Assembly: GCF_038637725.1 (NCBI RefSeq)
Contig: NZ_CP152052.1
Coordinates: 2,215,501 to 2,279,500, forward strand
Direction of reading: 5' to 3'
DNA: 64,000 nt
DNA from: Psychrobacillus sp. FSL H8-0483
Lineage (GTDB): Bacteria > Bacillota > Bacilli > Bacillales_A > Planococcaceae
Below the pieces are notes generated by a model. That model was not told the origin of the DNA and searched no databases. It worked only from the letters and a program-made list of their open reading frames with translations. Shown here piece by piece: positions 1 through 64,000 of the stretch (within the stretch, counting starts at the first letter, position 1; each line of letters begins with the position of its first letter). Made by a program: the position numbers and the translations under genes.

Positions 1-212
1 CCGATAATGAGTTGTATAATATATTTAAACAAAAATCATCCCCCTAACATGTTTTAAAATATTCCGTATATTACCAAGACGTATAGGGAATATTTGAGTT
101 CGCCATTTTTCTATTTATTTGTAAATAAAATCACATTTCCTTGTTGCTTGACTACACTTCTTTTAGACATTTTGACTTTTGATCTTATGGATGCATTAGT
201 TACATATCAATT

Positions 213-1028
213 TTATTCTGTTCTTGCCATGTTTTTAGCATAAAAAATCTCATCCATTTCTGTTTTTAACTTCTTCGTGATTAATATCTTCTCATCCTCG
301 GTTAACTCGTCTTCTGTATAACCAAATAAGTAATTATTTAAATCAAATTTCTTTAGCTTGCATTTTGTATGAAAAATATTTTCTTGGTATACGTTTACAT
401 CAATCATTTGAAAATTTTCTTGTAATCCTACCGGTATATAGTTTTGAATCGAGTTTATATCATGATCGATAAATAATTTATGACCCTTTACATCTCTAGT
501 AAAGCCACGTACACGATAATCCATCACCATAACGTCTGTCTCAAATGAATGAATTAAATAATTCAACGCTTTCAATGGAGAAATTTCTCCGCATGTGGAA
601 ATATCAATATCTGCTCGGAATGTACTAATTCCTTCATCCGGATGATATTCAGGATAAGTATGAACGGTTATATGACTTTTATCTAAATGTCCCACTACGG
701 TTTCAGGTAGAGGTCCTGGTGATTCTTTAAAAGAATCCACGGAAGAATCATCGACAGGTCCTTCGGAAACCAAGATTGTAACACTTGCTCCCTGCGGTTC
801 ATAATCTTGCTTAGCAATGTTTAAAATATTTGCCTCAATAATCTCAGATACTTTGGTTAATATTTTTGTCAATCGATCTGCACTATATTGCTCATCAATG
901 TACTCAATATATTTCTCACGTTCTTCTTTCGTTCTTGTAAAACAAATATCATACATATTGAAACTTAATGTCTTTGTAAGGTTATTAAAACCATGTAACT
1001 CAATTCTTTGTTTAGGGGTTAAACTCAT
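213..1028 (-). CDS. speD: S-adenosylmethionine decarboxylase proenzyme (E. coli type)
   Basis: The 271-aa product matches the SpeD family, which decarboxylates S-adenosylmethionine to supply the aminopropyl group for spermidine synthesis. The enzyme self-cleaves to make a pyruvoyl cofactor. The processing site is visible as [11 protein letters not shown], with Ser118 as the residue that would become pyruvoyl, and the conserved catalytic Cys146 lies in STCGEISP. Length and motifs fit the longer Gram-negative-type (class 1A) enzyme also found in some bacilli, not the roughly 125-aa B. subtilis SpeH type. It starts with ATG near the left edge and has no visible operon partner. It is probably core chromosome just outside the island that begins at 3.5 kb. 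Confidence 0.95.
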
Positions 1029-1440
1029 TTTTATAGTACCTCTCTTCTGCTAAAATTTCAGGACAATTAATGAAGGTATGTAAAATCTCTATCACAATCC
1101 CCTTCTTATTTTAGTTTCCCTCAAATCGATTTTTCTAAAACATAAAAATAAATAACAAACAAAATGGAGAACTTTATATTTTATTCATACAGTCTCTATC
1201 TAAATTACGATTTCTTCTAGAATTCTTTGCATTTTACCGTCATTGTAATCAGCGTTTATCGTCTTTTTATATACTTTAAGAAACGAATAACTAATGCTAT
1301 ATCATATGCAGCTTTAGAAAAATCAATAAAGATATGTACTTTCTCAATGGAAAAAACGACATTATCACTCCTCGCAATTTATTTCATTTTTCCCATAGAA
1401 ACTTTGTTTAATTTAACAGAGCTTTTAATTTACAAGAAAA
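1029..1440. other. Intergenic region between speD and the SpoIID-type gene
   Basis: This AT-rich stretch should hold the minus-strand promoter and leader of speD at its left side. A plus-strand open frame of 78 codons runs through its right side, but it has no ribosome binding site, no recognisable motif and an ordinary AT-rich composition, so it is not called. Nothing else is recognised. Confidence 0.5.
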
Positions 1441-1471
1441 AAAGCCAGCTACATTTTACATAGCTGACTTT
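1441..1471. terminator. Bidirectional hairpin terminator
   Basis: AAAGCCAGCTA and TAGCTGACTTT form an imperfect stem around a 9-nt loop, with A-rich and T-rich flanks. It lies just past the stop codon of the SpoIID-type gene and would end minus-strand transcription from it. Confidence 0.65.
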
Positions 1472-1483
1472 CTATTAATTCTA

Positions 1484-3061
1484 TTAATATCTTGTTTCTA
1501 AGTCGATCCCTTGATAGAAATGTTTCAAAATCACATCAAAAGTATAGCCTTTTTCTGCCATTCCAACTGCTCCGACTTGAGACATACCAACACCATGTCC
1601 CCAACCGCCTCCATTTACTTTAAAACCTGTCACCTCTTTTGTTTCAATATCTTCTACTGGTTCGATAATAAATAAGGTGCTTAACAATACTGCTGGACTC
1701 CCGTTTGCATTAATATATTGTAAGGCCCAACGAATTCTATCTTTATATTCGTAGAATGTCCCATTTTCGGTGATAAATTCAATAGTTGCCACACGACCTG
1801 AACTTGAACGCTCTGTTACATTAATTTCAAGTACTTTTCCTACTTCCGTATTGAAGTACGTGCCAACCACCTGACTAATCTCTTCTGCCGTCCATTCAAA
1901 ATTCCAACGGTAATATCTCGACCAATCAGCTTCAAAATCACCGTTCTTTACTTCACGAAGTGACTCTCCACTACCATTATTTTTATAAATATCTAAAGCA
2001 GGTACGTATTCAAGCGAGTTCCCTTTTTGCGCAACATGAGTAGCTCGAAGATATGGTGATGCTTCAGCACTCCACACATCCTCATTGTTTGCAGTGAAAC
2101 CACCGCTTGTTGAATGGAAGACGGCTGTAATCAGTTTGCCATCATACGTTGCTACGATTCCTCTCGTTCCATCCACTGCCTCATTGGAAATTGGATGTTC
2201 AGCTTCAAACCCACCGTATACTTGGTCGGATGTGGTTGGTAACAAATCATACCCATCTATGCTACGTTTACCTAGGTTGGATAGAGCATACGTGCGTGCT
2301 GCAATGGCCTGTGCTTTTTGTGCCTCTACTTCAGCGTAAGGATTTGGTGGTAGCTCTCGTGGCACCACGCCATATAAATAATCTTCTATAGACAATTCAT
2401 TAATCCCAGCTAGTGTACCGCTACTGTTAAATCCAACCTCTGCATGTCCACGATACTTTTTGCCATTCATTTTTACCAATTCTGAGGAAGTGATCACTTG
2501 AATTGGATTGGCAGACACTTTTTCCACTGTGCCATCTGATATTTTAAGTTGAGATTCTCCCTCAACCAAAGTGATTACTCTCCAGAATGAATCAGCTGCA
2601 GCCAAACCTTTCGCAACAACTTCATTTTTAAAATTTGTTCTTTCAGTAAAAGATGCATTTGTTGCAAACTCTCCAATTAGTAAGCGATATCCATTATTAA
2701 ATGGCTCTAAATAAGTTGGATATCCTTCGTTTTCAGCGCGAGTCAACCAATCTGTGATATATGCATCACTCGAAGAAAATGCTGCTTGCAAACGATAATT
2801 GGACTTAACTATAGAGGAAGCACTTAATGTAACAGAAATCTCCTTATTTACATCTTCAAATAATACTTCTCCAGTCACTTTATCAATAAGAGCAAATTCA
2901 CCTTCACTTCCAACTGTCAGCGATTCGACTGCTGGGACAACACCAATCCTAATGCTTGGATCTTCATCGCTAGCTCTTGCAACATTAATTCCACCAACAC
3001 CTTGGAAAAATAAAACACTTACTAAGACAAACGCAACAACAAACCTGAAACTTTTCTTCAA
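1484..3061 (-). CDS. SpoIID/LytB-domain secreted protein
   Basis: The product (about 525 aa) begins with a signal-like stretch, KKSFRFVVAFVLVSVLFFQG, and has a C-terminal SpoIID/LytB domain. The domain shows IEDYLYGVVPRELP, with the Glu expected to be catalytic in the SpoIID lytic transglycosylase family, then AIAARTYAL and a C-terminal GGGWGHGVGMSQ signature. SpoIID-family proteins cleave stripped peptidoglycan or activate amidases outside the membrane. I prefer a TTG start at 3061, about 9 nt after AGGGGA, because it directly precedes the signal peptide; an ATG six codons upstream at 3079 has no clear ribosome binding site. The protein is longer than B. subtilis SpoIID (about 340 aa) because of an N-terminal region of unknown role, so LytB-like or amidase-enhancer function is also possible. 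Confidence 0.88.
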   Translation of the reverse strand: MKKSFRFVVAFVLVSVLFFQGVGGINVARASDEDPSIRIGVVPAVESLTVGSEGEFALIDKVTGEVLFEDVNKEISVTLSASSIVKSNYRLQAAFSSSDAYITDWLTRAENEGYPTYLEPFNNGYRLLIGEFATNASFTERTNFKNEVVAKGLAAADSFWRVITLVEGESQLKISDGTVEKVSANPIQVITSSELVKMNGKKYRGHAEVGFNSSGTLAGINELSIEDYLYGVVPRELPPNPYAEVEAQKAQAIAARTYALSNLGKRSIDGYDLLPTTSDQVYGGFEAEHPISNEAVDGTRGIVATYDGKLITAVFHSTSGGFTANNEDVWSAEASPYLRATHVAQKGNSLEYVPALDIYKNNGSGESLREVKNGDFEADWSRYYRWNFEWTAEEISQVVGTYFNTEVGKVLEINVTERSSSGRVATIEFITENGTFYEYKDRIRWALQYINANGSPAVLLSTLFIIEPVEDIETKEVTGFKVNGGGWGHGVGMSQVGAVGMAEKGYTFDVILKHFYQGIDLETRY

Positions 3062-3079
3062 GACACCCATTCCCCTCAT

Positions 3080-3490
3080 AGAAATTTGTATTGCTAAACT
3101 ACCATTCTCTATTTATCTGAAAATTCCTTTCACTTTTTTTAATTATTTTCGATATTATATTTTAATGAACCTTCTGGATTAGTCCTTCTAGACATCTATA
3201 TATATTTTGCATTACTTAAAATACCCTCAAAACGAAACTTAGGTCACATTTCATATATTTACAATCTAGGTAAATTATGTACCTCACAACATTAGAATGA
3301 AAAAAAGTATCCTTCGCTCAAACTAACTGAGGAAGAATACCTGAAAAGTGCCTGTAATCCAGTGATTATTTACCTTAAATGACTAAACTATATGATGCTT
3401 CCTGTAAATTAGGTATGTACGACCACATTATTTTGTGCTAATATTTAGATTAGCAACATTTGGTATATACATTTTTTATATACTTATAAC
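3080..3490. other. Intergenic region left of the island
   Basis: This stretch has no gene. A hairpin at 3307-3340 (GTATCCTTC with GAAGAATAC, mismatched) may act as a terminator. The promoter for the tRNA-like gene at 3491 would lie at the right end, but I cannot place clear -35/-10 boxes. Confidence 0.5.
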
Positions 3491-3563
3491 GGTCTTGTAG
3501 CTCAGTTGGGAGAGCACCACCTCGACAAGGTGGGGGTCGCAAGTTCGAGACTTGTCGAGACCA
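3491..3563 (+). tRNA. tRNA-Val-like gene (GAC), integration site copy 1
   Basis: A 73-nt cloverleaf can be drawn by hand: acceptor GGTCTTG with CGAGACC, D-arm GCTC/GAGC, anticodon stem CCACC/GGTGG, T-stem GCAAG/CTTGT with loop TTCGAGA, and discriminator A. The 7-nt anticodon loop TCGACAA places GAC at 34-36, hence valine. Position 33 is then C instead of the near-universal U, which is odd. CCA is not encoded. The tRNA-Val copy at 24485 differs at the T-stem by paired changes that keep pairing. A tyrosine integrase lies just 3' of it, so this is very likely an attachment site. Confidence 0.85.
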
Positions 3564-3574
3564 TCCTTTTCACC

Positions 3575-3610
3575 AGCTTGTAAACGTTGATATATCAGTG
3601 TTTACAGGCT
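3575..3610 (+). terminator. Hairpin after tRNA copy 1
   Basis: AGCTTGTAAAC and GTTTACAGGCT form a stem followed by TTTTCTTTT. The loop contains a CGTTGATAT-type motif that also occurs in the hairpins after the copies at 24485 and 47603, so the sequence downstream of the attachment site is shared between copies. Confidence 0.7.
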
Positions 3611-3657
3611 TTTTCTTTTAGTAAATTTTGAAACGGTTAAGAATTGTTTGGCTAAAT

Positions 3658-3675
3658 GGCGACGGATTTGGCGAC
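3658..3675 (+). repeat. Direct GGCGAC pair, candidate integrase arm site (left end)
   Basis: GGCGAC occurs at 3658-3663 and again at 3670-3675, just past the 3' end of the adjacent integrase gene. A matching pair lies at 24406-24422 beside the second tRNA copy. Paired short repeats at both ends of an element are what arm-type sites of tyrosine integrases look like. Confidence 0.5.
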
Positions 3676-3690
3676 AGTATGAATTAATCA

Positions 3691-4803
3691 TCATCCAAAT
3701 AGGCTTTTATTTAATTTCTCTGCCGCTTCTTTTTGCATATTAGGTAATACATGCGAATAGATGTCTAATGTCATGCTTACTCTACTATGACCTAACCGTT
3801 CCGCAACAATCTTTGGATGTATCCCCTCTATCAAAAGTGAAGTAGCATGTGTATGTCTTATATCATGAAACCTAATGGTAGGTACATTCGCTTTTTGAAT
3901 TAATCCTTTAAATGTCCTTGTTAAGTTTCTAGGAGTTAACACCGTTCCAAAACACGTACAGACTACTAAATCATTATCATTATAGTCTGTTCCAGCTTTT
4001 AGTTTTTCTTTTGCAATTGCGGTCTTATGTTTTTTCAGCGTATTGATGCTTTCAGATAACAAGCTAATTGGGCGGATGCCAGAAGCGGTTTTAGCACCTG
4101 ATAAGAACTCTTTTCCATCATGACTTAAAGTTTGTCTGATATGAATCGTTCCCCGTTCTAAATCAACATCTTTCCATCTTAAAGCTAACAGTTCCCCTTG
4201 CCTCACTCCAGTTGTGATGGCTAAATGAAAAGCAATATAATACCTACTTTCCTTTGCTGCCTTTAGAAATAATTTTACTTCTTCAATATTCCATACCTTC
4301 ATTTCAATTCTAACAACTTGTGGTAACTCAACCGTTGACACTATATTCTTAGACATTAACTCAAGATTAAAAGCCTTCTGAATGGCGTTATTTAAGATGT
4401 TATAAATCTTTTTAATAGTAGCATTAGACAAGCCTTTATCAACTAATGAATTGATGAATTTTTGGATAATGAGTGTATTTAACTTAGACAAAGGACAATT
4501 CCCTAAATATGGAACTATATGATGTCGTATATTAGATTCATAATTTTTAGCAGTCTGTTTCCCTATTTGGCTTCGCTTTGTCTGAAACCATCCGTATAAA
4601 TACTCTTCAAAAAGCATTGTTGATGGTTCAATATACGTTCCACTATCTACAGTAGTAATTAACGCAGCTAATGCTTTTTCCGCTTCTCGCTTTGTTTTAA
4701 AGCCTCTTTTCTTCTTCCTTTTTCTCTTATTGGTAATAGGGTCTGTTTTAACCGTTACCTCATACAACCAACTGCTACCATCTTTTCTTACAGAACCTTT
4801 CAT
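3691..4803 (-). CDS. Tyrosine integrase, complete
   Basis: The 370-aa protein has the layout of phage and ICE integrases: an N-terminal arm-DNA-binding region rich in Lys/Arg, a central SAM-like core-binding domain and a C-terminal catalytic domain. All catalytic positions are visible: Arg in TTGVRQGELL, Lys in GAKTASGIRP, HDIRH, LGHSR and the nucleophile Tyr in DIYSHV. I chose the ATG at 4803 because AGAGG lies 9 nt upstream; three codons further upstream is another ATG with a poorer site. The gene converges on the tRNA-Val-like gene at 3491-3563 and presumably integrates the 3.5-24.5 kb island there. No excisionase is recognised next to it. Confidence 0.93.
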   Translation of the reverse strand: MKGSVRKDGSSWLYEVTVKTDPITNKRKRKKKRGFKTKREAEKALAALITTVDSGTYIEPSTMLFEEYLYGWFQTKRSQIGKQTAKNYESNIRHHIVPYLGNCPLSKLNTLIIQKFINSLVDKGLSNATIKKIYNILNNAIQKAFNLELMSKNIVSTVELPQVVRIEMKVWNIEEVKLFLKAAKESRYYIAFHLAITTGVRQGELLALRWKDVDLERGTIHIRQTLSHDGKEFLSGAKTASGIRPISLLSESINTLKKHKTAIAKEKLKAGTDYNDNDLVVCTCFGTVLTPRNLTRTFKGLIQKANVPTIRFHDIRHTHATSLLIEGIHPKIVAERLGHSRVSMTLDIYSHVLPNMQKEAAEKLNKSLFG

Positions 4804-5038
4804 AGCAAACATCCTCTCGTGATGCCCTCTAAAGCCATGATTGTTCCTTGTATATTAATAAGTTATTTCATTAAATTAGTGCTGTCAATCAGAAATTTTC
4901 GAAATCAAAATGTAATTCTAGTTACTCTAAACCTGTTTCAAGTGATACAGCTACTGGTACTGTCTTATTTTTCCTAATACTTATATGTTTGTATGTAAAA
5001 AGGATACTGTAACGAGATTTAACTCCCGTTCAATATCC

Positions 5039-5146
5039 CTAATTTCTTGCAAAATATAAAGAGAATCCTCTAATAAGGACTCTCATTAAAGATTTATTCA
5101 TTGTAATGACTATCACTGCTTCTGTTGTTAAGAATGAAAAGCCGCA
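5039..5146 (-). pseudogene. Fragment resembling the GroEL C-terminus
   Basis: The minus-strand reading contains FSFLTTEAVIVI and continues to a stop at 5039. FLTTEAV is a conserved motif close to the GroEL C-terminus. Nothing upstream in frame belongs to a chaperonin, so this is only a scrap. A clearer fragment of the same kind lies at 14198-14320. Confidence 0.4.
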
Positions 5147-5416
5147 CTATTGATATAATCACGTAATATTAGTATCTATAGGGGAAAGGCTACTTGACCA
5201 ATTAATGTTAATTTTTAAAAAATAAAGTAGTTAAAATATATAAAGTAAACTAGAAAAAGGGATTTCTAACACTCCACTATTTTAAACCAATTTGCAGGAG
5301 AGGTACAGCAAACGTACAATTTAACCTTTACATCATTGATTATGTTGAAAAGTACCCCTAATATAATTCTCCAATAGTTCATAACTAAAGAGTTTTTAGT
5401 TAAACTGTTTAATTTT

Positions 5417-5480
5417 CTAAACAGACAACGTTAGGGTAATCATTACTTCTTCATTTGTTGGTATCACGATGACTTTAACA
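5417..5480 (-). pseudogene. Fragment resembling the acetate kinase C-terminus
   Basis: The minus-strand reading VKVIVIPTNEEVMI followed by a stop matches the conserved C-terminal strand of acetate kinase (VIPTNEEVMIARDT). The remaining roughly 380 residues are absent. A second such fragment lies at 24174-24239. Confidence 0.45.
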
Positions 5481-5641
5481 GGTGAATGAACCCTTGATAT
5501 GACAACGTTTCTAAGCATTCTTAACCCAATTATAGCATTTCGGTTGTGATTGCTCCACGTTTTGAAAAAATGGTTATGATTGCTTTATTCAATTCCATGC
5601 TCTCAAATTAAACGACTATAATTTCAGTTTAAAATTTAAAA

Positions 5642-5664
5642 AGAGTCCAACATATGTCAGACTC
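5642..5664. terminator. Hairpin
   Basis: AGAGTC and GACTCT form a short stem around an 11-nt loop, preceded by AAAA on the plus strand. It lies just past the stop of the fragment at 5676-5750 on the minus strand. Confidence 0.45.
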
Positions 5665-5675
5665 TCTCCCATTTA

Positions 5676-5750
5676 TTAATAAATTAATTGAACAAGCTCT
5701 TCTTTTGTAATACCACCGAAGAATTTAAGTACATCTACGTTTGCTAGGAG
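5676..5750 (-). pseudogene. C-terminal gene fragment, unidentified
   Basis: The minus-strand frame reads LLANVDVLKFFGGITKEELV and stops at 5676, followed by a hairpin. It looks like the 3' end of a real gene whose body has been lost. I do not recognise the family with confidence. Confidence 0.3.
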
Positions 5751-5752
5751 AG

Positions 5753-5778
5753 TCTAACCTTTTACTAACTTGGTTAGA
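5753..5778. terminator. Hairpin with T-rich tail
   Basis: TCTAACC and GGTTAGA form a 7-bp stem, and a T-rich run follows at about 5787-5800 on the plus strand. It is isolated from any intact gene. Confidence 0.35.
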
Positions 5779-6035
5779 TTATTGCCTTTCCTTTTTTATA
5801 CAACAGGATAAAATTATATTCCAATACTGTTTACCCCGTAAACCAACCTCGTTTTTCTTGATAACTTTTGATTAACGATTTTCTAACACACTTAAATGAA
5901 TAAGAGTGTCAATTTTATATATCAATTGTAGGGATTCAAACACCAACTAACTTCTTACTTGCGACCATTGCTTACGTCACCCATATTTAGCAGCGAACCT
6001 TCGTTCAGAACCCTAACATATATACTTTTATAATG

Positions 6036-6848
6036 TTATTCCAATTTAACTAAGATATTTTGCCACTTACCATTACCTCTGTTGCATGGTATGCTTGTTT
6101 CCACATCTTTCACTTTTAAGATATGCAGTTCTTTTTTGGGTAAATACCAAATATGAAAAACAAAACCTTCACCAAATTCTTGAGCAACCTTCCATTCGTT
6201 ATTAGTAATGTAGAATGTTATTGGAAGTGTTTTACATGTTTTTACTTCAATCATAATCTTCTTACGAAGGTTACCATTCACGTTGTACGATAGAATATCG
6301 TATCCAGCGAAGTTATTTTCAATTGATATCCATTTAGGTTCTAATTCAAACTGAATTAATCTCTCTTTTTCATAATTTAATGAAAGAATTTCTCCTAAGC
6401 GACCGCTCTTGACATTCTCTTCATTTTGATTGTTTCTGACAAAGCCTGCTATCTTATCCCACCATTCAACAGTTTCTTGATCAGGATTACTATCAAATAA
6501 TCCTGCACTATTGAAACATTGAATTATATCGGTATAATCATTGTCAAGTAAACTATCAGCTACAATTTCTCTCCCGAACGGTACTTGCAATAACCATTTT
6601 GGTTGTTCTTGTAGTAAAACTTGTGCAATATATTCCTTCAAATCATTTACCTTAGAAAAGTCCCAATTACGCAACAATATACTTGCAGTATCATAATCAA
6701 ACGAAAATATATAAGATTTAGAGGCTCTAATTAGCTTAATAATTTCATCAATACTTTTATCAGGATATGTATTTTGATACTTTTTTAATGTAAATATAGC
6801 ATTCACAACACTCATCTTTAAATATTGTACAAATTTCTCCTCAAACAT
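6036..6848 (-). CDS. DUF3883-type protein with PD-(D/E)xK nuclease signature
   Basis: The 270-aa protein has an all-helical N-terminal half and a C-terminal nuclease-like domain. Visible residues are Glu153 in GRLGEIL, Asp184 in AGYDILSY, and Glu201-x-Lys203 in MIEVKTCK, the E...D...ExK pattern of PD-(D/E)xK nucleases and of DUF3883 proteins. Such domains are often fused to or encoded beside helicases in restriction and other defence loci. It is the last gene of a four-gene minus-strand operon and starts 6 nt past the helicase stop, so it probably supplies nuclease activity to that complex. The substrate is unknown. Confidence 0.85.
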   Translation of the reverse strand: MFEEKFVQYLKMSVVNAIFTLKKYQNTYPDKSIDEIIKLIRASKSYIFSFDYDTASILLRNWDFSKVNDLKEYIAQVLLQEQPKWLLQVPFGREIVADSLLDNDYTDIIQCFNSAGLFDSNPDQETVEWWDKIAGFVRNNQNEENVKSGRLGEILSLNYEKERLIQFELEPKWISIENNFAGYDILSYNVNGNLRKKIMIEVKTCKTLPITFYITNNEWKVAQEFGEGFVFHIWYLPKKELHILKVKDVETSIPCNRGNGKWQNILVKLE

Positions 6849-6854
6849 AATAAT

Positions 6855-8765
6855 TTATTGGGCCTCCTCTTCGTTAAAAGTAAGGCCACCTTCTAATTCT
6901 AGAAGAAGATCATCTAAATCTTCTAGTTTTATATCATAATCAATTGGAGCATTGGCATCTTCTTCATCTAATGCAAGTTGATGGAGATCAGGATCGTCTA
7001 ATAATTGTTGTAATGCCCTAATTTTAGATGCAAGCCTTCTACTTACAGAATGATCAATTGAACCTAAACCTAACGGAGCTAGTGTCTGTAGAATATGAAT
7101 ATTAGTTTCTTCTTTTGGGTCTAAACCTAATCGGTGAATCCTATCTATTGATTGGAGATAATGTGTAGAATTATAACTTCTATCAACATAAATAGCCTCA
7201 TGACAAACACGATGTAGACTAATTCCTTCTGATACCGCTGCGGGATTAGCAATTATCACCATACAATCATCATTATTATGAAATCTAAAGATACCTGCCT
7301 CTCTTGTGCTAGGGTCCATTATATCGCCTGATGGTACACCTCCATATAAACAAACAGGATTAAGATCAGCTAATAAATCCTCTAGTTGTAAAATTGTATT
7401 GGTGAAAATTGTCCATATTACGGTTTTTCTTCCTTTATTGGCAAGCTCTCTAGCAAGAGATGCTGCTCTTTTTATTTTCGGAGAAGGTCCTTCACTTTGA
7501 ATAACCTGTGCAATTGCAGGGATTTCCTCATTTGGTATGCCTGAAACCATTGCATCTAATGCCAATATAGGGTTCGAAGATACTTGCAATAATCTCATTA
7601 TAGACTTTCTAGCCCTTCCTACATCTATCCTACGATCTTGTCGAAAAGATGTTAGTTGAGCTCTAGTTTCATCTCTTAGAATAGTATAGAGAGCAAGTTG
7701 TCCTTTTGACATTGGTACATGTATAAAGTTCCGGCTTGCAGGAGTTAAAATCAATTCATTTTTAGTAGTTCTAACGTAAAGGTTTCCTAATACTTCCTTT
7801 GGTTGGTCGCCCAACTTAATCTTATGACCAAGACCAATACCGGGCCATAAAAAATCAAGTTGAGATTCTAAATCACTAGGACCTTGGGGCATGGGAGTAC
7901 CAGATAAAATATCTCTTCTAATAGGAAGAGGAGCGATATTTAATAATATTGTGCCTCTTTGTGATCCTAAACCCGCCTTCATTCTATGACTTTCATCCAA
8001 AATTAAATGAGTTTTATTGTTGGCTAAGAAATTTCCTATAATTTCACGAACTCTAATTAGAAGGTCATAAGTAATAAGAAAGCGTTTTTTTCCACTTTGT
8101 AGTTTTTCAATTATAGTATCTCTATCTGTAAGTGTTATAAATTCTTCTGCTCCATTTGCAGGAGCTGCTATGTTCATACAATCAGTTACAACATCTCTCC
8201 AAGCTTGATGTGAACTACTAGGGCCCACTACAAGTAAATTGCTGTCCTCAGTTCTAGTAAGAATGTGTACAGCAAAAGCGACTGTTGTTTTTCCAGCACC
8301 TGGTACTGAGAAATTTGCTCCGTTTTGTAAAGAAATCATTTTACTCGTATCACGAAGTTGCTCGTCAGTTAAATTTCTTTCAGTAAAACCTTTTTCAAAT
8401 AATATTTGATTTATTCTTGATTTTTCTATTATAACTGAGAGCGAGTGACGTGATTTTTTAACTTCTTTCAATTGTTTTATAAATTCATTAACTTTTTCTT
8501 TAGATTCTCCTTTTGCGATAAATTTAAATCCTAAAGTTTTTTGTAAAGGTATAAATTCTCTTAATAATGTAAGTGTTGCAGGCCAAGTTATTTCAATAGA
8601 ATCGTCCTGACCTAAAAAATAATTTGAATCAACTGACATCGCAAACTGTCTTAAACGAATAATTATATTTTTGGAAACATTCTCATCAGGTATCAGGTAA
8701 CCTTTTAAAGTTTTACTATTATATAAAATTTCCATATTTCCTAGCGAATTAGTCATCTTATCCAT
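6855..8765 (-). CDS. SNF2/SF2-type helicase
   Basis: The 636-aa protein shows the superfamily 2 motifs in order: Walker A SVPGAGKTT at 153-161, DESH at 257-260 (motif II), SGTPMP near 288 (motif III), and QSIDRIHRLG near 548 (motif VI). The C-terminal helicase half resembles SNF2-family DNA translocases. The first 110 residues form an uncharacterised domain and the last 40 are acidic. The ATG at 8765 has AAGGGAG 7 nt upstream. It lies 4 nt past the ParB-like gene's stop and 6 nt before the nuclease gene. In restriction and DISARM-like systems, SNF2 proteins translocate along DNA to couple recognition and cleavage; a similar role is inferred here. Confidence 0.9.
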   Translation of the reverse strand: MDKMTNSLGNMEILYNSKTLKGYLIPDENVSKNIIIRLRQFAMSVDSNYFLGQDDSIEITWPATLTLLREFIPLQKTLGFKFIAKGESKEKVNEFIKQLKEVKKSRHSLSVIIEKSRINQILFEKGFTERNLTDEQLRDTSKMISLQNGANFSVPGAGKTTVAFAVHILTRTEDSNLLVVGPSSSHQAWRDVVTDCMNIAAPANGAEEFITLTDRDTIIEKLQSGKKRFLITYDLLIRVREIIGNFLANNKTHLILDESHRMKAGLGSQRGTILLNIAPLPIRRDILSGTPMPQGPSDLESQLDFLWPGIGLGHKIKLGDQPKEVLGNLYVRTTKNELILTPASRNFIHVPMSKGQLALYTILRDETRAQLTSFRQDRRIDVGRARKSIMRLLQVSSNPILALDAMVSGIPNEEIPAIAQVIQSEGPSPKIKRAASLARELANKGRKTVIWTIFTNTILQLEDLLADLNPVCLYGGVPSGDIMDPSTREAGIFRFHNNDDCMVIIANPAAVSEGISLHRVCHEAIYVDRSYNSTHYLQSIDRIHRLGLDPKEETNIHILQTLAPLGLGSIDHSVSRRLASKIRALQQLLDDPDLHQLALDEEDANAPIDYDIKLEDLDDLLLELEGGLTFNEEEAQ

Positions 8766-8769
8766 AATA

Positions 8770-10092
8770 TTACTCCCTTATTGTTTGAATAATTGTATCT
8801 AACTCATTTTGTAGTTGAGTAACTCTTTGTTGTATCGATGCAAGTTGTTGACTTATCGGATCATAAGTTATATTCTCTGCTCTTGTAAGATCAACTTCCA
8901 TTAGTCTCGTCAAAGCTTCCTTTATCTTTTTAAGAGCGAGCTGGCTTTTATTTTGATCATTTTCCTCTGCTTTTATTCCATCAAAAATATCTGTTATATC
9001 TTCGACTAATTCTTCTGATCTTGATTTATCTTTTAATAATTCAATGATAGGTTTATAAGATGTAATTGCTTCAGTACCTGGCTCATCATCAATTTCAAAG
9101 TCTAGCTCAATTTGTAGTTCTTCATCAACTGGTACTTGACTTAAATCTACATTATGTCTTTTGGCAAGTTTTTCTAGAACTTCTATTGATTTAGTTCCAA
9201 ATGAGGCTTTATAGTCATAAACCCTTGTTCCTAAGCTTCGTGAATAATTCGCCAGAATAAATGCAATATAACGAGAAGCTTCTAAGTCTTCGCCAGATTT
9301 ATTTTTTAAGTTTCTAGCAATATCCATAAACATTTGTTCATTGCTTTCCTCTAACAAAGAATAATCTCCTGGTTCTTCTAACCATTCAGAAAGATACAAC
9401 TCCGCTTGATCAACAGCGACTATGCGTATATCAATTTCACCTGTTTTTTTCCTCATGAGATCAGCTATTCTTGACTTACTATATCCAACATGAAGAAGCT
9501 CTTTAATGGCGTAACCCTCATTTAACCATTCGTATGGTAAAATTGTAGGTCTTGTCATCTGAAGTTTAATCTCTATTTCTCTTAATTCATCAACATTTGC
9601 ATTTATCGGTAAAACCATACAATCAACATGGCTAAAGTGCTCAATACCAGAACTATATAGTTCTCTCATAGCTGATAGTCTTCTATTTCCATTTACTACT
9701 ACTCCATCAAAAGTGATTAAAAGAGGCTCATGTTGCTTTTCAGTTTCCAATACTTCTTTAATAGGTACTATCGTTTCTCCTTTTCCTTTTTGGGAATATT
9801 GATATAAAAAGTGATGTTGAATTTTTTGAACCGATTCATTTTCTTGTCCCTTTGAAAAGAAATCAATTTTCAAATTATTTTTGCGAATATAAGTTGATTG
9901 ATTAGTAATTGTTCTAAAATTTGCCATTCTATAAACGGGCAATCCAATTGGAATCCTTATAACTGGTAAATCTTGAGGCTCATTTTTATAATAAGGAAAT
10001 AAATGTTTTCGTTCAGTATGCTCTTGTTCCAGTGATATTTGTTCTATTCTAACTTCTGAAGGTAATACTCTTACACGATAGATATCTTCCAT
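8770..10092 (-). CDS. ParB/Srx-fold-like protein of a defence operon
   Basis: The 440-aa protein contains FDGVVVNGNRRLSAMRE, where NGNRR (134-138) matches the G-x-x-R-R nucleotide-binding loop of ParB N-terminal domains. A region around 190-230 (YEWLNEGYAI, YSKSRIADLM) looks like a helix-turn-helix. The C-terminus (about 405-440) is predicted coiled coil. ParB-like CTPase domains occur in plasmid partition, but also beside helicases and methyltransferases in defence loci. No ParA is nearby, so partition is unlikely. It sits between the BglII-like gene (11-nt gap) and the helicase (4-nt gap). It may act as a DNA clamp or regulator. Confidence 0.85.
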   Translation of the reverse strand: MEDIYRVRVLPSEVRIEQISLEQEHTERKHLFPYYKNEPQDLPVIRIPIGLPVYRMANFRTITNQSTYIRKNNLKIDFFSKGQENESVQKIQHHFLYQYSQKGKGETIVPIKEVLETEKQHEPLLITFDGVVVNGNRRLSAMRELYSSGIEHFSHVDCMVLPINANVDELREIEIKLQMTRPTILPYEWLNEGYAIKELLHVGYSKSRIADLMRKKTGEIDIRIVAVDQAELYLSEWLEEPGDYSLLEESNEQMFMDIARNLKNKSGEDLEASRYIAFILANYSRSLGTRVYDYKASFGTKSIEVLEKLAKRHNVDLSQVPVDEELQIELDFEIDDEPGTEAITSYKPIIELLKDKSRSEELVEDITDIFDGIKAEENDQNKSQLALKKIKEALTRLMEVDLTRAENITYDPISQQLASIQQRVTQLQNELDTIIQTIRE

Positions 10093-10103
10093 TTTTCTCT
10101 CTC

Positions 10104-10559
10104 CTATTCAAATGCTAAAATTAATATTGGTACTGTAATAATTCTGTCAAAAATACATAGTTCTTTCCATGCTCTTTCTGCATTTGCAACGTTATCGTTC
10201 ATTTTTTTTGCTGCTTCTTTAGAGGGTAATGCAAACCCTACTGCATTTATTTTTCCTGCTTGATATAAATACTGTAGCTTTAGTAAATCATATGCATACC
10301 TACTAACATTTCCTGTTTGAACTTGAAAGGCCAAATCAGAATATAAAGAAAAGATAGTTACATTACTATCTACTGAAATTCTTACTGGATCAGACCAACC
10401 TTTGGCAGTTAATTGATCCCGAAAATGCTTTGTTACTACCTTTGACATAGATCCATCAATGCTTGATTCTTCACAAATAGATTTGATCCAATCAAGTAAA
10501 TCCCGTCTAGCCCATTCTTCTTCCCCGTATCTGTGAGAATAACAAGCCGCTAACTTCAT
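10104..10559 (-). CDS. BglII/BstYI-like type II restriction endonuclease (active site altered)
   Basis: The 151-aa protein resembles the core of the BglII family: IFSLYSDLAFQVQTGNVSRY, then a helix YDLLKLQYLYQAGKI, then a strand AVGFALPSKE and a C-terminal ITVPILILAF. BglII itself uses Asp84, Glu93 and Gln95. Here the equivalent positions appear to be Asp75, Gln79 and Gln81, so the Glu seems replaced by Gln, which would weaken or abolish metal-dependent cleavage. BglII (about 223 aa) is also longer. It begins the minus-strand operon and is divergent from a methyltransferase gene 157 bp away, the usual restriction-modification layout. Family assignment is by eye. Confidence 0.75.
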   Translation of the reverse strand: MKLAACYSHRYGEEEWARRDLLDWIKSICEESSIDGSMSKVVTKHFRDQLTAKGWSDPVRISVDSNVTIFSLYSDLAFQVQTGNVSRYAYDLLKLQYLYQAGKINAVGFALPSKEAAKKMNDNVANAERAWKELCIFDRIITVPILILAFE

Positions 10560-10716
10560 CTGATTCCTACTTTCAATATGTTTTTTAAAACAACATTAAT
10601 AAAAAGGCTCTAGATATATTTGTATATTTCATCTTGTTCATATTCCAATTCTTTTTACTGGATCTTAGTGTGTTTTATTGATATAATAGATGTAGTACAT
10701 CGAGAAAGGGAATACC
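10560..10716. promoter_or_regulatory. Divergent promoter region of the restriction-modification module
   Basis: This 157-bp gap must carry promoters for both the leftward nuclease/helicase operon and the rightward methyltransferase. A TATAAT box at 10682-10687 is well placed for the methyltransferase, whose ATG follows AAAGGG; no good -35 box is seen 17 nt upstream. No controller-protein gene is present. Confidence 0.45.
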
Positions 10717-12195
10717 ATGAAAATAAATAACCAAGAACTTGATATCAATACCCTTAATAAATATTTAATTGCTAATTCTACAAAGTTAAAAAATTATTTT
10801 CCTATAGACTCCTCGCCCTTTATCGACCTGACAATTACTTCCCCACCCTATTGGAATGCTAAACAATACGGAGATGGTGAACAATCGGGGTTTGGACAGA
10901 GCTATGAGTTATATTTAGAAGATATGAAATCAATTTTTGAAGGAGTATATTCTCTTTCAAAATCAACCGCTTCTCTCTATATAATTATAGATACTATTAA
11001 ACGTGATGGTAAAATGTTAAGATTACCTGATGATTTCGCAAGAATGTTAGAAAGCATTGGTTGGTATCATCAGGATACTATAATTTGGGATAAAGGAAAA
11101 ACATTGCCTTGGTCAAGAAAAGGACAAACAAGAAATATATTTGAGTATATTCTTATGTTTACTAAAAGTAATGTTGATTATAAATATAATGTTGAACAAA
11201 TTAAAAGTGTCGATGAACTAAAAGAATGGTGGATCGATTATCCCGAACGTTATAGTCCTGAAGGAAAAGTTCCAGAGAATATTTGGAAATTTAATATACC
11301 TACTCAGGGTAGCTGGGGGAGTAAACAATCTTTTGACGATGTTGAATTTAGACACGCCTGCCCTTTCCCTCCAGAAATGATGGCCAGATTAGTAAAATTA
11401 TCTTCTGATGAAGAGGACCTAGTATTTGATCCCTTCGCAGGGACTGGTGTTTTACTAGCAACTGCTAAATTATTAAATAGAAAATATTTAGGATTTGATA
11501 CAAATAAAAATTATAAACAAGTTTTCGAAAAAGTTACAGTCCCCCTAGTCGAACAGAAATGGCCAGAAATAGAGACTTACTACGAGATACAGGAAGAGCT
11601 TAAACATATTATGAAATCATCAATCTCCAAACTAAGAATACTTAAATACCCTAAAACTCTTATAAAAAGCTTAAATAAAAGTATTAATTCAGTAAATGAA
11701 AATGAACTTTTTCAAAATACTGTTTATGGAAATTTTTTATTATCTGTTGCAATTAGAAGCGATCTTACTGAAGAGGATATCCTAAAGAACAAAATAGGTA
11801 GGGTTACTTATTATTTTATCATTAATGATTCATTAATTGGGAAAAAAGATACCCTAAATCATATTATTAAGGAAAAAACCAGTAAAGCACCACTCTCTAA
11901 ATTTGGTTTATCTGTTGATTGTTTACTTTGTACAAAAGAAGAATTTCTTAATGATATTATTTTTAAATTAAGTGAAGACTCATATCTATATGCAAATGGT
12001 CAAACTAAATCCTATAACAAGAAAGTATCATTAATAGAGATTCAGGAATTATTTATTCAAGAAAAACTACAATCTTATTTTTTCAAAGATTTACCTCCAA
12101 TCATTTCAAATATTAAAATTTCTGAAGATGAATATTCTATGCTTCCTGCAGAAAAATATGAAAAAAAATCTTTGATTCAGCAACTTTTAAAGTAG
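10717..12195 (+). CDS. DNA methyltransferase, probably N4-cytosine type
   Basis: The 492-aa protein has catalytic motif IV TSPPYW at 41-46, followed about 190 residues later by the S-adenosylmethionine-binding motif I in FDPFAGTGVLLATA. This order is the beta class. The SPPY form is typical of N4-cytosine enzymes, and the BglII methyltransferase is also m4C; N6-adenine cannot be excluded. About 200 C-terminal residues (290-492) match nothing I recognise and could be a target-recognition or partner-binding domain. AAAGGG precedes the ATG. Its divergent position beside a BglII-like gene suggests it protects host sites from the adjacent system. Confidence 0.92.
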   Translation: MKINNQELDINTLNKYLIANSTKLKNYFPIDSSPFIDLTITSPPYWNAKQYGDGEQSGFGQSYELYLEDMKSIFEGVYSLSKSTASLYIIIDTIKRDGKMLRLPDDFARMLESIGWYHQDTIIWDKGKTLPWSRKGQTRNIFEYILMFTKSNVDYKYNVEQIKSVDELKEWWIDYPERYSPEGKVPENIWKFNIPTQGSWGSKQSFDDVEFRHACPFPPEMMARLVKLSSDEEDLVFDPFAGTGVLLATAKLLNRKYLGFDTNKNYKQVFEKVTVPLVEQKWPEIETYYEIQEELKHIMKSSISKLRILKYPKTLIKSLNKSINSVNENELFQNTVYGNFLLSVAIRSDLTEEDILKNKIGRVTYYFIINDSLIGKKDTLNHIIKEKTSKAPLSKFGLSVDCLLCTKEEFLNDIIFKLSEDSYLYANGQTKSYNKKVSLIEIQELFIQEKLQSYFFKDLPPIISNIKISEDEYSMLPAEKYEKKSLIQQLLK

Positions 12196-12204
12196 AAAAA
12201 CATT

Positions 12205-12228
12205 AAAGTCCTTCCTTCGGGGGACTTT
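12205..12228 (+). terminator. Terminator of the methyltransferase gene
   Basis: AAAGTCC and GGACTTT form a G/C-containing stem around a 10-nt loop, ten bases past the stop codon, followed by TCTTATT. Confidence 0.7.
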
Positions 12229-12370
12229 CTTATTAAACTAACTTAAGATTCTGCGCATAGAACTATGCCGTCTGTTGAGTTGAGTGCTTAGCATAGTCGC
12301 TATTTTAACACCCTTTTCAATATATTTATTGATTATAACATTTACACTATTTAAATATTCAAAAATTTCA

Positions 12371-12425
12371 AATAAGCATTAAAGGAGTAGTAACCTGTAA
12401 AATGACTACTCCTTTAATGCTTATT
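12371..12425. repeat. Perfect 21-bp inverted repeat at the resolvase 3' end
   Basis: The arms 12371-12391 and 12405-12425 are exact complements with a 13-nt loop. The right arm overlaps the last codons of the serine recombinase gene. It could be a bidirectional terminator, but the long exact arms could also be a recombination site of the adjacent recombinase. Confidence 0.6.
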
Positions 12426-13023
12426 TGGCTATTGTTCCATGCTTTTTTAGTTCAACATAAAAACTAGCTTTAGGTATACCATTAAATTTAAGTATATCTG
12501 ATACGCTCAATTTATTTTCTGCTCTATTGTTATATTGTTCAATAGCTTTCTGCATCGCTTTAGGTGAAAACCCTGCTTTTCTCCCCATATGTTTACCCTG
12601 TTCTTTTGCTCTTTCTCTCCCTTCTGTAGTACGTTCTACAATCAAATCACGTTCAAATTGTGCGAATGAACCTAATATGTTAAATAGTAAAGTACCTAGA
12701 CTGTTGGATTTACCATCTGCTTCAAATGTCATGTTCTCTTTTAGGAACTGTACGTTAACTCCTTTTTCTTTCAAATCATCTACAATCTTGTTTAAATCCA
12801 TTATCGAACGTGCTAGTCTGTCAATCTTTGTTACGACTAATGTATCTCCTTCTCTTAGATACTCAATACAATCTTTTAACGCTGTTCTTTGCTTTGTACT
12901 TATTCCTGTCATCTTCTCATGAAATATTTTTATTACCCCTGCTTCTTCAAGTAATACCTTCTGTGTCTCTAATCCGTTGTCTTGTCCTGCTGTTGATACT
13001 CTCGCATATCCAATGACAGCCAT
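12421..13023 (-). CDS. Serine recombinase (resolvase/invertase family)
   Basis: The 200-aa protein is a normal-length small serine recombinase. The catalytic Ser10 lies in GYARVS, followed by the conserved regions KIDRLARS and GSFAQFERDLIVERT and a C-terminal helix-turn-helix (SVSDILKFNGIPKASFYVEL). Such enzymes resolve cointegrates or invert DNA at short inverted sites. It is a single gene with no transposase partner and separates the restriction module from the NERD gene. A 21-bp inverted repeat overlaps its 3' end. Confidence 0.93.
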   Translation of the reverse strand: MAVIGYARVSTAGQDNGLETQKVLLEEAGVIKIFHEKMTGISTKQRTALKDCIEYLREGDTLVVTKIDRLARSIMDLNKIVDDLKEKGVNVQFLKENMTFEADGKSNSLGTLLFNILGSFAQFERDLIVERTTEGRERAKEQGKHMGRKAGFSPKAMQKAIEQYNNRAENKLSVSDILKFNGIPKASFYVELKKHGTIAK

Positions 13024-13182
13024 ATCATCTGCTCCTGTCTAAAAGTTAATTATGTTTTATACATTTAATTATAGACTAACTTAAAGACTATTTAAAGCAA
13101 TTTAACCATAGCATTTTCAACTATTTTAATGCATGTCTAGAAGTTGAAACTTCTGTACTAATAAATCTTTTAATAAAAAAGA

Positions 13183-13206
13183 GCATCACTCTTTTTAAGA
13201 GGATGC
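13183..13206 (-). terminator. Hairpin past the NERD gene
   Basis: GCATC-A-CTCT pairs with AGAG-GATGC around TTTTA. On the minus strand it follows the NERD gene and is succeeded by a TTTTTTA run. Confidence 0.5.
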
Positions 13207-13247
13207 ACGAATATATATATGTTGGAGGGATTACCCTTAGTAATCGT

Positions 13248-14084
13248 TTATAGAGTTTTTTGATGTTCATAACAATAAATACTACCCTTAAACCGTACTT
13301 TATTTGATAAACAATAGGCTTTAACCTTTTCAGAAACTGCCTTGCCACACGTTTTACAAGTCGATAGGTTACTCTCATTCTTAACGATTTCTCTATTTTC
13401 TTTTTCTTTCAACTTTTCAATATGCATATCTCTTATTTGAGAATCAGTTATGTTAGTTTCTTTTAACCTATTATATAAATCCAGTATTTCATTATCTGAA
13501 TAAATCGGTGCTGGGTTTTGAAGCTTAAGCACATTAACCTTTCTAGAAATATACTCAGATAATTCTGTGTCATATACAATTAAATCATTCGATTGTATCT
13601 TTCTTAGTTCCTCATTTACTTTAAATGTACACCTTTTAGTAAAAGACACCATTGATACAAATTGTGTCTCATCAGATGTCTCGAGTACTCCCTTAATCGC
13701 TTGTATATGACCATAATTCTGATTAAAAGGATTCATCAATGGAAATTTACCATTAACACTCCACCGACCTCTGCTTCTATCACCGTATATAGTCCCAGCA
13801 TAATTTTTAGTCTCAACAACAAATATCGCATATGGTGTAAAGACAACATGGTCTATTTGTGAATAACCAGACTTTGCATGAGTATTGACAATTAACACAT
13901 CGCTAAGATATTTACTATTTTTAGGTAGTTGGTCAAGTTGGATGTTTATCTTATATTCTCCAAGGTCACCAATTCTTGTAGAAGTAATATTGGATTTGTT
14001 CTCGGTGTTATCTTTATATGAAACAGAGACTTTTTTTGTAGATTCTCCCTTAAATACCTTTTCGAAAATCCTTGAAAACATCAT
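13248..14084 (-). CDS. NERD-domain protein with C-terminal zinc ribbon
   Basis: The product (278 aa from the chosen start) contains a NERD (nuclease-related) domain: GDLGEYKI, SQIDHVVFTPYAIFVVETKN and NPFNQNYGHIQAIK. The D...E-x-K pattern is shared with PD-(D/E)xK nucleases. At the C-terminus are CKTCG and a further Cys and His, suggesting a zinc ribbon. I start at the ATG at 14084 because a GGGGGG run lies just upstream; the longer frame adds 23 residues without a ribosome binding site. NERD proteins are common in Bacillus islands, and some are linked to phage defence; the exact function is unknown. Confidence 0.87.
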   Translation of the reverse strand: MMFSRIFEKVFKGESTKKVSVSYKDNTENKSNITSTRIGDLGEYKINIQLDQLPKNSKYLSDVLIVNTHAKSGYSQIDHVVFTPYAIFVVETKNYAGTIYGDRSRGRWSVNGKFPLMNPFNQNYGHIQAIKGVLETSDETQFVSMVSFTKRCTFKVNEELRKIQSNDLIVYDTELSEYISRKVNVLKLQNPAPIYSDNEILDLYNRLKETNITDSQIRDMHIEKLKEKENREIVKNESNLSTCKTCGKAVSEKVKAYCLSNKVRFKGSIYCYEHQKTL

Positions 14085-14197
14085 AAATTCCCCCCTTACC
14101 TTTATATCGTTGACACTCTCTTTTAGTTTATAGGGATTCGAACTTCTGTACACTCCAATTTTATTAACATGAAAAAGACTACTTAAAAGAAGTAGTC

Positions 14198-14320
14198 TTG
14201 GGATTACACTTTACACTCACAGCTTCAGTCGTTAAGAATAATGCAACTACAGACGCACCGTTTTGAAGCGCTGAACGAGTTGCAGAACCATTTTTTTCAG
14301 GATTTATCAGAGTAACACCA
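14198..14320 (-). pseudogene. GroEL C-terminal fragment
   Basis: The minus-strand frame reads ATRSALQNGASVVALFLTTE and continues AVSV before a foreign tail and stop. It is close to the GroEL C-terminal signature [22 protein letters not shown]. Only about 30 residues of the chaperonin remain, with no start. The tail encodes a hairpin (AGACTAC/GTAGTCT). Confidence 0.6.
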
Positions 14321-14540
14321 CTTCTCAATCAATTTAATATATTTCTATTACTAAATATTTGTTGCATTTTGTGAAGTAATAACCTTCTACTCGATTGTTT
14401 TACGTTGAATAACTACTCCATTTTTGAGAATTGGTTATGATTTCTTTTTATGCTCTATACTCTATTTGAACGACGATAATTCCATCTATATATATAAACA
14501 CTCAGTTATTTACGCTTTTCAGTAACTCAATATTAGCAGT
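14321..14540. other. Degenerate AT-rich spacer
   Basis: No gene is seen. The part 14426-14490 resembles 5560-5630, so the decayed material beside the GroEL-like scraps is duplicated between the two places. Confidence 0.4.
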
Positions 14541-15362
14541 TTATTCATTGCTTAAAATCACTCTTAACTCCTCAATTTCATATGGTGGTCTTCTACTATG
14601 AATCACAGAATGACAATTTGGACAAACAGGTCGTAAATCTTTAATAGGGTTTACTTCATACTTACTAGCAATTTCATGCAATGGTATTATATGATGAACG
14701 TGGATAATACCTTTGGCTAATTCTCCATACGCTTTTTCAAAATTAAAATTACATACAGTACAATTGTATCCATAATGTTTCAAACACTCTTGTCGTGCTT
14801 TTGTATTCCTTTCATATTTGTTAACCAATACCTTTTGGGCAGAACCCTCAAAATAAGTTAGATTATTGGAAATCTCTTCAGACATGAAAGCACTGTTATT
14901 AAAATAGGTAACATCAATCTTCTCATTTGAAATCTTCAGCTCCGTTTTCCCACTCAAAAGTTCATTAATTGTAAAGTAACAATGGTTTGCTTGTTTCGGA
15001 TGCCTTGGCATATTTTTTAATTGAATGTAAGGCTTTAGTATATAGAATTTATAATCAGTATTCTGCTCATTAAAACCATATGTATTTTTTCTTTCTTCTA
15101 TATAATGAATAACTCTTTTCTTTTGCGTAGTATCTTGGATAGTATTATTAATTATATTTTTGTCATAGGGATTCAGCCTAAAAATATCCTCAACAAAATA
15201 TAACCTCTCCATTACCCCTCCCTTTCCTCTAAACGTATAATAGAGCGAGTTTTTATATTCATAACCTTTCTTATCTGGGTGGGCATGGATACCATATTTA
15301 TATATTAAATCTAAAGTTCCACTTGCAGGTATTGAAATAATTTCCCTTTCATACTGTTGCAA
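14541..15362 (-). CDS. HNH endonuclease, copy 1
   Basis: The 273-aa protein has a C-terminal HNH nuclease: CTVC and CPNCH as the zinc-binding pairs, and HVHHIIPL carrying the catalytic histidines. The N-terminal 170 residues are an unassigned domain that could read modified DNA. The start codon is TTG at 15362, with GGGGAGAGAGGA just upstream; the first ATG is 50 codons in and would remove much of the N-domain. The next gene upstream on the same strand is a second HNH protein, and the two share the order C-x-x-C, EKYGEL-like, HHIIP, CxNCH. Such N-domain plus HNH proteins often act as modification-dependent restriction enzymes; that role is inferred. Confidence 0.85.
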   Translation of the reverse strand: MQQYEREIISIPASGTLDLIYKYGIHAHPDKKGYEYKNSLYYTFRGKGGVMERLYFVEDIFRLNPYDKNIINNTIQDTTQKKRVIHYIEERKNTYGFNEQNTDYKFYILKPYIQLKNMPRHPKQANHCYFTINELLSGKTELKISNEKIDVTYFNNSAFMSEEISNNLTYFEGSAQKVLVNKYERNTKARQECLKHYGYNCTVCNFNFEKAYGELAKGIIHVHHIIPLHEIASKYEVNPIKDLRPVCPNCHSVIHSRRPPYEIEELRVILSNE

Positions 15363-15432
15363 ATCCTCTCTCCCCTTCTAATATAATTAAAAATGATTTT
15401 AACTTTTCGTTAGTAAATCTCCACTTAGTTAT

Positions 15433-16434
15433 CTATTTTATTAATTCTCTAAGTTCCATCTTGTTTAACCATGGTCTTCGTCTATGAAGCATTTTATGAC
15501 AGTTAGAACAAACTAGAGCAATGTCTTCTACTAGAGTACTTTGTCCCACTTCAAGTTCTGACACTGGAATTATATGATGCCCCTCTATGAAGTCTTCTCC
15601 TAGTTCTCCATATTTTTCAAAGAAGTCAAAGTCGCACACCTCACAAAAGAGCCTTCCATGTTTATCTTTGAAGCGTTCTTTTGCAAGTTTGATAATCTTT
15701 GGGTTTCTTTCTCTAACAAGATGTGTCCTAAGCTTTCTTTTCCCCTCTGCAAAACTCATATCATCTTCAATTAAACTAACATTATTATTAGTAGGACTGA
15801 AATTTCTTAAGCCCCAATAACCTTTGCCTTTTCCTTCTATTGAATAGAACAAATCACTTTCGTCTCCAGGATTACCTCTAAAAATATCACAATCACTTGA
15901 ATGTAAATATATTTGTTTTCTTATTTGCGATTTCCAGTCGACATAAGCTAATAAATCAATCTGATTCTTTTGTTGTATCGTTAAATATATATCTTCAAGA
16001 GTTCCACTCCCACCAAGCTCTTTTAATGACACTAATATTTCTGATATCCATTCTGTAAATTTACTTGTAGATAAAAGTGGTAGAGTATCATCATCATCAT
16101 CATCATCATTTGATTCTTCTATTTCATAACGATAATCAGTTAACCTAGTTTGGGCAATTTCTAGTTCTTCTTTAGTGAATAATGGTCTAAATTCTTTTCT
16201 TAGTATCACTGCTTCAGTCGATAAGTCTAATCTATTAAATTCCCATAACTTATAGAAACCAGTAGATGTTTCGGAACTATGAATCAATTTTTTAGCAGTA
16301 GTATAACCACCCTCAGTTGCTATCATTTGATTGAATATAGTTGGATTATAGCCAATGCTTTTTGCACTTTTTGCTACTTCAACCAAAGCTCTATGTAACT
16401 GGTTTTGTAATTGTTGATTTTGATCCTCAGACAT
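15433..16434 (-). CDS. HNH endonuclease, copy 2, with winged-helix-like middle domain
   Basis: The 333-aa protein ends in an HNH domain: CEVC, EGHHIIPV and CSNCH. The middle (about 125-220) looks like a winged-helix DNA-reading domain (LGGSGTLEDIYLTI, then DCDIFRG and GYWGL), similar in style to the N-domains of Mrr/HARE-HTH restriction proteins. A run of seven Asp residues near residue 110 is encoded by an ATC/TCA microsatellite at about 16087-16109. GGAGAG precedes the ATG. It is 70 bp upstream of the other HNH gene and may be co-transcribed. Confidence 0.87.
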   Translation of the reverse strand: MSEDQNQQLQNQLHRALVEVAKSAKSIGYNPTIFNQMIATEGGYTTAKKLIHSSETSTGFYKLWEFNRLDLSTEAVILRKEFRPLFTKEELEIAQTRLTDYRYEIEESNDDDDDDDTLPLLSTSKFTEWISEILVSLKELGGSGTLEDIYLTIQQKNQIDLLAYVDWKSQIRKQIYLHSSDCDIFRGNPGDESDLFYSIEGKGKGYWGLRNFSPTNNNVSLIEDDMSFAEGKRKLRTHLVRERNPKIIKLAKERFKDKHGRLFCEVCDFDFFEKYGELGEDFIEGHHIIPVSELEVGQSTLVEDIALVCSNCHKMLHRRRPWLNKMELRELIK

Positions 16435-16476
16435 TCTATTCTCTCCTTTTCTTTTTAATTCAAATAACTATATAAG

Positions 16477-16590
16477 TTTGTTAAACTTCTTTATTTATCA
16501 ATAGTTTTAATTATACCTTTTAATTGGTATAATGTGGAATAAAAATTAATCGGATTTACTTCTATAGAATGTGAAGTTAGAGATACTTTG
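16477..16590. repeat. Duplicated promoter-like segment, copy 1
   Basis: About 110 bp here are closely similar to 17418-17523, sharing TTTGTTAAACTTCTT and TAGTTTTAATTATACCTTTT and a TATAAT box (16528-16533). Copy 2 precedes a gene on the plus strand; copy 1 no longer has a plus-strand gene after it, so a gene was probably lost or replaced. Confidence 0.6.
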
Positions 16591-16723
16591 CTCTCTCTCT
16601 ACCTTCAGTAAAGGAACGCTCTCAAGCTAAATGGAACTTGACATTGACTATCAAAAAATTTGTTGTGATTATCACCATAAAAGATGATTTTTCACAAACA
16701 TGACTTTATATCTATTAAGTTAA

Positions 16724-17290
16724 TCAACGATTATTTTGCAATCTGAGATATTTCACAAGTTTTTCCAAAGACTCTTTGTACTCATTCCTTAAAACACTGT
16801 TAACATCAATATGCCTTTGGATTTGTATATCACTACTTTCAGTTGTATATTTGTAATAACTTTCTTCAAGAGACTCTTTTCCGAATAAATACCTATCGAG
16901 AATATTTATGATACGTTCTATCTCTCTATATAGGTCTTCCTCTAAAAATATTCTAGATTTCTTTAAATTTATTTTTGCCTTTTTTGAAAAAGACTTAGCT
17001 TTATTTCTATTACGTGGAAAGTTACTATCCCAAAGCTCATCTACAAATTCCTCAAGGTCAATCAGGTTTTCCCATAATTCTAATTGCTTGTCAAAATTTT
17101 TATTTTGATGTAAGGAAAACATCAAAAAGTTTTTTGACGACTCATCCTTTAAAGTTTCCATTTCTTTAGCCAACATTCTATTACTCTTTGTCATTCTGAA
17201 TTGAGTAACAATGTTTATGGTTACTACTATTATTGATACAATACTTGTAATTAACGTTGCCATTACCTGTGGTAGTAATATAATCTCCAT
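16724..17290 (-). CDS. Membrane-anchored helical protein, unknown function
   Basis: The 188-aa protein has one N-terminal transmembrane segment (about residues 8-30, rich in Ile/Val) and then a charged, largely helical cytoplasmic part with probable coiled coil (LEEFVDEL, RIINILDRYL). It begins with ATG, with GGGAG just upstream. No family is recognised. Its place between nuclease genes in the island suggests an effector or sensor of a defence system, but nothing in the sequence proves that. Confidence 0.7.
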   Translation of the reverse strand: MEIILLPQVMATLITSIVSIIVVTINIVTQFRMTKSNRMLAKEMETLKDESSKNFLMFSLHQNKNFDKQLELWENLIDLEEFVDELWDSNFPRNRNKAKSFSKKAKINLKKSRIFLEEDLYREIERIINILDRYLFGKESLEESYYKYTTESSDIQIQRHIDVNSVLRNEYKESLEKLVKYLRLQNNR

Positions 17291-17417
17291 GACTTCTCCC
17301 TTTTAATAACCATAGTTAGTAAATTTTAATTGCTTTGCTTTCGAATGATTTCTTTTAGTTCTTCAATACTTAATACATCATCTTTTATCCTATGTACCAT
17401 ACGATGACAAAAATAAA

Positions 17418-17523
17418 TTTTGTTAAACTTCTTAAATTATTAATAGTTTTAATTATACCTTTTAATTAGTACAATATGGAATAAACATTAATCAAATTTC
17501 CTTTAAGAATAGGTAGTTAGAGA
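17418..17523 (+). promoter_or_regulatory. Duplicated promoter-like segment, copy 2
   Basis: This is the second copy of the segment at 16477-16590. It contains TACAAT at the place of TATAAT and lies directly upstream of the ribosome binding site AAAGGAAAG of the NUMOD4-like gene, so it is probably that gene's promoter. Confidence 0.5.
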
Positions 17524-17538
17524 AAGGAAAGTGAAAAC

Positions 17539-17832
17539 ATGGATTTCCAAGAAGAACGAAGAGCAATACAAGGATACGAGGGCTATTATGAAATTACTAG
17601 AACTGGTAGAATTTTCACACTGAAAAGTAATAGAGCGTTATCCAGATGTAATGATGAATATGGTTTTCATATTGTAAAATTAACTAAAAATGGTGAATCT
17701 AAAAACCATAATCTTTATGAATTATGGAAAAGTGAATTTCCCAAGCTAGATAATAGTGAATTTAAAGGGTCACTAAAAATAAAATACAGTACTGGCTGTA
17801 AACTTCTAAAAACAATTGGCATTCATTTTTAA
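17539..17832 (+). CDS. NUMOD4-like DNA-binding protein, probably truncated
   Basis: The 97-aa product contains GYEGYYEITRTGRIFTLKSN followed by GFHIVKLTKNGE, the pattern of NUMOD4, a DNA-binding module normally found in front of HNH homing endonucleases. No HNH domain follows: the frame ends after 97 residues, and a short frame past it (RQQLVRVLYVRKRR) may be a leftover. It is therefore likely a truncated homing-endonuclease gene or an orphan DNA-binding domain. AGAAAGGAAAGTG precedes the ATG. Confidence 0.65.
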   Translation: MDFQEERRAIQGYEGYYEITRTGRIFTLKSNRALSRCNDEYGFHIVKLTKNGESKNHNLYELWKSEFPKLDNSEFKGSLKIKYSTGCKLLKTIGIHF

Positions 17833-17968
17833 GTGAGGTGAAGAAGTAGTGAGACAACAACTTGTTAGAGTTTTATATGTCAGAAAAAGAAGGGACTAGA
17901 ACGAATTCTATTCTTTCGTAGTATGATAAAGAAGATAAAGAAAAAATTTTAAGAAAAAGGAGCTAATT

Positions 17969-19612
17969 ATGGTACTACAATTATTCCGTTCTAGAAATTA
18001 TTTAACTTACTATAAAAAATATTATTGTGAAGAATGTTTTGATTTTTCTATTAGAGTTCATACAGACACAGCTTGTGAATGTAAAAATGGGTGCACCATA
18101 AATATTCAAAATGTTGATTTTACAAAATATGATGGATTTTATGATAGAGAAGAAATTGAACAAAAATTTTACTTTAATGAGTTCGAGCTTTTGGATAAAA
18201 TTATTCCTATGTTTGAAGGTCTAACTGTAAACTTTAGTACCCTATCAAAAAAAGAATCCGAAGAAATTAACAATTTTTTCCTAAAAAAACATTTTACTGA
18301 AATTCAAATTGATGATATAGTCGCAAAACATTTAAAAAACAAGGGTTTGAAAAATTTACCAGACAAAATGGATAATTTCGGTTATATTTTAAATTTAATT
18401 GAAGATATTCATCATTTTTTAATAAGAGCATGTCAAGACATTGCTTTGTATGATATTGCATTAGAATATAAAAAAAAGGAAGAAACCATACCATTTCATA
18501 CCGCAAGATTCTTCTTTTACAATAGTATTGAATCTGTCTGGTACTCTTACGAAAGAATAATTGTATATTTAGGTTTAAAATACAAATTTGAGTTTAAAGA
18601 TAATTACGAACTCAATACAACTGTTAAAATCAGAGATTATCTAAAAAAAGATATAAATTGTAAAGAATCTAGACAATACAAACTATTAAAAGAATATATA
18701 GATAAAAATATACAATTTATTGATGAAATCAGAAAGAATAATACTCATAGTATGTCCAAACATATTCTGGATATAAATGAAAGAGTTAAAAAAAATGCAG
18801 AAGAATCTTTTGAAATAATATTCAATAATAATGCTAACTATTATGATGAAAAGACTCTTAAACCACAAATTACAAAACTGATTTCAGCCATCAATAATCT
18901 TTATATGGTTTTAATTAGTATCATTGAGGATTTCACAAAAAATATCGAAATATTTGAAATATTACACATCCCTATGCTTGCTGAATTTGAAGAACCTATT
19001 GATAAAAAGCTCTTTGTTGAAACTGATAAAACTTTTGATTTAAAACAAATAGATTATTTAAAAGCTAAGCTATTTTTAGATTTAAATTCTCTGAATAAAG
19101 ATGCTTTAAATAATGAAAACTTTCAACTAATTTGGGATATTTTCTTTAGACTAGAAGACATTCAAAAGTGCATAGTCGATACTTATAATCTTGAAAATGG
19201 TTATTTAATTCAAGAATGGAGCAAGAATATATCTCCAGAAATCGTAAGGTTTTTAGATGAAAAAAACTTATTATATGCTGGTCTATCTAGAATATATTCT
19301 GTATTAGACAAGCTTTCAAGATACATATCATCAAAATATGAGATAGGTAGTATCAAATACTTTAAAGACATTGCCAACCTTAGCGACACTTACGAATCTG
19401 CATTGATAAAAAAAGCTATCAAGTTAGCTAATAGTAATGAATATAGACTAATGTATACTTTGAGAAATAGAATTGCACATAATTTAAGCTCAGGTGCATT
19501 GATGGGTAAGCAAGGTATCGAATATGACAATTACTATATTTTATATTGTGTAAGCTTTCTAACATTTAGTTGCTATGAATTAATTGGGTTAGAACTACAA
19601 AAATTTAAATAA
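17969..19612 (+). CDS. Large protein with two HEPN-type RX4H motifs
   Basis: The 547-aa protein has an N-terminal cysteine cluster (Cys20, 23, 36, 38, 42) that may bind zinc. It is otherwise mostly helical. Two sites fit the R-x4-H motif of HEPN ribonucleases: R255-KNNT-H260 and R499-NRIA-H504, the latter in LRNRIAHNLSS, a classic HEPN context. HEPN proteins act as RNases in toxin-antitoxin, CRISPR and abortive-infection systems. Length and the doubled motif suggest two HEPN-like halves in one chain. AAAGGAG lies 7 nt before the ATG, and a strong terminator follows. No antitoxin partner is seen next to it. Function is inferred from motifs only. Confidence 0.8.
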   Translation: MVLQLFRSRNYLTYYKKYYCEECFDFSIRVHTDTACECKNGCTINIQNVDFTKYDGFYDREEIEQKFYFNEFELLDKIIPMFEGLTVNFSTLSKKESEEINNFFLKKHFTEIQIDDIVAKHLKNKGLKNLPDKMDNFGYILNLIEDIHHFLIRACQDIALYDIALEYKKKEETIPFHTARFFFYNSIESVWYSYERIIVYLGLKYKFEFKDNYELNTTVKIRDYLKKDINCKESRQYKLLKEYIDKNIQFIDEIRKNNTHSMSKHILDINERVKKNAEESFEIIFNNNANYYDEKTLKPQITKLISAINNLYMVLISIIEDFTKNIEIFEILHIPMLAEFEEPIDKKLFVETDKTFDLKQIDYLKAKLFLDLNSLNKDALNNENFQLIWDIFFRLEDIQKCIVDTYNLENGYLIQEWSKNISPEIVRFLDEKNLLYAGLSRIYSVLDKLSRYISSKYEIGSIKYFKDIANLSDTYESALIKKAIKLANSNEYRLMYTLRNRIAHNLSSGALMGKQGIEYDNYYILYCVSFLTFSCYELIGLELQKFK

Positions 19613-19642
19613 ATCTTTAAAACTATATATATTATTTTTTCT

Positions 19643-19665
19643 ATGGACACTTTTAAAGTGTCCAT
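19643..19665 (+). terminator. Terminator of the HEPN gene
   Basis: ATGGACACT and AGTGTCCAT form a perfect 9-bp stem around TTTAA, followed by a T-rich tail, about 30 bp past the stop codon. Confidence 0.8.
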
Positions 19666-19871
19666 TTCTCTTTTCGTTTCTATATAAACTATTCAACAAA
19701 TGTTTTTTTTAAACCCTTTTCAATTCTAAATAAAATTGTGATTCTATTGAGAATTTTGGCTCTGTTTAAATTGAATATCTATATATGTTTCAAGCGGGGT
19801 AAATTCAAGAAAATTTAAAACTAGAGTATTTGAAAAGATTCGGCTACAGAAAATGCTACAATCAAAAAAGA

Positions 19872-19899
19872 GCTGATTCTACACGTACGTAGAATCAGC
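19872..19899 (-). terminator. Terminator of the gene at 19976-20536
   Basis: GCTGATTCTAC and GTAGAATCAGC form an 11-bp perfect stem with a 6-nt loop. Read on the minus strand it is followed by TCTTTTTTG. Confidence 0.75.
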
Positions 19900-19975
19900 A
19901 CACTTAATCAACTATGTCATTTAACAAAGTCATTATTTAGATGTATAAGGCAATGTAGCTTATTTAAATTGCATT

Positions 19976-20536
19976 TTATTTTTTTATGTTAAAACAAAAA
20001 TCTGCATATTCCTTAAATTCTTTATCTTGAAATTTCATTAATATAAAATCAGCTAGTTCATTATCATTTAGATTAATAAATTCTTCATTCTCTACACCCA
20101 TACACGTTAAGAAAATAGTTGGCATACTTCTATTTGTAAATCTAATAAGTTTACCTATCGTCATTGGCTCTATGTTATCTAGTTCAAAATCCTCTAACAT
20201 ATTGTTGTAGATACTTGCTATTTCTTCTACCTCTTCAGAATTAAATTTCTTTTTAACTCGTTCCAACGCAGAAAGATGCACAGGAAGAATTTCTATATCG
20301 CCACTTATTTGTGACAAGAATACTGTTATAAGATAACTAAACATCATTTTCTTAACTTCTTCCAAATTTAAATTATTCTTATTTAAGTTAGCTTCTGTAA
20401 ATTTAATGGAGTAATTTAAAGCATCAGATAAGCTTGCTTCCATCTTATTTTCAATAAGCAAATAATTTTTTATTTTTTCAATTTGATTATTTTGTTCATC
20501 AATCGTAAAACTTTCAGTGTTAAATGATACATTCAT
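19976..20536 (-). CDS. Hypothetical protein
   Basis: The 186-aa product (from the ATG at 20536, with AGGGGA 8 nt upstream) is acidic and helical, with no signal peptide or membrane segment. The longer frame adds 29 residues without a ribosome binding site. I do not recognise the family; small proteins of this type accompany phage or plasmid-like replication genes in bacilli. It lies on the same strand as the P-loop ATPase gene upstream, separated by a very long hairpin. Confidence 0.65.
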   Translation of the reverse strand: MNVSFNTESFTIDEQNNQIEKIKNYLLIENKMEASLSDALNYSIKFTEANLNKNNLNLEEVKKMMFSYLITVFLSQISGDIEILPVHLSALERVKKKFNSEEVEEIASIYNNMLEDFELDNIEPMTIGKLIRFTNRSMPTIFLTCMGVENEEFINLNDNELADFILMKFQDKEFKEYADFCFNIKK

Positions 20537-20640
20537 ATAGAAATCCCCTGTCATTTGTTTGTTTTGTATTACTTCTATCTTAATTAATTGATTGAATATT
20601 TGACAATTTGAAGCTAAATACAAGCAATATATGGGTTATC

Positions 20641-20767
20641 AATTTAAAAAGGGGGAGAAAAAATAATGACTTTTAGAATAATTCATCGAAAGTGAAGCGA
20701 AGCGTAGCGGAGATGAATGTTCAAAAGTCGTTATTTTTTTGCCCCCCATACAACTAGTTTTTAAATT
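20641..20767. repeat. Very long imperfect hairpin
   Basis: The arms are about 50 nt each: AATTTAAAAAGGGGGAGAAA on the left and CCCCCC...TTTTTAAATT on the right, with the inner parts TAATGACTTTTAGAATAATT and its near-complement also pairing. The loop contains a GAAGCGAAGCGTAGCGG motif. It lies between the ATPase gene and the hypothetical gene on the minus strand and could be a giant terminator, a structured RNA or a replication/transfer origin. Confidence 0.6.
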
Positions 20768-20999
20768 CTTTTCTTAAGGAAATTTATAAAAACCTTTGAT
20801 TTTTAAAGGCTTTTCACTATGTCCTTAGGTAGTTTCATTACCTATAATACGAATTTCTGTATTTTATTAAACACAATGTTCCCGCTTTCAAGAATTTGAT
20901 GTTAATTTAAATTATACTTTTTTTTAAGGAATCTAAAAAAAACTCCATATTTTTATTAGGTTTTCCTTGTGGGCTTAGGTAGTACTAGTATCTAAGTAT
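20768..20999. other. Spacer right of the long hairpin
   Basis: AT-rich sequence without a gene, containing two similar segments (TTAGGTAGTTTCATTACCTA near 20824 and TTAGGTAGTACTAGTATCTA near 20976). These are short imperfect palindromes around TAGGTAGT and could be operator-like sites. Confidence 0.3.
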
Positions 21000-22319
21000 T
21001 TATATATTCCAATCACCAGATAATTCATTTACTATTGCATTCTCTGATGCTTCTTCAAACTTATCACTTGTTAGATATGCTATAAACAACTCTCTCATTC
21101 TCTTACTAGGTATATAAATGTTTATTGGTTTACCATCTCTAATTCTGCTTCTCCATACCCACTGAACGAGTTCTGATATTGCCCAAGCATCTTGGTCAAT
21201 TTTCACATCATATTGTTCAAAGAACTTCTTTTCAATTGGACTTAAAAACCTATTTACAAGATACGCTAATGTATGTCTTTCTTTATATTCATTCGTGGCA
21301 CGTGATGTCATAGAAATAAATGACTTTGTATATCCTCTTGGGGTCACTTTATTAGAAATTTTCCCTTTACCACTTTTCTTTTCTATCTTCCCCTTTACTG
21401 TTGTCCACATTGTTTCTTCCATCTTCACCTTACAAATATTCATAAAATAATTTCTTGCATTTTTACTTAGTGCTACAATTAAATCTTTATTTTGAGGTTT
21501 ATCAAACCAACTCCTAGAAAGAAAATACCTTCCACTCCCAACTTTATTAAGATGACCTTCGTAAACGTTTATCATTTTTTTTAATTGTTCTTTATCAAAT
21601 AGCTTTCTATCATCATAAGGAACAAGCTGAAATTCTTCATCAACTTCTTTTATAGAAAGGTATCTATAAGCTATATGATGTAGGTCATAATAAGCTTTTT
21701 GAGTTTGCCCATTAAACATATAAGTTAATACAAATACATTATGAAAAGAAGAAAAAATCTCACATGGGAATTTCCAAATGAGAGCAGAACTATCACAATA
21801 CATTAAGTTGTTAGTTAGTGCTAGGTGCTTTATATTGTTATACTGCGTATCGTAATCTTTCTTTTCTTCATTCCATTTAACATAATGTAAACCATTTTCT
21901 CGAACAACCTTACTTATTGCTTCGGCTTTCTCTAAAAACTTCAAATCGTCTCTTTTTAATTTTACTTGTTCAATTACATTCATTACTTCGTCTAATATAA
22001 GCGTATATCTGTTTACTCTCAAAAGCTCAATAGTTAGAGAATTCGCCATCTGAAATAGTGCATGGGTGGTACATATATCTTTACCTTCACCCAACATTCT
22101 GTGTAAATCATCTAATTTAGTTTCTCCATTTATTGCTACGGGGTCATGGAATCTACGACTAGTTACAGATTCCTTGACTCTTTGCACCTCATCTAAGAAT
22201 GGAGTAACATAAATAAATTGATGTGATTCCTCTGGCATACTATTCATATATTGTATTGCCCATGATGTCTTTCCGTATCCGCATGGTGCATCTACTACGT
22301 TAATAATTGTTTTAGTCAC
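21000..22319 (-). CDS. P-loop DEAD-like ATPase of mobile elements
   Basis: The 439-aa protein begins with a Walker A loop, DAPCGYGKTSWAIQYM, followed by a DEAD-box-like Walker B in TLILDEVMNVI (about residue 110). The rest includes SMTSRATNEY and WVWRSRIRDG, the latter resembling the arginine-rich helicase motif VI. Proteins of this type occur in Bacillus phages and integrative elements and are presumed replication helicases or ATPases. ATG start at 22319 with AAGGAG about 8 nt upstream. Its right neighbour is a tyrosine recombinase gene, which fits an element backbone. Confidence 0.8.
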   Translation of the reverse strand: MTKTIINVVDAPCGYGKTSWAIQYMNSMPEESHQFIYVTPFLDEVQRVKESVTSRRFHDPVAINGETKLDDLHRMLGEGKDICTTHALFQMANSLTIELLRVNRYTLILDEVMNVIEQVKLKRDDLKFLEKAEAISKVVRENGLHYVKWNEEKKDYDTQYNNIKHLALTNNLMYCDSSALIWKFPCEIFSSFHNVFVLTYMFNGQTQKAYYDLHHIAYRYLSIKEVDEEFQLVPYDDRKLFDKEQLKKMINVYEGHLNKVGSGRYFLSRSWFDKPQNKDLIVALSKNARNYFMNICKVKMEETMWTTVKGKIEKKSGKGKISNKVTPRGYTKSFISMTSRATNEYKERHTLAYLVNRFLSPIEKKFFEQYDVKIDQDAWAISELVQWVWRSRIRDGKPINIYIPSKRMRELFIAYLTSDKFEEASENAIVNELSGDWNI

Positions 22320-23039
22320 GATTATTAGTTCTCCTTGTTGTTTTTTGGTGTAATGCTTTTATTGGTTACATTTTCTTAATAGAATTCTTCAAATAGAGCA
22401 TCATCTTCCTTTCCAAATACATGACAAAATAAAAAAACTTTCAAATGTTAATCGAAAGTTTTTCTTCTCTTCACAATTATTGCAACTTCAGAATTGATTT
22501 TGTGTGCTGTTTTATAAAAAGTAATACTCTTCTTGTCTTTTTCCACTCCCCTTCTCATACATAACCCTATATCAATTAAAATTTTGTGTGCATTATTTAA
22601 GTTTTTTAATAGAAATAAAACTAACAGTGATTCATCACTGATTAGACGACTCAAATCAATACGTTATGCTATCGTATCGGAAATATATTTCCTTCCTCTT
22701 TTGTGACTGTAACAGTTCTTAGAGATATACAGATGTGGGTAAGTGCTATTCCTGTATACGCTCCCCCCTTTCTCTAATAATTGATTTATCTAAGATGAGC
22801 AACTTACTGTTTACTGCTCATAGAAAACATTATGAACAAACGAAGATTAAAAAAATCCAATCTAATAAAAGACTGGATTCTTAAAATACCCGAATATTAT
22901 TTAACTTGTATTTAATAAAGCAATTCTCGAAATTCTTCCACTCGTTTGGTATCCTGTTCCGAATTAGCGACTACAATACTTTATGATAATGCTTCTATTA
23001 AACCAACATAATCTTGAATTGATATTTCAATTTTTTTCA
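22320..23039. other. Gene-poor spacer
   Basis: About 720 bp without a convincing gene. A 68-codon minus-strand frame (22448-22654) would start at TTG with no ribosome binding site and is doubtful. A small palindrome CAGTGATTCATCACTG lies near 22626. Confidence 0.4.
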
Positions 23040-24044
23040 TCATAGGGTTTCTTTTGCGGTACGAGTTTTAATTTTTCGATGTTCCTCTATTTGTTGTAAT
23101 GGACTAAACTGCTCATGCTGGTCTTTAAGCACATCGTTGTTCATGTGAGAGTAAATCATGGTGGTTGATAAATCTGCATGTCCTAGTATCTTCTGCAACG
23201 CTCTAATAGACCCTCCATTTGCTAAGAACAACGAAGCACTTGTATGACGAAAGATATGTGGATGCACACGTTTAGTAATACTTGTTTTAGCAACTGTATC
23301 ACGTAATGTTTTTCTAAATGCATCTGGAATTAGTTTCGTACCATGACTTGAAATAAAGATATATGGACTGTTAAATTCCTCAGTTTCTTTGTTTAACTCT
23401 TTAATTAATCTTAATACCTTCTTAGTGACTGGCACAATTCGGTAAGAGCCATTTTTTGTTACTGTAAATGTAACCAGACCTTTTTCATAATCAATATCCG
23501 ATTTCTTCAAATGACAGATTTCATTAATACGTCCAAACGTATCTAGCATAACGTTTACGATGACATAATCCCTAAATCCTACATACCACGTTTTATCATA
23601 CGTGTTGAGTAACTCCTTTAATTCTGTGAGTGACAATGTTTCGATAATCTTCTTCTTATCTTTAATTTTGTTGACGTTACGGAAAGGGTTTTCTTCCATT
23701 ATTCCTTCTTTAATCAAAACTTCATAAGCAGACTTTGCATTACGTAAATAGGAATTTGCAGATACAACCGATACTCCAATTTTCTTATCCTTTCTAAACC
23801 TTGCTTTTAAAAATTGTGTTTTCTCATTCAACTGCCATTCGATAAATCTTCTTGCATCATCTTGAGTAACATTAGTCATATACTTTCGAACCCCAAAACA
23901 ACGTTCAAAATCATTAAACAATTTGTTATAACTTTCAATAGTAAGAGATGCACGACCATCTAAAGTTTTGATGCGAACGACTAGTTCTCTACCCTCTGAC
24001 CATGTCAAACCTTTACCTGTTGATGATGTTCTTCTTTTCTTCAT
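23040..24044 (-). CDS. Tyrosine recombinase, XerC/D-like
   Basis: The 334-aa protein is a complete tyrosine recombinase: a core-binding domain in the first 150 residues, then Arg in DTFGRINEICHL, Lys in VTKNGSYRIVPV, HIFRH, LGHADLS and the nucleophile in TMIYSHMN. It lacks the arm-binding N-domain of the integrase at 3691 and resembles XerC/XerD and transposon recombinases. AGGAGG lies close upstream of the ATG. It is near the right end of the island, about 440 bp from the second tRNA copy, and could be an accessory recombinase or the remains of another element. Confidence 0.92.
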   Translation of the reverse strand: MKKRRTSSTGKGLTWSEGRELVVRIKTLDGRASLTIESYNKLFNDFERCFGVRKYMTNVTQDDARRFIEWQLNEKTQFLKARFRKDKKIGVSVVSANSYLRNAKSAYEVLIKEGIMEENPFRNVNKIKDKKKIIETLSLTELKELLNTYDKTWYVGFRDYVIVNVMLDTFGRINEICHLKKSDIDYEKGLVTFTVTKNGSYRIVPVTKKVLRLIKELNKETEEFNSPYIFISSHGTKLIPDAFRKTLRDTVAKTSITKRVHPHIFRHTSASLFLANGGSIRALQKILGHADLSTTMIYSHMNNDVLKDQHEQFSPLQQIEEHRKIKTRTAKETL

Positions 24045-24405
24045 AAGACAACCTCCTAGAGTGAAATCAGAACCCTCAGAAAGCTGTACATATCAAATTT
24101 CGGTAATGATTGCACGAGGGAGAATAATCATAACTGAAATGAATTTCTCACATAGCGGAATCGCTCAAACCCTTTATACTCCTGCAATTCTCATCGTATC
24201 TCTCGCAATCATTATTTCTTCGTTCGTTGGAATTACCTTAATTAAGAATCCAACATTTAAAACATCGTTAAATCAACACTTCAACATCTTAAGAATATTT
24301 TCATTATGCCCATAACAGCTACATTTCGCTATTCATACAGACAAAAAATAATTGATTATTTATAGGGCTACATACAAAAAACTAGGCTTTAGAGGGGAAA
24401 TTATT
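24045..24405. other. Degenerate spacer at the right end of the island
   Basis: No intact gene; the fragment at 24174-24239 resembles the acetate kinase C-terminus. The rest is AT-rich and unrecognised. Confidence 0.45.
24174..24239 (-). pseudogene. Acetate kinase C-terminal fragment
   Basis: The minus-strand reading is KVIPTNEEIMIARDTMRIAG followed by Val and a stop, matching the acetate kinase C-terminus (VIPTNEEVMIARDT). The rest of the gene is missing, as in the fragment at 5417-5480. Confidence 0.6.
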
Positions 24406-24422
24406 GGCGACATATTGGCGAC
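24406..24422 (+). repeat. Direct GGCGAC pair, candidate integrase arm site (right end)
   Basis: GGCGAC occurs at 24406-24411 and 24417-24422, 62 bp before the second tRNA copy. It mirrors the pair at 3658-3675 beside the integrase and marks the probable right end of the 3.5-24.5 kb element. Confidence 0.5.
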
Positions 24423-24484
24423 GGAATGTCACCAGTTAACAACACAGAAGTAACAGGAGTGTTGATATAACAACATTTCATAAC

Positions 24485-24557
24485 GGTCTTGTAGCTCAGT
24501 TGGGAGAGCACCACCTCGACAAGGTGGGGGTCGCTGGTTCGAGACCAGTCGGGACCA
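24485..24557 (+). tRNA. tRNA-Val-like gene (GAC), integration site copy 2
   Basis: The first 48 nt equal the copy at 3491. The T-arm here is GCTGG/CCAGT and the acceptor strand CGGGACC; the paired change keeps the fold. The anticodon loop TCGACAA again gives GAC with C at position 33. The 3' 42 nt are identical to the partial copies at 47603 and 54567. A truncated integrase gene lies just downstream. Confidence 0.85.
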
Positions 24558-24569
24558 TTATTTTTTTAG

Positions 24570-24601
24570 CCCGTAAACGTTGATATAACAACGTTTACGG
24601 G
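24570..24601 (+). terminator. Hairpin after tRNA copy 2
   Basis: CCCGTAAACGT and ACGTTTACGGG form a perfect 11-bp stem followed by TTTTTCC. Confidence 0.8.
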
Positions 24602-24651
24602 TTTTTCCTTTCGGAACACCTCCTGTACTAAACCTCGAATTTTACGAAATG

Positions 24652-24669
24652 CTCACCGATTGCTCACGA
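24652..24669 (+). repeat. Direct TGCTCAC pair beside integrase 2
   Basis: TGCTCAC occurs at 24652-24658 and 24663-24669, 11 bp apart, at the 3' end of the truncated integrase gene. It occupies the same place as the GGCGAC pair at integrase 1 and the TTGTCCGCA motif at integrase remnant 3, but differs in sequence. Confidence 0.45.
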
Positions 24670-25404
24670 GATTTTTTCCAGTGCTTTTTCAAAAACATCT
24701 GCTAAATCGTTATCTTCATCTGGAACGAGGTGAGCATATGTTTCTAAGGTAATTTTAGCATTAACGTGTCCCAAACGTTTTGACACCTTCACGACATCAA
24801 CACCCTTAGAAATTAAAATGGATGCGTGTGTATGGCGGAAATCGTGGAATCGAATATGAGTTACGTTTGAAGTGGTAATCAGTCTTTTCAACGCTCGTAA
24901 CACATTTCGAGGATCTTGTTTTGACCCTGTTTCCGTACATATCACAAGGTCTTCCTCCGGATATTGTTCACCCAGTTGCTCTTTCCAAATTTCTTGTTGT
25001 TTACGGTATTTAACTAACTCGTTCACAACCATATCCGAAATTGGAACGATTCGATTGGATTTCCAAGTCTTAGTTGACGTTAAAATATAACCTTTTTTCG
25101 GAATATATGCTAACGAACGTTTAACACGAATCGTTTTATTCACCAAATTAATATCGCTCCATTTTAACCCTAAAATCTCGCCTCGTCTCAATCCTGTATA
25201 AATTGCAAGTAAGAAAGTTAAATGATGTCTTTCCCTTTTACAGTGTTCAAGAAACGTATTGATTTCATCATAAGACCAAATTTTCATCTCTTCTTTTGTC
25301 ACAACAGGTGGATCAGCATCAATAACTGGATTGTATTTGATTCTTTTCCATTTAACTGCTTGATTGAATGCTTGATTGAATGCTTGATTTAGTATTTGAT
25401 GCAT
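24664..25404 (-). pseudogene. Tyrosine integrase 2, N-terminally truncated
   Basis: About 246 codons remain. The catalytic domain is whole: Arg in TGLRRGEILGL, Lys in STKTWKSNRIVP, HDFRH, LGHVN and Tyr in ETYAHLVP. The arm-binding and most of the core-binding domain (about 120 residues in the integrase at 3691) are missing, and the frame now opens at a chance ATG beside three NQAF/NQAV repeats. It converges on the tRNA copy at 24485. It is probably inactive, although a catalytic-only protein could still be made. Confidence 0.8.
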
Positions 25405-25790
25405 TTCCGAATATAACTAGAACTATACTCTTCATCAATTTTAAGGTTTTAAAAAGCATCAATATCTTCTGCAGCGAAGTAAAACCAGACTCCACTTCCG
25501 TGTCAAAAAATTTTACTCAACCAAAAAGCCACGATTACCGAATCATCTTCGGTAATCGTAGCTTTTAAATCTTCATAAATCGCATTCAAAATTGTGTTTG
25601 GTCCCTGTGATTGAAACAAACATAAAAATCACAACATTCTCACTTGTTTGAATCAACATGAATGTTTCTGACACAAGGACATGGTTTTAAAAAGTTACAG
25701 TTACTCCAAGAAGACCAACTACTCTCGCTAAATTAACGCAAAAAAGAGGGCCCTCTAACATATCACTGAGTAATCGTCTTCAAACATCTA
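25405..25790. other. Spacer between integrase 2 and helD
   Basis: No gene is seen. It contains a strong hairpin at 25525-25567 (ACGATTACCGAA with TTCGGTAATCGT) flanked by A and T runs. The lost 5' part of integrase 2 is not recognisable here. The small palindrome AGAGGGCCCTCT near 25746 may serve the helD transcript. Confidence 0.45.
25525..25567. terminator. Bidirectional hairpin terminator
   Basis: ACGATTACCGAA pairs exactly with TTCGGTAATCGT around TCATC; the outer AAAAAGC/GCTTTTA also pairs with one bulge on each side. Confidence 0.7.
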
Positions 25791-27884
25791 TTATTTACTT
25801 TCATAAAATTCTTCTGGAATTCCTTGAATTAATGGTGATGCTTCACCAGAATAGAAAATACGTAAATCGTGGAGTGACCTCGTGCAGCCTACATATAATA
25901 ATTTGGCATCATACTTTGAATCTTTATAGTGACTTGCGTCCACATCGATAAGTAGCACTGCATCAAATTCCAACCCTTTAGCTAAATACACCGGTACGAC
26001 AGAAATACCACCTGCGTATTTACTTTGATTTGCTTCAATGACGTTCGCATTAATCCCCGCAGTTAGTAACTTTTCATGTATCGAACGGCATTCAGCATCT
26101 GTTCTACCTATAATCGCAATCGTCTTGAGATTTCCTTTTCGTAAATCTTGTAATACCTTAACGATTTCGGTAATTTGATCATCCGTAGCAATCACTTTCA
26201 CTTTTTCACCACTACGAAAAACTGGTGTTGCAAGACCTACTGGAACTTCAGCATGCTTAATGACCTCATTTGCAAATTCGATAATTTCCTTTGTAGAACG
26301 ATAGCTTCTCGTCAGTTCATAATAACCTGTTTCTTGAAATACTTCTTTAAAGTCATTCCAGTCCTCTATGCCTTGATAATTATAGATTGCCTGAGATAAA
26401 TCACCTAAAATAGTAAAAGAATTACCTATTGTAATCTCTTTTAATATATAAATTTGAAACGGCGAAAAATCTTGTGCTTCATCGATCACAACATGATGAA
26501 ATTTCTGTTTGCCTTCTATTCCCGTTAACTGATGATAAATATATAGAAGTGGTGCTAAATCTTCTACATTTACTTCTTTTTTTCGGCAATTCCTCTCTGT
26601 TTCTCGAACAAGCGCTTCAGGTAATAGTTCTATTATTTCTTTTCGAGTCATCAAGGATGTATAAAATGATAAAGCGCTCATTTTTGGCCAAAAATTCATA
26701 TATGCATTTAATCTATTGTTAGCTTCTTTTTTCAATAACTTTTTCTCATTGGTTCCTTCGAACTTCTTAAGTTCTACCTCTATCCAACGCTTGATTCGTG
26801 CAACTAATCGTTCCCTGCGCTTTGTTAATGGATAATGCTTATATTCAATCAACCACTTCTTAATTTCATTTACTGTTATCACAGCTTGATCCCATAGTTC
26901 TAAATTAGTTGTTGGTACTAGATTTTCTTCAAATTGAATGAGACTTCTTTCAATAAAAGACTTAAACTTGATCGAGCCCTTTAATTTATCGAGCATAACC
27001 TTATTATTGTCACGATTAATGGAAAAAGCTTCTTTCAACTTTTCTTCTGGATGTTTTAATTTAACCACATTATCTAAGAGACGCAACGCCCACTCTGGAA
27101 AAGTAGTTTGTTTAATATTACCTACTCCCAGTTCAGGAAGTACACCAGAAATATAGTCTAAAAACAAACTGTTTGGAGCAAAAATAATCATTCTATCTGC
27201 TTGTAGCTGTTCACGATATTCATAAATTAAAAAAGCAAGGCGATGTAAAGCGACAGTTGTTTTCCCACTCCCTGCAACCCCTTGGATCAATAATGGACTA
27301 TTTTTCTCAGCTCGAATAATTTCATTTTGCTCAGATTGTATCGTTGAAACGATATCTTTTAATTTATTATCTTTATTTTCACCTAATCGGTACAAGAGAA
27401 ATTCGTCTGTCAGGGATACATCTTCACTTCCTTTTACATACGTATCTACAACACGCTCTAGCTCTCTTTTACGAATGACAATGTTTCTCTTTAAATGGAC
27501 TTCTCCCTCTACCAATCCATCAGGCGATTGATAAAAAGCCAGCTCTTCTCCACCATTGAAGGAATAAAACATACTTGCAACTGGTGCACGCCAATCAATA
27601 ACTATTGGTTTCTTCGCTTCCTCATCAGAAACTCCGACTTTCCCAATATATAACTGACTAGGCTCTAAATGTCCATCCTCCTTAAAATCTAAACGTCCAA
27701 AGTATGGCTCTTGTACACCAATTCGCATGTTTTGCCGATTTAACTCCCTCATACTTTCAAGAACTTGCTCGGTATAGTTATCTCCATGATAAACTGAAAT
27801 ACTTTCTAACTTGTGTATTTGCTCATCCAGTGTAGATAAAACCTCTTGCAATCTCTTTAATTCCACTTTAAATATAGTGCTCAT
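25791..27884 (-). CDS. helD: HelD-type UvrD-family helicase / RNA polymerase recycling factor
   Basis: The protein (697 aa from the chosen ATG, which follows AGGGGG) is a superfamily 1 helicase of the HelD/helicase IV type. It has an N-terminal coiled coil (about 1-60), IVIDWRAPVASMFYSF typical of HelD, Walker A QGVAGSGKTTVALHR, VVIDEAQDFSPFQ (motif II), GDLSQAIY, LTRSYRST and, near the end, AKGLEFDAVLLID. HelD pulls stalled RNA polymerase off DNA in Gram-positive bacteria. The upstream frame to 27959 adds 25 residues without a ribosome binding site. It may be a chromosomal gene stranded between elements, or a cargo paralogue. Confidence 0.9.
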   Translation of the reverse strand: MSTIFKVELKRLQEVLSTLDEQIHKLESISVYHGDNYTEQVLESMRELNRQNMRIGVQEPYFGRLDFKEDGHLEPSQLYIGKVGVSDEEAKKPIVIDWRAPVASMFYSFNGGEELAFYQSPDGLVEGEVHLKRNIVIRKRELERVVDTYVKGSEDVSLTDEFLLYRLGENKDNKLKDIVSTIQSEQNEIIRAEKNSPLLIQGVAGSGKTTVALHRLAFLIYEYREQLQADRMIIFAPNSLFLDYISGVLPELGVGNIKQTTFPEWALRLLDNVVKLKHPEEKLKEAFSINRDNNKVMLDKLKGSIKFKSFIERSLIQFEENLVPTTNLELWDQAVITVNEIKKWLIEYKHYPLTKRRERLVARIKRWIEVELKKFEGTNEKKLLKKEANNRLNAYMNFWPKMSALSFYTSLMTRKEIIELLPEALVRETERNCRKKEVNVEDLAPLLYIYHQLTGIEGKQKFHHVVIDEAQDFSPFQIYILKEITIGNSFTILGDLSQAIYNYQGIEDWNDFKEVFQETGYYELTRSYRSTKEIIEFANEVIKHAEVPVGLATPVFRSGEKVKVIATDDQITEIVKVLQDLRKGNLKTIAIIGRTDAECRSIHEKLLTAGINANVIEANQSKYAGGISVVPVYLAKGLEFDAVLLIDVDASHYKDSKYDAKLLYVGCTRSLHDLRIFYSGEASPLIQGIPEEFYESK

Positions 27885-28397
27885 TATGTTACTACCCCCT
27901 AACCTTTCTAAAATTTCAGTCGAGTTACAATTGTATAAAATCTGTATATACAAAGTCAATAAATTTTTCCAATTATTTAAAGGGCAAGATGGATTGGTTA
28001 ACCTAATCTACTATTCTAATATCTAAAAAAAACGCCAACCTCCAATATTAAAGGTTGAGCGATTTTCTTTATCTATGGAGATGGCGGGAGTGGAACTACC
28101 ATCTCATAAAAGTGTTGCACAAGCAGTCTATTAAGTTTTTCTACTTGATATTAAAAATCTTTGACTACGAGTAATATAGTATAACCAAGTTTACTTTGAG
28201 TTCACTCTAATTAAATATAAAAATATTAAGGAGGCTAAAGTTTCGTCTCCTTTTTTATTAGTTTCCATTTTGGGAAACAATTTAATTTAACTTTATTATC
28301 TCCCATTGTATTGCCTAATGTTTGATTTTTGCTGCAATATTATTGTTTAAATAAATTTTTAAAGCACCCGTTAGTCAAATAAACAACTTCTCTTTTT
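27885..28397. other. Spacer left of helD promoter
   Basis: No gene. The helD promoter should be at its left side. A hairpin at 28030-28062 (CAACCT with AGGTTG) has A- and T-rich flanks and may be a terminator. Confidence 0.4.
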
Positions 28398-28625
28398 TTA
28401 CTGAATATCATCTGAACCAAGTGCGTTCTCCTCATCTATGACTATACTATATGAAATATTAAGTTTATTCCAAACCCAAGCATGAAAAATCCTTTCTATT
28501 TCTATTATTAATGCTTTATCATCCATATCCTCGTCAATACCTAATTTTTCAAGAGTGAATGTTTCTTTTGCCTCTATTCCTTCATAATTTGTACTACTAA
28601 AAGAAAAATTGACTGTTTTCCCCAT
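28398..28625 (-). CDS. Small hypothetical protein
   Basis: A 75-aa acidic protein beginning MGKTVNFSFSSTNYEG, with AGGGGG about 9 nt upstream of the ATG. The family is not recognised. Its start region overlaps, in another frame, the abnormal end of the truncated recombinase at 28574-29197, so this gene and its ribosome binding site seem to have been joined onto the broken recombinase gene. Confidence 0.65.
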   Translation of the reverse strand: MGKTVNFSFSSTNYEGIEAKETFTLEKLGIDEDMDDKALIIEIERIFHAWVWNKLNISYSIVIDEENALGSDDIQ

Positions 28626-29265
28626 TTGTATATCCCCCTATTTTTAAGTATGCTGTAATCGACTCTAATAAACAGTAATAAGAAGGCGCACTCTTCCGAA
28701 AAATGAATATACCGAATCTTGTTCCCTTTGCCAATTACTTTAGCTGTTCGTTTTGCAATATCTACATCTTGTAATGTTAAATTGGAGACCTCAGATTTTC
28801 TGCAACCCGATGAAAATAGGAAGAGAATAAGTGCTCGGTCGCGAATAGAGAGACCTTCCGCTGCCAACTTTACACGGGCATATTCCTGTTCAGTAAGATA
28901 CTGAGGCAAGGAATGGGGTATCTTAGGTCTCCAACGGTTCTTTATAACTTGTGTTTCCATATACTCCTCCTCGAGACAAAATCTAAAAAAGGAAGAAAGA
29001 GAGGATAGCACAAAGTCAATAGTTCTTGGTTTTTTATTGGTAGAATAATTGTTTAACCATTTCCAAACTATATCTGAAGTTAAATCTTCTAGCGGTACAT
29101 TGCATTCCCTCAGAAATTTTTCTATTTGAACACGATATTTTGTAATGGTTCCCTCTGCTTTATTTTCAAGCTTCAGACTGAGTAGGTACTCGTTCAAAAC
29201 TTTCTTTACGTCTTTTGAAATTTCTTCTTGTTCCTTATCCAGTATTTTTGGGGAGGCGACATTTT
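28574..29265 (-). pseudogene. Tyrosine recombinase, broken at both ends
   Basis: The open part (28574-29197) has the core-binding domain and the first catalytic residues, Arg in FSSGCRKSEVSNL and Lys in GKGNKIRYIHF, but lacks the HxxR, second His and Tyr positions; the sequence becomes foreign after residue 170. Upstream, an ATG at 29265 with a GAAAGGATG site would be in frame if one A were added in an A5 run near 29234, giving an N-terminus MSPPQKILDKEQEEI. It lies immediately left of the cassette-like array, so it may be the remains of the enzyme that acted on the array. Confidence 0.75.
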
Positions 29266-29588
29266 TATATCATCCTTTCTTTTTATTTTTGAGATTAATA
29301 AGAATTAACATTAAACATTGTTAACAAATATTTCTTTTTTTTTCATCATTTAGCCTATAAATAAAAAAACGCTGTTGAGAGTATTACTCAACAGCGTTTT
29401 TCTATTTATGGCTTAATCTATCTTTCACTCATTAATCATTTAAAAAATCAAAGCAATATAAGAAATAACAATAACAAATACCTCTAAGATTTATTAAATG
29501 TATAATTTATTTAGCAAATTTAATTGGTTAAAGAATAAATATCCAAGTAGTAGACAATAAATAATGTATATTGGAGGGAAAGTTTATT
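29266..29588. other. Spacer left of the array
   Basis: Contains a strong bidirectional hairpin at 29363-29401 (ACGCTGTTGAG with CTCAACAGCGT, with A7 and T5 flanks). No gene is seen in the remainder. Confidence 0.5.
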
Positions 29589-29792
29589 ATGTTAATAAAA
29601 AACCATGATGATAAGATAATTTATTGCTACTGTTGTCGCAAAAGGACTTTATTTATACGTAGAGATTTGCATAATAATAGTGGTGTAGAGAGTCATTGTA
29701 GTGAATGTTCATCCGTTTGGTTTGAATGGCAAAATCGAGCAGTTGAGCGAGAAAAAGAAAAATGGCTTGAATATAACGAATTAACATTTTAA
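29589..29792 (+). CDS. Small zinc-ribbon protein
   Basis: The 67-aa protein begins MLIKNHDD; GGAGGG lies about 10 nt upstream of this ATG, and an ATG six codons earlier would overlap that site. It has two cysteine pairs, YCYCCRK and HCSECSS, about 27 residues apart, suggesting a zinc ribbon, and a charged C-terminal helix. The family is not recognised. A perfect hairpin follows at 29804-29842. Confidence 0.7.
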   Translation: MLIKNHDDKIIYCYCCRKRTLFIRRDLHNNSGVESHCSECSSVWFEWQNRAVEREKEKWLEYNELTF

Positions 29793-29803
29793 TTGTAATA
29801 ACA

Positions 29804-29842
29804 TAAAAAAACGCTTGGAGAATATTTCTCCAAGCGTTTTTT
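29804..29842 (+). terminator. Bidirectional terminator
   Basis: A7-CGCTTGGAG and CTCCAAGCG-T7 form a perfect stem with a 7-nt loop, directly past the small zinc-ribbon gene. Confidence 0.85.
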
Positions 29843-29851
29843 TCTTTCCTT

Positions 29852-29882
29852 GTTCAACTAAAGCACTCCGTTAGTTTAAGTG
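29852..29882 (-). repeat. Array repeat a (half unit)
   Basis: ACTAAAGCACTCCGTTAGT, one of the two terminal hairpins of the array repeat. It marks the left end of the repeat array. Confidence 0.6.
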
Positions 29883-30064
29883 CATTATTTCACAAAGATT
29901 TTATTTGTAATTGAAAAGTAGTCTTCCTCTTCAAGAATCTCTCTTCCAACTATTCCGAGCCAACCAAATTATCTTTAGTTCAATATGAATATTTATCAAT
30001 TAAATTAATGAAACCTTTAGAAAAAATGGAACGTAAAGGAAGTAAATCGATGTAGTAAAGGAAG

Positions 30065-31090
30065 ATGAAGTTAATGAATATTGCTAATAAAGTTATAATT
30101 TCACTTTGTATTCTTCTACTAATTATTATTTTATCAGCCTGTAAGCAATCTGAAGAATCTCAAGTGAATATCATTATGGAAAATGAACAGTCCCATGAGG
30201 ATATAATTATGGAGAGTGAACAACAAGATATATCTTATTCTTTTAAAAATCCCAATACTGGACAGGAATTTGAAATAATTCATGCTTATATGCTATATAA
30301 AAACTATTTTGAAACTGTTAAGGACAATCCTGATGAATCACCTAACGAATTATATCAAAAGATAATTATCGAACCTGTATATGATGCATGTTTTAAAGGT
30401 GCGAATTATAAATTTAGTGTATTTGATTGGATACCGGAAGAAAGTGATTTTAATAGTATCAAGAATCAATTTGAATCGATGGATCAAGAACATATGAACA
30501 TGTTAATTGAGGATTCCCTTGATAAATCCTCAGACATACTTTCATCAGATAATATAACAACAGTATGTGTGTTTCCTGAAAATGAAAAATTTCCTTCAGA
30601 CATGTATACATTAGGAACGGGGAAAATTACAGTCTTTCTCAGTGAGCTTAACAATTATTTTATATTGAGTGAGCTTGATAATTATAATAAATCAGGTATT
30701 TCTCATGAATATCATCATAGTGTTTGGACCGAAAAACATGATACGGAAGATTATTTTATGACTGTTTTAGATAATATAATTATGGAGGGGTCTGCCATAA
30801 TGTTTGAAACCTTAGTATACCCCGATACAAATAGTAAAGATTTGGTGCTTGACGAAAGCTTTAACAAAGAATACTGGAGTAAGATTGAAACATTTCTTGA
30901 GAGTAGTGGTACCAATGAGTTTATATTAGGTGGCTCTAGAGGTTTACCCGACTATTATGGCTATAGTGAAGGCTATAAAATGATTAGATCTTACTTAAAC
31001 TTGCATCCCGATGCGACAGTAGAAGAATGGACTTCCAAAAGTCCGAGAGAAATTTTTGAAGAAGGGAATTACATGTCTAATTACGAGTAG
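30065..31090 (+). CDS. DUF2268-like lipoprotein, putative zinc protease
   Basis: The 341-aa protein has an N-terminal lipoprotein signal (hydrophobic segment, then LSAC with Cys26). The C-terminal half contains GISHEYHHSVW, a HExxH-type zinc site, and IIMEGSAIMFE, which could supply the third ligand, as in DUF2268 predicted Zn-dependent proteases. The protein would be anchored outside the membrane. AAAGGAAG lies upstream of the ATG. It is one of the few plus-strand genes in the array region and lies between repeats a and b. Confidence 0.85.
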   Translation: MKLMNIANKVIISLCILLLIIILSACKQSEESQVNIIMENEQSHEDIIMESEQQDISYSFKNPNTGQEFEIIHAYMLYKNYFETVKDNPDESPNELYQKIIIEPVYDACFKGANYKFSVFDWIPEESDFNSIKNQFESMDQEHMNMLIEDSLDKSSDILSSDNITTVCVFPENEKFPSDMYTLGTGKITVFLSELNNYFILSELDNYNKSGISHEYHHSVWTEKHDTEDYFMTVLDNIIMEGSAIMFETLVYPDTNSKDLVLDESFNKEYWSKIETFLESSGTNEFILGGSRGLPDYYGYSEGYKMIRSYLNLHPDATVEEWTSKSPREIFEEGNYMSNYE

Positions 31091-31173
31091 TTTTCTTTAT
31101 GGTCTACAAAACTTAATGTGTCCTTTTCTACATGTTAGAAAAGGATTTTTTTTATATTGCCGATACTCTTCTT

Positions 31174-31246
31174 TCACTAACCTGCTGCGTTAGTTGAACA
31201 AGAGACGCTCTACCCTTATTGAAGTAAAGCACTCGTTATTTGAACA
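31174..31246 (-). repeat. Array repeat b
   Basis: CTAACCTGCTGCGTTAG at one end and GTAAAGCACTCGTTA at the other. The centre is diverged (ACGCTCTACCCTTATTG). Confidence 0.65.
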
Positions 31247-31281
31247 AGGAACGGCTTCTTCACTCGTTCACTTATTGGTTA

Positions 31282-31845
31282 CTAACGAATAAATAATCCA
31301 TTTTCTTCAATAATTTTCTTGCACTTCATAAAACCTATTGACGTCTTAGAATAAATAGGAAAAGATAAATCCCAATTCCCCATTATTACTGTATCAAATG
31401 ATGGAAAGAAAATATCAACAAAATAAAGTTCATTTACTGAAAGATTTGCTAAAAAAGTAAGGGCTTCCTCATCCCCTATTTTATAAATCCCCTTTTTATT
31501 GGAAAATAATTTACGAAAGAGGTTAGCCTCTCCTCGATTTAGGCAACTTAAAACATATTTAAGACTTGGTTTACTCAAGCTTTTATTAATGTGTACATAA
31601 ACTTCATTCTCTGCCAAATGAAAAAGGCTATTAAATGTACTAACAAATTTTGCGCCGTATTTTAGATTATGGTTTCTGCCCAATAATTCGCTTGCCTCTT
31701 CTTCTGTTAAAACTCGATTAAATACATCCATATTACCAATATGATTGTATAACTTACTAGGTTCATCAATAAGATTTGTATTAAATTTTTTAAACTTTGA
31801 AAGCAGTTTATTTATCTCTTCGTCTGTTGCCAAAGTTAGCTTCAT
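31282..31845 (-). CDS. Hypothetical protein (cassette gene)
   Basis: The 187-aa protein has no signal peptide or membrane segment and no recognised domain. Hydrophobic and charged residues alternate as in a normal globular protein (EEEASELLGRNHNLKYGAKF). AGGGG precedes the ATG. It is the only gene between repeats b and c and is followed by repeat b, as expected of a cassette. Confidence 0.75.
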   Translation of the reverse strand: MKLTLATDEEINKLLSKFKKFNTNLIDEPSKLYNHIGNMDVFNRVLTEEEASELLGRNHNLKYGAKFVSTFNSLFHLAENEVYVHINKSLSKPSLKYVLSCLNRGEANLFRKLFSNKKGIYKIGDEEALTFLANLSVNELYFVDIFFPSFDTVIMGNWDLSFPIYSKTSIGFMKCKKIIEENGLFIR

Positions 31846-31894
31846 ATTTTTACCCCTTAGTTATTTTTGTACTAACAATATTTTATCATCTTAT

Positions 31895-31966
31895 CCAACT
31901 ATTCTGCTTCTTTAGTTCAATAAAAGGCTTTACTCCTTCTTGAAGTAAAGCACTCGTTAGTTGAAG
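31895..31966 (-). repeat. Array repeat c
   Basis: Ends TTCTTTAGTTC and CACTCGTTAGTTG, centre the common GCTTTAC...GTAAAGC hairpin. Confidence 0.7.
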
Positions 31967-32045
31967 AAAACTTATTATAGTGTTGATACAGATTCTGTGC
32001 ACATAACAACAACGGAGAAGATACGATAAAACGCACAAAAAAGGA

Positions 32046-32210
32046 CTAATCCCCTCCAGTATTCTCTTTATCTTTATTCGAGAATAGAAAGAATATAGAT
32101 ATGCCGAAGATAGCCCAAATCGTTATTAAAATTATAATGTTTTTAACAAAAAAAGATAAAATAATTGCCATAACTATCATTGCTATTGAAAGTAAGATCT
32201 TCTCTCTCAC
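32046..32210 (-). CDS. Small two-helix membrane protein (cassette gene)
   Basis: From the GTG at 32210, which has AAGGAG about 11 nt upstream, the product is 54 aa with two transmembrane helices (SIAMIVMAIILSFFV and ILITIWAIFGISIFFLF) and a charged tail. The open frame extends 50 codons further upstream, but that part reads through repeat d and is unlikely to be coding. Function unknown. It is the only gene between repeats c and d. Confidence 0.6.
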   Translation of the reverse strand: MREKILLSIAMIVMAIILSFFVKNIIILITIWAIFGISIFFLFSNKDKENTGGD

Positions 32211-32291
32211 TAAAAAACACACTCCTTGTTGAGGATAAAATGTTCTATCATCTCTCTCCCCTTTTTTCTCTCCAAATTTTAACACAATTCT

Positions 32292-32382
32292 TATTGAACT
32301 AAACTGCTTCTTTAGTTGAACAAGAAAAAAGAGCCACCTAAGCAGCCCGAGGATCTTCAACTAAAGCACTCGTTAGTGGAAT
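32292..32382 (-). repeat. Array repeat d
   Basis: Terminal hairpins CTAAACTGCTTCTTTAG and CTAAAGCACTCGTTAG with a different centre (GCCACC...GCAGCCCGAGG). Confidence 0.65.
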
Positions 32383-32464
32383 AAGAAACGATTGCATGAA
32401 AGCTAATTTTCATCTAATTCATCTACTACTTTTTGAATGTCTTCATGAACTTCAACTACTAAAC

Positions 32465-32938
32465 TTAGGTCAAGTCCATGCACATAGTAGAGTAAAACAT
32501 TGGGTCTTCTGTTTTAGATCCTATTTGATATTGTAAAGTCAAACCGCTTGCAAGTGCCGCGTCATACATGTCTTGACCATAAGCCGCAACAATTTCATAA
32601 CGATATTCAGAAACAGAGTAGTGTTTATCCATTCCACTATCTGAAGTATTTACTTCTATACCTTTTTCCCAGTAATTGCCTGTACCATCACTTTTTGGTT
32701 TGCATGTTAATTCATATGCACTCCATCCAGTACGGCCTGGTATTTTTCCTCCTGAATATAGATATGTTTTTAGTTCTGCTAATGTAGAAGGATGTTGATT
32801 ACTATCATGAGCTACGATATCTTTTATTGTGTAAGGACCTGCTGGCAATGCAGCACTTGCTGTTATTGGAAAATAGACAAAGATAGAAGTGCTAAACCAT
32901 AAATATGTCAGAAATAATACAAAAAAGATTTTTTTCAA
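32465..32938 (-). CDS. Secreted hypothetical protein
   Basis: The 157-aa protein has a clear signal peptide (MKKIFFVLFLTYLWFSTSIF, probable cleavage after ASA). The mature part resembles small secreted or S-layer-associated proteins: LPAGPYTIKDIVAHDSNQHP, two cysteines far apart, a mixed beta composition and no catalytic motif. GGAGG precedes the ATG. It lies 33 bp downstream of the SLH protein gene on the same strand, so the two probably form an operon and act at the cell surface. Confidence 0.8.
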   Translation of the reverse strand: MKKIFFVLFLTYLWFSTSIFVYFPITASAALPAGPYTIKDIVAHDSNQHPSTLAELKTYLYSGGKIPGRTGWSAYELTCKPKSDGTGNYWEKGIEVNTSDSGMDKHYSVSEYRYEIVAAYGQDMYDAALASGLTLQYQIGSKTEDPMFYSTMCMDLT

Positions 32939-32971
32939 TATTTCACCTCCTTTACATTAAAATTAAATTCA

Positions 32972-34033
32972 TTAATTTGAATTAACAGCTATATAAAGAC
33001 GGCTTTCAAAATAATTAAAGTACATTACGAATTTTCTTGAATTGCTTGTTTTATCGAAAGTCATTACTTTTCCTGTTGTATAAGCTTCATTTATAAGATT
33101 AATAGTATCTAATGGAGATAATTGAAGTACATTGCCTGATAGACCATTAAATTTATGATTTAAATTTGCTGTGTCACTTAAATTCATAGGGTATGATATA
33201 TTGTAATTTGTATTCATTTCAACTAATTTAGCATTGTATTGCTTCTTCAGCTGCTCAGTCAATACTGATGCATCATTTTGTCCTTCTGGTAATGTTACTT
33301 TTCCATAGAATGCTTTTCTGTATGGTAAAATTAACCGACCTAATTGGTTATTGCCAAGAGCTAAAATTTCAGCATCTGTCATAGTTTTCAAATCATCTAA
33401 TGTCACTTCTGTTGTTTTGAAATATTGAGCTCTGTACATAAAAGCAGCATAATGAGCACGAGTTAATGATTGATTTTCTCTGAATGTGCGATCTTCAAAC
33501 CCTGATGTTATATAAGTTACAGACAAAGCTGTTACATATTTATCATATTTGCTAGATACATCTTTCATTTCATGAGAGCCTCTAGTATCTAGATTGTAAG
33601 CAACTGTAAGAATTTTTGCCATCTCTCCACGTGTTAATGATTTATTAGGATTAATATTTCCTTTATTGTCAGCTTCAAGTAATCCAGCTTCCATTAACTT
33701 TTTGATATCAGTATAATAAAGATTTGATGTTGATAAGTCTTTTGGTTTGTTAAATGAAGTTGTTTTAGGTAAATCTTTAACAGAACGATTGATTAATGCA
33801 GCAGCTTGTTTTCTGTTAACTGTTTGATTTGGTTTAAATGTGCCGTCTTCGTACCCACTAATAACTCCTTCTTGAGCCATTGTGTGAATTACATCATAGT
33901 TCGCATTACTTTTAGAAACATCTTTAAATGTTTTGTTGTAAGTTGCAGCTTCAGCTTCCATTGTGCCTCCTAAAACAGATGTAGATACAAAAGCAAATGC
34001 TGCTGCAGATAATAATATTTTTTTAAATTTCAT
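32972..34033 (-). CDS. S-layer homology (SLH) domain protein
   Basis: The 353-aa protein has a signal peptide (KKILLSAAAFAFVSTSVLGG, cleavage after AEA) and three SLH repeats in the first 200 residues: FKDVSKSNANYDVIHTMAQE with GYEDGTFKPNQTVNRKQAAA, then YYTDIKKLMEAGLL with NPNKSLTRGEMAKIL, then SGFEDRTFRENQSLTRAHYA. SLH domains anchor proteins to pyruvylated wall polymers. The C-terminal 150 residues are an unassigned domain. AAGGGG lies before the ATG. It is larger than the other genes in the array region, lies between repeats d and e, and is followed by a secreted-protein gene. Confidence 0.92.
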   Translation of the reverse strand: MKFKKILLSAAAFAFVSTSVLGGTMEAEAATYNKTFKDVSKSNANYDVIHTMAQEGVISGYEDGTFKPNQTVNRKQAAALINRSVKDLPKTTSFNKPKDLSTSNLYYTDIKKLMEAGLLEADNKGNINPNKSLTRGEMAKILTVAYNLDTRGSHEMKDVSSKYDKYVTALSVTYITSGFEDRTFRENQSLTRAHYAAFMYRAQYFKTTEVTLDDLKTMTDAEILALGNNQLGRLILPYRKAFYGKVTLPEGQNDASVLTEQLKKQYNAKLVEMNTNYNISYPMNLSDTANLNHKFNGLSGNVLQLSPLDTINLINEAYTTGKVMTFDKTSNSRKFVMYFNYFESRLYIAVNSN

Positions 34034-34296
34034 GTCTAAAAACCCCTTTTTTATGTTTTATTTTGCTATGTTTATTGTAGCGATTGTATTATATTGGTAC
34101 TTCCTTCATAATATATGATATTCACACAATCATTTTTAGATAATATTTCTATCTTATCCTTATTATTAAACAATTTATCAAAAGATATTATTGCAGGATC
34201 GTACCGTATAATATACATGGTTAACGATATCTTCTCTTTATATCTTATTATTCTTGTACTTCTATTTTTATTTCCAATAGATAGTCTCACAAATTC

Positions 34297-34676
34297 TTAT
34301 TTATGAACAGGTTCGCATTCAAAGGCAATATAGCGATTCAAGAATTCTTCTTCTAACTTATTAAATGGGTTATAAGATTCAACATTTGCAGATGCTGTTT
34401 TATCTGAAAATATTCTAAACCCTTTTCTCGTTCTTTAGTTGAATCAAAGATATAAACCGCTAGCATCTTCCCATCCAGTTCATAATCAGAAGGTCTGACT
34501 CCATTAAGTTTCATTCCAAAAATGTTTTTATCTCTAACTTTACTTTCTTTAAGTGACAATCCCTGTTCCTCAAATGAAGATAGTACTTCTTCCAATGAAA
34601 TTGCATTGGAATCTGTTGCTTGGCAAACAGTCAGCAAGAAAACCAATGATAGAAATATTAAAGCTACTTTATTCAA
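34297..34676 (-). pseudogene. Lipoprotein-like cassette gene with one-base frameshift
   Basis: The frame begins MNKVALIFLSLVFLLTVCQA, a lipoprotein signal with Cys18, and continues with SLEEVLSSFEEQGLSLKESK and a repeat-like domain common in Bacillus lipoproteins. It leaves frame after EREKG. Adding one A in the A4 run near 34424 would read EKGFRIFSDKTASANVESYN and on to a stop at 34297, giving about 126 aa. This is either a recent pseudogene or a sequencing error. GGGGG precedes the ATG. Confidence 0.7.
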
Positions 34677-34742
34677 TAAATCGCCCCCTTAAATTGATAA
34701 ACGCAATAAAATGTTCAAATCAGTGCTTATTAATAACTTGCC

Positions 34743-34878
34743 TTCTTCAACTAACCTGCACCGTTAGTTTAAGTGTAACATTTCACAATGGATTTCTGAG
34801 ATCTACTTGATGTTTTGGATAAAAAAATAGACCATCGAAAATGATGGTCTTGTTTAACTAAAGCACCCGTTAGCTTAA
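34743..34878 (-). repeat. Array repeat e (long form)
   Basis: CTAACCTGCACCGTTAG, a 90-bp centre containing AGACCATC...GATGGTCT, and CTAAAGCACCCGTTAG. The whole unit is nearly identical to repeat o at 41691-41822, 7 kb away. Confidence 0.75.
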
Positions 34879-34888
34879 GTACATTAGT

Positions 34889-35176
34889 TCACAAAGTCTC
34901 TTTATAAGTAACAAGAAAAGGTGCCAACAAAGAACCAATTATAAAAATAAAAATAGCTGTGCCAAGTGTCACAAGACCATTGCTAAAAGGAGAAAGAAAA
35001 TAACCGAAGGTGAGCATTGGAAGAATAGTTAATGAAACAAAAATTAACCTGCTTGGTGTTGTTATCTTATGTGTTGTATCGCATTCGTTACAATTAATAG
35101 GTTTATAATTTAGTCAGAACGATTCATAGATTTTACTCCAACTAAAATATGTATTGCATTTCTCGCATTTTTGCAA
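34889..35176 (-). pseudogene. Cys-x-x-Cys small membrane protein with in-frame TGA
   Basis: From a TTG at 35176 (TGGAGG upstream) the frame reads LQKCEKCNTYFSWSKIYESF, then TGA, then LNYKPINCNECDTTHKITTP and two transmembrane helices to a stop at 34889. CEKC and CNEC are 20 residues apart, as in the cxxc_20_cxxc family. Related proteins have Trp where the TGA stands, so a TGG to TGA change probably broke it. It is the only gene between repeats e and f. Confidence 0.65.
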
Positions 35177-35221
35177 AGCTAATAACCTCCATTATAATTT
35201 CTGAATTTTCTAAGGCGTTGA

Positions 35222-35297
35222 TTTATTATCCTGCCGCGTTAGTCCAATAAGAAAAAAGCTTTACCCCTTCTTGAAGTAAAGCACTCGTTAGTGGAAG
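35222..35297 (-). repeat. Array repeat f
   Basis: Ends CTGCCGCGTTAG and CACTCGTTAG, centre the GCTTTAC...GTAAAGC hairpin. Confidence 0.7.
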
Positions 35298-35315
35298 AAC
35301 GAAATTCATAATTTA

Positions 35316-35762
35316 TTAATTCCTATATAGTTCAACTAATTGTTTACCATCAGTAGCACCTATGATTGTATTAAGTGGAATTAGATTGATTACAACGAAT
35401 AGATACGATACAAAAATAAAACTATCCAAATAGTTTCGGAAAACTAGGAATTCATAACCAGTTAATAAGTGAAGTACTAATGAAGATAGAAAATTAAAGA
35501 GAACTCCACCTAAGTAAAAGAAGACTCTTTGGTTTTTACTTAATATCTCATGGTTTTCAGGGACAACTCTCCCACCAAAGAAATAGGCTTTCTTAATGAA
35601 AAAATTGTTTTTCCTCCAAAGTATATCGCCGTTGCCGATAGAAAACTCACTTACTTTTGCACCAAATATTTTCAAAAAAAATGCATGTCCAGATTCGTGA
35701 ATTAGTGCAATAATAGGACAAATAAATAAAGTAATAATTACGAAGTTTATTAAAAAATCCAT
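35316..35762 (-). CDS. M50-like membrane metalloprotease homologue (cassette gene)
   Basis: The 148-aa protein has an N-terminal membrane helix carrying ALIHESGHAFFLKIFG, the HExxH zinc site of site-2 (M50) proteases. Two further hydrophobic segments follow, and a C-terminal NLIPLNTIIGATDGKQL corresponds to the NPDG region that gives the third ligand Asp. It is shorter than SpoIVFB or RseP but keeps the key parts. AGGGG precedes the ATG. It is the only gene between repeats f and g. Confidence 0.85.
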   Translation of the reverse strand: MDFLINFVIITLFICPIIALIHESGHAFFLKIFGAKVSEFSIGNGDILWRKNNFFIKKAYFFGGRVVPENHEILSKNQRVFFYLGGVLFNFLSSLVLHLLTGYEFLVFRNYLDSFIFVSYLFVVINLIPLNTIIGATDGKQLVELYRN

Positions 35763-35911
35763 CTTTTCATCCCCTTTCTACTATCTACGGAAAAGCAAAA
35801 ATAAGGTTTCAAATACTTCTGAATATTAAACGAAAAAGACTTGTAGTACAATAAAACTCCATTTTATACCGTTAAACCTACTAATTTCTTCAAGATTCCA
35901 TGTACAAAGTC

Positions 35912-36000
35912 ATTGAACTAAACTGCTCCGTTAGTTCAATTAGAAAAAAAGTTGCCTAAGCAACCCTCGATTTTCAGCTAAAGTAAGATGTAAGTTTAAG
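35912..36000 (-). repeat. Array repeat g
   Basis: CTAAACTGCTCCGTTAG, then a centre GTTGCCTAAGCAACCC and a diverged second end (CTAAAGTAAGATGTAAG). Confidence 0.6.
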
Positions 36001-36013
36001 AAGAAAGCGTTTT

Positions 36014-36319
36014 TTACTTTATTTCATTACGGAATTTTAAGATGATTTGGATTGTAAGAATGATGCTAAATAATGTAATTAGTAGAAGTAAAATACGATC
36101 ATCCTTATACAAATTACCATTACTAACACCCAACCAAAGCGTACAACTAAATGAGTTTAACCCGAATAGAACTCCCCAAATAACTTCCTTTATTATTTTA
36201 TAGATTCTATTACCAGTTAAATACCTAATATAAAAGTAAATGATCAAACCTAATCCTAATACTATAAGCAATGACTTCACGAAGGATGAGGTTAAAGAAA
36301 TCGGCTCCTCCCAGGGCAA
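36014..36319 (-). CDS. Small membrane protein (cassette gene)
   Basis: Up to 101 aa with three hydrophobic segments (SLLIVLGLGLIIYFYI, VIWGVLFGLNSF, ILLLLITLFSIILTIQII). The true start is unclear. A very strong GGGAGGAG site lies inside the reading frame at about 36308, and the nearest in-frame candidates after it are an ATT 3 nt on and a GTG about 22 nt on; the outermost start (TTG at 36319) has no site. The 3' end of the tiny gene at 36292-36444 overlaps it, so translation may be coupled. Confidence 0.6.
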   Translation of the reverse strand: MPWEEPISLTSSFVKSLLIVLGLGLIIYFYIRYLTGNRIYKIIKEVIWGVLFGLNSFSCTLWLGVSNGNLYKDDRILLLLITLFSIILTIQIILKFRNEIK

Positions 36320-36444
36320 TCTATGTAGATTAAGTTAAAGAGATTGACCATATTGAATATAAAGACAAAGAGAAGAACACAAAAAAATAGAACCCATTCA
36401 CCTACATAAATTAATGGATATATAACCTTTCTCAACCTTTTCAC
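36292..36444 (-). CDS. Tiny membrane protein overlapping the next gene
   Basis: From a GTG at 36444 the frame encodes 50 aa (KRLRKVIYPLIYVGEWVLFF and a second hydrophobic stretch, then a short polar tail), consistent with one long or two short membrane helices. Its stop overlaps the start region of the gene at 36014-36319, and the GGGAGGAG of that gene lies within its last codons. The weak ribosome binding site makes the start uncertain. Both lie in the same cassette interval (repeats g to h). Confidence 0.45.
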   Translation of the reverse strand: MKRLRKVIYPLIYVGEWVLFFCVLLFVFIFNMVNLFNLIYIDCPGRSRFL

Positions 36445-36540
36445 CTACCCATTTCTTGATGAAGTACCATTTGCTTTTACTATATTACTCATAAAATATT
36501 TATAGGTCCCAAATTAGAAAACAATAATCATCTAATCACT

Positions 36541-36618
36541 GTTCAACTAACCTGATGCGTTAGTTCAATAAGAAAAAAGGCTTTACTCCTTCTTGAAGTA
36601 AAGCACTCGTTAGTTGAA
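36541..36618 (-). repeat. Array repeat h
   Basis: A textbook copy: CTAACCTGATGCGTTAG, spacer AATAAGAAAAAA, GCTTTAC...GTAAAGC hairpin and CACTCGTTAGTTGAA. Confidence 0.75.
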
Positions 36619-36621
36619 GAA

Positions 36622-37197
36622 CTATCGGTACCCACCATTGGATTCTGGCAGTGATTTATATTCATCCTTGCTTTTAATTATATTAAAGACATAATTTCTC
36701 AACTCAATTAGTTGTTTTGTATCGTTCGTTGGTTCGCAGTATTCCCCTGAAATTAAATGTGTTAACGTTTCACCGTTGATAATAATTTCCCACCTATCTA
36801 TTTCGTATGGTCTTCGAATACAAACCGTCCCTTTTACAGGTTCAGGTGTAAATTCCTTCGTTTCGACTATATTAATTTCTTGCATTTTCTCATAAATATC
36901 TTTCATTTCTTCTTCTGTTAAGATTAACTCTGTGGTTGCAGTACCATCTGCTATTAAATCCTTAGTCACCGTTTCTTCGAAAGTATTAATTTCATTCTTT
37001 TTTTGAACACCGAACTGAATAGAAAAATCAAAATCACTAGGCATATCTTTTGGCATATTTTGAGCAGTTGAGTTGGTTACATTTTTAGAAATCTCGTTGT
37101 CCAGTTCCTCCTCTTTATCACTTTGTTGACAGCCTAATAACCATATCGAAAGAAACATTAAAGACAAAATTAAGCTAAGTTTTTTCAATAGCACCAC
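36622..37197 (-). CDS. Lipoprotein, unknown function (cassette gene)
   Basis: The 191-aa protein has a lipoprotein signal peptide ending in LLGCQQS (Cys23). The mature part has an acidic linker, then a beta-rich domain (IQFGVQKKNEINTFEETV, WEIIINGETLTHLISGEYCE). No family is recognised, although small lipoproteins with this layout are common in Bacillus. AGGAG lies before the start. It sits alone between repeats h and i. Confidence 0.8.
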   Translation of the reverse strand: MVLLKKLSLILSLMFLSIWLLGCQQSDKEEELDNEISKNVTNSTAQNMPKDMPSDFDFSIQFGVQKKNEINTFEETVTKDLIADGTATTELILTEEEMKDIYEKMQEINIVETKEFTPEPVKGTVCIRRPYEIDRWEIIINGETLTHLISGEYCEPTNDTKQLIELRNYVFNIIKSKDEYKSLPESNGGYR

Positions 37198-37256
37198 TCC
37201 TTTTATAATTAGACAGAATTTCGTAGTTTTTGATTCAATAAATCTTGTGGTAATTT

Positions 37257-37340
37257 GTTAAACTAACCTGCTGCGTTAGTTCAATAAGAAAAAGAGTTAC
37301 CTCTGGCAACCCCATGATTTTTTACTAAAGCACCCGTTAG
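37257..37340 (-). repeat. Array repeat i, interrupted by a mini-IS110
   Basis: CTAACCTGCTGCGTTAG and CACCCGTTAG with a GTTACC...GGCAAC-type centre. The copy breaks off after GTTAG, where the 61-bp insert at 37341-37401 begins; TTTAAG, the expected continuation, resumes at 37402. Confidence 0.7.
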
Positions 37341-37401
37341 CCATCCATGATGCCCTGCTTCACCACAGAATATGCAAGAAAATTTCGTTCTTCCATGGTA
37401 G
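37341..37401. mobile_element. Miniature (internally deleted) IS110-family element
   Basis: The left end CCATCCATGA...GCTTCACCACAGA matches the left end of the IS110 element at 38844, and the right end CATGGTAG matches its right end. Only about 61 bp remain, so it is a non-coding deletion derivative. It is inserted after GTTAG in the repeat, exactly as the full element is. Confidence 0.6.
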
Positions 37402-37419
37402 TTTAAGAGAAACCGACAG

Positions 37420-37650
37420 TTATCCAAAATAATTATGAAACCACCAAACAACAAGAAACATACCCCCTATTCCCCAAGCCGTGGCACTCACTATCCACCA
37501 AATTATGGATTTAGATTTTGTTGAACTTTCCTCGCCTTCCTTATTTGCTTTTATAAAAGCGAGCTTACTTTCCATACTTTTTTTCATAGAAACGAGAACA
37601 ACAAATCCGATTAGCATGAAACCAGTAGTTATCCAGAGTAATATGTCCAC
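37420..37650 (-). CDS. Small membrane protein (cassette gene)
   Basis: A 76-aa protein with two transmembrane helices (LLWITTGFMLIGFVVLVSM and IIWWIVSATAWGIGGMFLVV) joined by a charged loop rich in Lys, Glu and Ser. AAAAGGGGG precedes the ATG. No family is recognised. It lies alone between repeats i and j. Confidence 0.75.
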   Translation of the reverse strand: MDILLWITTGFMLIGFVVLVSMKKSMESKLAFIKANKEGEESSTKSKSIIWWIVSATAWGIGGMFLVVWWFHNYFG

Positions 37651-37700
37651 CTTCTATACCCCCTTTTTTTATGAATTACTTTCCTTTCAAATCTTCTTTA

Positions 37701-37788
37701 TTCAACTAACCTGCTGCGTTAGTTTAATAAGAATAAGAGTTACCTATGGCAACTCTATGATCTTTTACTAAAGCACACCGTTAGTGAA
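37701..37788 (-). repeat. Array repeat j
   Basis: CTAACCTGCTGCGTTAG and CTAAAGCACACCGTTAG with the GTTACC...GGCAAC centre it shares with repeat i. Confidence 0.75.
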
Positions 37789-38017
37789 AAGCATTAAAAG
37801 TATTGATGAAAACAAAAAGGACAAAAGCAGATACAAGGAAGGATATTATTGCATTTGTCTTTCGTTTTTCTTTTAGTTCAGAAATTCCTGTAACCAATAC
37901 CATTGCACCAAAAGAAAACAACATATAAGGTATTACCTGGTCTTTAACAGTTATGAATAAGTATACTGCTAAACTGAATGTAATCACCGCAAAAATAACC
38001 TTCATCACATTTAACAA
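37781..38017 (-). CDS. Small membrane protein, DUF3953-like (cassette gene)
   Basis: A 78-aa protein with three hydrophobic segments (VIFAVITFSLAVYLFIT, YMLFSFGAMVLVTGI, IISFLVSAFVLFVFI) and a short charged KEKRK loop, a pattern seen in DUF3953 proteins of bacilli. GGGGAG lies about 13 nt before the outer TTG/ATG pair; an inner ATG four codons on is also possible. Its last codons overlap repeat j. Confidence 0.72.
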   Translation of the reverse strand: MLNVMKVIFAVITFSLAVYLFITVKDQVIPYMLFSFGAMVLVTGISELKEKRKTNAIISFLVSAFVLFVFINTFNAFH

Positions 38018-38082
38018 ATAATCCCGCTCCCCAATTTAAAAATCGATTCATATCCCGTTAATTGATTTTATAAAATCACCTT

Positions 38083-38110
38083 ATTTAACTAAAGCACTCG
38101 TTAGCACAAT
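38083..38110 (-). repeat. Array repeat k (half unit)
   Basis: CTAAAGCACTCGTTAG only, followed by CACAATAAG; the central hairpin and the other end are missing. Confidence 0.6.
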
Positions 38111-38130
38111 AAGAAAAGCCTTCGAAATCA

Positions 38131-38328
38131 CTAATTACTCTCTTTACTTTTCTTATAAAAGTTTGATACCACCCCTAATATAATTCCGATAACAATTAAG
38201 GGTATAGAAAATGTTGCATATGGTTCAGGAGTATCCGCAATTCCAAATGGATTAAAAGCAAATCCAGCTGCCATTATCCATACTCCTAAATAAAATAAGA
38301 TTTTTCCAGTCTTGGTATGCCTTTTCAA
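38131..38328 (-). CDS. Small membrane protein (cassette gene)
   Basis: A 65-aa protein with two hydrophobic helices (ILFYLGVWIMAAGFAFNPFG and FSIPLIVIGIILGVVSNFY) and basic ends. A GGGGGG run lies just upstream of the ATG. Unknown function; it is alone between repeats k and l. Confidence 0.75.
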   Translation of the reverse strand: MKRHTKTGKILFYLGVWIMAAGFAFNPFGIADTPEPYATFSIPLIVIGIILGVVSNFYKKSKESN

Positions 38329-38370
38329 TAAAAAACACCCCCCTTACTTTTCTCATTCCTATATAACCAT

Positions 38371-38452
38371 CTTCAACTAACCTGCCCCGTTAGCTTAATA
38401 AGGAAAAAGTCTTTACTCCCTTCTTGAAGTAAAGCACCACGTTAGTTTAAGT
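38371..38452 (-). repeat. Array repeat l
   Basis: CTAACCTGCCCCGTTAG, CTTTACTC...GAAGTAAAG hairpin and CACCACGTTAG; followed by TTTAAGTGCATTTTTTCAC as in repeats a and o. Confidence 0.75.
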
Positions 38453-38498
38453 GCATTTTTTCACAATTTTGTACGCTCTAATTTCCAGTAAACCAAAT

Positions 38499-38689
38499 CT
38501 AAAAATCATCAATAAATGCATTCAGTATAAGAAGTAAAATCCCTAAAACAACACAAATATTTACAATGACAACACCTATTTTGTTATCATTTTTATCGTC
38601 TTTATCTCCTCTACTCTGTTGTTTTATCTTTCTATATACACCTTGAACTTTTTTTGCTTTTGGATTTTATCTTGTTTGTTTTGGCTCAT
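38499..38689 (-). pseudogene. Small membrane protein with frameshift (cassette gene)
   Basis: From an ATG at 38689 (GGAGGAGAAAGG upstream) the frame reads MSQNKQDKIQKQKK and then stops early. Adding one A to the A7 run near 38646 lets it continue as VQGVYRKIKQQSRGDKDDKN, followed by a membrane helix (VVIVNICVVLGILLLILNAF) and a stop at 38499. So it is a roughly 63-aa one-helix protein broken by one base, or a sequencing error in a homopolymer. Confidence 0.6.
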
Positions 38690-38770
38690 TCCTTTCTCCT
38701 CCTAAACTATAACGATGCTAATATCATCTGTTTAATAACTACTTCTACGTTCTTACTAAAGAAACCTCTT

Positions 38771-38843
38771 GTTCAACTAAACTGCTGCTTTAGTTCAATA
38801 AGAAAAAAGGCTTCACTCCTTCTTGAAGTAAAGCACCCGTTAG
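38771..38843 (-). repeat. Array repeat m, interrupted by IS110
   Basis: CTAAACTGCTGCTTTAG, the GCTTCAC...GTAAAGC centre, and CACCCGTTAG, where the IS110 element begins. The displaced end TTGAATAAG is found at 40449. Confidence 0.75.
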
Positions 38844-39101
38844 CCATCCATGAAGCGCAAAATCAGCGCTTCACCACAGAGAATGAAAATGGTGAAAAAC
38901 CGTCCATACTGATTCTACGGCTGGGAGAGGAAGGTCGATGAACTATGGTGCCTTAGAGCCCATCCGTTAGTCTGACTCCAACGACCACGGTGCACCACTG
39001 ACTGTCGCTCCCTTACAGGAAGCACACATGGTAGATTAATCCTATTCTGATTGTTGCACCAGCCTCCAATAATATTAAGAGCCGTAGAAAGGATGTTTTC
39101 A
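38844..39101 (+). ncRNA. Candidate IS110 bridge RNA region
   Basis: This non-coding left end lies just upstream of the transposase gene and contains several potential stems. It includes CATCCGTTAG at 38961-38970, which resembles the target CACCCGTTAG in the array repeats. In IS110-group elements a bridge RNA made from this region pairs with the target; that this is the target-binding loop is inference. Confidence 0.45.
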
Positions 39102-40325
39102 ATGGATATAGTCATTGAAAGAGCATGTGGTATGGATGTTCATAAGGACAATATAACTGCATGTATTATCACACCAGAAGGAAAGGAGATTCAAACGTTT
39201 TCAACTAAAACTGTATTTTTAATACAGTTGGTGGACTGGATTAAACAGCTGAATTGTACGCATGTCGCCATGGAGAGCACGAGTGTTTACTGGAAACCTA
39301 TTGTGAATTTATTAGAAGCTGAAGATATTGAGTTTCTAGTTGTGAATGCCCAGCATATGAAGGCAGTGCCTGGACGTAAAACAGATGTGAAGGATGCAGA
39401 ATGGATTGCCAAACTACTCCGCCATGGTCTTCTCAAAGCTAGTTATATTCCTGACCGTGATCAACGGGAACTACGTGAACTTGTTCGCTATCGTCGGAGT
39501 ATTATTGAAGAACGTGCCAGACAGCATAATCGGATTCAAAAGGTATTGGAAGGTGCGAACATTAAGTTAGGTTCTGTTGTTTCAGATGTGTTGGGCGTTT
39601 CAGCAAGGGATATGCTTCATGCGATCGCCGAAGGCGAAGATGATCCTGAAAAACTTGCAAATTTTGCTCGACGAACAATGAAAAAGAAGAAAGATGAACT
39701 GGAACTCGCCCTTAAAGGTTATATCAATTCACATCAACGTCTTATGTTGAAAACCATTTTAAAGCATATTGATTTTTTGACGGAGCAAATCGAGATGCTC
39801 GATCAAGAAGTGGCGGAAAGAGTAAGCGCCAATAAAGAAGATGTTGAACGACTAGATTCTATTCCTGGCATTGCTACAAGAATGGCGGAGCAAATTTTAT
39901 CTGAAATCGGAACGGATATTAAGAATCAGTTTCCAAGTGCAGCTCATATGTGCTCTTGGGCAGGATTAGTTCCTGGACATAATGAAAGTGCGGGAAAAAG
40001 GAAATCAACTAAAACCAAAAAAGGAAACAAATATTTGAGATCAGCATTAACAGAAGCAGCTCATTCTGTAAGAGGTTCCAAAAACTATCTCGGTGCTTTG
40101 TATCGTCGTACAGCAGCAAGAAAAGGTAAGAAACGAGCAGGAATTGTCGTCGCTCATGCCATGTTACGCATCTCCTATTATCTCTTAACTCGAAAAGAAA
40201 TGTACGTAGACTTAGGCGAAGACTACTTTGATAAAAAGAGACAACAGTCAATTGTTCGACATTCCTTACGAAGACTTGAGAGTTTAGGATACACAGTTAC
40301 GTTACAAGAACCTGAAGCGTCTTAA
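39102..40325 (+). CDS. IS110-family transposase
   Basis: The 407-aa protein (ATG at 39102, AAAGGA upstream) has an N-terminal RuvC-like DEDD domain (GMDVHKDNITACIITPEG, VAMESTSVYWKP, KTDVKDAEWIAKLL) and a C-terminal transposase_20 domain (LDSIPGIATRMAEQILSEIG, CSWAGLVPGHNESAGKRK, GNKYLRSALTEAA). The DEDD recombinase uses an RNA guide and makes no target duplication in most members. The length is normal and the gene appears intact. It lies on the plus strand within repeat m. Confidence 0.95.
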   Translation: MDIVIERACGMDVHKDNITACIITPEGKEIQTFSTKTVFLIQLVDWIKQLNCTHVAMESTSVYWKPIVNLLEAEDIEFLVVNAQHMKAVPGRKTDVKDAEWIAKLLRHGLLKASYIPDRDQRELRELVRYRRSIIEERARQHNRIQKVLEGANIKLGSVVSDVLGVSARDMLHAIAEGEDDPEKLANFARRTMKKKKDELELALKGYINSHQRLMLKTILKHIDFLTEQIEMLDQEVAERVSANKEDVERLDSIPGIATRMAEQILSEIGTDIKNQFPSAAHMCSWAGLVPGHNESAGKRKSTKTKKGNKYLRSALTEAAHSVRGSKNYLGALYRRTAARKGKKRAGIVVAHAMLRISYYLLTRKEMYVDLGEDYFDKKRQQSIVRHSLRRLESLGYTVTLQEPEAS

Positions 40326-40572
40326 TCCAGTCCACCTACCTACAATAGTTCAATGAATTACGCGCTCTCCTTTTTTTTTAACGAATGAGCTGCGTCTTAT
40401 TAAGTATTGCCTTTTTCCCTAAATTACAGAAGTTTATTTTCATGGTAGTTGAATAAGCACCTTCTCTTTTATTACACATTATGGTCGTACTGTATCTTCT
40501 AACTAAAATCTCAATCTTCCCTCCTGCATGATATAATTTTATAGGTCCCATACATATAGAAAGGAAGATTAG

Positions 40573-41112
40573 ATGTCCAAAATATCAAATGTATATATAC
40601 GATCGCTTATCCTCTCAGATGCTGTCGAATTACTAAATTTAGAAAAGAGAAATCGAGCTTTTTTTGAAAACTATTCCATTACTCATCCAGAAAATTACTG
40701 GATTTTAGAAACTCAAAAAGAGTTAATCGAAAAGTGGGAACAAAATACAAAAAAAGATATAGAATATCGATTCGGAATTTTTAAAACAGATGGTGATATT
40801 CTTATAGGTACCATCGGCTTATTTCAAGTATTCCGTGGACCTCGTGAAAGTGCGCTTTTGGGCTATTCCTTAGACCAAGAACATAATGGCAAAGGTTATA
40901 CTACCGAAGCCACCAATTTAATTGTTAATTATGCTTTCGAAATTCTAAACTTACATCGAATTGAAGCTGGAGTAATGCCAGATAACATAGGTTCCGTTCG
41001 AGTATTAGAAAAAGCTGGTTTCCATAAAGAAGGAATAGCTAAGAAAAACGTTAAAATCAATGGGTCTTGGGAAGATCACCAGATGTTAGCTATAATAAAT
41101 CCGAATGACTAA
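40573..41112 (+). CDS. GNAT acetyltransferase, RimJ/RimL type
   Basis: The 179-aa protein has the acetyl-CoA-binding core LGYSLDQEHNGKGYTTEATN (motif A: Gln/Gly-x-x-Gly-x-Gly/Ala) and NIGSVRVLEKAGFHKEG, typical of RimJ/RimL-like N-acetyltransferases. The substrate may be a protein N-terminus, a small amine or an antibiotic; it cannot be told. AGAAAGGAAG lies before the ATG. It is on the plus strand between repeats m and n. Confidence 0.9.
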   Translation: MSKISNVYIRSLILSDAVELLNLEKRNRAFFENYSITHPENYWILETQKELIEKWEQNTKKDIEYRFGIFKTDGDILIGTIGLFQVFRGPRESALLGYSLDQEHNGKGYTTEATNLIVNYAFEILNLHRIEAGVMPDNIGSVRVLEKAGFHKEGIAKKNVKINGSWEDHQMLAIINPND

Positions 41113-41230
41113 TCTTGTAATTCATACTAATTATTAGACAATCTCTATCTCCACTCATTTAAATTATGAGTGGATTTCTTATTATTATGACGTATTTTGT
41201 GTCAAATGCGACATAAAAACTCCCATTCAT

Positions 41231-41308
41231 CTTCAACTAACCTGCTTCGTTAGTTTAATAAGAAAAAAGGCTTTACTCCTTCTTGAAGTAAAGCACCCGT
41301 TAGTTGAA
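41231..41308 (-). repeat. Array repeat n
   Basis: CTAACCTGCTTCGTTAG, the GCTTTAC...GTAAAGC centre, CACCCGTTAGTTGAA: an intact copy of the IS110 target. Confidence 0.8.
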
Positions 41309-41317
41309 CAAATATAC

Positions 41318-41644
41318 TTATTTATTTCTTATCCAAAATATATATCGATTTGTGATTTTTTTATTGTTATTTAAAACTAATATTATTGGAATCAGACCAA
41401 TAGAAAGAAATATTGTAAAAAAAAGTAATGTTGGTATATTTAATGCGTTTTCGATTATTCCCATACAAATCATTATCGTCCCTAATAATAAATATGGAAA
41501 AACCAAACCTCTTTGAAAGGATTGGAATTTTTCTTCACCTAAAAAAGTCCTTATATTCCCCGCTATGAAATAGTCACTTTTCTTAAGATGACTTATCCCT
41601 TGAACTATCATAAAAATCCCCAAAGCTATACTACCGAACGACAA
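41318..41644 (-). CDS. Small membrane protein (cassette gene)
   Basis: I place the start at a TTG (41644) because AAGGGGGGG lies 7 nt upstream. The open frame reaches 17 codons further, but without a site and close to repeat o. The 108-aa product has four hydrophobic segments (SIALGIFMIVQGI, YLLLGTIMICMGI, LLFFTIFLSIGLIPIILVL and a C-terminal aromatic part). Unknown function, alone between repeats n and o. Confidence 0.7.
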   Translation of the reverse strand: MSFGSIALGIFMIVQGISHLKKSDYFIAGNIRTFLGEEKFQSFQRGLVFPYLLLGTIMICMGIIENALNIPTLLFFTIFLSIGLIPIILVLNNNKKITNRYIFWIRNK

Positions 41645-41690
41645 TTTAAAGCCCCCCCTTATTGGCAATATATAACAATCCTCTGTTTTC

Positions 41691-41822
41691 TTCAACTAAA
41701 CTGCCCCGTTAGTTTAAGTGTAACATTTCACAATGGATTTCTGAGGTCCACTAGATGTTTTAGATAAAAAATAGACCATCGTAAAATGATGGTCTTGTTT
41801 AACTAAGCACCCGTTAGTTGAA
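41691..41822 (-). repeat. Array repeat o (long form)
   Basis: CTAAACTGCCCCGTTAG, the long centre with AGACCATC...GATGGTCT and CTAAGCACCCGTTAG. Its whole length parallels repeat e at 34743. Confidence 0.75.
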
Positions 41823-41845
41823 GAAGCCTTATTTTCCAAACCTCA

Positions 41846-41968
41846 CTAACGTTTTTCTGGTATTTCAATCTGGTTAATATCAAAGTTATTGATTTGGAGA
41901 GTTATCTCACCCTCTCGATTATTAGTTTCTTCTCCGATCCAACAGGTCATCGTGACCGTTCCGCTAGG
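41846..41968 (-). pseudogene. C-terminal gene fragment in the array
   Basis: The minus-strand frame reads PSGTVTMTCWIGEETNNREG and ends at a stop at 41846, right before repeat o. An in-frame stop lies just upstream and there is no start. It looks like the leftover 3' end of a cassette gene. The family is not recognised. Confidence 0.35.
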
Positions 41969-42102
41969 AGCCTACCTCCCCCCTTTAGGTGTTATGATAA
42001 ATACTATTATTGTTATTAATCAAACAGTTTTAATAGATATAAATGCCGTTACTTTAAGGTTGACAAACTCATAATATAATATAAAGAAAGGAGTTGAGAA
42101 TT

Positions 42103-42507
42103 ATGCCAGATAATAGTGCAAATGTAATACACGTTAACGAAACTAATCCTATTGCAGATACTACAGTAAATCCATGTAATGGTGAAGTTATTAACTTCAC
42201 CGGTTCCGTTCATGTTCAGGGAACTGGCGTATTTGCACCTAGTGGAAGGTTTAATGGTAACATTCATAATAATATATCTATTACAGGTAAAGGTGATATG
42301 GGTAATATATATAGGGGTAGTGAAACTTATAACAATTTCCTTAATCTAGTCCCAGGAGCCATAACAAATGAAACTCATACAGTCAGAATGATTTCCAAAG
42401 GTAGTGCTCCAAATTTTACTATGACTCAGATTTTTCATATCACTATTAATCCAGATGGAACCGTTACGGTCGTTGTACAACAAGGTCAATCGAAGTGCGT
42501 TGGTTAA
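42103..42507 (+). CDS. Hypothetical beta-rich protein
   Basis: A 134-aa protein from the ATG at 42103, which has AAAGGAG 9 nt upstream; an ATG three codons earlier overlaps that site. It is rich in Asn, Gly and Thr with alternating hydrophobics (NGEVINFTGSVHVQGTG, GNIHNNISITGKGDMGN), suggesting a beta-sandwich or barrel. There is no signal peptide. It has two cysteines. Plus strand, between repeats o and p, with a strong terminator behind it. Confidence 0.75.
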   Translation: MPDNSANVIHVNETNPIADTTVNPCNGEVINFTGSVHVQGTGVFAPSGRFNGNIHNNISITGKGDMGNIYRGSETYNNFLNLVPGAITNETHTVRMISKGSAPNFTMTQIFHITINPDGTVTVVVQQGQSKCVG

Positions 42508-42519
42508 TAGTTCAATTGA

Positions 42520-42556
42520 AACAAAGCATTCATCCTATTGGAATGAATGCTTTGTT
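42520..42556 (+). terminator. Terminator of the gene at 42103-42507
   Basis: AACAAAGCATTCAT and ATGAATGCTTTGTT form a 14-bp perfect stem, starting 12 bp past the stop codon. Confidence 0.85.
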
Positions 42557-42701
42557 CTTACATAAGTAGAAGGACGAATAACAAAAACTTATCTTTCTTT
42601 ATGCTTTCTTGAGCCTTACATTCTAATTAGTAAAAATAAGAAAACTATTTGTTGTTTGATGAAATAATTTACGTTCTATTTAATGTAATTTACACTATTG
42701 T

Positions 42702-42769
42702 TCTTCAAACTAACCTGCCTCTTTAGTTCAATAAAAGGCTTTACTCCTTCTTGAAGTAAAGCACCCGTT
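42702..42769 (-). repeat. Array repeat p (right-most copy)
   Basis: CTAACCTGCCTCTTTAG, the GCTTTAC...GTAAAGC centre and CACCCGTT, after which the sequence changes into the element-end sequence at 42773. Confidence 0.7.
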
Positions 42770-42772
42770 TTA

Positions 42773-42877
42773 TAAAATCAGACTTATTTAACGTATTCGA
42801 ACTCGGTTTACCTAGGTTCTATTAGCAAGATAATTTTTTACAGTTAGGAGGTCCTGGTTCGAACCCCGTCGGCATCA
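42773..42877 (+). repeat. Element end with a different tRNA 3'-half-like sequence
   Basis: AAATCAGACTTATTTAAC followed by a diverged TCGAA-CTCGGTTTA-CC stretch matches the sequence that precedes the partial tRNA copies at 47603 and 54567. Here it leads into GGTTCGAACCCCGTCGGCATCA-like sequence, which looks like a T-arm and acceptor strand of some other tRNA. It appears to be the far end of a related element that used another tRNA. Confidence 0.45.
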
Positions 42878-42941
42878 TTGGGTACCGAACCCACGAGACC
42901 CTTAAGGAACGAGGGGTTCTTTTTTTGTTTTTTGTAGATGA

Positions 42942-43202
42942 CTAAACCCCTTCTTCGTATTTAACAAACTCAACTTTCTTTTCACTCAAGTTTGGTTTTG
43001 CTTGGAATCCTGCTTTTGTCCAAGAATAAGCCTGTGTGTGTTGTGACGCACTATCCCACCATGCCATATATTTAGATGCTGATACTGGAAGATTAAACCC
43101 AAGTACTTCTTCTACTTCTAAAAAAGTCATAACAAAACGTCTTGAATCCTTTGATTTTAAATATTTATGTAGTGGTTCGTATTTACTACCTCTTGTACTC
43201 AT
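42942..43202 (-). CDS. Small DUF7662-like protein
   Basis: An 86-aa protein with STRGSKYEPLHKYLKSKDSR at its N-terminus and WWDSASQHTQAYSWTKAGFQ in the middle, a layout seen in small proteins found with phages and restriction genes (DUF7662-like, from memory). I choose the ATG at 43202 because AGAGG lies 9 nt upstream; an outer ATG three codons earlier overlaps it. Function unknown; the 'SKY...L..YL' motif suggests DNA binding or a nuclease partner, but that is a guess. Confidence 0.65.
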   Translation of the reverse strand: MSTRGSKYEPLHKYLKSKDSRRFVMTFLEVEEVLGFNLPVSASKYMAWWDSASQHTQAYSWTKAGFQAKPNLSEKKVEFVKYEEGV

Positions 43203-43380
43203 CTTTTTCATCCTCTTAATTTTCTATTTCTTTGTTATTAATATCATATTTTTTACACAATTACCTTAATAATAGTAAGTAAGTATTTACCTACAGAATT
43301 AAATCTGCCGCCTTAACTGCTTAAATAAATTAGGTAGTATGTTCCTTCTACTGATTATTGAAGAAGACGTATTTTATTTA

Positions 43381-43770
43381 TTATTCTATTCCTAATAATT
43401 GTTTTGATTGCTGGACTGCAAGATTTTTCACTACGTCAAATGAAATTTTAGCAATCTCTAACCCTCTTGCTTTTGCAACGTCCTTTGTTTTATTCCAAAT
43501 AGTATCATCTTCTACTGTGCTTAAATAATCTTGACCATCCCAGGACAACTCAACTTTATAGATTCGGCAATCTCCATCTAAATCTTCTAAGTGCTTAAAG
43601 TTAATCAATTTCTTTTGAGACATAATATTAATATGATAAATCAACATTTCATCTTTTCTTACTTTTTCAACATCTGCATCTGCAAATCGTCCAAGCTGTA
43701 GATTATAACTATCTACCCCATCAGCAGTATCGATTAGTATTTTTCGTACAAGTTCCATATCTCTACGCAT
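43381..43770 (-). CDS. DUF2513 family protein
   Basis: The 129-aa protein begins RRDMELVRKILIDTAD and contains YHINIMSQKKLINF and ELSWDGQDYLSTVEDDTIWN, which fit DUF2513, a winged-helix-like family common in phages and integrative elements. The role is unknown, possibly transcriptional. GAAAGGACGA precedes the start. Confidence 0.8.
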   Translation of the reverse strand: MRRDMELVRKILIDTADGVDSYNLQLGRFADADVEKVRKDEMLIYHINIMSQKKLINFKHLEDLDGDCRIYKVELSWDGQDYLSTVEDDTIWNKTKDVAKARGLEIAKISFDVVKNLAVQQSKQLLGIE

Positions 43771-43926
43771 TTATCTTCGTCCTTTCTTTTAATGCATTAA
43801 TAACTTCAATAAAAAAAGGAGAAAACCCTTTAATAAATTTTTGATAGAAAAAATAACGCTAGCTTATGCCGCGTTTAATGTTCCTCTACTTGAGTACCTA
43901 AAAAATAAAACAAAGAGGTATATAAC

Positions 43927-44139
43927 ATGTATAAGTATAGGATTTTATTGAAATTCGCTACACCATCTCCTAAAGCCCATGAAGATCTAGATGCTAAGAA
44001 AACAGAAATCACAAATGCAGTCGAATATTTCAATAATAAGTTTATAGGTAACAAAGCTATTACTAATGTAGAGCCATCTGAATTTATCACTTTAACCCTT
44101 GAATCAAATGATCTTAAAAAAATCCGAGTCGGAAACTGA
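43927..44139 (+). CDS. Small hypothetical protein
   Basis: A 70-aa protein beginning MYKYRILLKFATPSPKAHED, with AGAGG about 8 nt upstream. It has an alpha/beta look and no signal peptide. Unknown family and function; it is on the opposite strand from its neighbours. Confidence 0.55.
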   Translation: MYKYRILLKFATPSPKAHEDLDAKKTEITNAVEYFNNKFIGNKAITNVEPSEFITLTLESNDLKKIRVGN

Positions 44140-44317
44140 ATGTATTCTCACAGAGATTGATTAATGATTACAACTGGCGTGAATATTCTCAAACCTTTAT
44201 TGCCTTTAAAATCTTTATACACACACTTGCTCCCTCCTTCTTAATAACAATTCGAACATTCGTTTGATTTTACAACTTGAAATTTAGGGAAATAAAAAAG
44301 CATCTCGTTTGAGATGC

Positions 44318-44620
44318 TTAAATAGAATTTTTTTTCAATGTTTTTTTCAATATGTCAGAGAAACCCATAAACAAAACAACTAGTGAAATTGCAATTTGTT
44401 GTTCTAAATCTAAATCGTTTAAATAAAAATAAAAGATAATGCATGAAACTAATAGTATAGCTAACATTTTAAATCTTTTATTCTTATTATCTTCATCTAA
44501 CATAAATAATAATATTGGAAAAATAAATAAATAAGGAATAGTTGGATACCAAATAAAAACCAAATAAGATAGTAATTGTACCATACGAAAAAGTAAGTTT
44601 GATTTAGAATCCAACTTCAT
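44318..44620 (-). CDS. Small membrane protein
   Basis: A 100-aa protein with four hydrophobic segments (LLSYLVFIWYPTIPYLFIFP, MLAILLVSCIIFYFYL, ISLVVLFMGFSDIL). It is 13 bp downstream of the gene at 44634-45317 on the same strand, so they probably form an operon. AAGGAG lies before the ATG. No family is recognised. Confidence 0.7.
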   Translation of the reverse strand: MKLDSKSNLLFRMVQLLSYLVFIWYPTIPYLFIFPILLFMLDEDNKNKRFKMLAILLVSCIIFYFYLNDLDLEQQIAISLVVLFMGFSDILKKTLKKNSI

Positions 44621-44633
44621 AGCATATTGCTCC

Positions 44634-45317
44634 TTACATTCTTATGTCTACTCTAAATGCAGTATCTTTAGCATAATGAGTGTCGTTTGTTTTATAGCTG
44701 TTATTAAGAATATTATAAGTAACTTTTTTTGAATTAAGCATTTCCTTTTTATAGATTATCTCAAAAGTCCATTCACCACGTATAAGTTTTGAACTTGTTT
44801 TTAATACAGCGTAGTAGTTTCTAATACCGTTCTGATTATTTTCATGTAATAATTCATGATCCATAAAATAAAGATTTCCTTTTGGATCGATAATTTGAAA
44901 AATAATAAGAGCGTCATTTGTTACACCGCTTATTTCTGACCAAAAGCAAATTACATCATCTAAATTATTAAAAACTGATTTAGGATTAATTGGTTCAAGT
45001 GAATCTTGTTTAAAGTCACTACAAAACAAACTATTCACTTTTGATAGTTTGGCTTGTGAATTAGAAATTAATGAAGAGTATATAGAAAAAAATCCATTAT
45101 TTTTTTTTACCACTTCACTGTTGTTTGTATCACATACCCAAAATTGTTCATTTACAATAAAAGCATAGCAACTAATATCAAATTTCTCTTCATCTTTTAT
45201 TTCCCAGTGAATACTATCTTCACTTATTAAATCTATTGTATTTTTGTCTCCTGAATTATCTATATACGCTAACTTTACAGAAGCCAATTTTATAAAACAA
45301 TTAAAAAATATACTCAT
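44634..45317 (-). CDS. Hypothetical protein
   Basis: The 227-aa protein has no signal peptide. Its sequence has several beta-like repeats and conserved-looking aromatic residues (NEQFWVCDTNN, IRGEWTFEIIYKKE). It is unrecognised; the C-terminal half resembles a small beta-sandwich (GNLYFMDHELLHENNQ). It is the first gene of a probable two-gene unit with the membrane protein at 44318. The position downstream of a Gly/Ala-rich gene may mean a toxin/immunity set, but this is not supported by motifs. Confidence 0.65.
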   Translation of the reverse strand: MSIFFNCFIKLASVKLAYIDNSGDKNTIDLISEDSIHWEIKDEEKFDISCYAFIVNEQFWVCDTNNSEVVKKNNGFFSIYSSLISNSQAKLSKVNSLFCSDFKQDSLEPINPKSVFNNLDDVICFWSEISGVTNDALIIFQIIDPKGNLYFMDHELLHENNQNGIRNYYAVLKTSSKLIRGEWTFEIIYKKEMLNSKKVTYNILNNSYKTNDTHYAKDTAFRVDIRM

Positions 45318-45368
45318 ATTTATATTATATAACAGAGAGATAGAATAATATTTCTCATTCTTGAATAT

Positions 45369-45737
45369 TTACTTTCCAAATCCAAAAACATCCGTTCCTA
45401 TATTATACACTGATCTAACAGCAAATTCTCCTATTAAACCAATTGCTCCTCCTCTTGCTGCACTGGATAAACTCTTTGTCATAGCAGCAGAAGCAAGTGC
45501 ACCACCTCCGGCAGCTTGAGGACTTTTTATATTTCCATACACTGTTTGTTGAGCTGCTTTATTAATAGCTTTACCATAATCGACAAAAACTTTTCCAACT
45601 ACCTCAGCGGATTTATTGACAGCTTGTCCCACCTTTGAATTGTTCAAAGATTTTCCGAGATCTTTACCAGCATTACTTGCATTACTTCTTGCACTTTGAG
45701 CACCAGTAGCTTTAGTAGCGATATATAATTTACCCAT
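45369..45737 (-). CDS. Ala/Gly-rich small protein
   Basis: A 122-aa protein, rich in Ala, Gly and Ser, with amphipathic and small-residue helices (SPQAAGGGALASAAMTKSLS, ARGGAIGLIGEFAV). The C-terminal half could insert into membranes. No leader-peptide double-glycine site is obvious. Function is unknown; it may be a secreted or toxin-like peptide. GGGAAAATGGG precedes the ATG. Confidence 0.55.
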   Translation of the reverse strand: MGKLYIATKATGAQSARSNASNAGKDLGKSLNNSKVGQAVNKSAEVVGKVFVDYGKAINKAAQQTVYGNIKSPQAAGGGALASAAMTKSLSSAARGGAIGLIGEFAVRSVYNIGTDVFGFGK

Positions 45738-45970
45738 CCCATTTTCCCACTATAAAAGTAATTTAATACAAATTTAGATTACCATTTTATAGAAATAATG
45801 TAAATAACTCTTAATAAATATTTTAATATTGTATTTGTATTGGTGATAGGAGCTTAATTAGAGACTTAATTCTATATATCTTAAAAATATACTAGTAAAT
45901 TCAAAATAACATCATATTTCGTTCGACAAAAACGGACAAAAGATTTGGCATTTTAAAAAAAGCAAAAAAA

Positions 45971-45993
45971 GACCAGCTCAATGAGAGCTGGTC
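45971..45993. terminator. Hairpin terminator
   Basis: GACCAGCTC-AATGA-GAGCTGGTC, with an A7 run before and TCTATTT after it. Confidence 0.75.
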
Positions 45994-46021
45994 TCTATTT
46001 AAATTTATATAAAGAATAAAA

Positions 46022-46055
46022 AAAGCCTTATCCACAATATAGTGAACAAGGCTTT
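46022..46055. terminator. Hairpin terminator
   Basis: AAAGCCTT pairs with AAGGCTTT, with an additional inner CAC/GTG pair. Confidence 0.5.
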
Positions 46056-46069
46056 ATATTATTGATTAT

Positions 46070-46230
46070 TTAATTTTTCAAGCATCGCTTTGGAAGGTGT
46101 TTCGTACTTAATGTATCCATCCACCTTTGTACCCAGTTACCACCACCTACATTATATTGACCTCCGTGTTCATCACGAAAACCATATACTCTGTACTCTT
46201 CTTCTGGATTTAAAACTCTTATCCATGTTC
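46070..46230 (-). pseudogene. C-terminal gene fragment, phage-like
   Basis: The minus-strand reading RVLNPEEEYRVYGFRDEHGG continues QYNVGGGNWVQRWMDT to a stop at 46070. There is no start or upstream domain. It looks like the remains of a phage or element gene; the family is not recognised. Confidence 0.3.
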
Positions 46231-46581
46231 AATTCTTTCGTCTAATCGTTCGACTTTCCTTTGAAGATTTTCTTTTTGTTCATTCAACATTTCGATTGCT
46301 TTTTTCATCCCTCCACAATCATATTTACTATTTATCGATGCTCGAAGATGTGTAGATCACCTAACCTTTCTCGAATTTGACTTAGAGTATTGCAAGAATG
46401 ACCACCAACTTTTATGTATAATAAAAAGCCACACTCGAATGAAAGTGACTTGGATAACAATTTTTATATATTTATCTGTTTTGCAAGATTTTCTAAAGCG
46501 TCTCTTACATCTTCAATCGAATCAATTCGATAATCTGGCACTCGGTATTCAGACATAATATATCCGATTCATCATGTGGAT

Positions 46582-46913
46582 TCAATAAGATACCGGACAA
46601 TTGTTATTAGTAAATGGATCTGCTTGTGGTTGTTGATATTCCGAACTTCTTCTCTGATGCTCTTGAGGTTGCCCTTTAGGAGCATTGTTTTGTGATACCT
46701 GTCCATTTTTCTGTTCAATGAATTGCATGCTCTCTACATCAACGTCTGTAGTATGATCACGCTTTCCATCTTGTCCCTGGTAACTACCTGTTTGAATTCT
46801 ACCTTCACCTCCTGCTAAAGTGAATCTCGCCATCGTTACACCACTTGGAGTGTATCGAAGTTCAGGATCCTTTGTTAATCTCCCAACTAGAACAATTCTA
46901 TTAATTATGTAAT
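46582..46913 (-). pseudogene. ssb: ssb remnant with in-frame internal deletion
   Basis: The minus-strand reading INRIVLVGRLTKDPELRYTP continues SGVTMARFTLA, the SSB N-terminus, but the expected initiator ATG is ATA. It then jumps directly to GGEGRIQTGSYQGQDGKRDH, skipping about 50 residues of the OB fold, and ends with a Gln-rich tail without the DDDLPF C-terminal tip. An inner ATG at 46833 could still give an 83-aa protein that would not bind DNA normally. It is a degraded mobile-element or phage ssb. Confidence 0.75.
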
Positions 46914-47457
46914 CACCTTTAATTTCTTTCTAGCTTAATGGGCCGCTTGTCTTAAATTCACCTAAATTTTCGGAATATGATATAAGACAACCCTAGGTAA
47001 CTTTCCCCTAGACATCCTTTGGTTGAATAAACCCTAATATTATCGTTTCTTGTAGTTTGTCTTTACTGGTGAAGCCAGTACCAAGATCAGTTGGGAAAGT
47101 CTGATCTTGTTTTTTTGTGCTTTTAGGTGCTTGGCTTTACTTCTTTATTTGTATTTTAAATATGTTAAGAAACAACTGAGAGGCAGTTACTTTTTTACGA
47201 CCTTCTATATGAAAAATCATCGTTTTATAGCAGTTTCTTCTATATAAAATAAAGATAAGTGGAGGAAGTAATTTATTTGAGACTGCCCCAATTTATTTTA
47301 TAATAATTTCAAACCAATTTAATTTTACGATATATTAAATTAATACAAGTCTAAAATTAATACATATGAACTCTCTAATTTAATTTTCCTAATACAGTAT
47401 TACTCTGTTTCATACTGTTTCCAGCAAAATAGTAATACAGACCACCTGTTTACTCTT
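46914..47457. other. Degenerate spacer
   Basis: No gene recognised. A hairpin-like element with ACCAAGATCAGTTGGG / CTGATCTTG near 47081-47112 and a T-run could be a terminator. Confidence 0.35.
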
Positions 47458-47477
47458 TTGTCCGCAATTTGTCCGCA
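47458..47477 (+). repeat. Direct TTGTCCGCA pair (element end)
   Basis: TTGTCCGCA occurs at 47458-47466 and 47469-47477, 11 bp apart, upstream of the partial tRNA copy at 47603. The same pair lies at 54452-54471 before the partial copy at 54567, and one copy lies at the 3' end of the integrase remnant (47738-47746). Confidence 0.5.
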
Positions 47478-47602
47478 GAATTAATTTTTTGTACTGATCT
47501 TATTTTACTGAAATGATTTTCACTGTCTCGAAAACCTTATTAAATCAGACTTATTTAACTAAATCGAATTCAATTTAACCAGGTAATTCAAGGGTTACAA
47601 AT

Positions 47603-47644
47603 TCGACAAGGTGGGGGTCGCTGGTTCGAGACCAGTCGGGACCA
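47603..47644 (+). repeat. tRNA-Val 3'-end direct repeat (att site, copy 3)
   Basis: The 42 bp from TCGACAAGGTGG to CGGGACCA are identical to the 3' part of the tRNA gene at 24485-24557, but the 5' half of the tRNA is absent. It is a typical attachment-site remnant. It forms the left border of the TOMM module. Confidence 0.85.
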
Positions 47645-47654
47645 TCCTTATCAT

Positions 47655-47692
47655 AAGCCTTAAAACGTTGATATATCAATGTTTTAAGGCTT
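47655..47692 (+). terminator. Hairpin after att copy 3
   Basis: AAGCCTTAAAAC and GTTTTAAGGCTT around a loop containing TTGATATATCAA, followed by TTTCTTTT; related to the hairpin after the tRNA at 3491. Confidence 0.7.
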
Positions 47693-47725
47693 TTTCTTTT
47701 AGTAAAAATTCCTAACATATACTTC

Positions 47726-47947
47726 TTATTTTAGGACTTGTCCGCAGGATTTTTCTGTATTAGTAAGAATGGCCTGATGAAAAGTATCCGCAATGTCGCT
47801 ATCTCTATTCGGTAATAAATGAGCATAAAATTCCAATGTAATTTTGGGATTTGCATGTCCCAATCGTTTAGAAATTAACTTCCTTTCATTTAATTCAATT
47901 AAACGTTTCCTAAAAAAATATACTTCCCTGCTTATATGATCAACCAT
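47726..47947 (-). pseudogene. Tyrosine integrase 3, C-terminal remnant
   Basis: The frame contains SKRLGHANPKITLEFYAHLL, with the last catalytic His and the Tyr nucleophile, and a C-terminus like that of integrase 2 (DSDIADTFHQAI versus DNDLADVFEKAL). Everything before the LGH motif is lost. It faces the partial tRNA copy at 47603 just as the other two integrases face theirs. Confidence 0.8.
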
Positions 47948-48018
47948 AGGGGAAGTTTGAGTTCTCTGAATAAAAATAGCCTCAACTCCTAAAAGGAAAT
48001 TGAGGCATTACCACTTAC

Positions 48019-49590
48019 TTAACTATGCAGACTTCCACTTAACCAAGGACGGTGTCGATACGGACCTGTCGGGATTTGGATAAGGCTGGTTTTTCCTTGT
48101 GGACTCAGCTTGTATATCTCATCACATATGTTCGCATCAAACCCGAGGAGTGGGTGCCCTCCGAATCCGAGGGCTGACGCGACTAGCAGGATTCTTTGCA
48201 CCAGCATACCCGCTTCCATTTGTTGGATGCGATATCCTCTGTATCCCATTTCCGTTTTGAAATGATTTTTGTCCCCTGCCACATGTAGACAAAGCGGTAC
48301 TTGGAACATATTTACATTACCTCCGGACATTCCGTGCTGTAACCGTAATCGCTGATCTCCGAGTTGTACTCGACGTAACGCATGGGCAGAGCTGTCATAG
48401 TGATATGCACCATTCGGAAAGCCCTCGACATTATACAAACATCCGTAAAGTGAGACACGGGACTTCTGTTTCTTTTGAACTCCATCCAAATCATTTTGAT
48501 ACGAGAAGGAATCCATCACGCCCTTAAGCAGTGTGGCAAGCTGCAGTTGACTTACCTTTCCCAAAACGAAATCTATGTCCGGTGAAAATCGCTTTCGACA
48601 GACCGACGCCAAATCATACGACAATTGCTTCACATAAGGCAGAGTCACCGTTTGACCCTCACAATTTATTTGCTCCTCCTTGATTTGCCGAAACGATCTC
48701 GTTGATTCCAACATAGACGCTTCATTCATCTTGGTTAGCATCGGAAACTCTATAACCCTTCGTGATTGGACGTAATGAGTAGACTGAATTGCTGTCAACT
48801 CTTGGCATAATTCAGTGGCAGAGTCATCCCCATCTATGTTACTTCTGTTGAAGCAGCTTGTTGATTCCGCCGATAGGGGAATCACCGCATACACACTCTC
48901 CTCTTGTTCGGAAAGCCCAAGCAGGTGGTTGATGGCCCGATCAAGGAATTGGAAGTATACCCCAGTTGCGAAGCCAAAAGATTTCGCTACTTCCAGTAAT
49001 TGTCCAATCAGCACACCAGCATCCAACCCTTGAAGACGGTAGGCAAAGTTATTGTATTTAAAAAAATTTTTCCAAAACATTGTCGATACAAAAACAGTAC
49101 CAAAACAATCGGATAGGTCACAGCGATTGCCAAGTGCCCGGGATATATATGAATCGAAATTTCCTTCTCGCAGCAACACTAAGCGATGATGTGCTACATC
49201 ATAATGGTAAACACCGTAAGGCAAATTCTCTATCTTCAAATAAACGTACAATTCGTTTGGATACAGCGCACCACCGGAAGGAACAAACCGCCGTTTCGAC
49301 TGCATTAGGTCTATGGCTTGATCGCTGAAATTCAAGTTCATCACAGACTCGCTAAATTGAGTTAGACCAAATACATACCAGAGAAAATGACCGATTCTGC
49401 TTAGGTCAGGCTTTACAGTTGCTTCCAGCCTTTTAAGCGTCAACGGTACTTCTAAAGAAAGTGGAATCACAGGTAAGCCACGATAAAGCTTAAACGTAAG
49501 CGGTGCATCATCCCAGTCCACTTCCCAGTTTGGCGCGCTTACCTTTTCAATATCAAAATGGAGATTGTGCAGAAATGCCTCAAGATTCAT
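48019..49590 (-). CDS. SagB/ThcOx-type dehydrogenase, tandem domain
   Basis: The 523-aa protein has two nitroreductase-like halves. The first shows SKRRFVPSGGALYPNELYVY and GLDAGVLIGQLLEVAKSFGF, the FMN-binding and helix signatures of SagB-type dehydrogenases; the second shows GYRGYRIQQMEAGMLVQRIL and LGFGGHPLLGFD. These FMN enzymes oxidise thiazolines and oxazolines to thiazoles and oxazoles in TOMM biosynthesis. It is the last gene in the cluster, 22 bp past the YcaO gene. Base composition is visibly less AT-rich than the array region, which suggests a separate origin. Confidence 0.93.
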   Translation of the reverse strand: MNLEAFLHNLHFDIEKVSAPNWEVDWDDAPLTFKLYRGLPVIPLSLEVPLTLKRLEATVKPDLSRIGHFLWYVFGLTQFSESVMNLNFSDQAIDLMQSKRRFVPSGGALYPNELYVYLKIENLPYGVYHYDVAHHRLVLLREGNFDSYISRALGNRCDLSDCFGTVFVSTMFWKNFFKYNNFAYRLQGLDAGVLIGQLLEVAKSFGFATGVYFQFLDRAINHLLGLSEQEESVYAVIPLSAESTSCFNRSNIDGDDSATELCQELTAIQSTHYVQSRRVIEFPMLTKMNEASMLESTRSFRQIKEEQINCEGQTVTLPYVKQLSYDLASVCRKRFSPDIDFVLGKVSQLQLATLLKGVMDSFSYQNDLDGVQKKQKSRVSLYGCLYNVEGFPNGAYHYDSSAHALRRVQLGDQRLRLQHGMSGGNVNMFQVPLCLHVAGDKNHFKTEMGYRGYRIQQMEAGMLVQRILLVASALGFGGHPLLGFDANICDEIYKLSPQGKTSLIQIPTGPYRHRPWLSGSLHS

Positions 49591-49612
49591 CCTCCTACCT
49601 CCTAACCACTAG

Positions 49613-51556
49613 TTATGGGAACGGATGCGGATATGGATTGAGCTGTACAAGTGTTAGCAGTTGTTCCTTATATCCGAGTTCCATAGGCACCCGGAGCACT
49701 CTCTCAAGCCCTGTTATTCGCGTAAGATGTTGACCGAATGTCATTGGCAGCATCCCCGGAATCAGGACTTTAACGCAAAACAGTCCGTTTTGTTTGATTT
49801 CCGGTGTCGTTTGCTCCACCACGATCACATCGAGGTTCAATCCCCTAAACACCTGGAGAATGTCCCTCAGATCATCCGTAAGGTCTGCATGCACTGCCTC
49901 CCATTTATATTCCTCGTCAAACGTTCGCAATGGCCGATTATCATCCAACAAAAACTGTAGGCGTTCTTGCGCTTCCGGCAACCCATACAACATCCCATGA
50001 TCATCCATCTTCCGTACCAAGGAAGAGTCTTTCAACATTTGCACATACTCCTCCCGGTTTGCTTCTAAATTCCCATCAAGTATTAGCATCATACCAGCCA
50101 ACTCATGAATCGCGCTTTTCGCCGCTCGTATTGGATCCAGATGAGCGCCGGCCGCACTGATGATATTCAACCCCATTTTTTTCCTGTTTTTCGCCAGCAC
50201 CAAAACACTTGGAATTCCGTTCTCCATCGTCGAGTTATAAAAATAGAGATCATATCCACCAACCGCACGCACACGGTCAATCATTAACTTTAATTCTTGA
50301 TCGTTAGTAGAATAAGGGTCAAGACGTGGGAGTGCCAGTTCTGCGTACCAAGTCATAAGGAACGCATCACGCTCTACAACTTCCATAATACCGTAGAAAA
50401 TGGCCTCCTCTATACTACCGCCTACCGCACAACCATTGGAAGTTTCATAGACAAATCCCTCATCGTAGCCCAAGCTGTAATAAGCAAGCAACTCTGGAAT
50501 CAGAATAGGACACTCTTGCAAAAACGAATAACCCCAAACCCAATCGATGGAGCGATCAGGATTGAACGGTTTGAACGGAAAATCAGGCAGCGTATACTGT
50601 TCCTTTGAATGCACACCTACCTTGAGAGGATTAAGCGCTCGGTCTTCCAGATTGCGGAAGCTGTCATGAACCACTGTTCGTTTTCCACTTGGAGACAGAC
50701 CACAGTACCGCTCCAACCCCTCCAAAATAGCCGTAGACTCACTAACCTTGTATGAATGAGTTCGGCCTGCCACACCCTCGTCTCCCGTAAACAACGGCAG
50801 ATTAACACTTACATCAGCAAATGGTAGCCTGAGGTCATACATTTTACCATTTAATAAACCAGTCCGCTCATTTAGATAATCCTTGCTTAGAATATTTTTC
50901 AGGTCATCCATGGAACGACAGCGGTAGCTGTCAGTACTGATCTTCAGACTAGATTGCAATGTAATTCGGGCCGCGGCTGGTGAATCATTGGGTAATCGAC
51001 TACAGACCGGACATAACGGGTCAGGAAGAAACGGATGCCATGAACTCTTTAGCGATTTCAGATTGATTAAACATAAACGACCTTCCGAATAAGCCTGATC
51101 TCCATCTAATATGCTCTGTACCTCCGCCTCGAGAAGGTGCGCCATTTGCAATAGTCCCGTACGCGATGCCCAAGCATCACACGAAATCCCATCGTGAGCC
51201 GTAAGTCTCTGTTCCATCTCCCACATCTCTTTACGGTCTCGTCCGGCCATGAGACGTCGTTTGTCTGCACACTGGGAGCAGCCTGGTATTTCCGTACGTA
51301 CTAGTGGCCCAATCACTCCTTCTCCATATGAAACAAAACCTCGCAGCCAAGGTATGCCGGTTGGCCGCAATACCTCTTCCGACTTTTTATGAATGGAAGA
51401 ATTCAAGGTATCGTGCAATACCAGAACCAGATTAGTCGTTTCTGGTACTCCCGCCTCGAAATCGGAGCGGCGTATTACTTCGTATTGAGTGGATAGATCC
51501 CCCCACACACGATCAGCCAATAATCCTTCTCCAACAACCATCACGACGGCACTCAC
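49613..51556 (-). CDS. YcaO cyclodehydratase of the TOMM cluster
   Basis: The 647-aa protein has an N-terminal ThiF/Ocin-like half containing the zinc-type pairs CSQC and CPVC, and a C-terminal YcaO domain: SESTAILEGLERYCG and YGIMEVVERDAF (the Glu-rich ATP/Mg-binding helices), SNGCAVGGSIEEA, AAKSAIHELAGM and the proline-rich C-terminus PYPHPFP that is characteristic of TOMM YcaO enzymes. It activates backbone amides with ATP so that Cys side chains close to thiazolines. It overlaps the preceding gene by 4 nt (ATGA), so they are translated together. It follows the family layout 'TOMM precursor leader peptide-binding protein plus YcaO'. Confidence 0.94.
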   Translation of the reverse strand: MSAVVMVVGEGLLADRVWGDLSTQYEVIRRSDFEAGVPETTNLVLVLHDTLNSSIHKKSEEVLRPTGIPWLRGFVSYGEGVIGPLVRTEIPGCSQCADKRRLMAGRDRKEMWEMEQRLTAHDGISCDAWASRTGLLQMAHLLEAEVQSILDGDQAYSEGRLCLINLKSLKSSWHPFLPDPLCPVCSRLPNDSPAAARITLQSSLKISTDSYRCRSMDDLKNILSKDYLNERTGLLNGKMYDLRLPFADVSVNLPLFTGDEGVAGRTHSYKVSESTAILEGLERYCGLSPSGKRTVVHDSFRNLEDRALNPLKVGVHSKEQYTLPDFPFKPFNPDRSIDWVWGYSFLQECPILIPELLAYYSLGYDEGFVYETSNGCAVGGSIEEAIFYGIMEVVERDAFLMTWYAELALPRLDPYSTNDQELKLMIDRVRAVGGYDLYFYNSTMENGIPSVLVLAKNRKKMGLNIISAAGAHLDPIRAAKSAIHELAGMMLILDGNLEANREEYVQMLKDSSLVRKMDDHGMLYGLPEAQERLQFLLDDNRPLRTFDEEYKWEAVHADLTDDLRDILQVFRGLNLDVIVVEQTTPEIKQNGLFCVKVLIPGMLPMTFGQHLTRITGLERVLRVPMELGYKEQLLTLVQLNPYPHPFP

Positions 51557-53520
51557 CGGAATCCTCTCTCCTCTCGTAACAACACGCCAAACAGCCCTGC
51601 GATTCCCTCTTTCAAAAATGGTTCAAATGCTAGATCAAGCACTAAAAGCCGTTTGTGATTCCGTTCTAGAATTTGTATAGCGGATTGCAAAATCTCGGAC
51701 TGTCTGTTCTCATCACAAGCGGAGATAACAAGGCTTAGTGGCACCTTTTCTTCCAGTATGACGGACGAAACTTCCCGCGCTTGCACCGGGTGGGAAGCCG
51801 TAGGGGATTGTACCTTCATAAGCGCCTGTTGTAACGCTTTTCGCAACGCCAATGTAATATTCAAATCTACACCACCATACCAGCCGTCATTCGTTCCGAC
51901 CCAAATGACAGGGAAACCGTTCACTTCCTCTCCTAAACCGATCGTCGGTGAGCCATGCATCGTGGTCAGTGCCTCCAAATAAAACCGGCAACGTTCATCT
52001 TCTACCATATCCAATTGCAACCGAGCAACATGATTTTTTTTATTTATCAGCTGCATGCTTAGCTCTTTGTCCAAACACCCTTGCAATCCCCGGCAAATAC
52101 CTTCCGCAACCGTTTCCCCCGCTCCAACTCCGATGAATTCCTTTATTTCTACTACATTCTCCCCTTTTTCCAGATATGAAGGTAGGGTCGCAACGAGTAG
52201 TTCAACCGCTCGTGACACATACGATTCTATCCCAGCCAGTCCTGCTTTCCTCCGTGCTTCCTCATGCGTCAGACCTGTAGAAACAATGTCTGGTAAAAGC
52301 TCAGCGGGTCCCTTCGACAACATATCAACCGCCTGTACGCGGCACTGAGCTAAAGGCAGCTGCTTTAGATCTCCTTCCTCCCAAACATGAAAAATCCCTG
52401 ATACTTCCGATGTCAACAGGCTGAAGTAAAGTAATAATCCATTCGTTTCATCTTTGCTTAAGCTTTGTTCAAGACGCACATCCAAATCTGTTACCCATTC
52501 GCTAGACACGTGTCCATCCACCAACGGATGAGGCAAAAACGAATGCCAGTTTCCTTCCAATGTGTCTAGATCAAGTAGATAGAATAGGTTCCTTTGTTCA
52601 GATTCGGTTACTCCAGTAATCTCTTTAAACAATTCAAATGTGATTACATTTGCTAACATTGCCCCTGCTGTTGCAGAGAAAGTGGTGAACTGTTGCTCTT
52701 TGGAAAGTACAGCTCTGTGCATGCGCCTCCACGCAGACTCCCAACACCTCTTAGAGTCAGGATGCACTAGCGGACCCGCAAGGCCCACACGCTGTTGGCA
52801 TATAGCAGGGAGAAACACCTTCTTTTCTTCCCTACAAACCTCATGAAGAACTCGGAGTTCCTCAATATCGCCCTCCTGAGACACATACAATATCGAATCA
52901 AACGGTTGAACAATCTCCCGCCAAAAATGTCTTCCCTCCTTCTGCAGGCTAACCTCTTCTACCGCTACCTCGGTATCAGATTTACGTGCATGTGCCACGA
53001 GTTCCATCACCCGCCGTCTATTGGTCGACACCGAGTCCGTGATTAGAATTTGGAACTTGGGCAATCCGGATTCAAGTAATGAAGAAACCAACGAAACAAA
53101 AAAAGGACCCGAGCCAACTGCCAACACTTTTGCCTGACGATAGGTTTGAAATCGGTACGCACTCGAATCACCGAAACTGTCCAAAAACTCAATTTGAGAA
53201 GCATACTTATTAAGAACCGGATCCGCCAATTGATGAGGAAGATCTTGGCTCACATCCCGAACATATTCATTTCGGTATAGCACTTCCGCAATCTCATAGA
53301 CGCGATCCCGATATGGACCAGGTAATCCATCTGTCAAATACTCTAACGTGTTCTTCCCGTTGAACATCGGTATCAGTTTTTCAATCCACTGAACGATCTC
53401 ATTTCCTTCCACATGAAAAGAACTTTTATTATTTCGAAAATACACACCACTATTTGAATCGGGGAGAAAAAATGTGTCCCTTTTCACTTTCAGACGCATC
53501 ATAGGGGTCAAATTTGGCAT
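51553..53520 (-). CDS. Thiazole-bacteriocin maturation protein (RRE/ThiF-like partner)
   Basis: The 655-aa protein matches, by eye, the 'putative thiazole-containing bacteriocin maturation protein' family (Ocin-ThiF-like). The N-terminal 90 residues (KRDTFFLPDSNSGVYFRNNK, VQWIEKLIPMFNG) look like the RiPP recognition element that binds the precursor leader. A degenerate E1-like fold follows (AKVLAVGSGPFFVSLVSSLL in place of the ATP-binding GxGxxG loop), then HSFLPHPL. AGGAGG lies before the ATG at 53520. It is the first biosynthetic gene after the precursor and probably presents the peptide to the YcaO enzyme. Confidence 0.92.
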   Translation of the reverse strand: MPNLTPMMRLKVKRDTFFLPDSNSGVYFRNNKSSFHVEGNEIVQWIEKLIPMFNGKNTLEYLTDGLPGPYRDRVYEIAEVLYRNEYVRDVSQDLPHQLADPVLNKYASQIEFLDSFGDSSAYRFQTYRQAKVLAVGSGPFFVSLVSSLLESGLPKFQILITDSVSTNRRRVMELVAHARKSDTEVAVEEVSLQKEGRHFWREIVQPFDSILYVSQEGDIEELRVLHEVCREEKKVFLPAICQQRVGLAGPLVHPDSKRCWESAWRRMHRAVLSKEQQFTTFSATAGAMLANVITFELFKEITGVTESEQRNLFYLLDLDTLEGNWHSFLPHPLVDGHVSSEWVTDLDVRLEQSLSKDETNGLLLYFSLLTSEVSGIFHVWEEGDLKQLPLAQCRVQAVDMLSKGPAELLPDIVSTGLTHEEARRKAGLAGIESYVSRAVELLVATLPSYLEKGENVVEIKEFIGVGAGETVAEGICRGLQGCLDKELSMQLINKKNHVARLQLDMVEDERCRFYLEALTTMHGSPTIGLGEEVNGFPVIWVGTNDGWYGGVDLNITLALRKALQQALMKVQSPTASHPVQAREVSSVILEEKVPLSLVISACDENRQSEILQSAIQILERNHKRLLVLDLAFEPFLKEGIAGLFGVLLREERGFR

Positions 53521-53619
53521 TCTGCTCCTCCTTAACCATAGTTATTCCTAAATCGATATTATGTTTAACATTACATCCTATGTACTGTAGCTTGTTTCAT
53601 ATGTTTAACCTTATAGAGA

Positions 53620-53648
53620 AAGGTCCCTGCAACAACTGCAGGGACCTT
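53620..53648 (-). terminator. Hairpin between precursor and maturation genes
   Basis: AAGGTCCCTGCA and TGCAGGGACCTT form a 12-bp perfect stem with loop GTTGT on the minus strand. The tail (TCTCTATAAGG) is not a strong T run, so partial read-through is likely. That would give much precursor mRNA and less enzyme mRNA, as in many bacteriocin operons. Confidence 0.75.
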
Positions 53649-53682
53649 GGCAATCACGATTTTTGTTAGAAATCTAGAAATA

Positions 53683-54018
53683 TTAGCGGCCGTGACCACC
53701 GCAACGAAAACAATTAGAACAATTAGAGCAATTAGAGCAATTAGAGCAATTAGAGCAACGAAAACAATTAGAGCAACGAAAACAATTAAAACAATTAAAA
53801 CAATTAAAGCAGCTAAAGCAACTAAAGCAGCTAAAACAGCTAAAACAACGGAAGATACCACCTACACCACCGATACCACCTACACCACCTACACCACCGA
53901 TACCACCGAGCTGCGCAGTTTGAGTTGAAAAGGATCCGTTTGGGTCCAAAGCAACTGGCTGACTCGTATTGAAATCGCCAACATTCAACATCTGGAGTTC
54001 GTTATGGAAATCATTCAT
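53683..54018 (-). CDS. TOMM precursor peptide, heterocycloanthracin/sonorensin family
   Basis: From the ATG at 54018 (AGGAGG 8 nt upstream) the gene encodes 111 aa. The leader begins MNDFHNELQMLNVGDFNTSQ, matching the family leader pattern (M-N-x-F-x-x-E-L-Q-x-L). A stretch of six Gly-Gly-Ile/Val triplets (38-55) follows. Then come seventeen triplets ending in Cys (56-106): FRC, FSC x4, FNC x3, FRC, SNC, FRC, SNC x5, FRC, and the tail GGHGR. All 17 cysteines are spaced by three residues and are candidate thiazole sites. The core is encoded by a near-perfect 9-bp tandem repeat. I know no characterised member with Phe-x-Cys triplets. Confidence 0.93.
   Translation of the reverse strand: MNDFHNELQMLNVGDFNTSQPVALDPNGSFSTQTAQLGGIGGVGGVGGIGGVGGIFRCFSCFSCFSCFSCFNCFNCFNCFRCSNCFRCSNCSNCSNCSNCSNCFRCGGHGR
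53697..53852 (-). repeat. 9-bp tandem repeats encoding the Cys core
   Basis: Units such as GCAATTAGA and GCAACGAAA (plus-strand reading) are repeated about seventeen times. They encode the (Phe/Ser)-(Arg/Ser/Asn)-Cys triplets of the bacteriocin core. Such arrays can change length by slippage, so the number of thiazoles may vary between strains. Confidence 0.85.
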
Positions 54019-54041
54019 TCTTGCCACCTCCTGAAATTAAA

Positions 54042-54131
54042 TTAACAAGAAGTGCTATGATCATGAAAGGGGAAACAAAATAAAAATGAGCTAAAACAAC
54101 TGGGTAATACGTGAATCCACCAATAGTTCAT
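54042..54131 (-). CDS. 29-aa ORF upstream of the TOMM precursor
   Basis: An ATG at 54131 follows a strong TAGGAGGTG site at good distance and opens a 29-codon frame (MNYWWIHVLPSCFSSFLFCF, then PFHDHSTSC). The product is aromatic and hydrophobic with three Cys. It ends 24 bp before the precursor ATG, on the same strand. It could be a translated leader, a small immunity or regulatory peptide, or simply the 5' leader with an accidental start. It is not recognised. Confidence 0.45.
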   Translation of the reverse strand: MNYWWIHVLPSCFSSFLFCFPFHDHSTSC

Positions 54132-54451
54132 ATACACCTCCTAAACAATTTATGAACAATGGGTGGATAATGCTACTGATTTCCCGTTATAACTAACTTG
54201 ATATGAATTTAAAATGTCTTCTACTTTTCTTCATAGGTAATCGGATAGTCTTTCCCTAATTGTCCCTGTATATGATGCTCATATAATTTAATAGAGAGAA
54301 AAGACTTCGGCTTCTCCGACCTGGTGGCTCAAATAATCTGGCTAATCTTATAATAGTGGAGTATTGAAATGAAATAATTGTTAACTGACACTTATCAACT
54401 GTTTTATCCTGCTTTAAACAAAAAAGTAATACAGACCATCTGTTCACTCAT
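54132..54451. other. Region upstream of the TOMM operon
   Basis: This contains the presumed promoter of the cluster. A minus-strand TATAAC at 54186-54191, with a weak TTTTAA 17 nt upstream, is a possible -10/-35 pair. No regulator gene or clear operator is seen. Confidence 0.4.
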
Positions 54452-54471
54452 TTGTCCGCAATTTGTCCGCA
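54452..54471 (+). repeat. Direct TTGTCCGCA pair (right end of the TOMM module)
   Basis: TTGTCCGCA at 54452-54460 and 54463-54471. About 135 bp from here to the att repeat closely resemble 47430-47602, showing that two elements of the same type ended at these positions. Confidence 0.5.
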
Positions 54472-54566
54472 TAATTAATTTTTTCACAGCTGCGAAAACC
54501 TTATTAAATCAGACTTATTTAACCTAATCAAACTCAGTTTAGCTAAATTTTATAAGTGAGATAATT

Positions 54567-54608
54567 TCGACAAGGTGGGGGTCGCTGGTTCGAGACCAGT
54601 CGGGACCA
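54567..54608 (+). repeat. tRNA-Val 3'-end direct repeat (att site, copy 4)
   Basis: The same 42 bp as at 47603-47644, again without the 5' half of the tRNA. Together the two copies enclose the 7-kb TOMM module. Confidence 0.85.
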
Positions 54609-54746
54609 TAAATACAGAAGAGTCACATCCTTTGATACATAAGGGTTTGTGGCTTTTTTTATTCAACCATTTTTATGAATGGGGTTAAAACGGGGTTAAA
54701 ATTCACAATAATTCATGATAAATCTTATAAATGTAGACCACTAAAA

Positions 54747-55052
54747 TGATCTGACCCAATAAAGTTAGACAAATATTTTAGGCTGCTTCTAAGATCTGAG
54801 TTCGGTATTCTACCGGGCTCAGGTCTTTTAATTTTGCCTTCATTCGCTTGTGATTGTAAAATTCAAGATATTCTTCTAATTCCTTTTCAAAATGCGCCAT
54901 GCTCTAAAACTCTTGTAAATAAAGCAGTTCTGATTTTAATATTTCCAGTTAAATAGCGTTCCACCGCTTGTAATTTAACTTCTACTGTATATTTAGACAT
55001 AAAAACACCCCGTAAATGGTTAGTTGGTGTCTAACAATTACGGGGCAGTTCA
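54747..55052 (-). mobile_element. IS3-family element, internal deletion derivative
   Basis: Imperfect terminal inverted repeats (TGATCTGACCC at 54747 and the complement of TGAACTGCCCC ending at 55052) enclose two minus-strand pieces. One, 54904-55000, is the OrfA N-terminus (MSKYTVEVKLQAVERYLTGN). The other, 54779-54901, is the OrfB C-terminus ([20 protein letters not shown]). The central kilobase, including the DDE catalytic residues, is gone, so it cannot transpose alone. Confidence 0.8.
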
Positions 55053-55209
55053 ACAAAGTAGACTTTTTTTATCATGTCTACTCTTTAGGGAACATTTTAA
55101 AAGACGCACGGTCTTTTTTTGACTACTTTACATCCGACATTTAAAATATTTGTCCATGTATTCCTGTGTCACTGCACTTTATGCAAATCTATTGTATCTA
55201 CCGAAAATG

Positions 55210-58200
55210 TTAGCGCACAGCATAGGTTTTAATTATAGTCTGTTCGATTTGGCTACCGTTTCCGTCCCATGCCTTGATGCGAAGCGAAACGTAGCCAGTG
55301 TCTGGGTTTTTCACCCACACTTTATAGCGGCTATCTTTCTTATTCTGCTCCTTCACTTTTGTCGTATTCCAGGTTTCGCCGTCGTCAGTGGATACTTGGA
55401 CCTCAACCCCTTTAATATCTGCGGTAGCACCTGATTGAAGAACGAATGATAGATCGAAGTGGTCAGTAATGCCACCTTTTGCTTTGTTCTCCCCATCCAG
55501 GCTAATGTCATACTTTGGCCACAGCAGAGCCAGGTTTTCCTGCCCACTTGTTGGTCGCTGGGACATGAACGTCCACGCCGTATTGGTCTTTGTAGACATT
55601 CTGAACCCCGTCGGGTGCGCAGTGTCCATCGTGATTTGGTAGGTCGCTGGGTCAGGGCTGACCGTCAGCGGCGCTTGCCATGAAAAATACTTCCTCTCCG
55701 TGAGGAGCTTCCCGTCCTGATACATTCGAACCATCGACGTGTCTTCAGGGTAATAAAAAGTGCCCCAGTGCCCCGGTTGGCTGTCACCCTGTTCTTGCAT
55801 GTTGAGAGTGACTGTGTCTCCCTCACGGAACGCCATTGTATTGTCCTGTTGAGCTGGACCGTTTGCTGCGCCCAGCCATGTCTCTTCGCGCTGCTCACCT
55901 GGCAGATAATTACGGAATATATCCTTCATGTTGCGGCTGATGCGATTTTCGTCATAGACCGCGTGGTACCATTTCATATCTTTCATGGTAGGCGACATGC
56001 TGCCGGTTGAGTACCACTCTTCCCGGTCTAGTGGTGCGTCTAGGAACTCCGGGAACAGGAATATCCCGGCCTCACCAGGGCGGATCGGAGCAAGGCTTTC
56101 GCTTATTACTCTACCCCTAGTACCGCGGTAGTGTGCATTCACCACGGCAGAGTTCTCTGCAGTCATTTCGTCGACTGGGTTTGCCGGGATGACATCCGGA
56201 ACCATCATCGCCATGTTATACACGTACGGGCTGTTGGCAATACCCTTTAAGTTGATACTAGTAGTACCATTGGCAATTCGATCGAAGAGCACCGCTCCGT
56301 CGTCTTGTTTGAGGGTCCATGCCGGTATGGTAATGCCAGCCGTTTTAAATACGCTAGTCCAATAAATGCCTGGCCCATCGTAGACAATAAATACACCCAC
56401 TGCACCGGCAGCCGTCACTACTTTGATCTGGTCAGTAATCGTCGATGTCGTATCACGGGTGATGACTGCCAGTTTGCCACTGACATCCTTACCACTGAGG
56501 TCATCAGGTCGTGCAAAGCCGAGGTTGACTGCTTCGAGTGTCTTATCGCCATCCAACTTAGGCGTATACATTACATGCTCGAGCGGGATCGAACTATCAC
56601 TTCCGTCATAAGATGCACGGATCAAAGGGGCGTATTTGCGCTGTTGGAAGTTGAACTCGAAATCAAAATCGGACGTGCCGTCTGTCACAGGTTCGGTTGG
56701 TACCACATAAGGGTGATCAAAGTATGGTGCAACAAAACCTTTCATGAAATCAACCATGAACTTGCCGTTAGTCTGGCGGTATCCTAATTTGTATCCGTTC
56801 CCCTCGGACTCCTTAGGAGTAGAGATTTCGACCTCTTTGCCCAACTGTGCATCTAACGTGAGCATCGTGTTCTTGCTTAGCTCAACCTCAGGCACACCTG
56901 CGAGTGTATGGCTCTCCACTCGCCATCCAGCCTCATCGTGTGTGTACACGGTTCCCATTACCGAGTAACGTCCTTCCGGTACTTCGATGAGCTTGATTCC
57001 AGTGTCTCTATTTGCGTAGACTGTTTTGTTTAATCCCGTATCAAGGTTAACCACAAAGACTTCTCCATATGCTGGGTCACCATTGCGGTCAATCAATTGA
57101 AGGGTTAAATCCACGGATGGTACCTTCTTCGTCGCACCAATGGTCGTGGTTACTGTTTTACCGTCACTTGAAGTAGCTGTAACAACCACTTTGTAATCGC
57201 TTACATTTCCAATTGAAGGATCAAAGGTCACTTTCACCTCACTGCTGCTATTAGCAGGAATCGTTACTTCAGTATCGCTTAGTGTAAACATACCATCTGG
57301 AGCCGGTGCTCCTTTTTCATTTTTAGATTCCATATTAAGCGTTACTTTTATTTCACTATCGGATGGATTGACATAATCAAATGTCTGCTCGAGTGGCTCA
57401 CTAGTTTCCTCAGCGCCTCCAAGACTGACGACTGCAGGACTGCTATAGATGTTCGCATCCAGAGCGTTTACAATGCTTACACGTCCGCCACCCTGCTGAT
57501 AGGCCGTATCGTTGGCATTTGACTTAGCCGTTCCTACCAACACCTGCTTAATTCGGTCAGCAGACCAGTCCGGATGCCTTTGTTTAAGAATTGCTGCGGC
57601 ACCAGCAATATGTGGTGTAGCCATCGATGTACCATTAGCAGCCGTGTAATTGGCGTCAACGACAGTACCCATAGAGGTTCCTACAGCACGGGCAGCTACG
57701 ATTCCTACACCTGGTGCCGTAATTTCTGGTTTGACACGGTAATTCTCGATAATCGGACCACGGCTTGAGAAAGAAGCTAACACGTCGTTTTTGTCAACTG
57801 CCCCAACAGTCAATGCTTTTTCGGCTGCACCTGGCGCGCCTATGGTTTTCTTATCGGGTCCTGCATTACCTGCCGCAATCACAAACAATGTGTCAGTGGT
57901 TTCACTCAAATGGTTAACCGCTTGACTCATTGGATCTGTGCCGTCACTCGGAATAGTACTACCAAGACTCATACTGACGACATCGGCGCCTTCCTCGACT
58001 GCCCAATCCATTGCAGCGATGATTCCCGACTCAGGACCTGACCCTTCATTGTTAAGCACCTTCCCAATTAAAAGTTCTGCACCTGGAGCTACTCCCCTTA
58101 ATTTACCGCCGGAAGCAGCTCCAGATCCCGCGATCGTCGAAGCAACATGCGTTCCGTGACCGTGACCATCTATATAATCAGAATCGTTCGTGAAGTTCTT

Positions 58201-59007
58201 TGCTGTTATAATAGATGCTTTAACATCAGCATGATTCGGATCGATTCCAGTGTCCAAGACAGCTACTTTCACGCCTTCACCATCATATCCAGCTTCCCAT
58301 ACAGTCGGTGCTCCGATCTGCGGAACACTCTGTTCTAGCGTCACTTGTACTTGTTTGTCAAGCCACAACTTCTTTATACCACCAGCCAGCTCCGGCTCGG
58401 TCGCCGCGGAGTCACTATCATCGTCGATTGCTTCCCAGAACGTCTCTGCATTCGATTTGTCTACTTTTAGCGCAACTGCGTTGGCACTCTCTAATACCTT
58501 GTCCTTCTTAGAACCTGCGGGAGACACCTTTTCTAATGCCTTGCCCACTGTAGCCATTGTGTCCGAGTAAGTCGCGATCACCGGTATCTCGGAGCCATTG
58601 GAGTCGTCGTATCCGTAATCTACCAACTTGGTGATGTTGAACAGTTCACGGTCGAGCTCATCCGCTTCGATATACGGCTGCGCTTTAGCCGGGATGACAT
58701 AGACTTCGTCACCCAACTGGATCTTCGTTATTTCCATTGCTTCGCCATCGGGTGACGGTGCGATTGTCGCTGCCTGTAATCCGTCGGCATAACGGTCGAG
58801 CATCACAACTTCGCCCGTGATAAGGGTAACAGTGTGCGAGTCGACAACTGGGTTGTTCTGCAGTTGCATAGACCCCTGAGTGACCAGCGTTTCTGCGACG
58901 GTGTCATCATAAGCAAATGAATTACCAGTACTTGTTGACAAAAGTACTGCAGATACCAATCCTGCGGTCATTACATTAACAAATTTTTTGTTTCTCCTCT
59001 TTCTCAT
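55210..59007 (-). CDS. Secreted S8 (subtilisin-like) serine protease, 1265 aa
   Basis: A signal peptide (VMTAGLVSAVLLSTSTGNSF) precedes a long N-terminal region, the S8 catalytic domain and large C-terminal domains. The catalytic triad is visible: Asp252 in VAVLDTGIDPNH, His284 in GHGHGTHVAS, and Ser near residue 460 in NGTSMATPH; the oxyanion Asn is in AAGNAGP. The pro-region VTLITGEVVML...LDRELFNITKLVDYGYDD resembles the N-terminus of large Streptomyces S8 peptidases. The gene looks less AT-rich than its surroundings, so transfer from Actinobacteria is possible. A protease-associated domain follows the catalytic domain (LSGKDVSGKLAVITRD). No terminator is seen close to its stop. Confidence 0.93.
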   Translation of the reverse strand: MRKRRNKKFVNVMTAGLVSAVLLSTSTGNSFAYDDTVAETLVTQGSMQLQNNPVVDSHTVTLITGEVVMLDRYADGLQAATIAPSPDGEAMEITKIQLGDEVYVIPAKAQPYIEADELDRELFNITKLVDYGYDDSNGSEIPVIATYSDTMATVGKALEKVSPAGSKKDKVLESANAVALKVDKSNAETFWEAIDDDSDSAATEPELAGGIKKLWLDKQVQVTLEQSVPQIGAPTVWEAGYDGEGVKVAVLDTGIDPNHADVKASIITAKNFTNDSDYIDGHGHGTHVASTIAGSGAASGGKLRGVAPGAELLIGKVLNNEGSGPESGIIAAMDWAVEEGADVVSMSLGSTIPSDGTDPMSQAVNHLSETTDTLFVIAAGNAGPDKKTIGAPGAAEKALTVGAVDKNDVLASFSSRGPIIENYRVKPEITAPGVGIVAARAVGTSMGTVVDANYTAANGTSMATPHIAGAAAILKQRHPDWSADRIKQVLVGTAKSNANDTAYQQGGGRVSIVNALDANIYSSPAVVSLGGAEETSEPLEQTFDYVNPSDSEIKVTLNMESKNEKGAPAPDGMFTLSDTEVTIPANSSSEVKVTFDPSIGNVSDYKVVVTATSSDGKTVTTTIGATKKVPSVDLTLQLIDRNGDPAYGEVFVVNLDTGLNKTVYANRDTGIKLIEVPEGRYSVMGTVYTHDEAGWRVESHTLAGVPEVELSKNTMLTLDAQLGKEVEISTPKESEGNGYKLGYRQTNGKFMVDFMKGFVAPYFDHPYVVPTEPVTDGTSDFDFEFNFQQRKYAPLIRASYDGSDSSIPLEHVMYTPKLDGDKTLEAVNLGFARPDDLSGKDVSGKLAVITRDTTSTITDQIKVVTAAGAVGVFIVYDGPGIYWTSVFKTAGITIPAWTLKQDDGAVLFDRIANGTTSINLKGIANSPYVYNMAMMVPDVIPANPVDEMTAENSAVVNAHYRGTRGRVISESLAPIRPGEAGIFLFPEFLDAPLDREEWYSTGSMSPTMKDMKWYHAVYDENRISRNMKDIFRNYLPGEQREETWLGAANGPAQQDNTMAFREGDTVTLNMQEQGDSQPGHWGTFYYPEDTSMVRMYQDGKLLTERKYFSWQAPLTVSPDPATYQITMDTAHPTGFRMSTKTNTAWTFMSQRPTSGQENLALLWPKYDISLDGENKAKGGITDHFDLSFVLQSGATADIKGVEVQVSTDDGETWNTTKVKEQNKKDSRYKVWVKNPDTGYVSLRIKAWDGNGSQIEQTIIKTYAVR

Positions 59008-59169
59008 TAAATTTCCCCCTTTTCCTTACAAAATAGTAGATTAATATATTTGTAAAAATGTGATGGTTTCGTGCTAATGACTTAACTTCACATTTAATAC
59101 ACTGATCTGACTTTCAACATCAGGAATTAAATTTTTTCAACTAATCTAGCAACAACTCAGAAAAGTCTT

Positions 59170-60045
59170 TGACGAGAAGTTAGAAATCCTCAAACACATT
59201 ATTGTGAGCGCTTCCATTAAATGTAGGAATGTTCATGGAAACATCGATCGCCCCTACTGAAAATACCGAGAGCCACTTTTCCTGGTGAATCATATCCGCC
59301 TTTATTAACATTTTTTTAGTCTGGATGATTGTAGTCAATACCTGTATCCAGCACGCCGAACCCTTACCCGTAATACTCTCGGCATGATGCTTGTCCACGC
59401 CAATTTGCTGAATACTATTTGTCTTTTTAGGTTCAATGGCTACTTACGTTTCTACTTGTGGAACTACTTTCACCTCGTAATCTTTAAAGATATGTTTAAC
59501 TACACCAGATTTCAGCAAATCTTTTACTGCCATACCAGGCAACGTCATCGCTACACCGTTGATGGCGTTTTTATATTCTCTTGTAATGTCAATGTCTTCC
59601 ACATTGTATTCAGTCGAGTTCTTTTGGATTTTCAATGATTGCACATGCTCTTTAAAAGCTTTGTGAGATTGTTCCACTTTTTCTATTGCAGCAGCAGAAG
59701 ATAGTTTTTTTCCTTTCGCTGCTTGCTTCATCACTTCAATGTTCGCTGGTGCCGGATAGAATTCCACGATGACTTTGACTAATTCAGGGCTATTCACATC
59801 AATATCCGGAGAAATGGTAAAGGTTGTATTTGTATCCAACTGCTCTAACCCCCTTCTTTGTATTTCAAAGACAGGTTATTTAGAATTTCTACCGCCTGAT
59901 CAACCCGTCTCAACTCATATGGGCTTTCTGCCAATACATTGTATGGAGCACCTTGAGATAATAACATTCCAACAGCTAACGTTCCTGTAATAATTTTACT
60001 GCGATTTTTCCTCATCATACTGCATCCCCTTTTTCTACCGTAATT
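59170..60045 (-). pseudogene. Broken Vpr-like S8 protease
   Basis: Three pieces of one gene remain. At 59845-60018 is a signal peptide (MMRKNRSKIITGTLAVGMLL). At 59444-59839 is an I9-type pro-region (TFTISPDIDVNSPELVKVIV, then VEDIDITREYKNAINGVAM). At 59180-59440 lies the Asp-box part (GVLDTGIDYNHPD), then a jump to VGAIDVSMNIPTFNGSA. A one-base loss in a G5 run near 59850 separates the first two, a TAA separates the next, and most of the catalytic domain is deleted. It resembles the second S8 protease at 60619 onward, so it is a decayed tandem copy. Confidence 0.8.
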
Positions 60046-60294
60046 GTCATCCTCCTCTCCCAAAATGATGTTTCTTTTAACAAGTAAATTCCAGTATTTC
60101 AGGAAAACCAGTTAACTTGTCCACTCTCATTATCCCGCATTCATAATTTTCTGAATATATAGCGAAGGGTGTAAATTGGGAAGCTATTGGTTTTATATCC
60201 GGTAAAACAAAAGTACTATTCCAATCACTAGTATTAAAGCTGATTAATAAAGCACAGGACATTGCAATTAGAAGATTATCGCTCTGAAGAATAA
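60046..60294. other. Spacer between proteases
   Basis: AT-rich, no gene recognised. Together with the transposase fragment that follows it looks like insertion-sequence debris. Confidence 0.35.
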
Positions 60295-60387
60295 AACGAA
60301 CCAAATCGATTATGCAAAGAAAACAAACGTTTAGTAATGGAAAATGATAGATTAAAGCAAGCAACGCTGATTATGGGACGAAAATAG
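60295..60387 (+). pseudogene. IS3-family OrfA C-terminal fragment
   Basis: The plus-strand frame reads NRLCKENKRLVMENDRLKQA followed by TLIMGRK and a stop, matching the coiled-coil C-terminus of IS3-type OrfA proteins. Stops cut it off on the left. It is not the same element as the remnant at 54747. Confidence 0.55.
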
Positions 60388-60618
60388 ACTAGTTCTATAA
60401 TAACTAACGATTCTAGTAAAAAATAAATAGCCTTAGCCCTGAAGAATACTGGGCTAAGGCTGTTCAATAAATCACTATTTAATTACTATCTTTTGAGAGG
60501 GGTAAGTCCAGAATATAAAATTCTTCTTCTTTTGTGACCTAACCTTTTACGCTCTTTAGAAAAGGTGGATTTTACTATGAGTCCTCTCCTTTTATTAACA
60601 TCCCTGATGAGATTCTGT
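60388..60618. other. Spacer right of the OrfA fragment
   Basis: A hairpin-like AGCCTTAGCCC...GGGCTAAGGCT at 60431-60461 is a good terminator candidate for the downstream end of the S8 protease at 60619 on the minus strand. Confidence 0.55.
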
Positions 60619-63600
60619 TCATTCCTTCAGTTCAAGACCGATCAGGCGTAGGAAGTATTCCAGCCCTTTCTTGCCAATTTTTTCTTTCGGCTGTTTATCG
60701 GCAGGTGCGTCAGGTCCTTTCGTTAAGAAATTTTTCTCCACGAAGCGAATGTCTGTTTCGTCTACCACACCATCTTGATTGATATCTTGCGGCACGATGG
60801 ATGAATCCTTAGTACCGTATGCATCAACGATACTCTGGATATCGAGGATATCAATCATTTTGTCGCCATTCACATCCCCTGCAATACTTCTCTGGCCAAT
60901 TCTTATAAATTGCCCACGTAGCTCCCCTTTTGCATCATGATATCCAGGAATGAATTTCTTCATCACTTTAAGATGCCCTGGAACTTCAAAAACTGCTGTA
61001 TACACTTGATCGGAAGCCGGAATACCATTGATCTCGAAAGATGCATTTCTTTTAATTGTTCCTTTATACTTTTTACCGCTTCTGGAAAGAGCGTATACTT
61101 GTGCCCCTATTTTCGAATAATCCGCCGCTTTCAAATATTCCGCCCCTGAACTTTGTAAAATAAATGCTTCCGGACTGATGGATCCTATCAACTGTGTATG
61201 TGTAGGAATTACTTTAAGATCTTGAGTGTTATAAAAAGGAATAGCAGTGCTTGCTATTTGTCCTGATTTCTTATAAGACCCCTTCTTGACTTCAAATCCT
61301 TGAACATCTTCGTAAACTTCACCTTTCACTACTTTAAACGTTACATCGAGGAACGGCATGTCTCCGTTCAGCCCTTTGAATGCATTTCCAGTAATGGAAG
61401 CACCGATGTTCAAACTATTATTGTATAAACCTTCCGTCACAGCAGGCTCATGTAGTGATACCTGTAAGCCTTTTTCCATTGCATATTGTTTGACTGCAGT
61501 GTTCAGCTTCACATTCGAGAACTTGAAGTAATCTTTTAAGAACTCTACATTAAATTCTCCGGAGACAAGCTGTTTCACATTATTAAGGCTGAGTGTCATC
61601 GTAAAGTTATCACCGAGTCTCAACTCTTGCTTGTTATAACTAGTAGTCGTATATTCCGTTCCTTCTTTCATGAAGTAATACTTTTGGTAACCAACTGCCG
61701 TTGCAGTATCCCACGTTCTCAACCAAAATCTTAAAGGTTGTTTTGCAATATCACTTTCCTCAATTCCTAATTTTACATCTCCATTCGCTTGAACTGGGAA
61801 GAACCCAGCTATATACGTAGAGTCACCTGCATAGTAAGCCATAGTATTGGACGATTGATCGACGTCCAACCCTTTAGATTGTAATAAATCCACTGTCGCA
61901 TCCTTAGCTGTTCCATGCAGCCACATTGCTTTTTGGCCATCTTCTACTGTAAACATAGAATCATTGATTTCGATTACACCCGATTTTATATCCATGTTGA
62001 CTTCTGGTGCTTCATTGTCCACGATAAGCGGATTGACATAAACATATGATTTCCCATCCTCATCGTGTGCAATCAGTTCCAGTATATAATCGCCTGCTGG
62101 AAGCTTTATTGGAAGATCACTGATTGGATTGGCAGGATCATTTGTAAATGGTAAGACCGTACCGCTGAACGCACCAGTAAGATACACTTCTCTATCTAAT
62201 TGTAATTTACTAATATTAGCTGTTCCTATGAACCCAACAGCTTTTCCTGTTTTACTGTCTTTTACAAGCACATCCATGGTTTTCATTGGGCTATTAATTT
62301 TCATGATGATATGGATAATTTTGTCATTATATTGCCAGAAAGCTGTCGTATTTGTCACGGATGGTCTAGTCGTTTTGACATAATCAAATCCTTTTTCCGT
62401 CACCATCACAGCAAATGGAATTTGATAGGTTTCGTCTGGATTGTTGGCATTGGTCACATGAATATACCCTTCATATCTTCCTCCCGCAGCGCTAGTTGGC
62501 ACCGTCATATTAGGCTGGATCTCCTGTACCTGGCCGCTTCCCACTGTAATCGATGAAGGCACATTCAATGTAACACCGTTACTCACTGCATCTTGAATCC
62601 CTTTACGCTCGCCGTGATACTCCACTTCAAGTGTAAAAGATTTTTCTTCTTGACTGTTGTTTTGAACCGTCACCTTTTTACTTGCTTCAATGGGTTGATC
62701 ATCTTTTTTATAATACTTGCCGAATACAATGGAACCTGTTTCTTCATCAATTTCTACGACTTTACCATTTTCGATATTTTGTGTCTTATCCCATACTTTG
62801 ATGGATGTATCTGCATGAACCCCTTGATAGGCATCGATTCGTCCCGCGCCCACTTCGTATACAGAATTATCCCCTTTTAAATCATCCGAAGTATTCATGA
62901 GTGCCAATTTCACATCGAAAGGCGTGTATTCCGGATGCTCCTGTAAAATCAATGCGGCTGCACCTGCCACGTGTGGCGTAGCCATCGATGTTCCCGACAT
63001 ACGTACATAGGCATTCCCGTAATTAATACCGTCCTGCGGATCATTGATGAATTCCGGTGTTGTGGAGAATACGGACACACCTGGAGCGACTACATCCGGC
63101 TTGATATCATAATTTCCATTTACCGGTCCGCGTGAACTGAAATCAGCTAAATGATCGCCTTCTGTTTTTGTATTACTTAACGTTTCAAATGTGAAAGAAC
63201 CTTCACCTAGCTCCTTTAACCGCTCACCATCTGCTTTTGACAGGCGGAAAGACGGGATTAAACCGACCACCTCGCCCAAGTAGGCAGGTATTTGCCCGTC
63301 GACATTGTTGTACACAATCACTGATTTAGCCCCAGCATTTTTGGCGTTTTCGATTTTTTCATCAAACGCAAGTTCCCCGCGCTGAATCAACGCAATTTTC
63401 CCGCTGACATCTTTTCCTGTAAAATCATCTACTTTGCCCAGTCCCGCATATACAAATGGTAAAGATTGTCCTTGCAAATCTTCTAATTGGTCAGAAAAAT
63501 CTTTGCCCAGAAGTTGCAAATCTTCTAATTGGTGAGACAACTCCTTCTTCTTATCTTCTAATTTAGAAGAAAAATCTGTGTCGAAGCGTTTTGAATCTTC

Positions 63601-64000
63601 TAATTGAGAAGAAGAGTCCTCACTGTCAAGCTTTGAATCTTCTAATTGAGAGGAAAGGTCCTCACTGTCAAGCTTTGAATCTTCTAATTGAGAAGAAAGG
63701 TCCTCACTGTCAAGCTTTGAATCTTCTAATTGATGAAAAAGGTCTTCGCCTTGACGTTGCAAATTATCATTTTCATTTGTGAAAACGCTCCCACTAAATG
63801 TAGGAATGGTCATCGAAACATCGCTCGCCCCGACTGAAATACCGAGAGCCGCTGTTCCTGGTGAACCAAGCGTTTTTTCGTTCGGACCGGCGTTTCCTGC
63901 AGCAACGACGGCCACTACGCCTGAAAGCATAGCATTATTTACTGCGACAGAAGTGGCGTATAAAGGATCGTTCGTCGCGGCGCCGAGCGATAAATTAATG
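60619..64000 (-). CDS. Vpr-like S8 serine protease with dockerin-like C-terminus (5' end outside the window)
   Basis: At least 1126 aa are in the window; the frame is open to the right edge (INLSLGAATNDPLYATSV), so the signal peptide, pro-region, Asp and His boxes lie outside. Visible are AAGNAGPNEKTLGSPG (oxyanion region), an insert of Leu-Glu-Asp repeats, a protease-associated domain (VDDFTGKDVSGKIALIQRGE), the catalytic Ser in MSGTSMATPHVAGAAA, Fn3-like domains, a cohesin-like region (TTTSYNKQELRLGDNFTMTL) and a C-terminal dockerin pair (VNGDKMIDILDIQSIV and INQDGVVDETDIRFVE). The protein is secreted and probably degrades proteins or peptides outside the cell. Confidence 0.93.
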   Translation of the reverse strand, partial: INLSLGAATNDPLYATSVAVNNAMLSGVVAVVAAGNAGPNEKTLGSPGTAALGISVGASDVSMTIPTFSGSVFTNENDNLQRQGEDLFHQLEDSKLDSEDLSSQLEDSKLDSEDLSSQLEDSKLDSEDSSSQLEDSKRFDTDFSSKLEDKKKELSHQLEDLQLLGKDFSDQLEDLQGQSLPFVYAGLGKVDDFTGKDVSGKIALIQRGELAFDEKIENAKNAGAKSVIVYNNVDGQIPAYLGEVVGLIPSFRLSKADGERLKELGEGSFTFETLSNTKTEGDHLADFSSRGPVNGNYDIKPDVVAPGVSVFSTTPEFINDPQDGINYGNAYVRMSGTSMATPHVAGAAALILQEHPEYTPFDVKLALMNTSDDLKGDNSVYEVGAGRIDAYQGVHADTSIKVWDKTQNIENGKVVEIDEETGSIVFGKYYKKDDQPIEASKKVTVQNNSQEEKSFTLEVEYHGERKGIQDAVSNGVTLNVPSSITVGSGQVQEIQPNMTVPTSAAGGRYEGYIHVTNANNPDETYQIPFAVMVTEKGFDYVKTTRPSVTNTTAFWQYNDKIIHIIMKINSPMKTMDVLVKDSKTGKAVGFIGTANISKLQLDREVYLTGAFSGTVLPFTNDPANPISDLPIKLPAGDYILELIAHDEDGKSYVYVNPLIVDNEAPEVNMDIKSGVIEINDSMFTVEDGQKAMWLHGTAKDATVDLLQSKGLDVDQSSNTMAYYAGDSTYIAGFFPVQANGDVKLGIEESDIAKQPLRFWLRTWDTATAVGYQKYYFMKEGTEYTTTSYNKQELRLGDNFTMTLSLNNVKQLVSGEFNVEFLKDYFKFSNVKLNTAVKQYAMEKGLQVSLHEPAVTEGLYNNSLNIGASITGNAFKGLNGDMPFLDVTFKVVKGEVYEDVQGFEVKKGSYKKSGQIASTAIPFYNTQDLKVIPTHTQLIGSISPEAFILQSSGAEYLKAADYSKIGAQVYALSRSGKKYKGTIKRNASFEINGIPASDQVYTAVFEVPGHLKVMKKFIPGYHDAKGELRGQFIRIGQRSIAGDVNGDKMIDILDIQSIVDAYGTKDSSIVPQDINQDGVVDETDIRFVEKNFLTKGPDAPADKQPKEKIGKKGLEYFLRLIGLELKE
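63470..63765 (-). repeat. 42-bp tandem repeats in the S8 protease
   Basis: The central units are 42 bp and encode SSQLEDSKLDSEDL; three are nearly identical (63594-63730) and several diverged ones flank them (HQLEDLQLLGKDFSDQLEDL). They lie between the oxyanion Asn and the protease-associated domain. The insert would be a charged, likely extended or coiled, spacer on the surface of the protease. Confidence 0.85.

Follow-up and report, generated by a model that had tools for sequence, protein, structure and literature searches.

Integrons, with their recombinase IntI and their attC and attI sites, have much in common with the locus described here: cassettes of one gene, long arrays in one orientation, a tyrosine recombinase, orphan products, terminal GTTAG/CTAAC boxes and sharing across genera, the integron side of this comparison being partly general knowledge. 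The pdif modules of Acinetobacter plasmids, whose dif-like sites are served by the XerC and XerD of the host, resemble it in other respects: genes bounded by palindromic Xer-type cores, a mosaic arrangement and, probably, sites that act as double strands. IS1111-attC elements insert in attC, and an IS110-family element also stands at a core site in the present array. Integrons are reported to be very rare in Firmicutes, with one complete integron and a few CALIN (PMC9024848), and a literature search lying outside bioRxiv and most subscription papers recognised no earlier description of arrays like the present ones.

The window, a stretch of 64,000 nucleotides from Psychrobacillus sp. FSL H8-0483, had been given a preliminary description as carrying sixteen repeats. 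These are real: the site scan resolves them into 14 L-R units and two R-only sites, all on the + strand, at 29858-42771, with an additional weak R site (score 11) outside these limits at 28359. Two kinds of short, near-palindromic core site, L (CTAAMCTGCNNCKTTAG) and R (CTAAAGCACYCGTTAG), alternate along the array. The L-to-R interval (median 43 nt) holds a terminator for the gene strand and the R-to-next-L interval (median 582 nt) usually holds one small gene. The features are as follows:

29858..29874, +, R-only core site, left edge of the array (site scan, score 45)
30065..31090, +, gene, lipoprotein-like, DUF2268 predicted Zn protease, a strand exception
31177..31239, +, L-R unit, terminator-like site on the - strand
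31225..31968, no strand, shared block (gene and right-hand unit) with both ends in R cores
31282..31845, -, 187-aa orphan cassette gene
31899..31960, +, L-R unit (site scan, terminator scan)
32046..32285, -, cassette gene, 79-aa ORF
32299..32376, +, L-R unit (site scan, terminator scan)
32465..32938, -, ORF of 157 aa, no Pfam match
32972..34033, -, SLH-domain protein, 353 aa
34353..34676, -, ORF of 107 aa
34751..34873, +, L-R unit of the long (90-nt) loop type
35226..35291, +, L-R unit (site scan, terminator scan)
35316..35762, -, cassette gene, Peptidase_M50-like membrane protein
35918..35994, +, L-R unit with a degenerate R core (score 10)
36014..36319, -, cassette ORF of 101 aa
36547..36613, +, L-R unit (site scan, terminator scan)
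36622..37197, -, cassette ORF of 191 aa, lipoprotein-like by eye, no Pfam match
37263..37340, +, L-R unit, R followed by IS110-end-like CCATCCATG
37420..37650, -, cassette ORF of 76 aa
37706..37784, +, L-R unit with a 17-nt R
37781..38017, -, cassette ORF of 78 aa
38089..38104, +, R-only core site (site scan)
38131..38328, -, cassette ORF of 65 aa, gene segment 96.7% identical to one in locus L115
38377..38445, +, L-R unit with a 17-nt R
38777..38843, +, L-R unit, IS110 element starting directly after its R core
38844..40445, +, IS110-family element, passenger at the R core, transposase ORF 39051-40325, right end placed by eye
40573..41112, +, GNAT acetyltransferase gene
41237..41303, +, L-R unit (site scan, terminator scan)
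41318..41695, -, cassette ORF of 125 aa
41696..41817, +, L-R unit of the long-loop type
42094..42507, +, ORF of 137 aa
42710..42771, +, last L-R unit, right arm of R degenerate

In 65 loci picked for holding repeats, the recombinase or a related cassette gene, weight matrices at a threshold of 14 found 646 L and 533 R sites, against 0 and 0 in the reversed sequences, and 864 of the 866 HMM matches share one orientation within their own locus. Rfam gave no match at the gathering score between 28000 and 45000. The 16-nt L and 17-nt R variants were considered as L/R hybrids, an idea that was not supported: the site following the 17-nt R is far away in 70 of 79 cases, as expected before a gene. 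These variants are compatible with a hybrid origin or without it.

Over all loci, the longest ORF runs antiparallel to the units in 380 of the 429 R-to-L segments that have an ORF of at least 40 aa, and 11/440 segments have none. Of the 14 such segments in the window, ten have their longest ORF of at least 40 aa on the - strand (one of 42 aa), one has no such ORF, and three have it on the + strand (30065-31090, the IS110 transposase with the GNAT gene beside it, and 42094-42507). The claim of one small gene per interval, mostly on one strand, holds as a tendency but fails for 32377-34750, which contains several genes. The terminator that had been placed in the centre of the repeat was found on the - strand in 14/14 units of the window, and 29800-42800 has eight further terminator-like sites, which are outside the units or on the + strand. 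Over all loci such sites occur on the gene strand in 330/398 units and on the opposite strand in 20/398, the control pieces giving 30/440 and 24/440 on the corresponding strands. No shared promoter emerged at a fixed place: TATAAT-like words form one small peak, in the L arm (35/440), and no other strong one, and promoter-like sites in the window are at the level of shuffles (63 vs 56.7). The 187-aa orphan has relatives of 54-92% identity in Lysinibacillus, Peribacillus and Bacillus, in loci which also contain repeat-like sites.

Relatives do not keep the same genes in the same order. Homologous genes of at least 85% identity form 40 pairs, 31 of them between genomes, and 26 of the 27 readable pairs are without any readable shared neighbour. 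Among 228 homology blocks, which are not independent of one another, 144 start and 143 end within 12 nt of a core, where at most ~9% would be expected; 84 start and 85 end away from any core, and 38 blocks have neither end at one. Breakpoints occur in L as well as in R, with 53 blocks running from L to R, 32 from R to L and nine from R to R. The block at 31225-31968 has a 98.8% identical counterpart in locus L012, immediately adjacent to the intact recombinase. According to the junction alignments, several pairs have their breakpoint in the same few spacer nucleotides, the odd arm bases staying with the gene, and some pairs extend past a core (L083/L108 and, on their left side, L103/L107 and the L088 pair). 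These comparisons support a shuffling of genes between arrays, genomes and genera, and from them we infer the movement of the cassettes, which would be mobile, one-gene segments found in different order in relatives.

The preliminary description had also proposed a search for a recombinase linked to such arrays. Another array, at a distance of 0.39 Mb, contains an intact gene for a 279-aa XerD/XerA-like recombinase, flanked by an L and an R core. It is the one intact copy of this genome, in which several broken copies also occur, and the window array is without a recombinase of this family. By eye, an L-like core stands upstream of the gene in 22/22 loci (about six degenerate) and an R-like core downstream in 20/22, and the gene is on the same strand as the units in 25/25 loci with a match. 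The gene has cores to its left and to its right, and R cores elsewhere likewise serve as starting points of cassettes. The protein consists of a core-binding and a catalytic domain only (Pfam PF02899 and PF00589) and aligns to XerD 1a0p, XerC-like 4a8e and XerA 5hxy over most of its length with no large insertion. R138, K162, K165, H228, R231 and Y263 are invariant in 29 sequences and H254 nearly so, residues which we take to be those of the tyrosine-recombinase active site (R..K..HxxR..H..Y); the domains and this conserved motif are those of a simple, Xer-type tyrosine recombinase. Its best PDB matches are XerD, XerC-like and XerA, whereas IntI4 matched only profile positions 201-267 and the IntI profiles stayed below their cut-offs (TIGR02249, 90.6 bits for 265; PRK15417, 56.7 for 435). 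Judged by its sequence, the linked recombinase is not an IntI but XerD/XerA-like.

Among the matches listed, the next group of proteins reaches about 39-41% identity at most. Relatives of 62-67% identity in L072-L080 have no L or R core within ~220 nt and are not supported there as members of the same system; genomes that have nothing closer than 58-68% relatives show no enrichment in repeats (4/18 vs 14/107, p 0.29). Some more distant recombinases (48-63%) have CTAACGGG(G)CAG-like sites beside them, and sites of the CTAACGGGGCAG type accompany distant recombinases. A phage origin was rejected, since E 1e-40 retrieves only 4 of 50,697 phage records, with at most 35.4% identity. The broken recombinase at the border of the array (28574-29197), suspected of being part of the system, is of another family (27% identity to the array recombinase; best matches in other array loci at most about 30%) and was discarded as the engine.

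The recombinase is present in 26 of the 151 family genomes, all with at least three repeat matches, that is in 26/44 repeat-bearing genomes vs 0/107 others, a cut of three that was set after the table was known. The loci, for their part, had been selected for having sites. Since the remaining 18/44 repeat-bearing genomes (such as G041, G078, G120 and G128) are without a close recombinase, their arrays may be remains or may use another enzyme. Taken from sequence comparison, the region is quite probably one of many arrays of a gene-cassette system, integron-like in its action and with another recombinase and other sites.

The repeats had at first been likened to attC sites. If they were such sites, the system would be a true relative of integrons with an atypical IntI, and its units would recombine as folded single strands in which the outer arms pair, the inner arms pair and the spacer is bulged. 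The L and R of a unit can indeed pair in this way, 79% of cells are paired in the drawn structure, compared with 28-48% after sliding it, the arrays keep one orientation and the IS110 element at R could be the analogue of IS1111-attC elements in attC. Single-strand folding, suggested as a check, gave a divided answer for the 11 units (of 14) concerned: five fold well, with z from -2.63 to -3.90 (the latter at 36539-36623), and six reach only -0.25 to -1.72. Yet the absence of covariation between the L and R arms counts against attC hairpins: at the two variable positions of the outer arms in 399 units, covariation is 0.303 vs 0.311 expected and 0.288 vs 0.311, and pair counts on the unit alignment show no excess over shuffles. 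Signals in the inner arms (z +4.5 and -7.1) are consistent with a common descent of loop families. Exchange at L and not at R alone, together with the poor fit of the integron-integrase model, also weighs against this reading, which we regard as unlikely; the sites do not appear to act as attC. What survives of the original inference of cassette capture is the shuffled, mostly one-gene cassettes and a recombinase tightly linked to the repeats, and what is not supported is the attC sites and the membership of the border recombinase.

Slightly less plausible still is a mobile element made of a recombinase and its ends (L-int-R), with MITE-like non-autonomous derivatives (L-loop-R) lying between ordinary bystander genes. 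The position of the recombinase between L and R, the fact that the short units share these ends and the 53 L-to-R blocks would fit such an element, but gene segments are shared as well (the R-to-L and R-to-R blocks), the same gene has different neighbours in nearly every readable case, and the units, oriented alike, are separated by roughly one gene and most genes are on the same strand, where scattered copies with neighbours that do not move along would be expected. Ordinary homologous recombination between repeats, without a site-specific enzyme, is improbable: the conservation of the sites would suffice to start an exchange, the recombinase is broken in many of its copies and somewhat more than a third of block ends are away from any core, but the identity common to a site extends over only about 40 bp, several pairs break in the same few spacer nucleotides with the odd arm bases staying with the gene, and the association with one recombinase clade is strong.

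The comparisons show that the L-to-R segments carry a portable terminator or, at one or few places per carrier genome, the XerD/XerA-like recombinase gene, and that gene, terminator and recombinase segments recur in numerous arrangements whose breakpoints cluster at the cores. Under the favored reading of a Xer-type cassette system, the recombinase would bind the palindromic ~13-bp arms of each core and exchange strands in the spacers, near CTAAMCTGC/NNC in L and near CTAAAGCACY/CG in R, like with like, that is L with L and R with R. Such exchanges could release circles of one gene and one terminator, which may reinsert at a core of either class, among them the R core next to the recombinase. 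The terminator would insulate each gene, which probably brings its own promoter along. Genomes without the recombinase may keep their arrays as a store, and the window array would be served in trans. With somewhat less confidence, we favor an independent, non-IntI cassette system of Bacillota, with a Xer-derived recombinase inside the unit and two orthogonal, double-stranded site classes in alternation, in which genes and portable terminators are shuffled as separate blocks.

Contrary to integrons, this system has its XerD/XerA-like recombinase gene inside a unit, enclosed by the L and the R core, and in the loci viewed arrays extend to either side of the gene. Apart from the R cores no attI was recognised, the arms show no covariation, exchange falls on two site classes and each unit has a terminator; genomes with repeats only nevertheless resemble CALINs. 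Unlike pdif modules, which depend on the host XerC/XerD, it has an apparently dedicated recombinase travelling as a module, its arrays are chromosomal and long, and gene and terminator segments are interspersed with its two alternating spacer classes. Contrary to other simple Xer-type recombinases, the enzyme is tied to multi-site gene arrays and not to a single dif site, and the IS110 element, unlike IS1111-attC, is a passenger and not the engine. Since its recombinase is not the known integron enzyme, the gene-cassette strategy seems to have been invented separately here. If active, it would be the Bacillota's own counterpart of integrons, missed by IntI/attC searches, in a simpler, double-stranded version with a terminator for every gene, and would point to more than one origin of cassette capture from Xer-type enzymes. 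The distant recombinases (48-63%), some with the CTAACGGG(G)CAG-like sites beside them, would make the system ancient and class-wide, and its arrays mark a pool of orphans, lipoprotein-like proteins and small membrane proteins that extends across genera.

The sixteen repeats with conserved ends of the preliminary description were borne out by a site scan, which resolved them into 14 complete L-R units and two R-only sites (29858-42771, all on the + strand). Each unit contains two core sites, L (consensus close to cTTnTTnAA-CTAAM-CTGCNNC-KTTAG-TTnAAtaaGa) and R (close to cTTnTTnaA-CTAAA-GCACYC-GTTAG-TTnAAnaaGa). Both consist of a spacer flanked by near-palindromic arms, the layout typical of tyrosine-recombinase core sites. 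The spacer length is 17 nt for 610 L sites and 16 nt for 29, whereas 547 R sites have 16 nt and 80 have 17 nt. At a threshold of 14, weight matrices found 646 L and 533 R in 65 loci and none of either in the reversed sequences of these loci; the loci had been selected for repeats, the recombinase or a relative of a cassette gene, so these figures do not give the density across a genome. HMM matches share one direction within their own locus in 864 of 866 cases. The sites mostly alternate L-R-L-R (466 LR, 469 RL, 139 LL and 127 RR neighbour pairs, the LL and RR cases presumably reflecting degenerate, lost or missed partner sites), with median distances of 43 nt from L to R and 582 nt from R to the next L. 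Of 440 R-to-L segments, 429 contain an ORF of 40 aa or more and 11 do not. The longest ORF is antiparallel to the units in 380 of the 429, and in these the median distance is 70 nt between its start and L and 31 nt between its stop and R. Of 398 units, 330 have a terminator-like hairpin within the L-to-R segment on the gene strand and 20 have one on the opposite strand, as against 30/440 and 24/440 on the two strands of control pieces. Each of the window's 14 units has such a site on the - strand, and 8 more lie elsewhere or on the + strand. ORF placement and terminators thus establish the architecture: genes alternate with terminators along the array, and each joint between them has a recombination core. 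A long-loop unit type, which has a conserved sequence and a terminator of its own, occurs at 34741-34883 and 41686-41827, and 46 units of the terminator survey have loops of 88-89 nt.

The R motif, with at most one mismatch, occurs 62 times in the window's genome (4.14 Mb, one contig; control 0). The repeat model was matched in 57 of 151 family genomes at E 0.001 and in 26 of 398 class genomes at E 0.0001, both lower bounds because 26 of the 31 units used to build it came from the window's genome and strict filters were applied. Relatives of the cassette gene at 31282-31845 were found in Lysinibacillus sp. ZYM-1 (92%), Bacillus sp. FJAT-29790 (90%), Peribacillus simplex (74%) and P. frigoritolerans (54%); L/R-like sites are present in all four loci, fewer and weaker on the Lysinibacillus contig.

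The broken tyrosine recombinase bordering the array (28574-29197) shares 27% identity with the array recombinase, belongs to another family and was set aside. The intact 279-aa array recombinase of this genome is encoded at 1853420-1854256, in L012, the fetched stretch richest in units (22), and broken copies lie in four further array stretches (L009, L010, L015, L019). From the list of matches, 22 intact copies in 17 genomes were chosen and their flanks inspected by eye. An L-like core lies immediately upstream in all 22 (about six degenerate, e.g. in L083, L084, L086 and L089/L090), and an R-like core follows the recombinase terminator in 20 (L084 and L099 lack it, and in L083, L091 and L093 it is degenerate or cut short). 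The conserved stretch starts after L and stops at R, the outer flanks being mostly dissimilar, with few in common (L081/L099, L089/L090). The recombinase is on the unit strand in 25 of 25 loci with a match. Linkage is apparent across genomes too: among the matches listed, a copy or piece of at least 74% identity occurs in 26 of 151 genomes, all 26 with at least three repeat matches, and in none of the 107 genomes with fewer (Fisher 9e-18; table compiled by hand, cut of three set post hoc). Among the same matches, 18 of the 44 genomes with at least three repeats have no recombinase. Four genomes (G041, G078, G120, G128) have 18-27 repeat matches, 27 being the highest scored, with a close recombinase absent among the matches listed. 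The 18 genomes in which the only relatives are at 58-68% show no repeat enrichment (4/18 vs 14/107), and L/R cores are absent within ~220 nt in nine loci of such relatives. Four more families of the class have copies of 74-79% identity, with R-like and partly L-like cores in L122, L123 and L144 and no clear cores in L124-L126. By eye, CTAACGGG(G)CAG-like sites resembling reversed L were seen near 48-63% recombinases in other families of the class (L131, L137-L139, L142), perhaps marking a wider system. The Sporosarcina psychrophila plasmid pSP10-266k (L121, NZ_CP146247.1) carries a 94% copy flanked by L and R and is a possible vehicle between species; mercury-resistance genes lie ~3 kb from this recombinase.

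Historical exchange at the cores is evident from sequence comparison. The 440 segments yielded 40 full-length homologue pairs at 85% or more, 31 between genomes and 9 within one. A neighbour is readable in 27 pairs, and in 26 of these the two members have no readable neighbour in common. Block 31225-31968 of the window recurs at 98.8% identity beside the recombinase in L012, both block ends lying within R cores. In junction alignments of the first 26 of these 40 pairs, homology mostly begins at the R core and stops at the next L spacer, or alternatively continues through the terminator to the next R; it extends beyond the core in a few (L083/L108, and the left sides of L103/L107 and the L088 pair). 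Among 228 usable blocks (of 264 at 90% identity or more), a core lies within 12 nt of 144 starts and 143 ends (at most ~9% expected by chance). Grouped by the cores at their ends, 53 blocks are L-to-R, 32 R-to-L, 9 R-to-R and 3 L-to-L, and 38 have a core at neither end. Blocks and pairs are not independent, because families recur. The right-hand terminator is common to both genes (identity of at least 0.9) in 7 of 19 readable pairs (random pairs 6%); for the left-hand terminator the figure is 2 of 20 (random 1.3%), so genes and terminators move partly together and partly apart.

The preliminary description had likened the repeats to attC sites. Drawn as attC-like hairpins, the units have 79% of cells paired (28-48% when slid), and some fold well. 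Nevertheless, the arms meant to pair do not covary: two variable outer-arm positions are complementary in 0.303 and 0.288 of 399 units (expected 0.311 for both), and the paired-position count on the alignment does not surpass its shuffles. L and R are therefore taken to be two separate double-stranded sites. The recombinase clears the XerA_Arch model only (222.4 bits, cut-off 220) and scores 90.6 bits on the integron-integrase model (cut-off 265); with the family profile, the best matches among solved structures are to XerD, an XerC-like protein and XerA, and the IntI4 match is confined to positions 201-267. Integron integrases are described as having a specific catalytic-domain insertion, not fully conserved yet essential for integron function (PMC8138268). 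The array recombinase family shows no long insertion in its alignments to XerD and XerA. The system resembles an integron in its working and, by the criteria tested, differs in enzyme and hairpin.

An IS110-family element, found by tblastn in array loci, starts directly after an R core (GTTAG then CCATCCATG or near) in all three copies:

Copies of the IS110-family element
window, 38844-40445
L020, 6320-8005
L091 (array-oriented), near 1180-2655

Its right-end motif is present in two of the three, and the same IS110 end follows 49 of 1266 cores (40 R, 9 L), which brings to mind the IS1111-attC elements. Elsewhere in the window, two tRNA-Val (gac) genes (3491-3563 and 24485-24557) are each followed by a tyrosine-recombinase match (~3742-4284 and ~24727-25269), perhaps representing integrative elements at tRNA-Val.

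Orientation relative to replication was tallied in two of six genomes, the terminus being assumed opposite dnaA (base 22 in both). In G147, reverse L sites lie before 2.02 Mb (18/18) and forward ones, on the main contig, after 2.24 Mb of 4.33 Mb (50/50). The same rule fits 55 of 62 R motifs in the window's genome (28/28 before the midpoint, 27/34 after), and at least one site in G129 is contrary to it (3443574, +). Site orientation by replichore makes cassette genes mostly co-directional with replication, which selection on gene direction may account for as well as mechanism does.

The best reading of the arrays is exchange between like cores by a dedicated Xer-type recombinase. L would recombine with L and R with R, genes would be transferred with or without their terminators, and the recombinase gene itself would occupy a terminator position; we infer recombinase binding, strand exchange, circles and current activity. 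The system would belong to the gene-cassette kind, possibly as a separate class.
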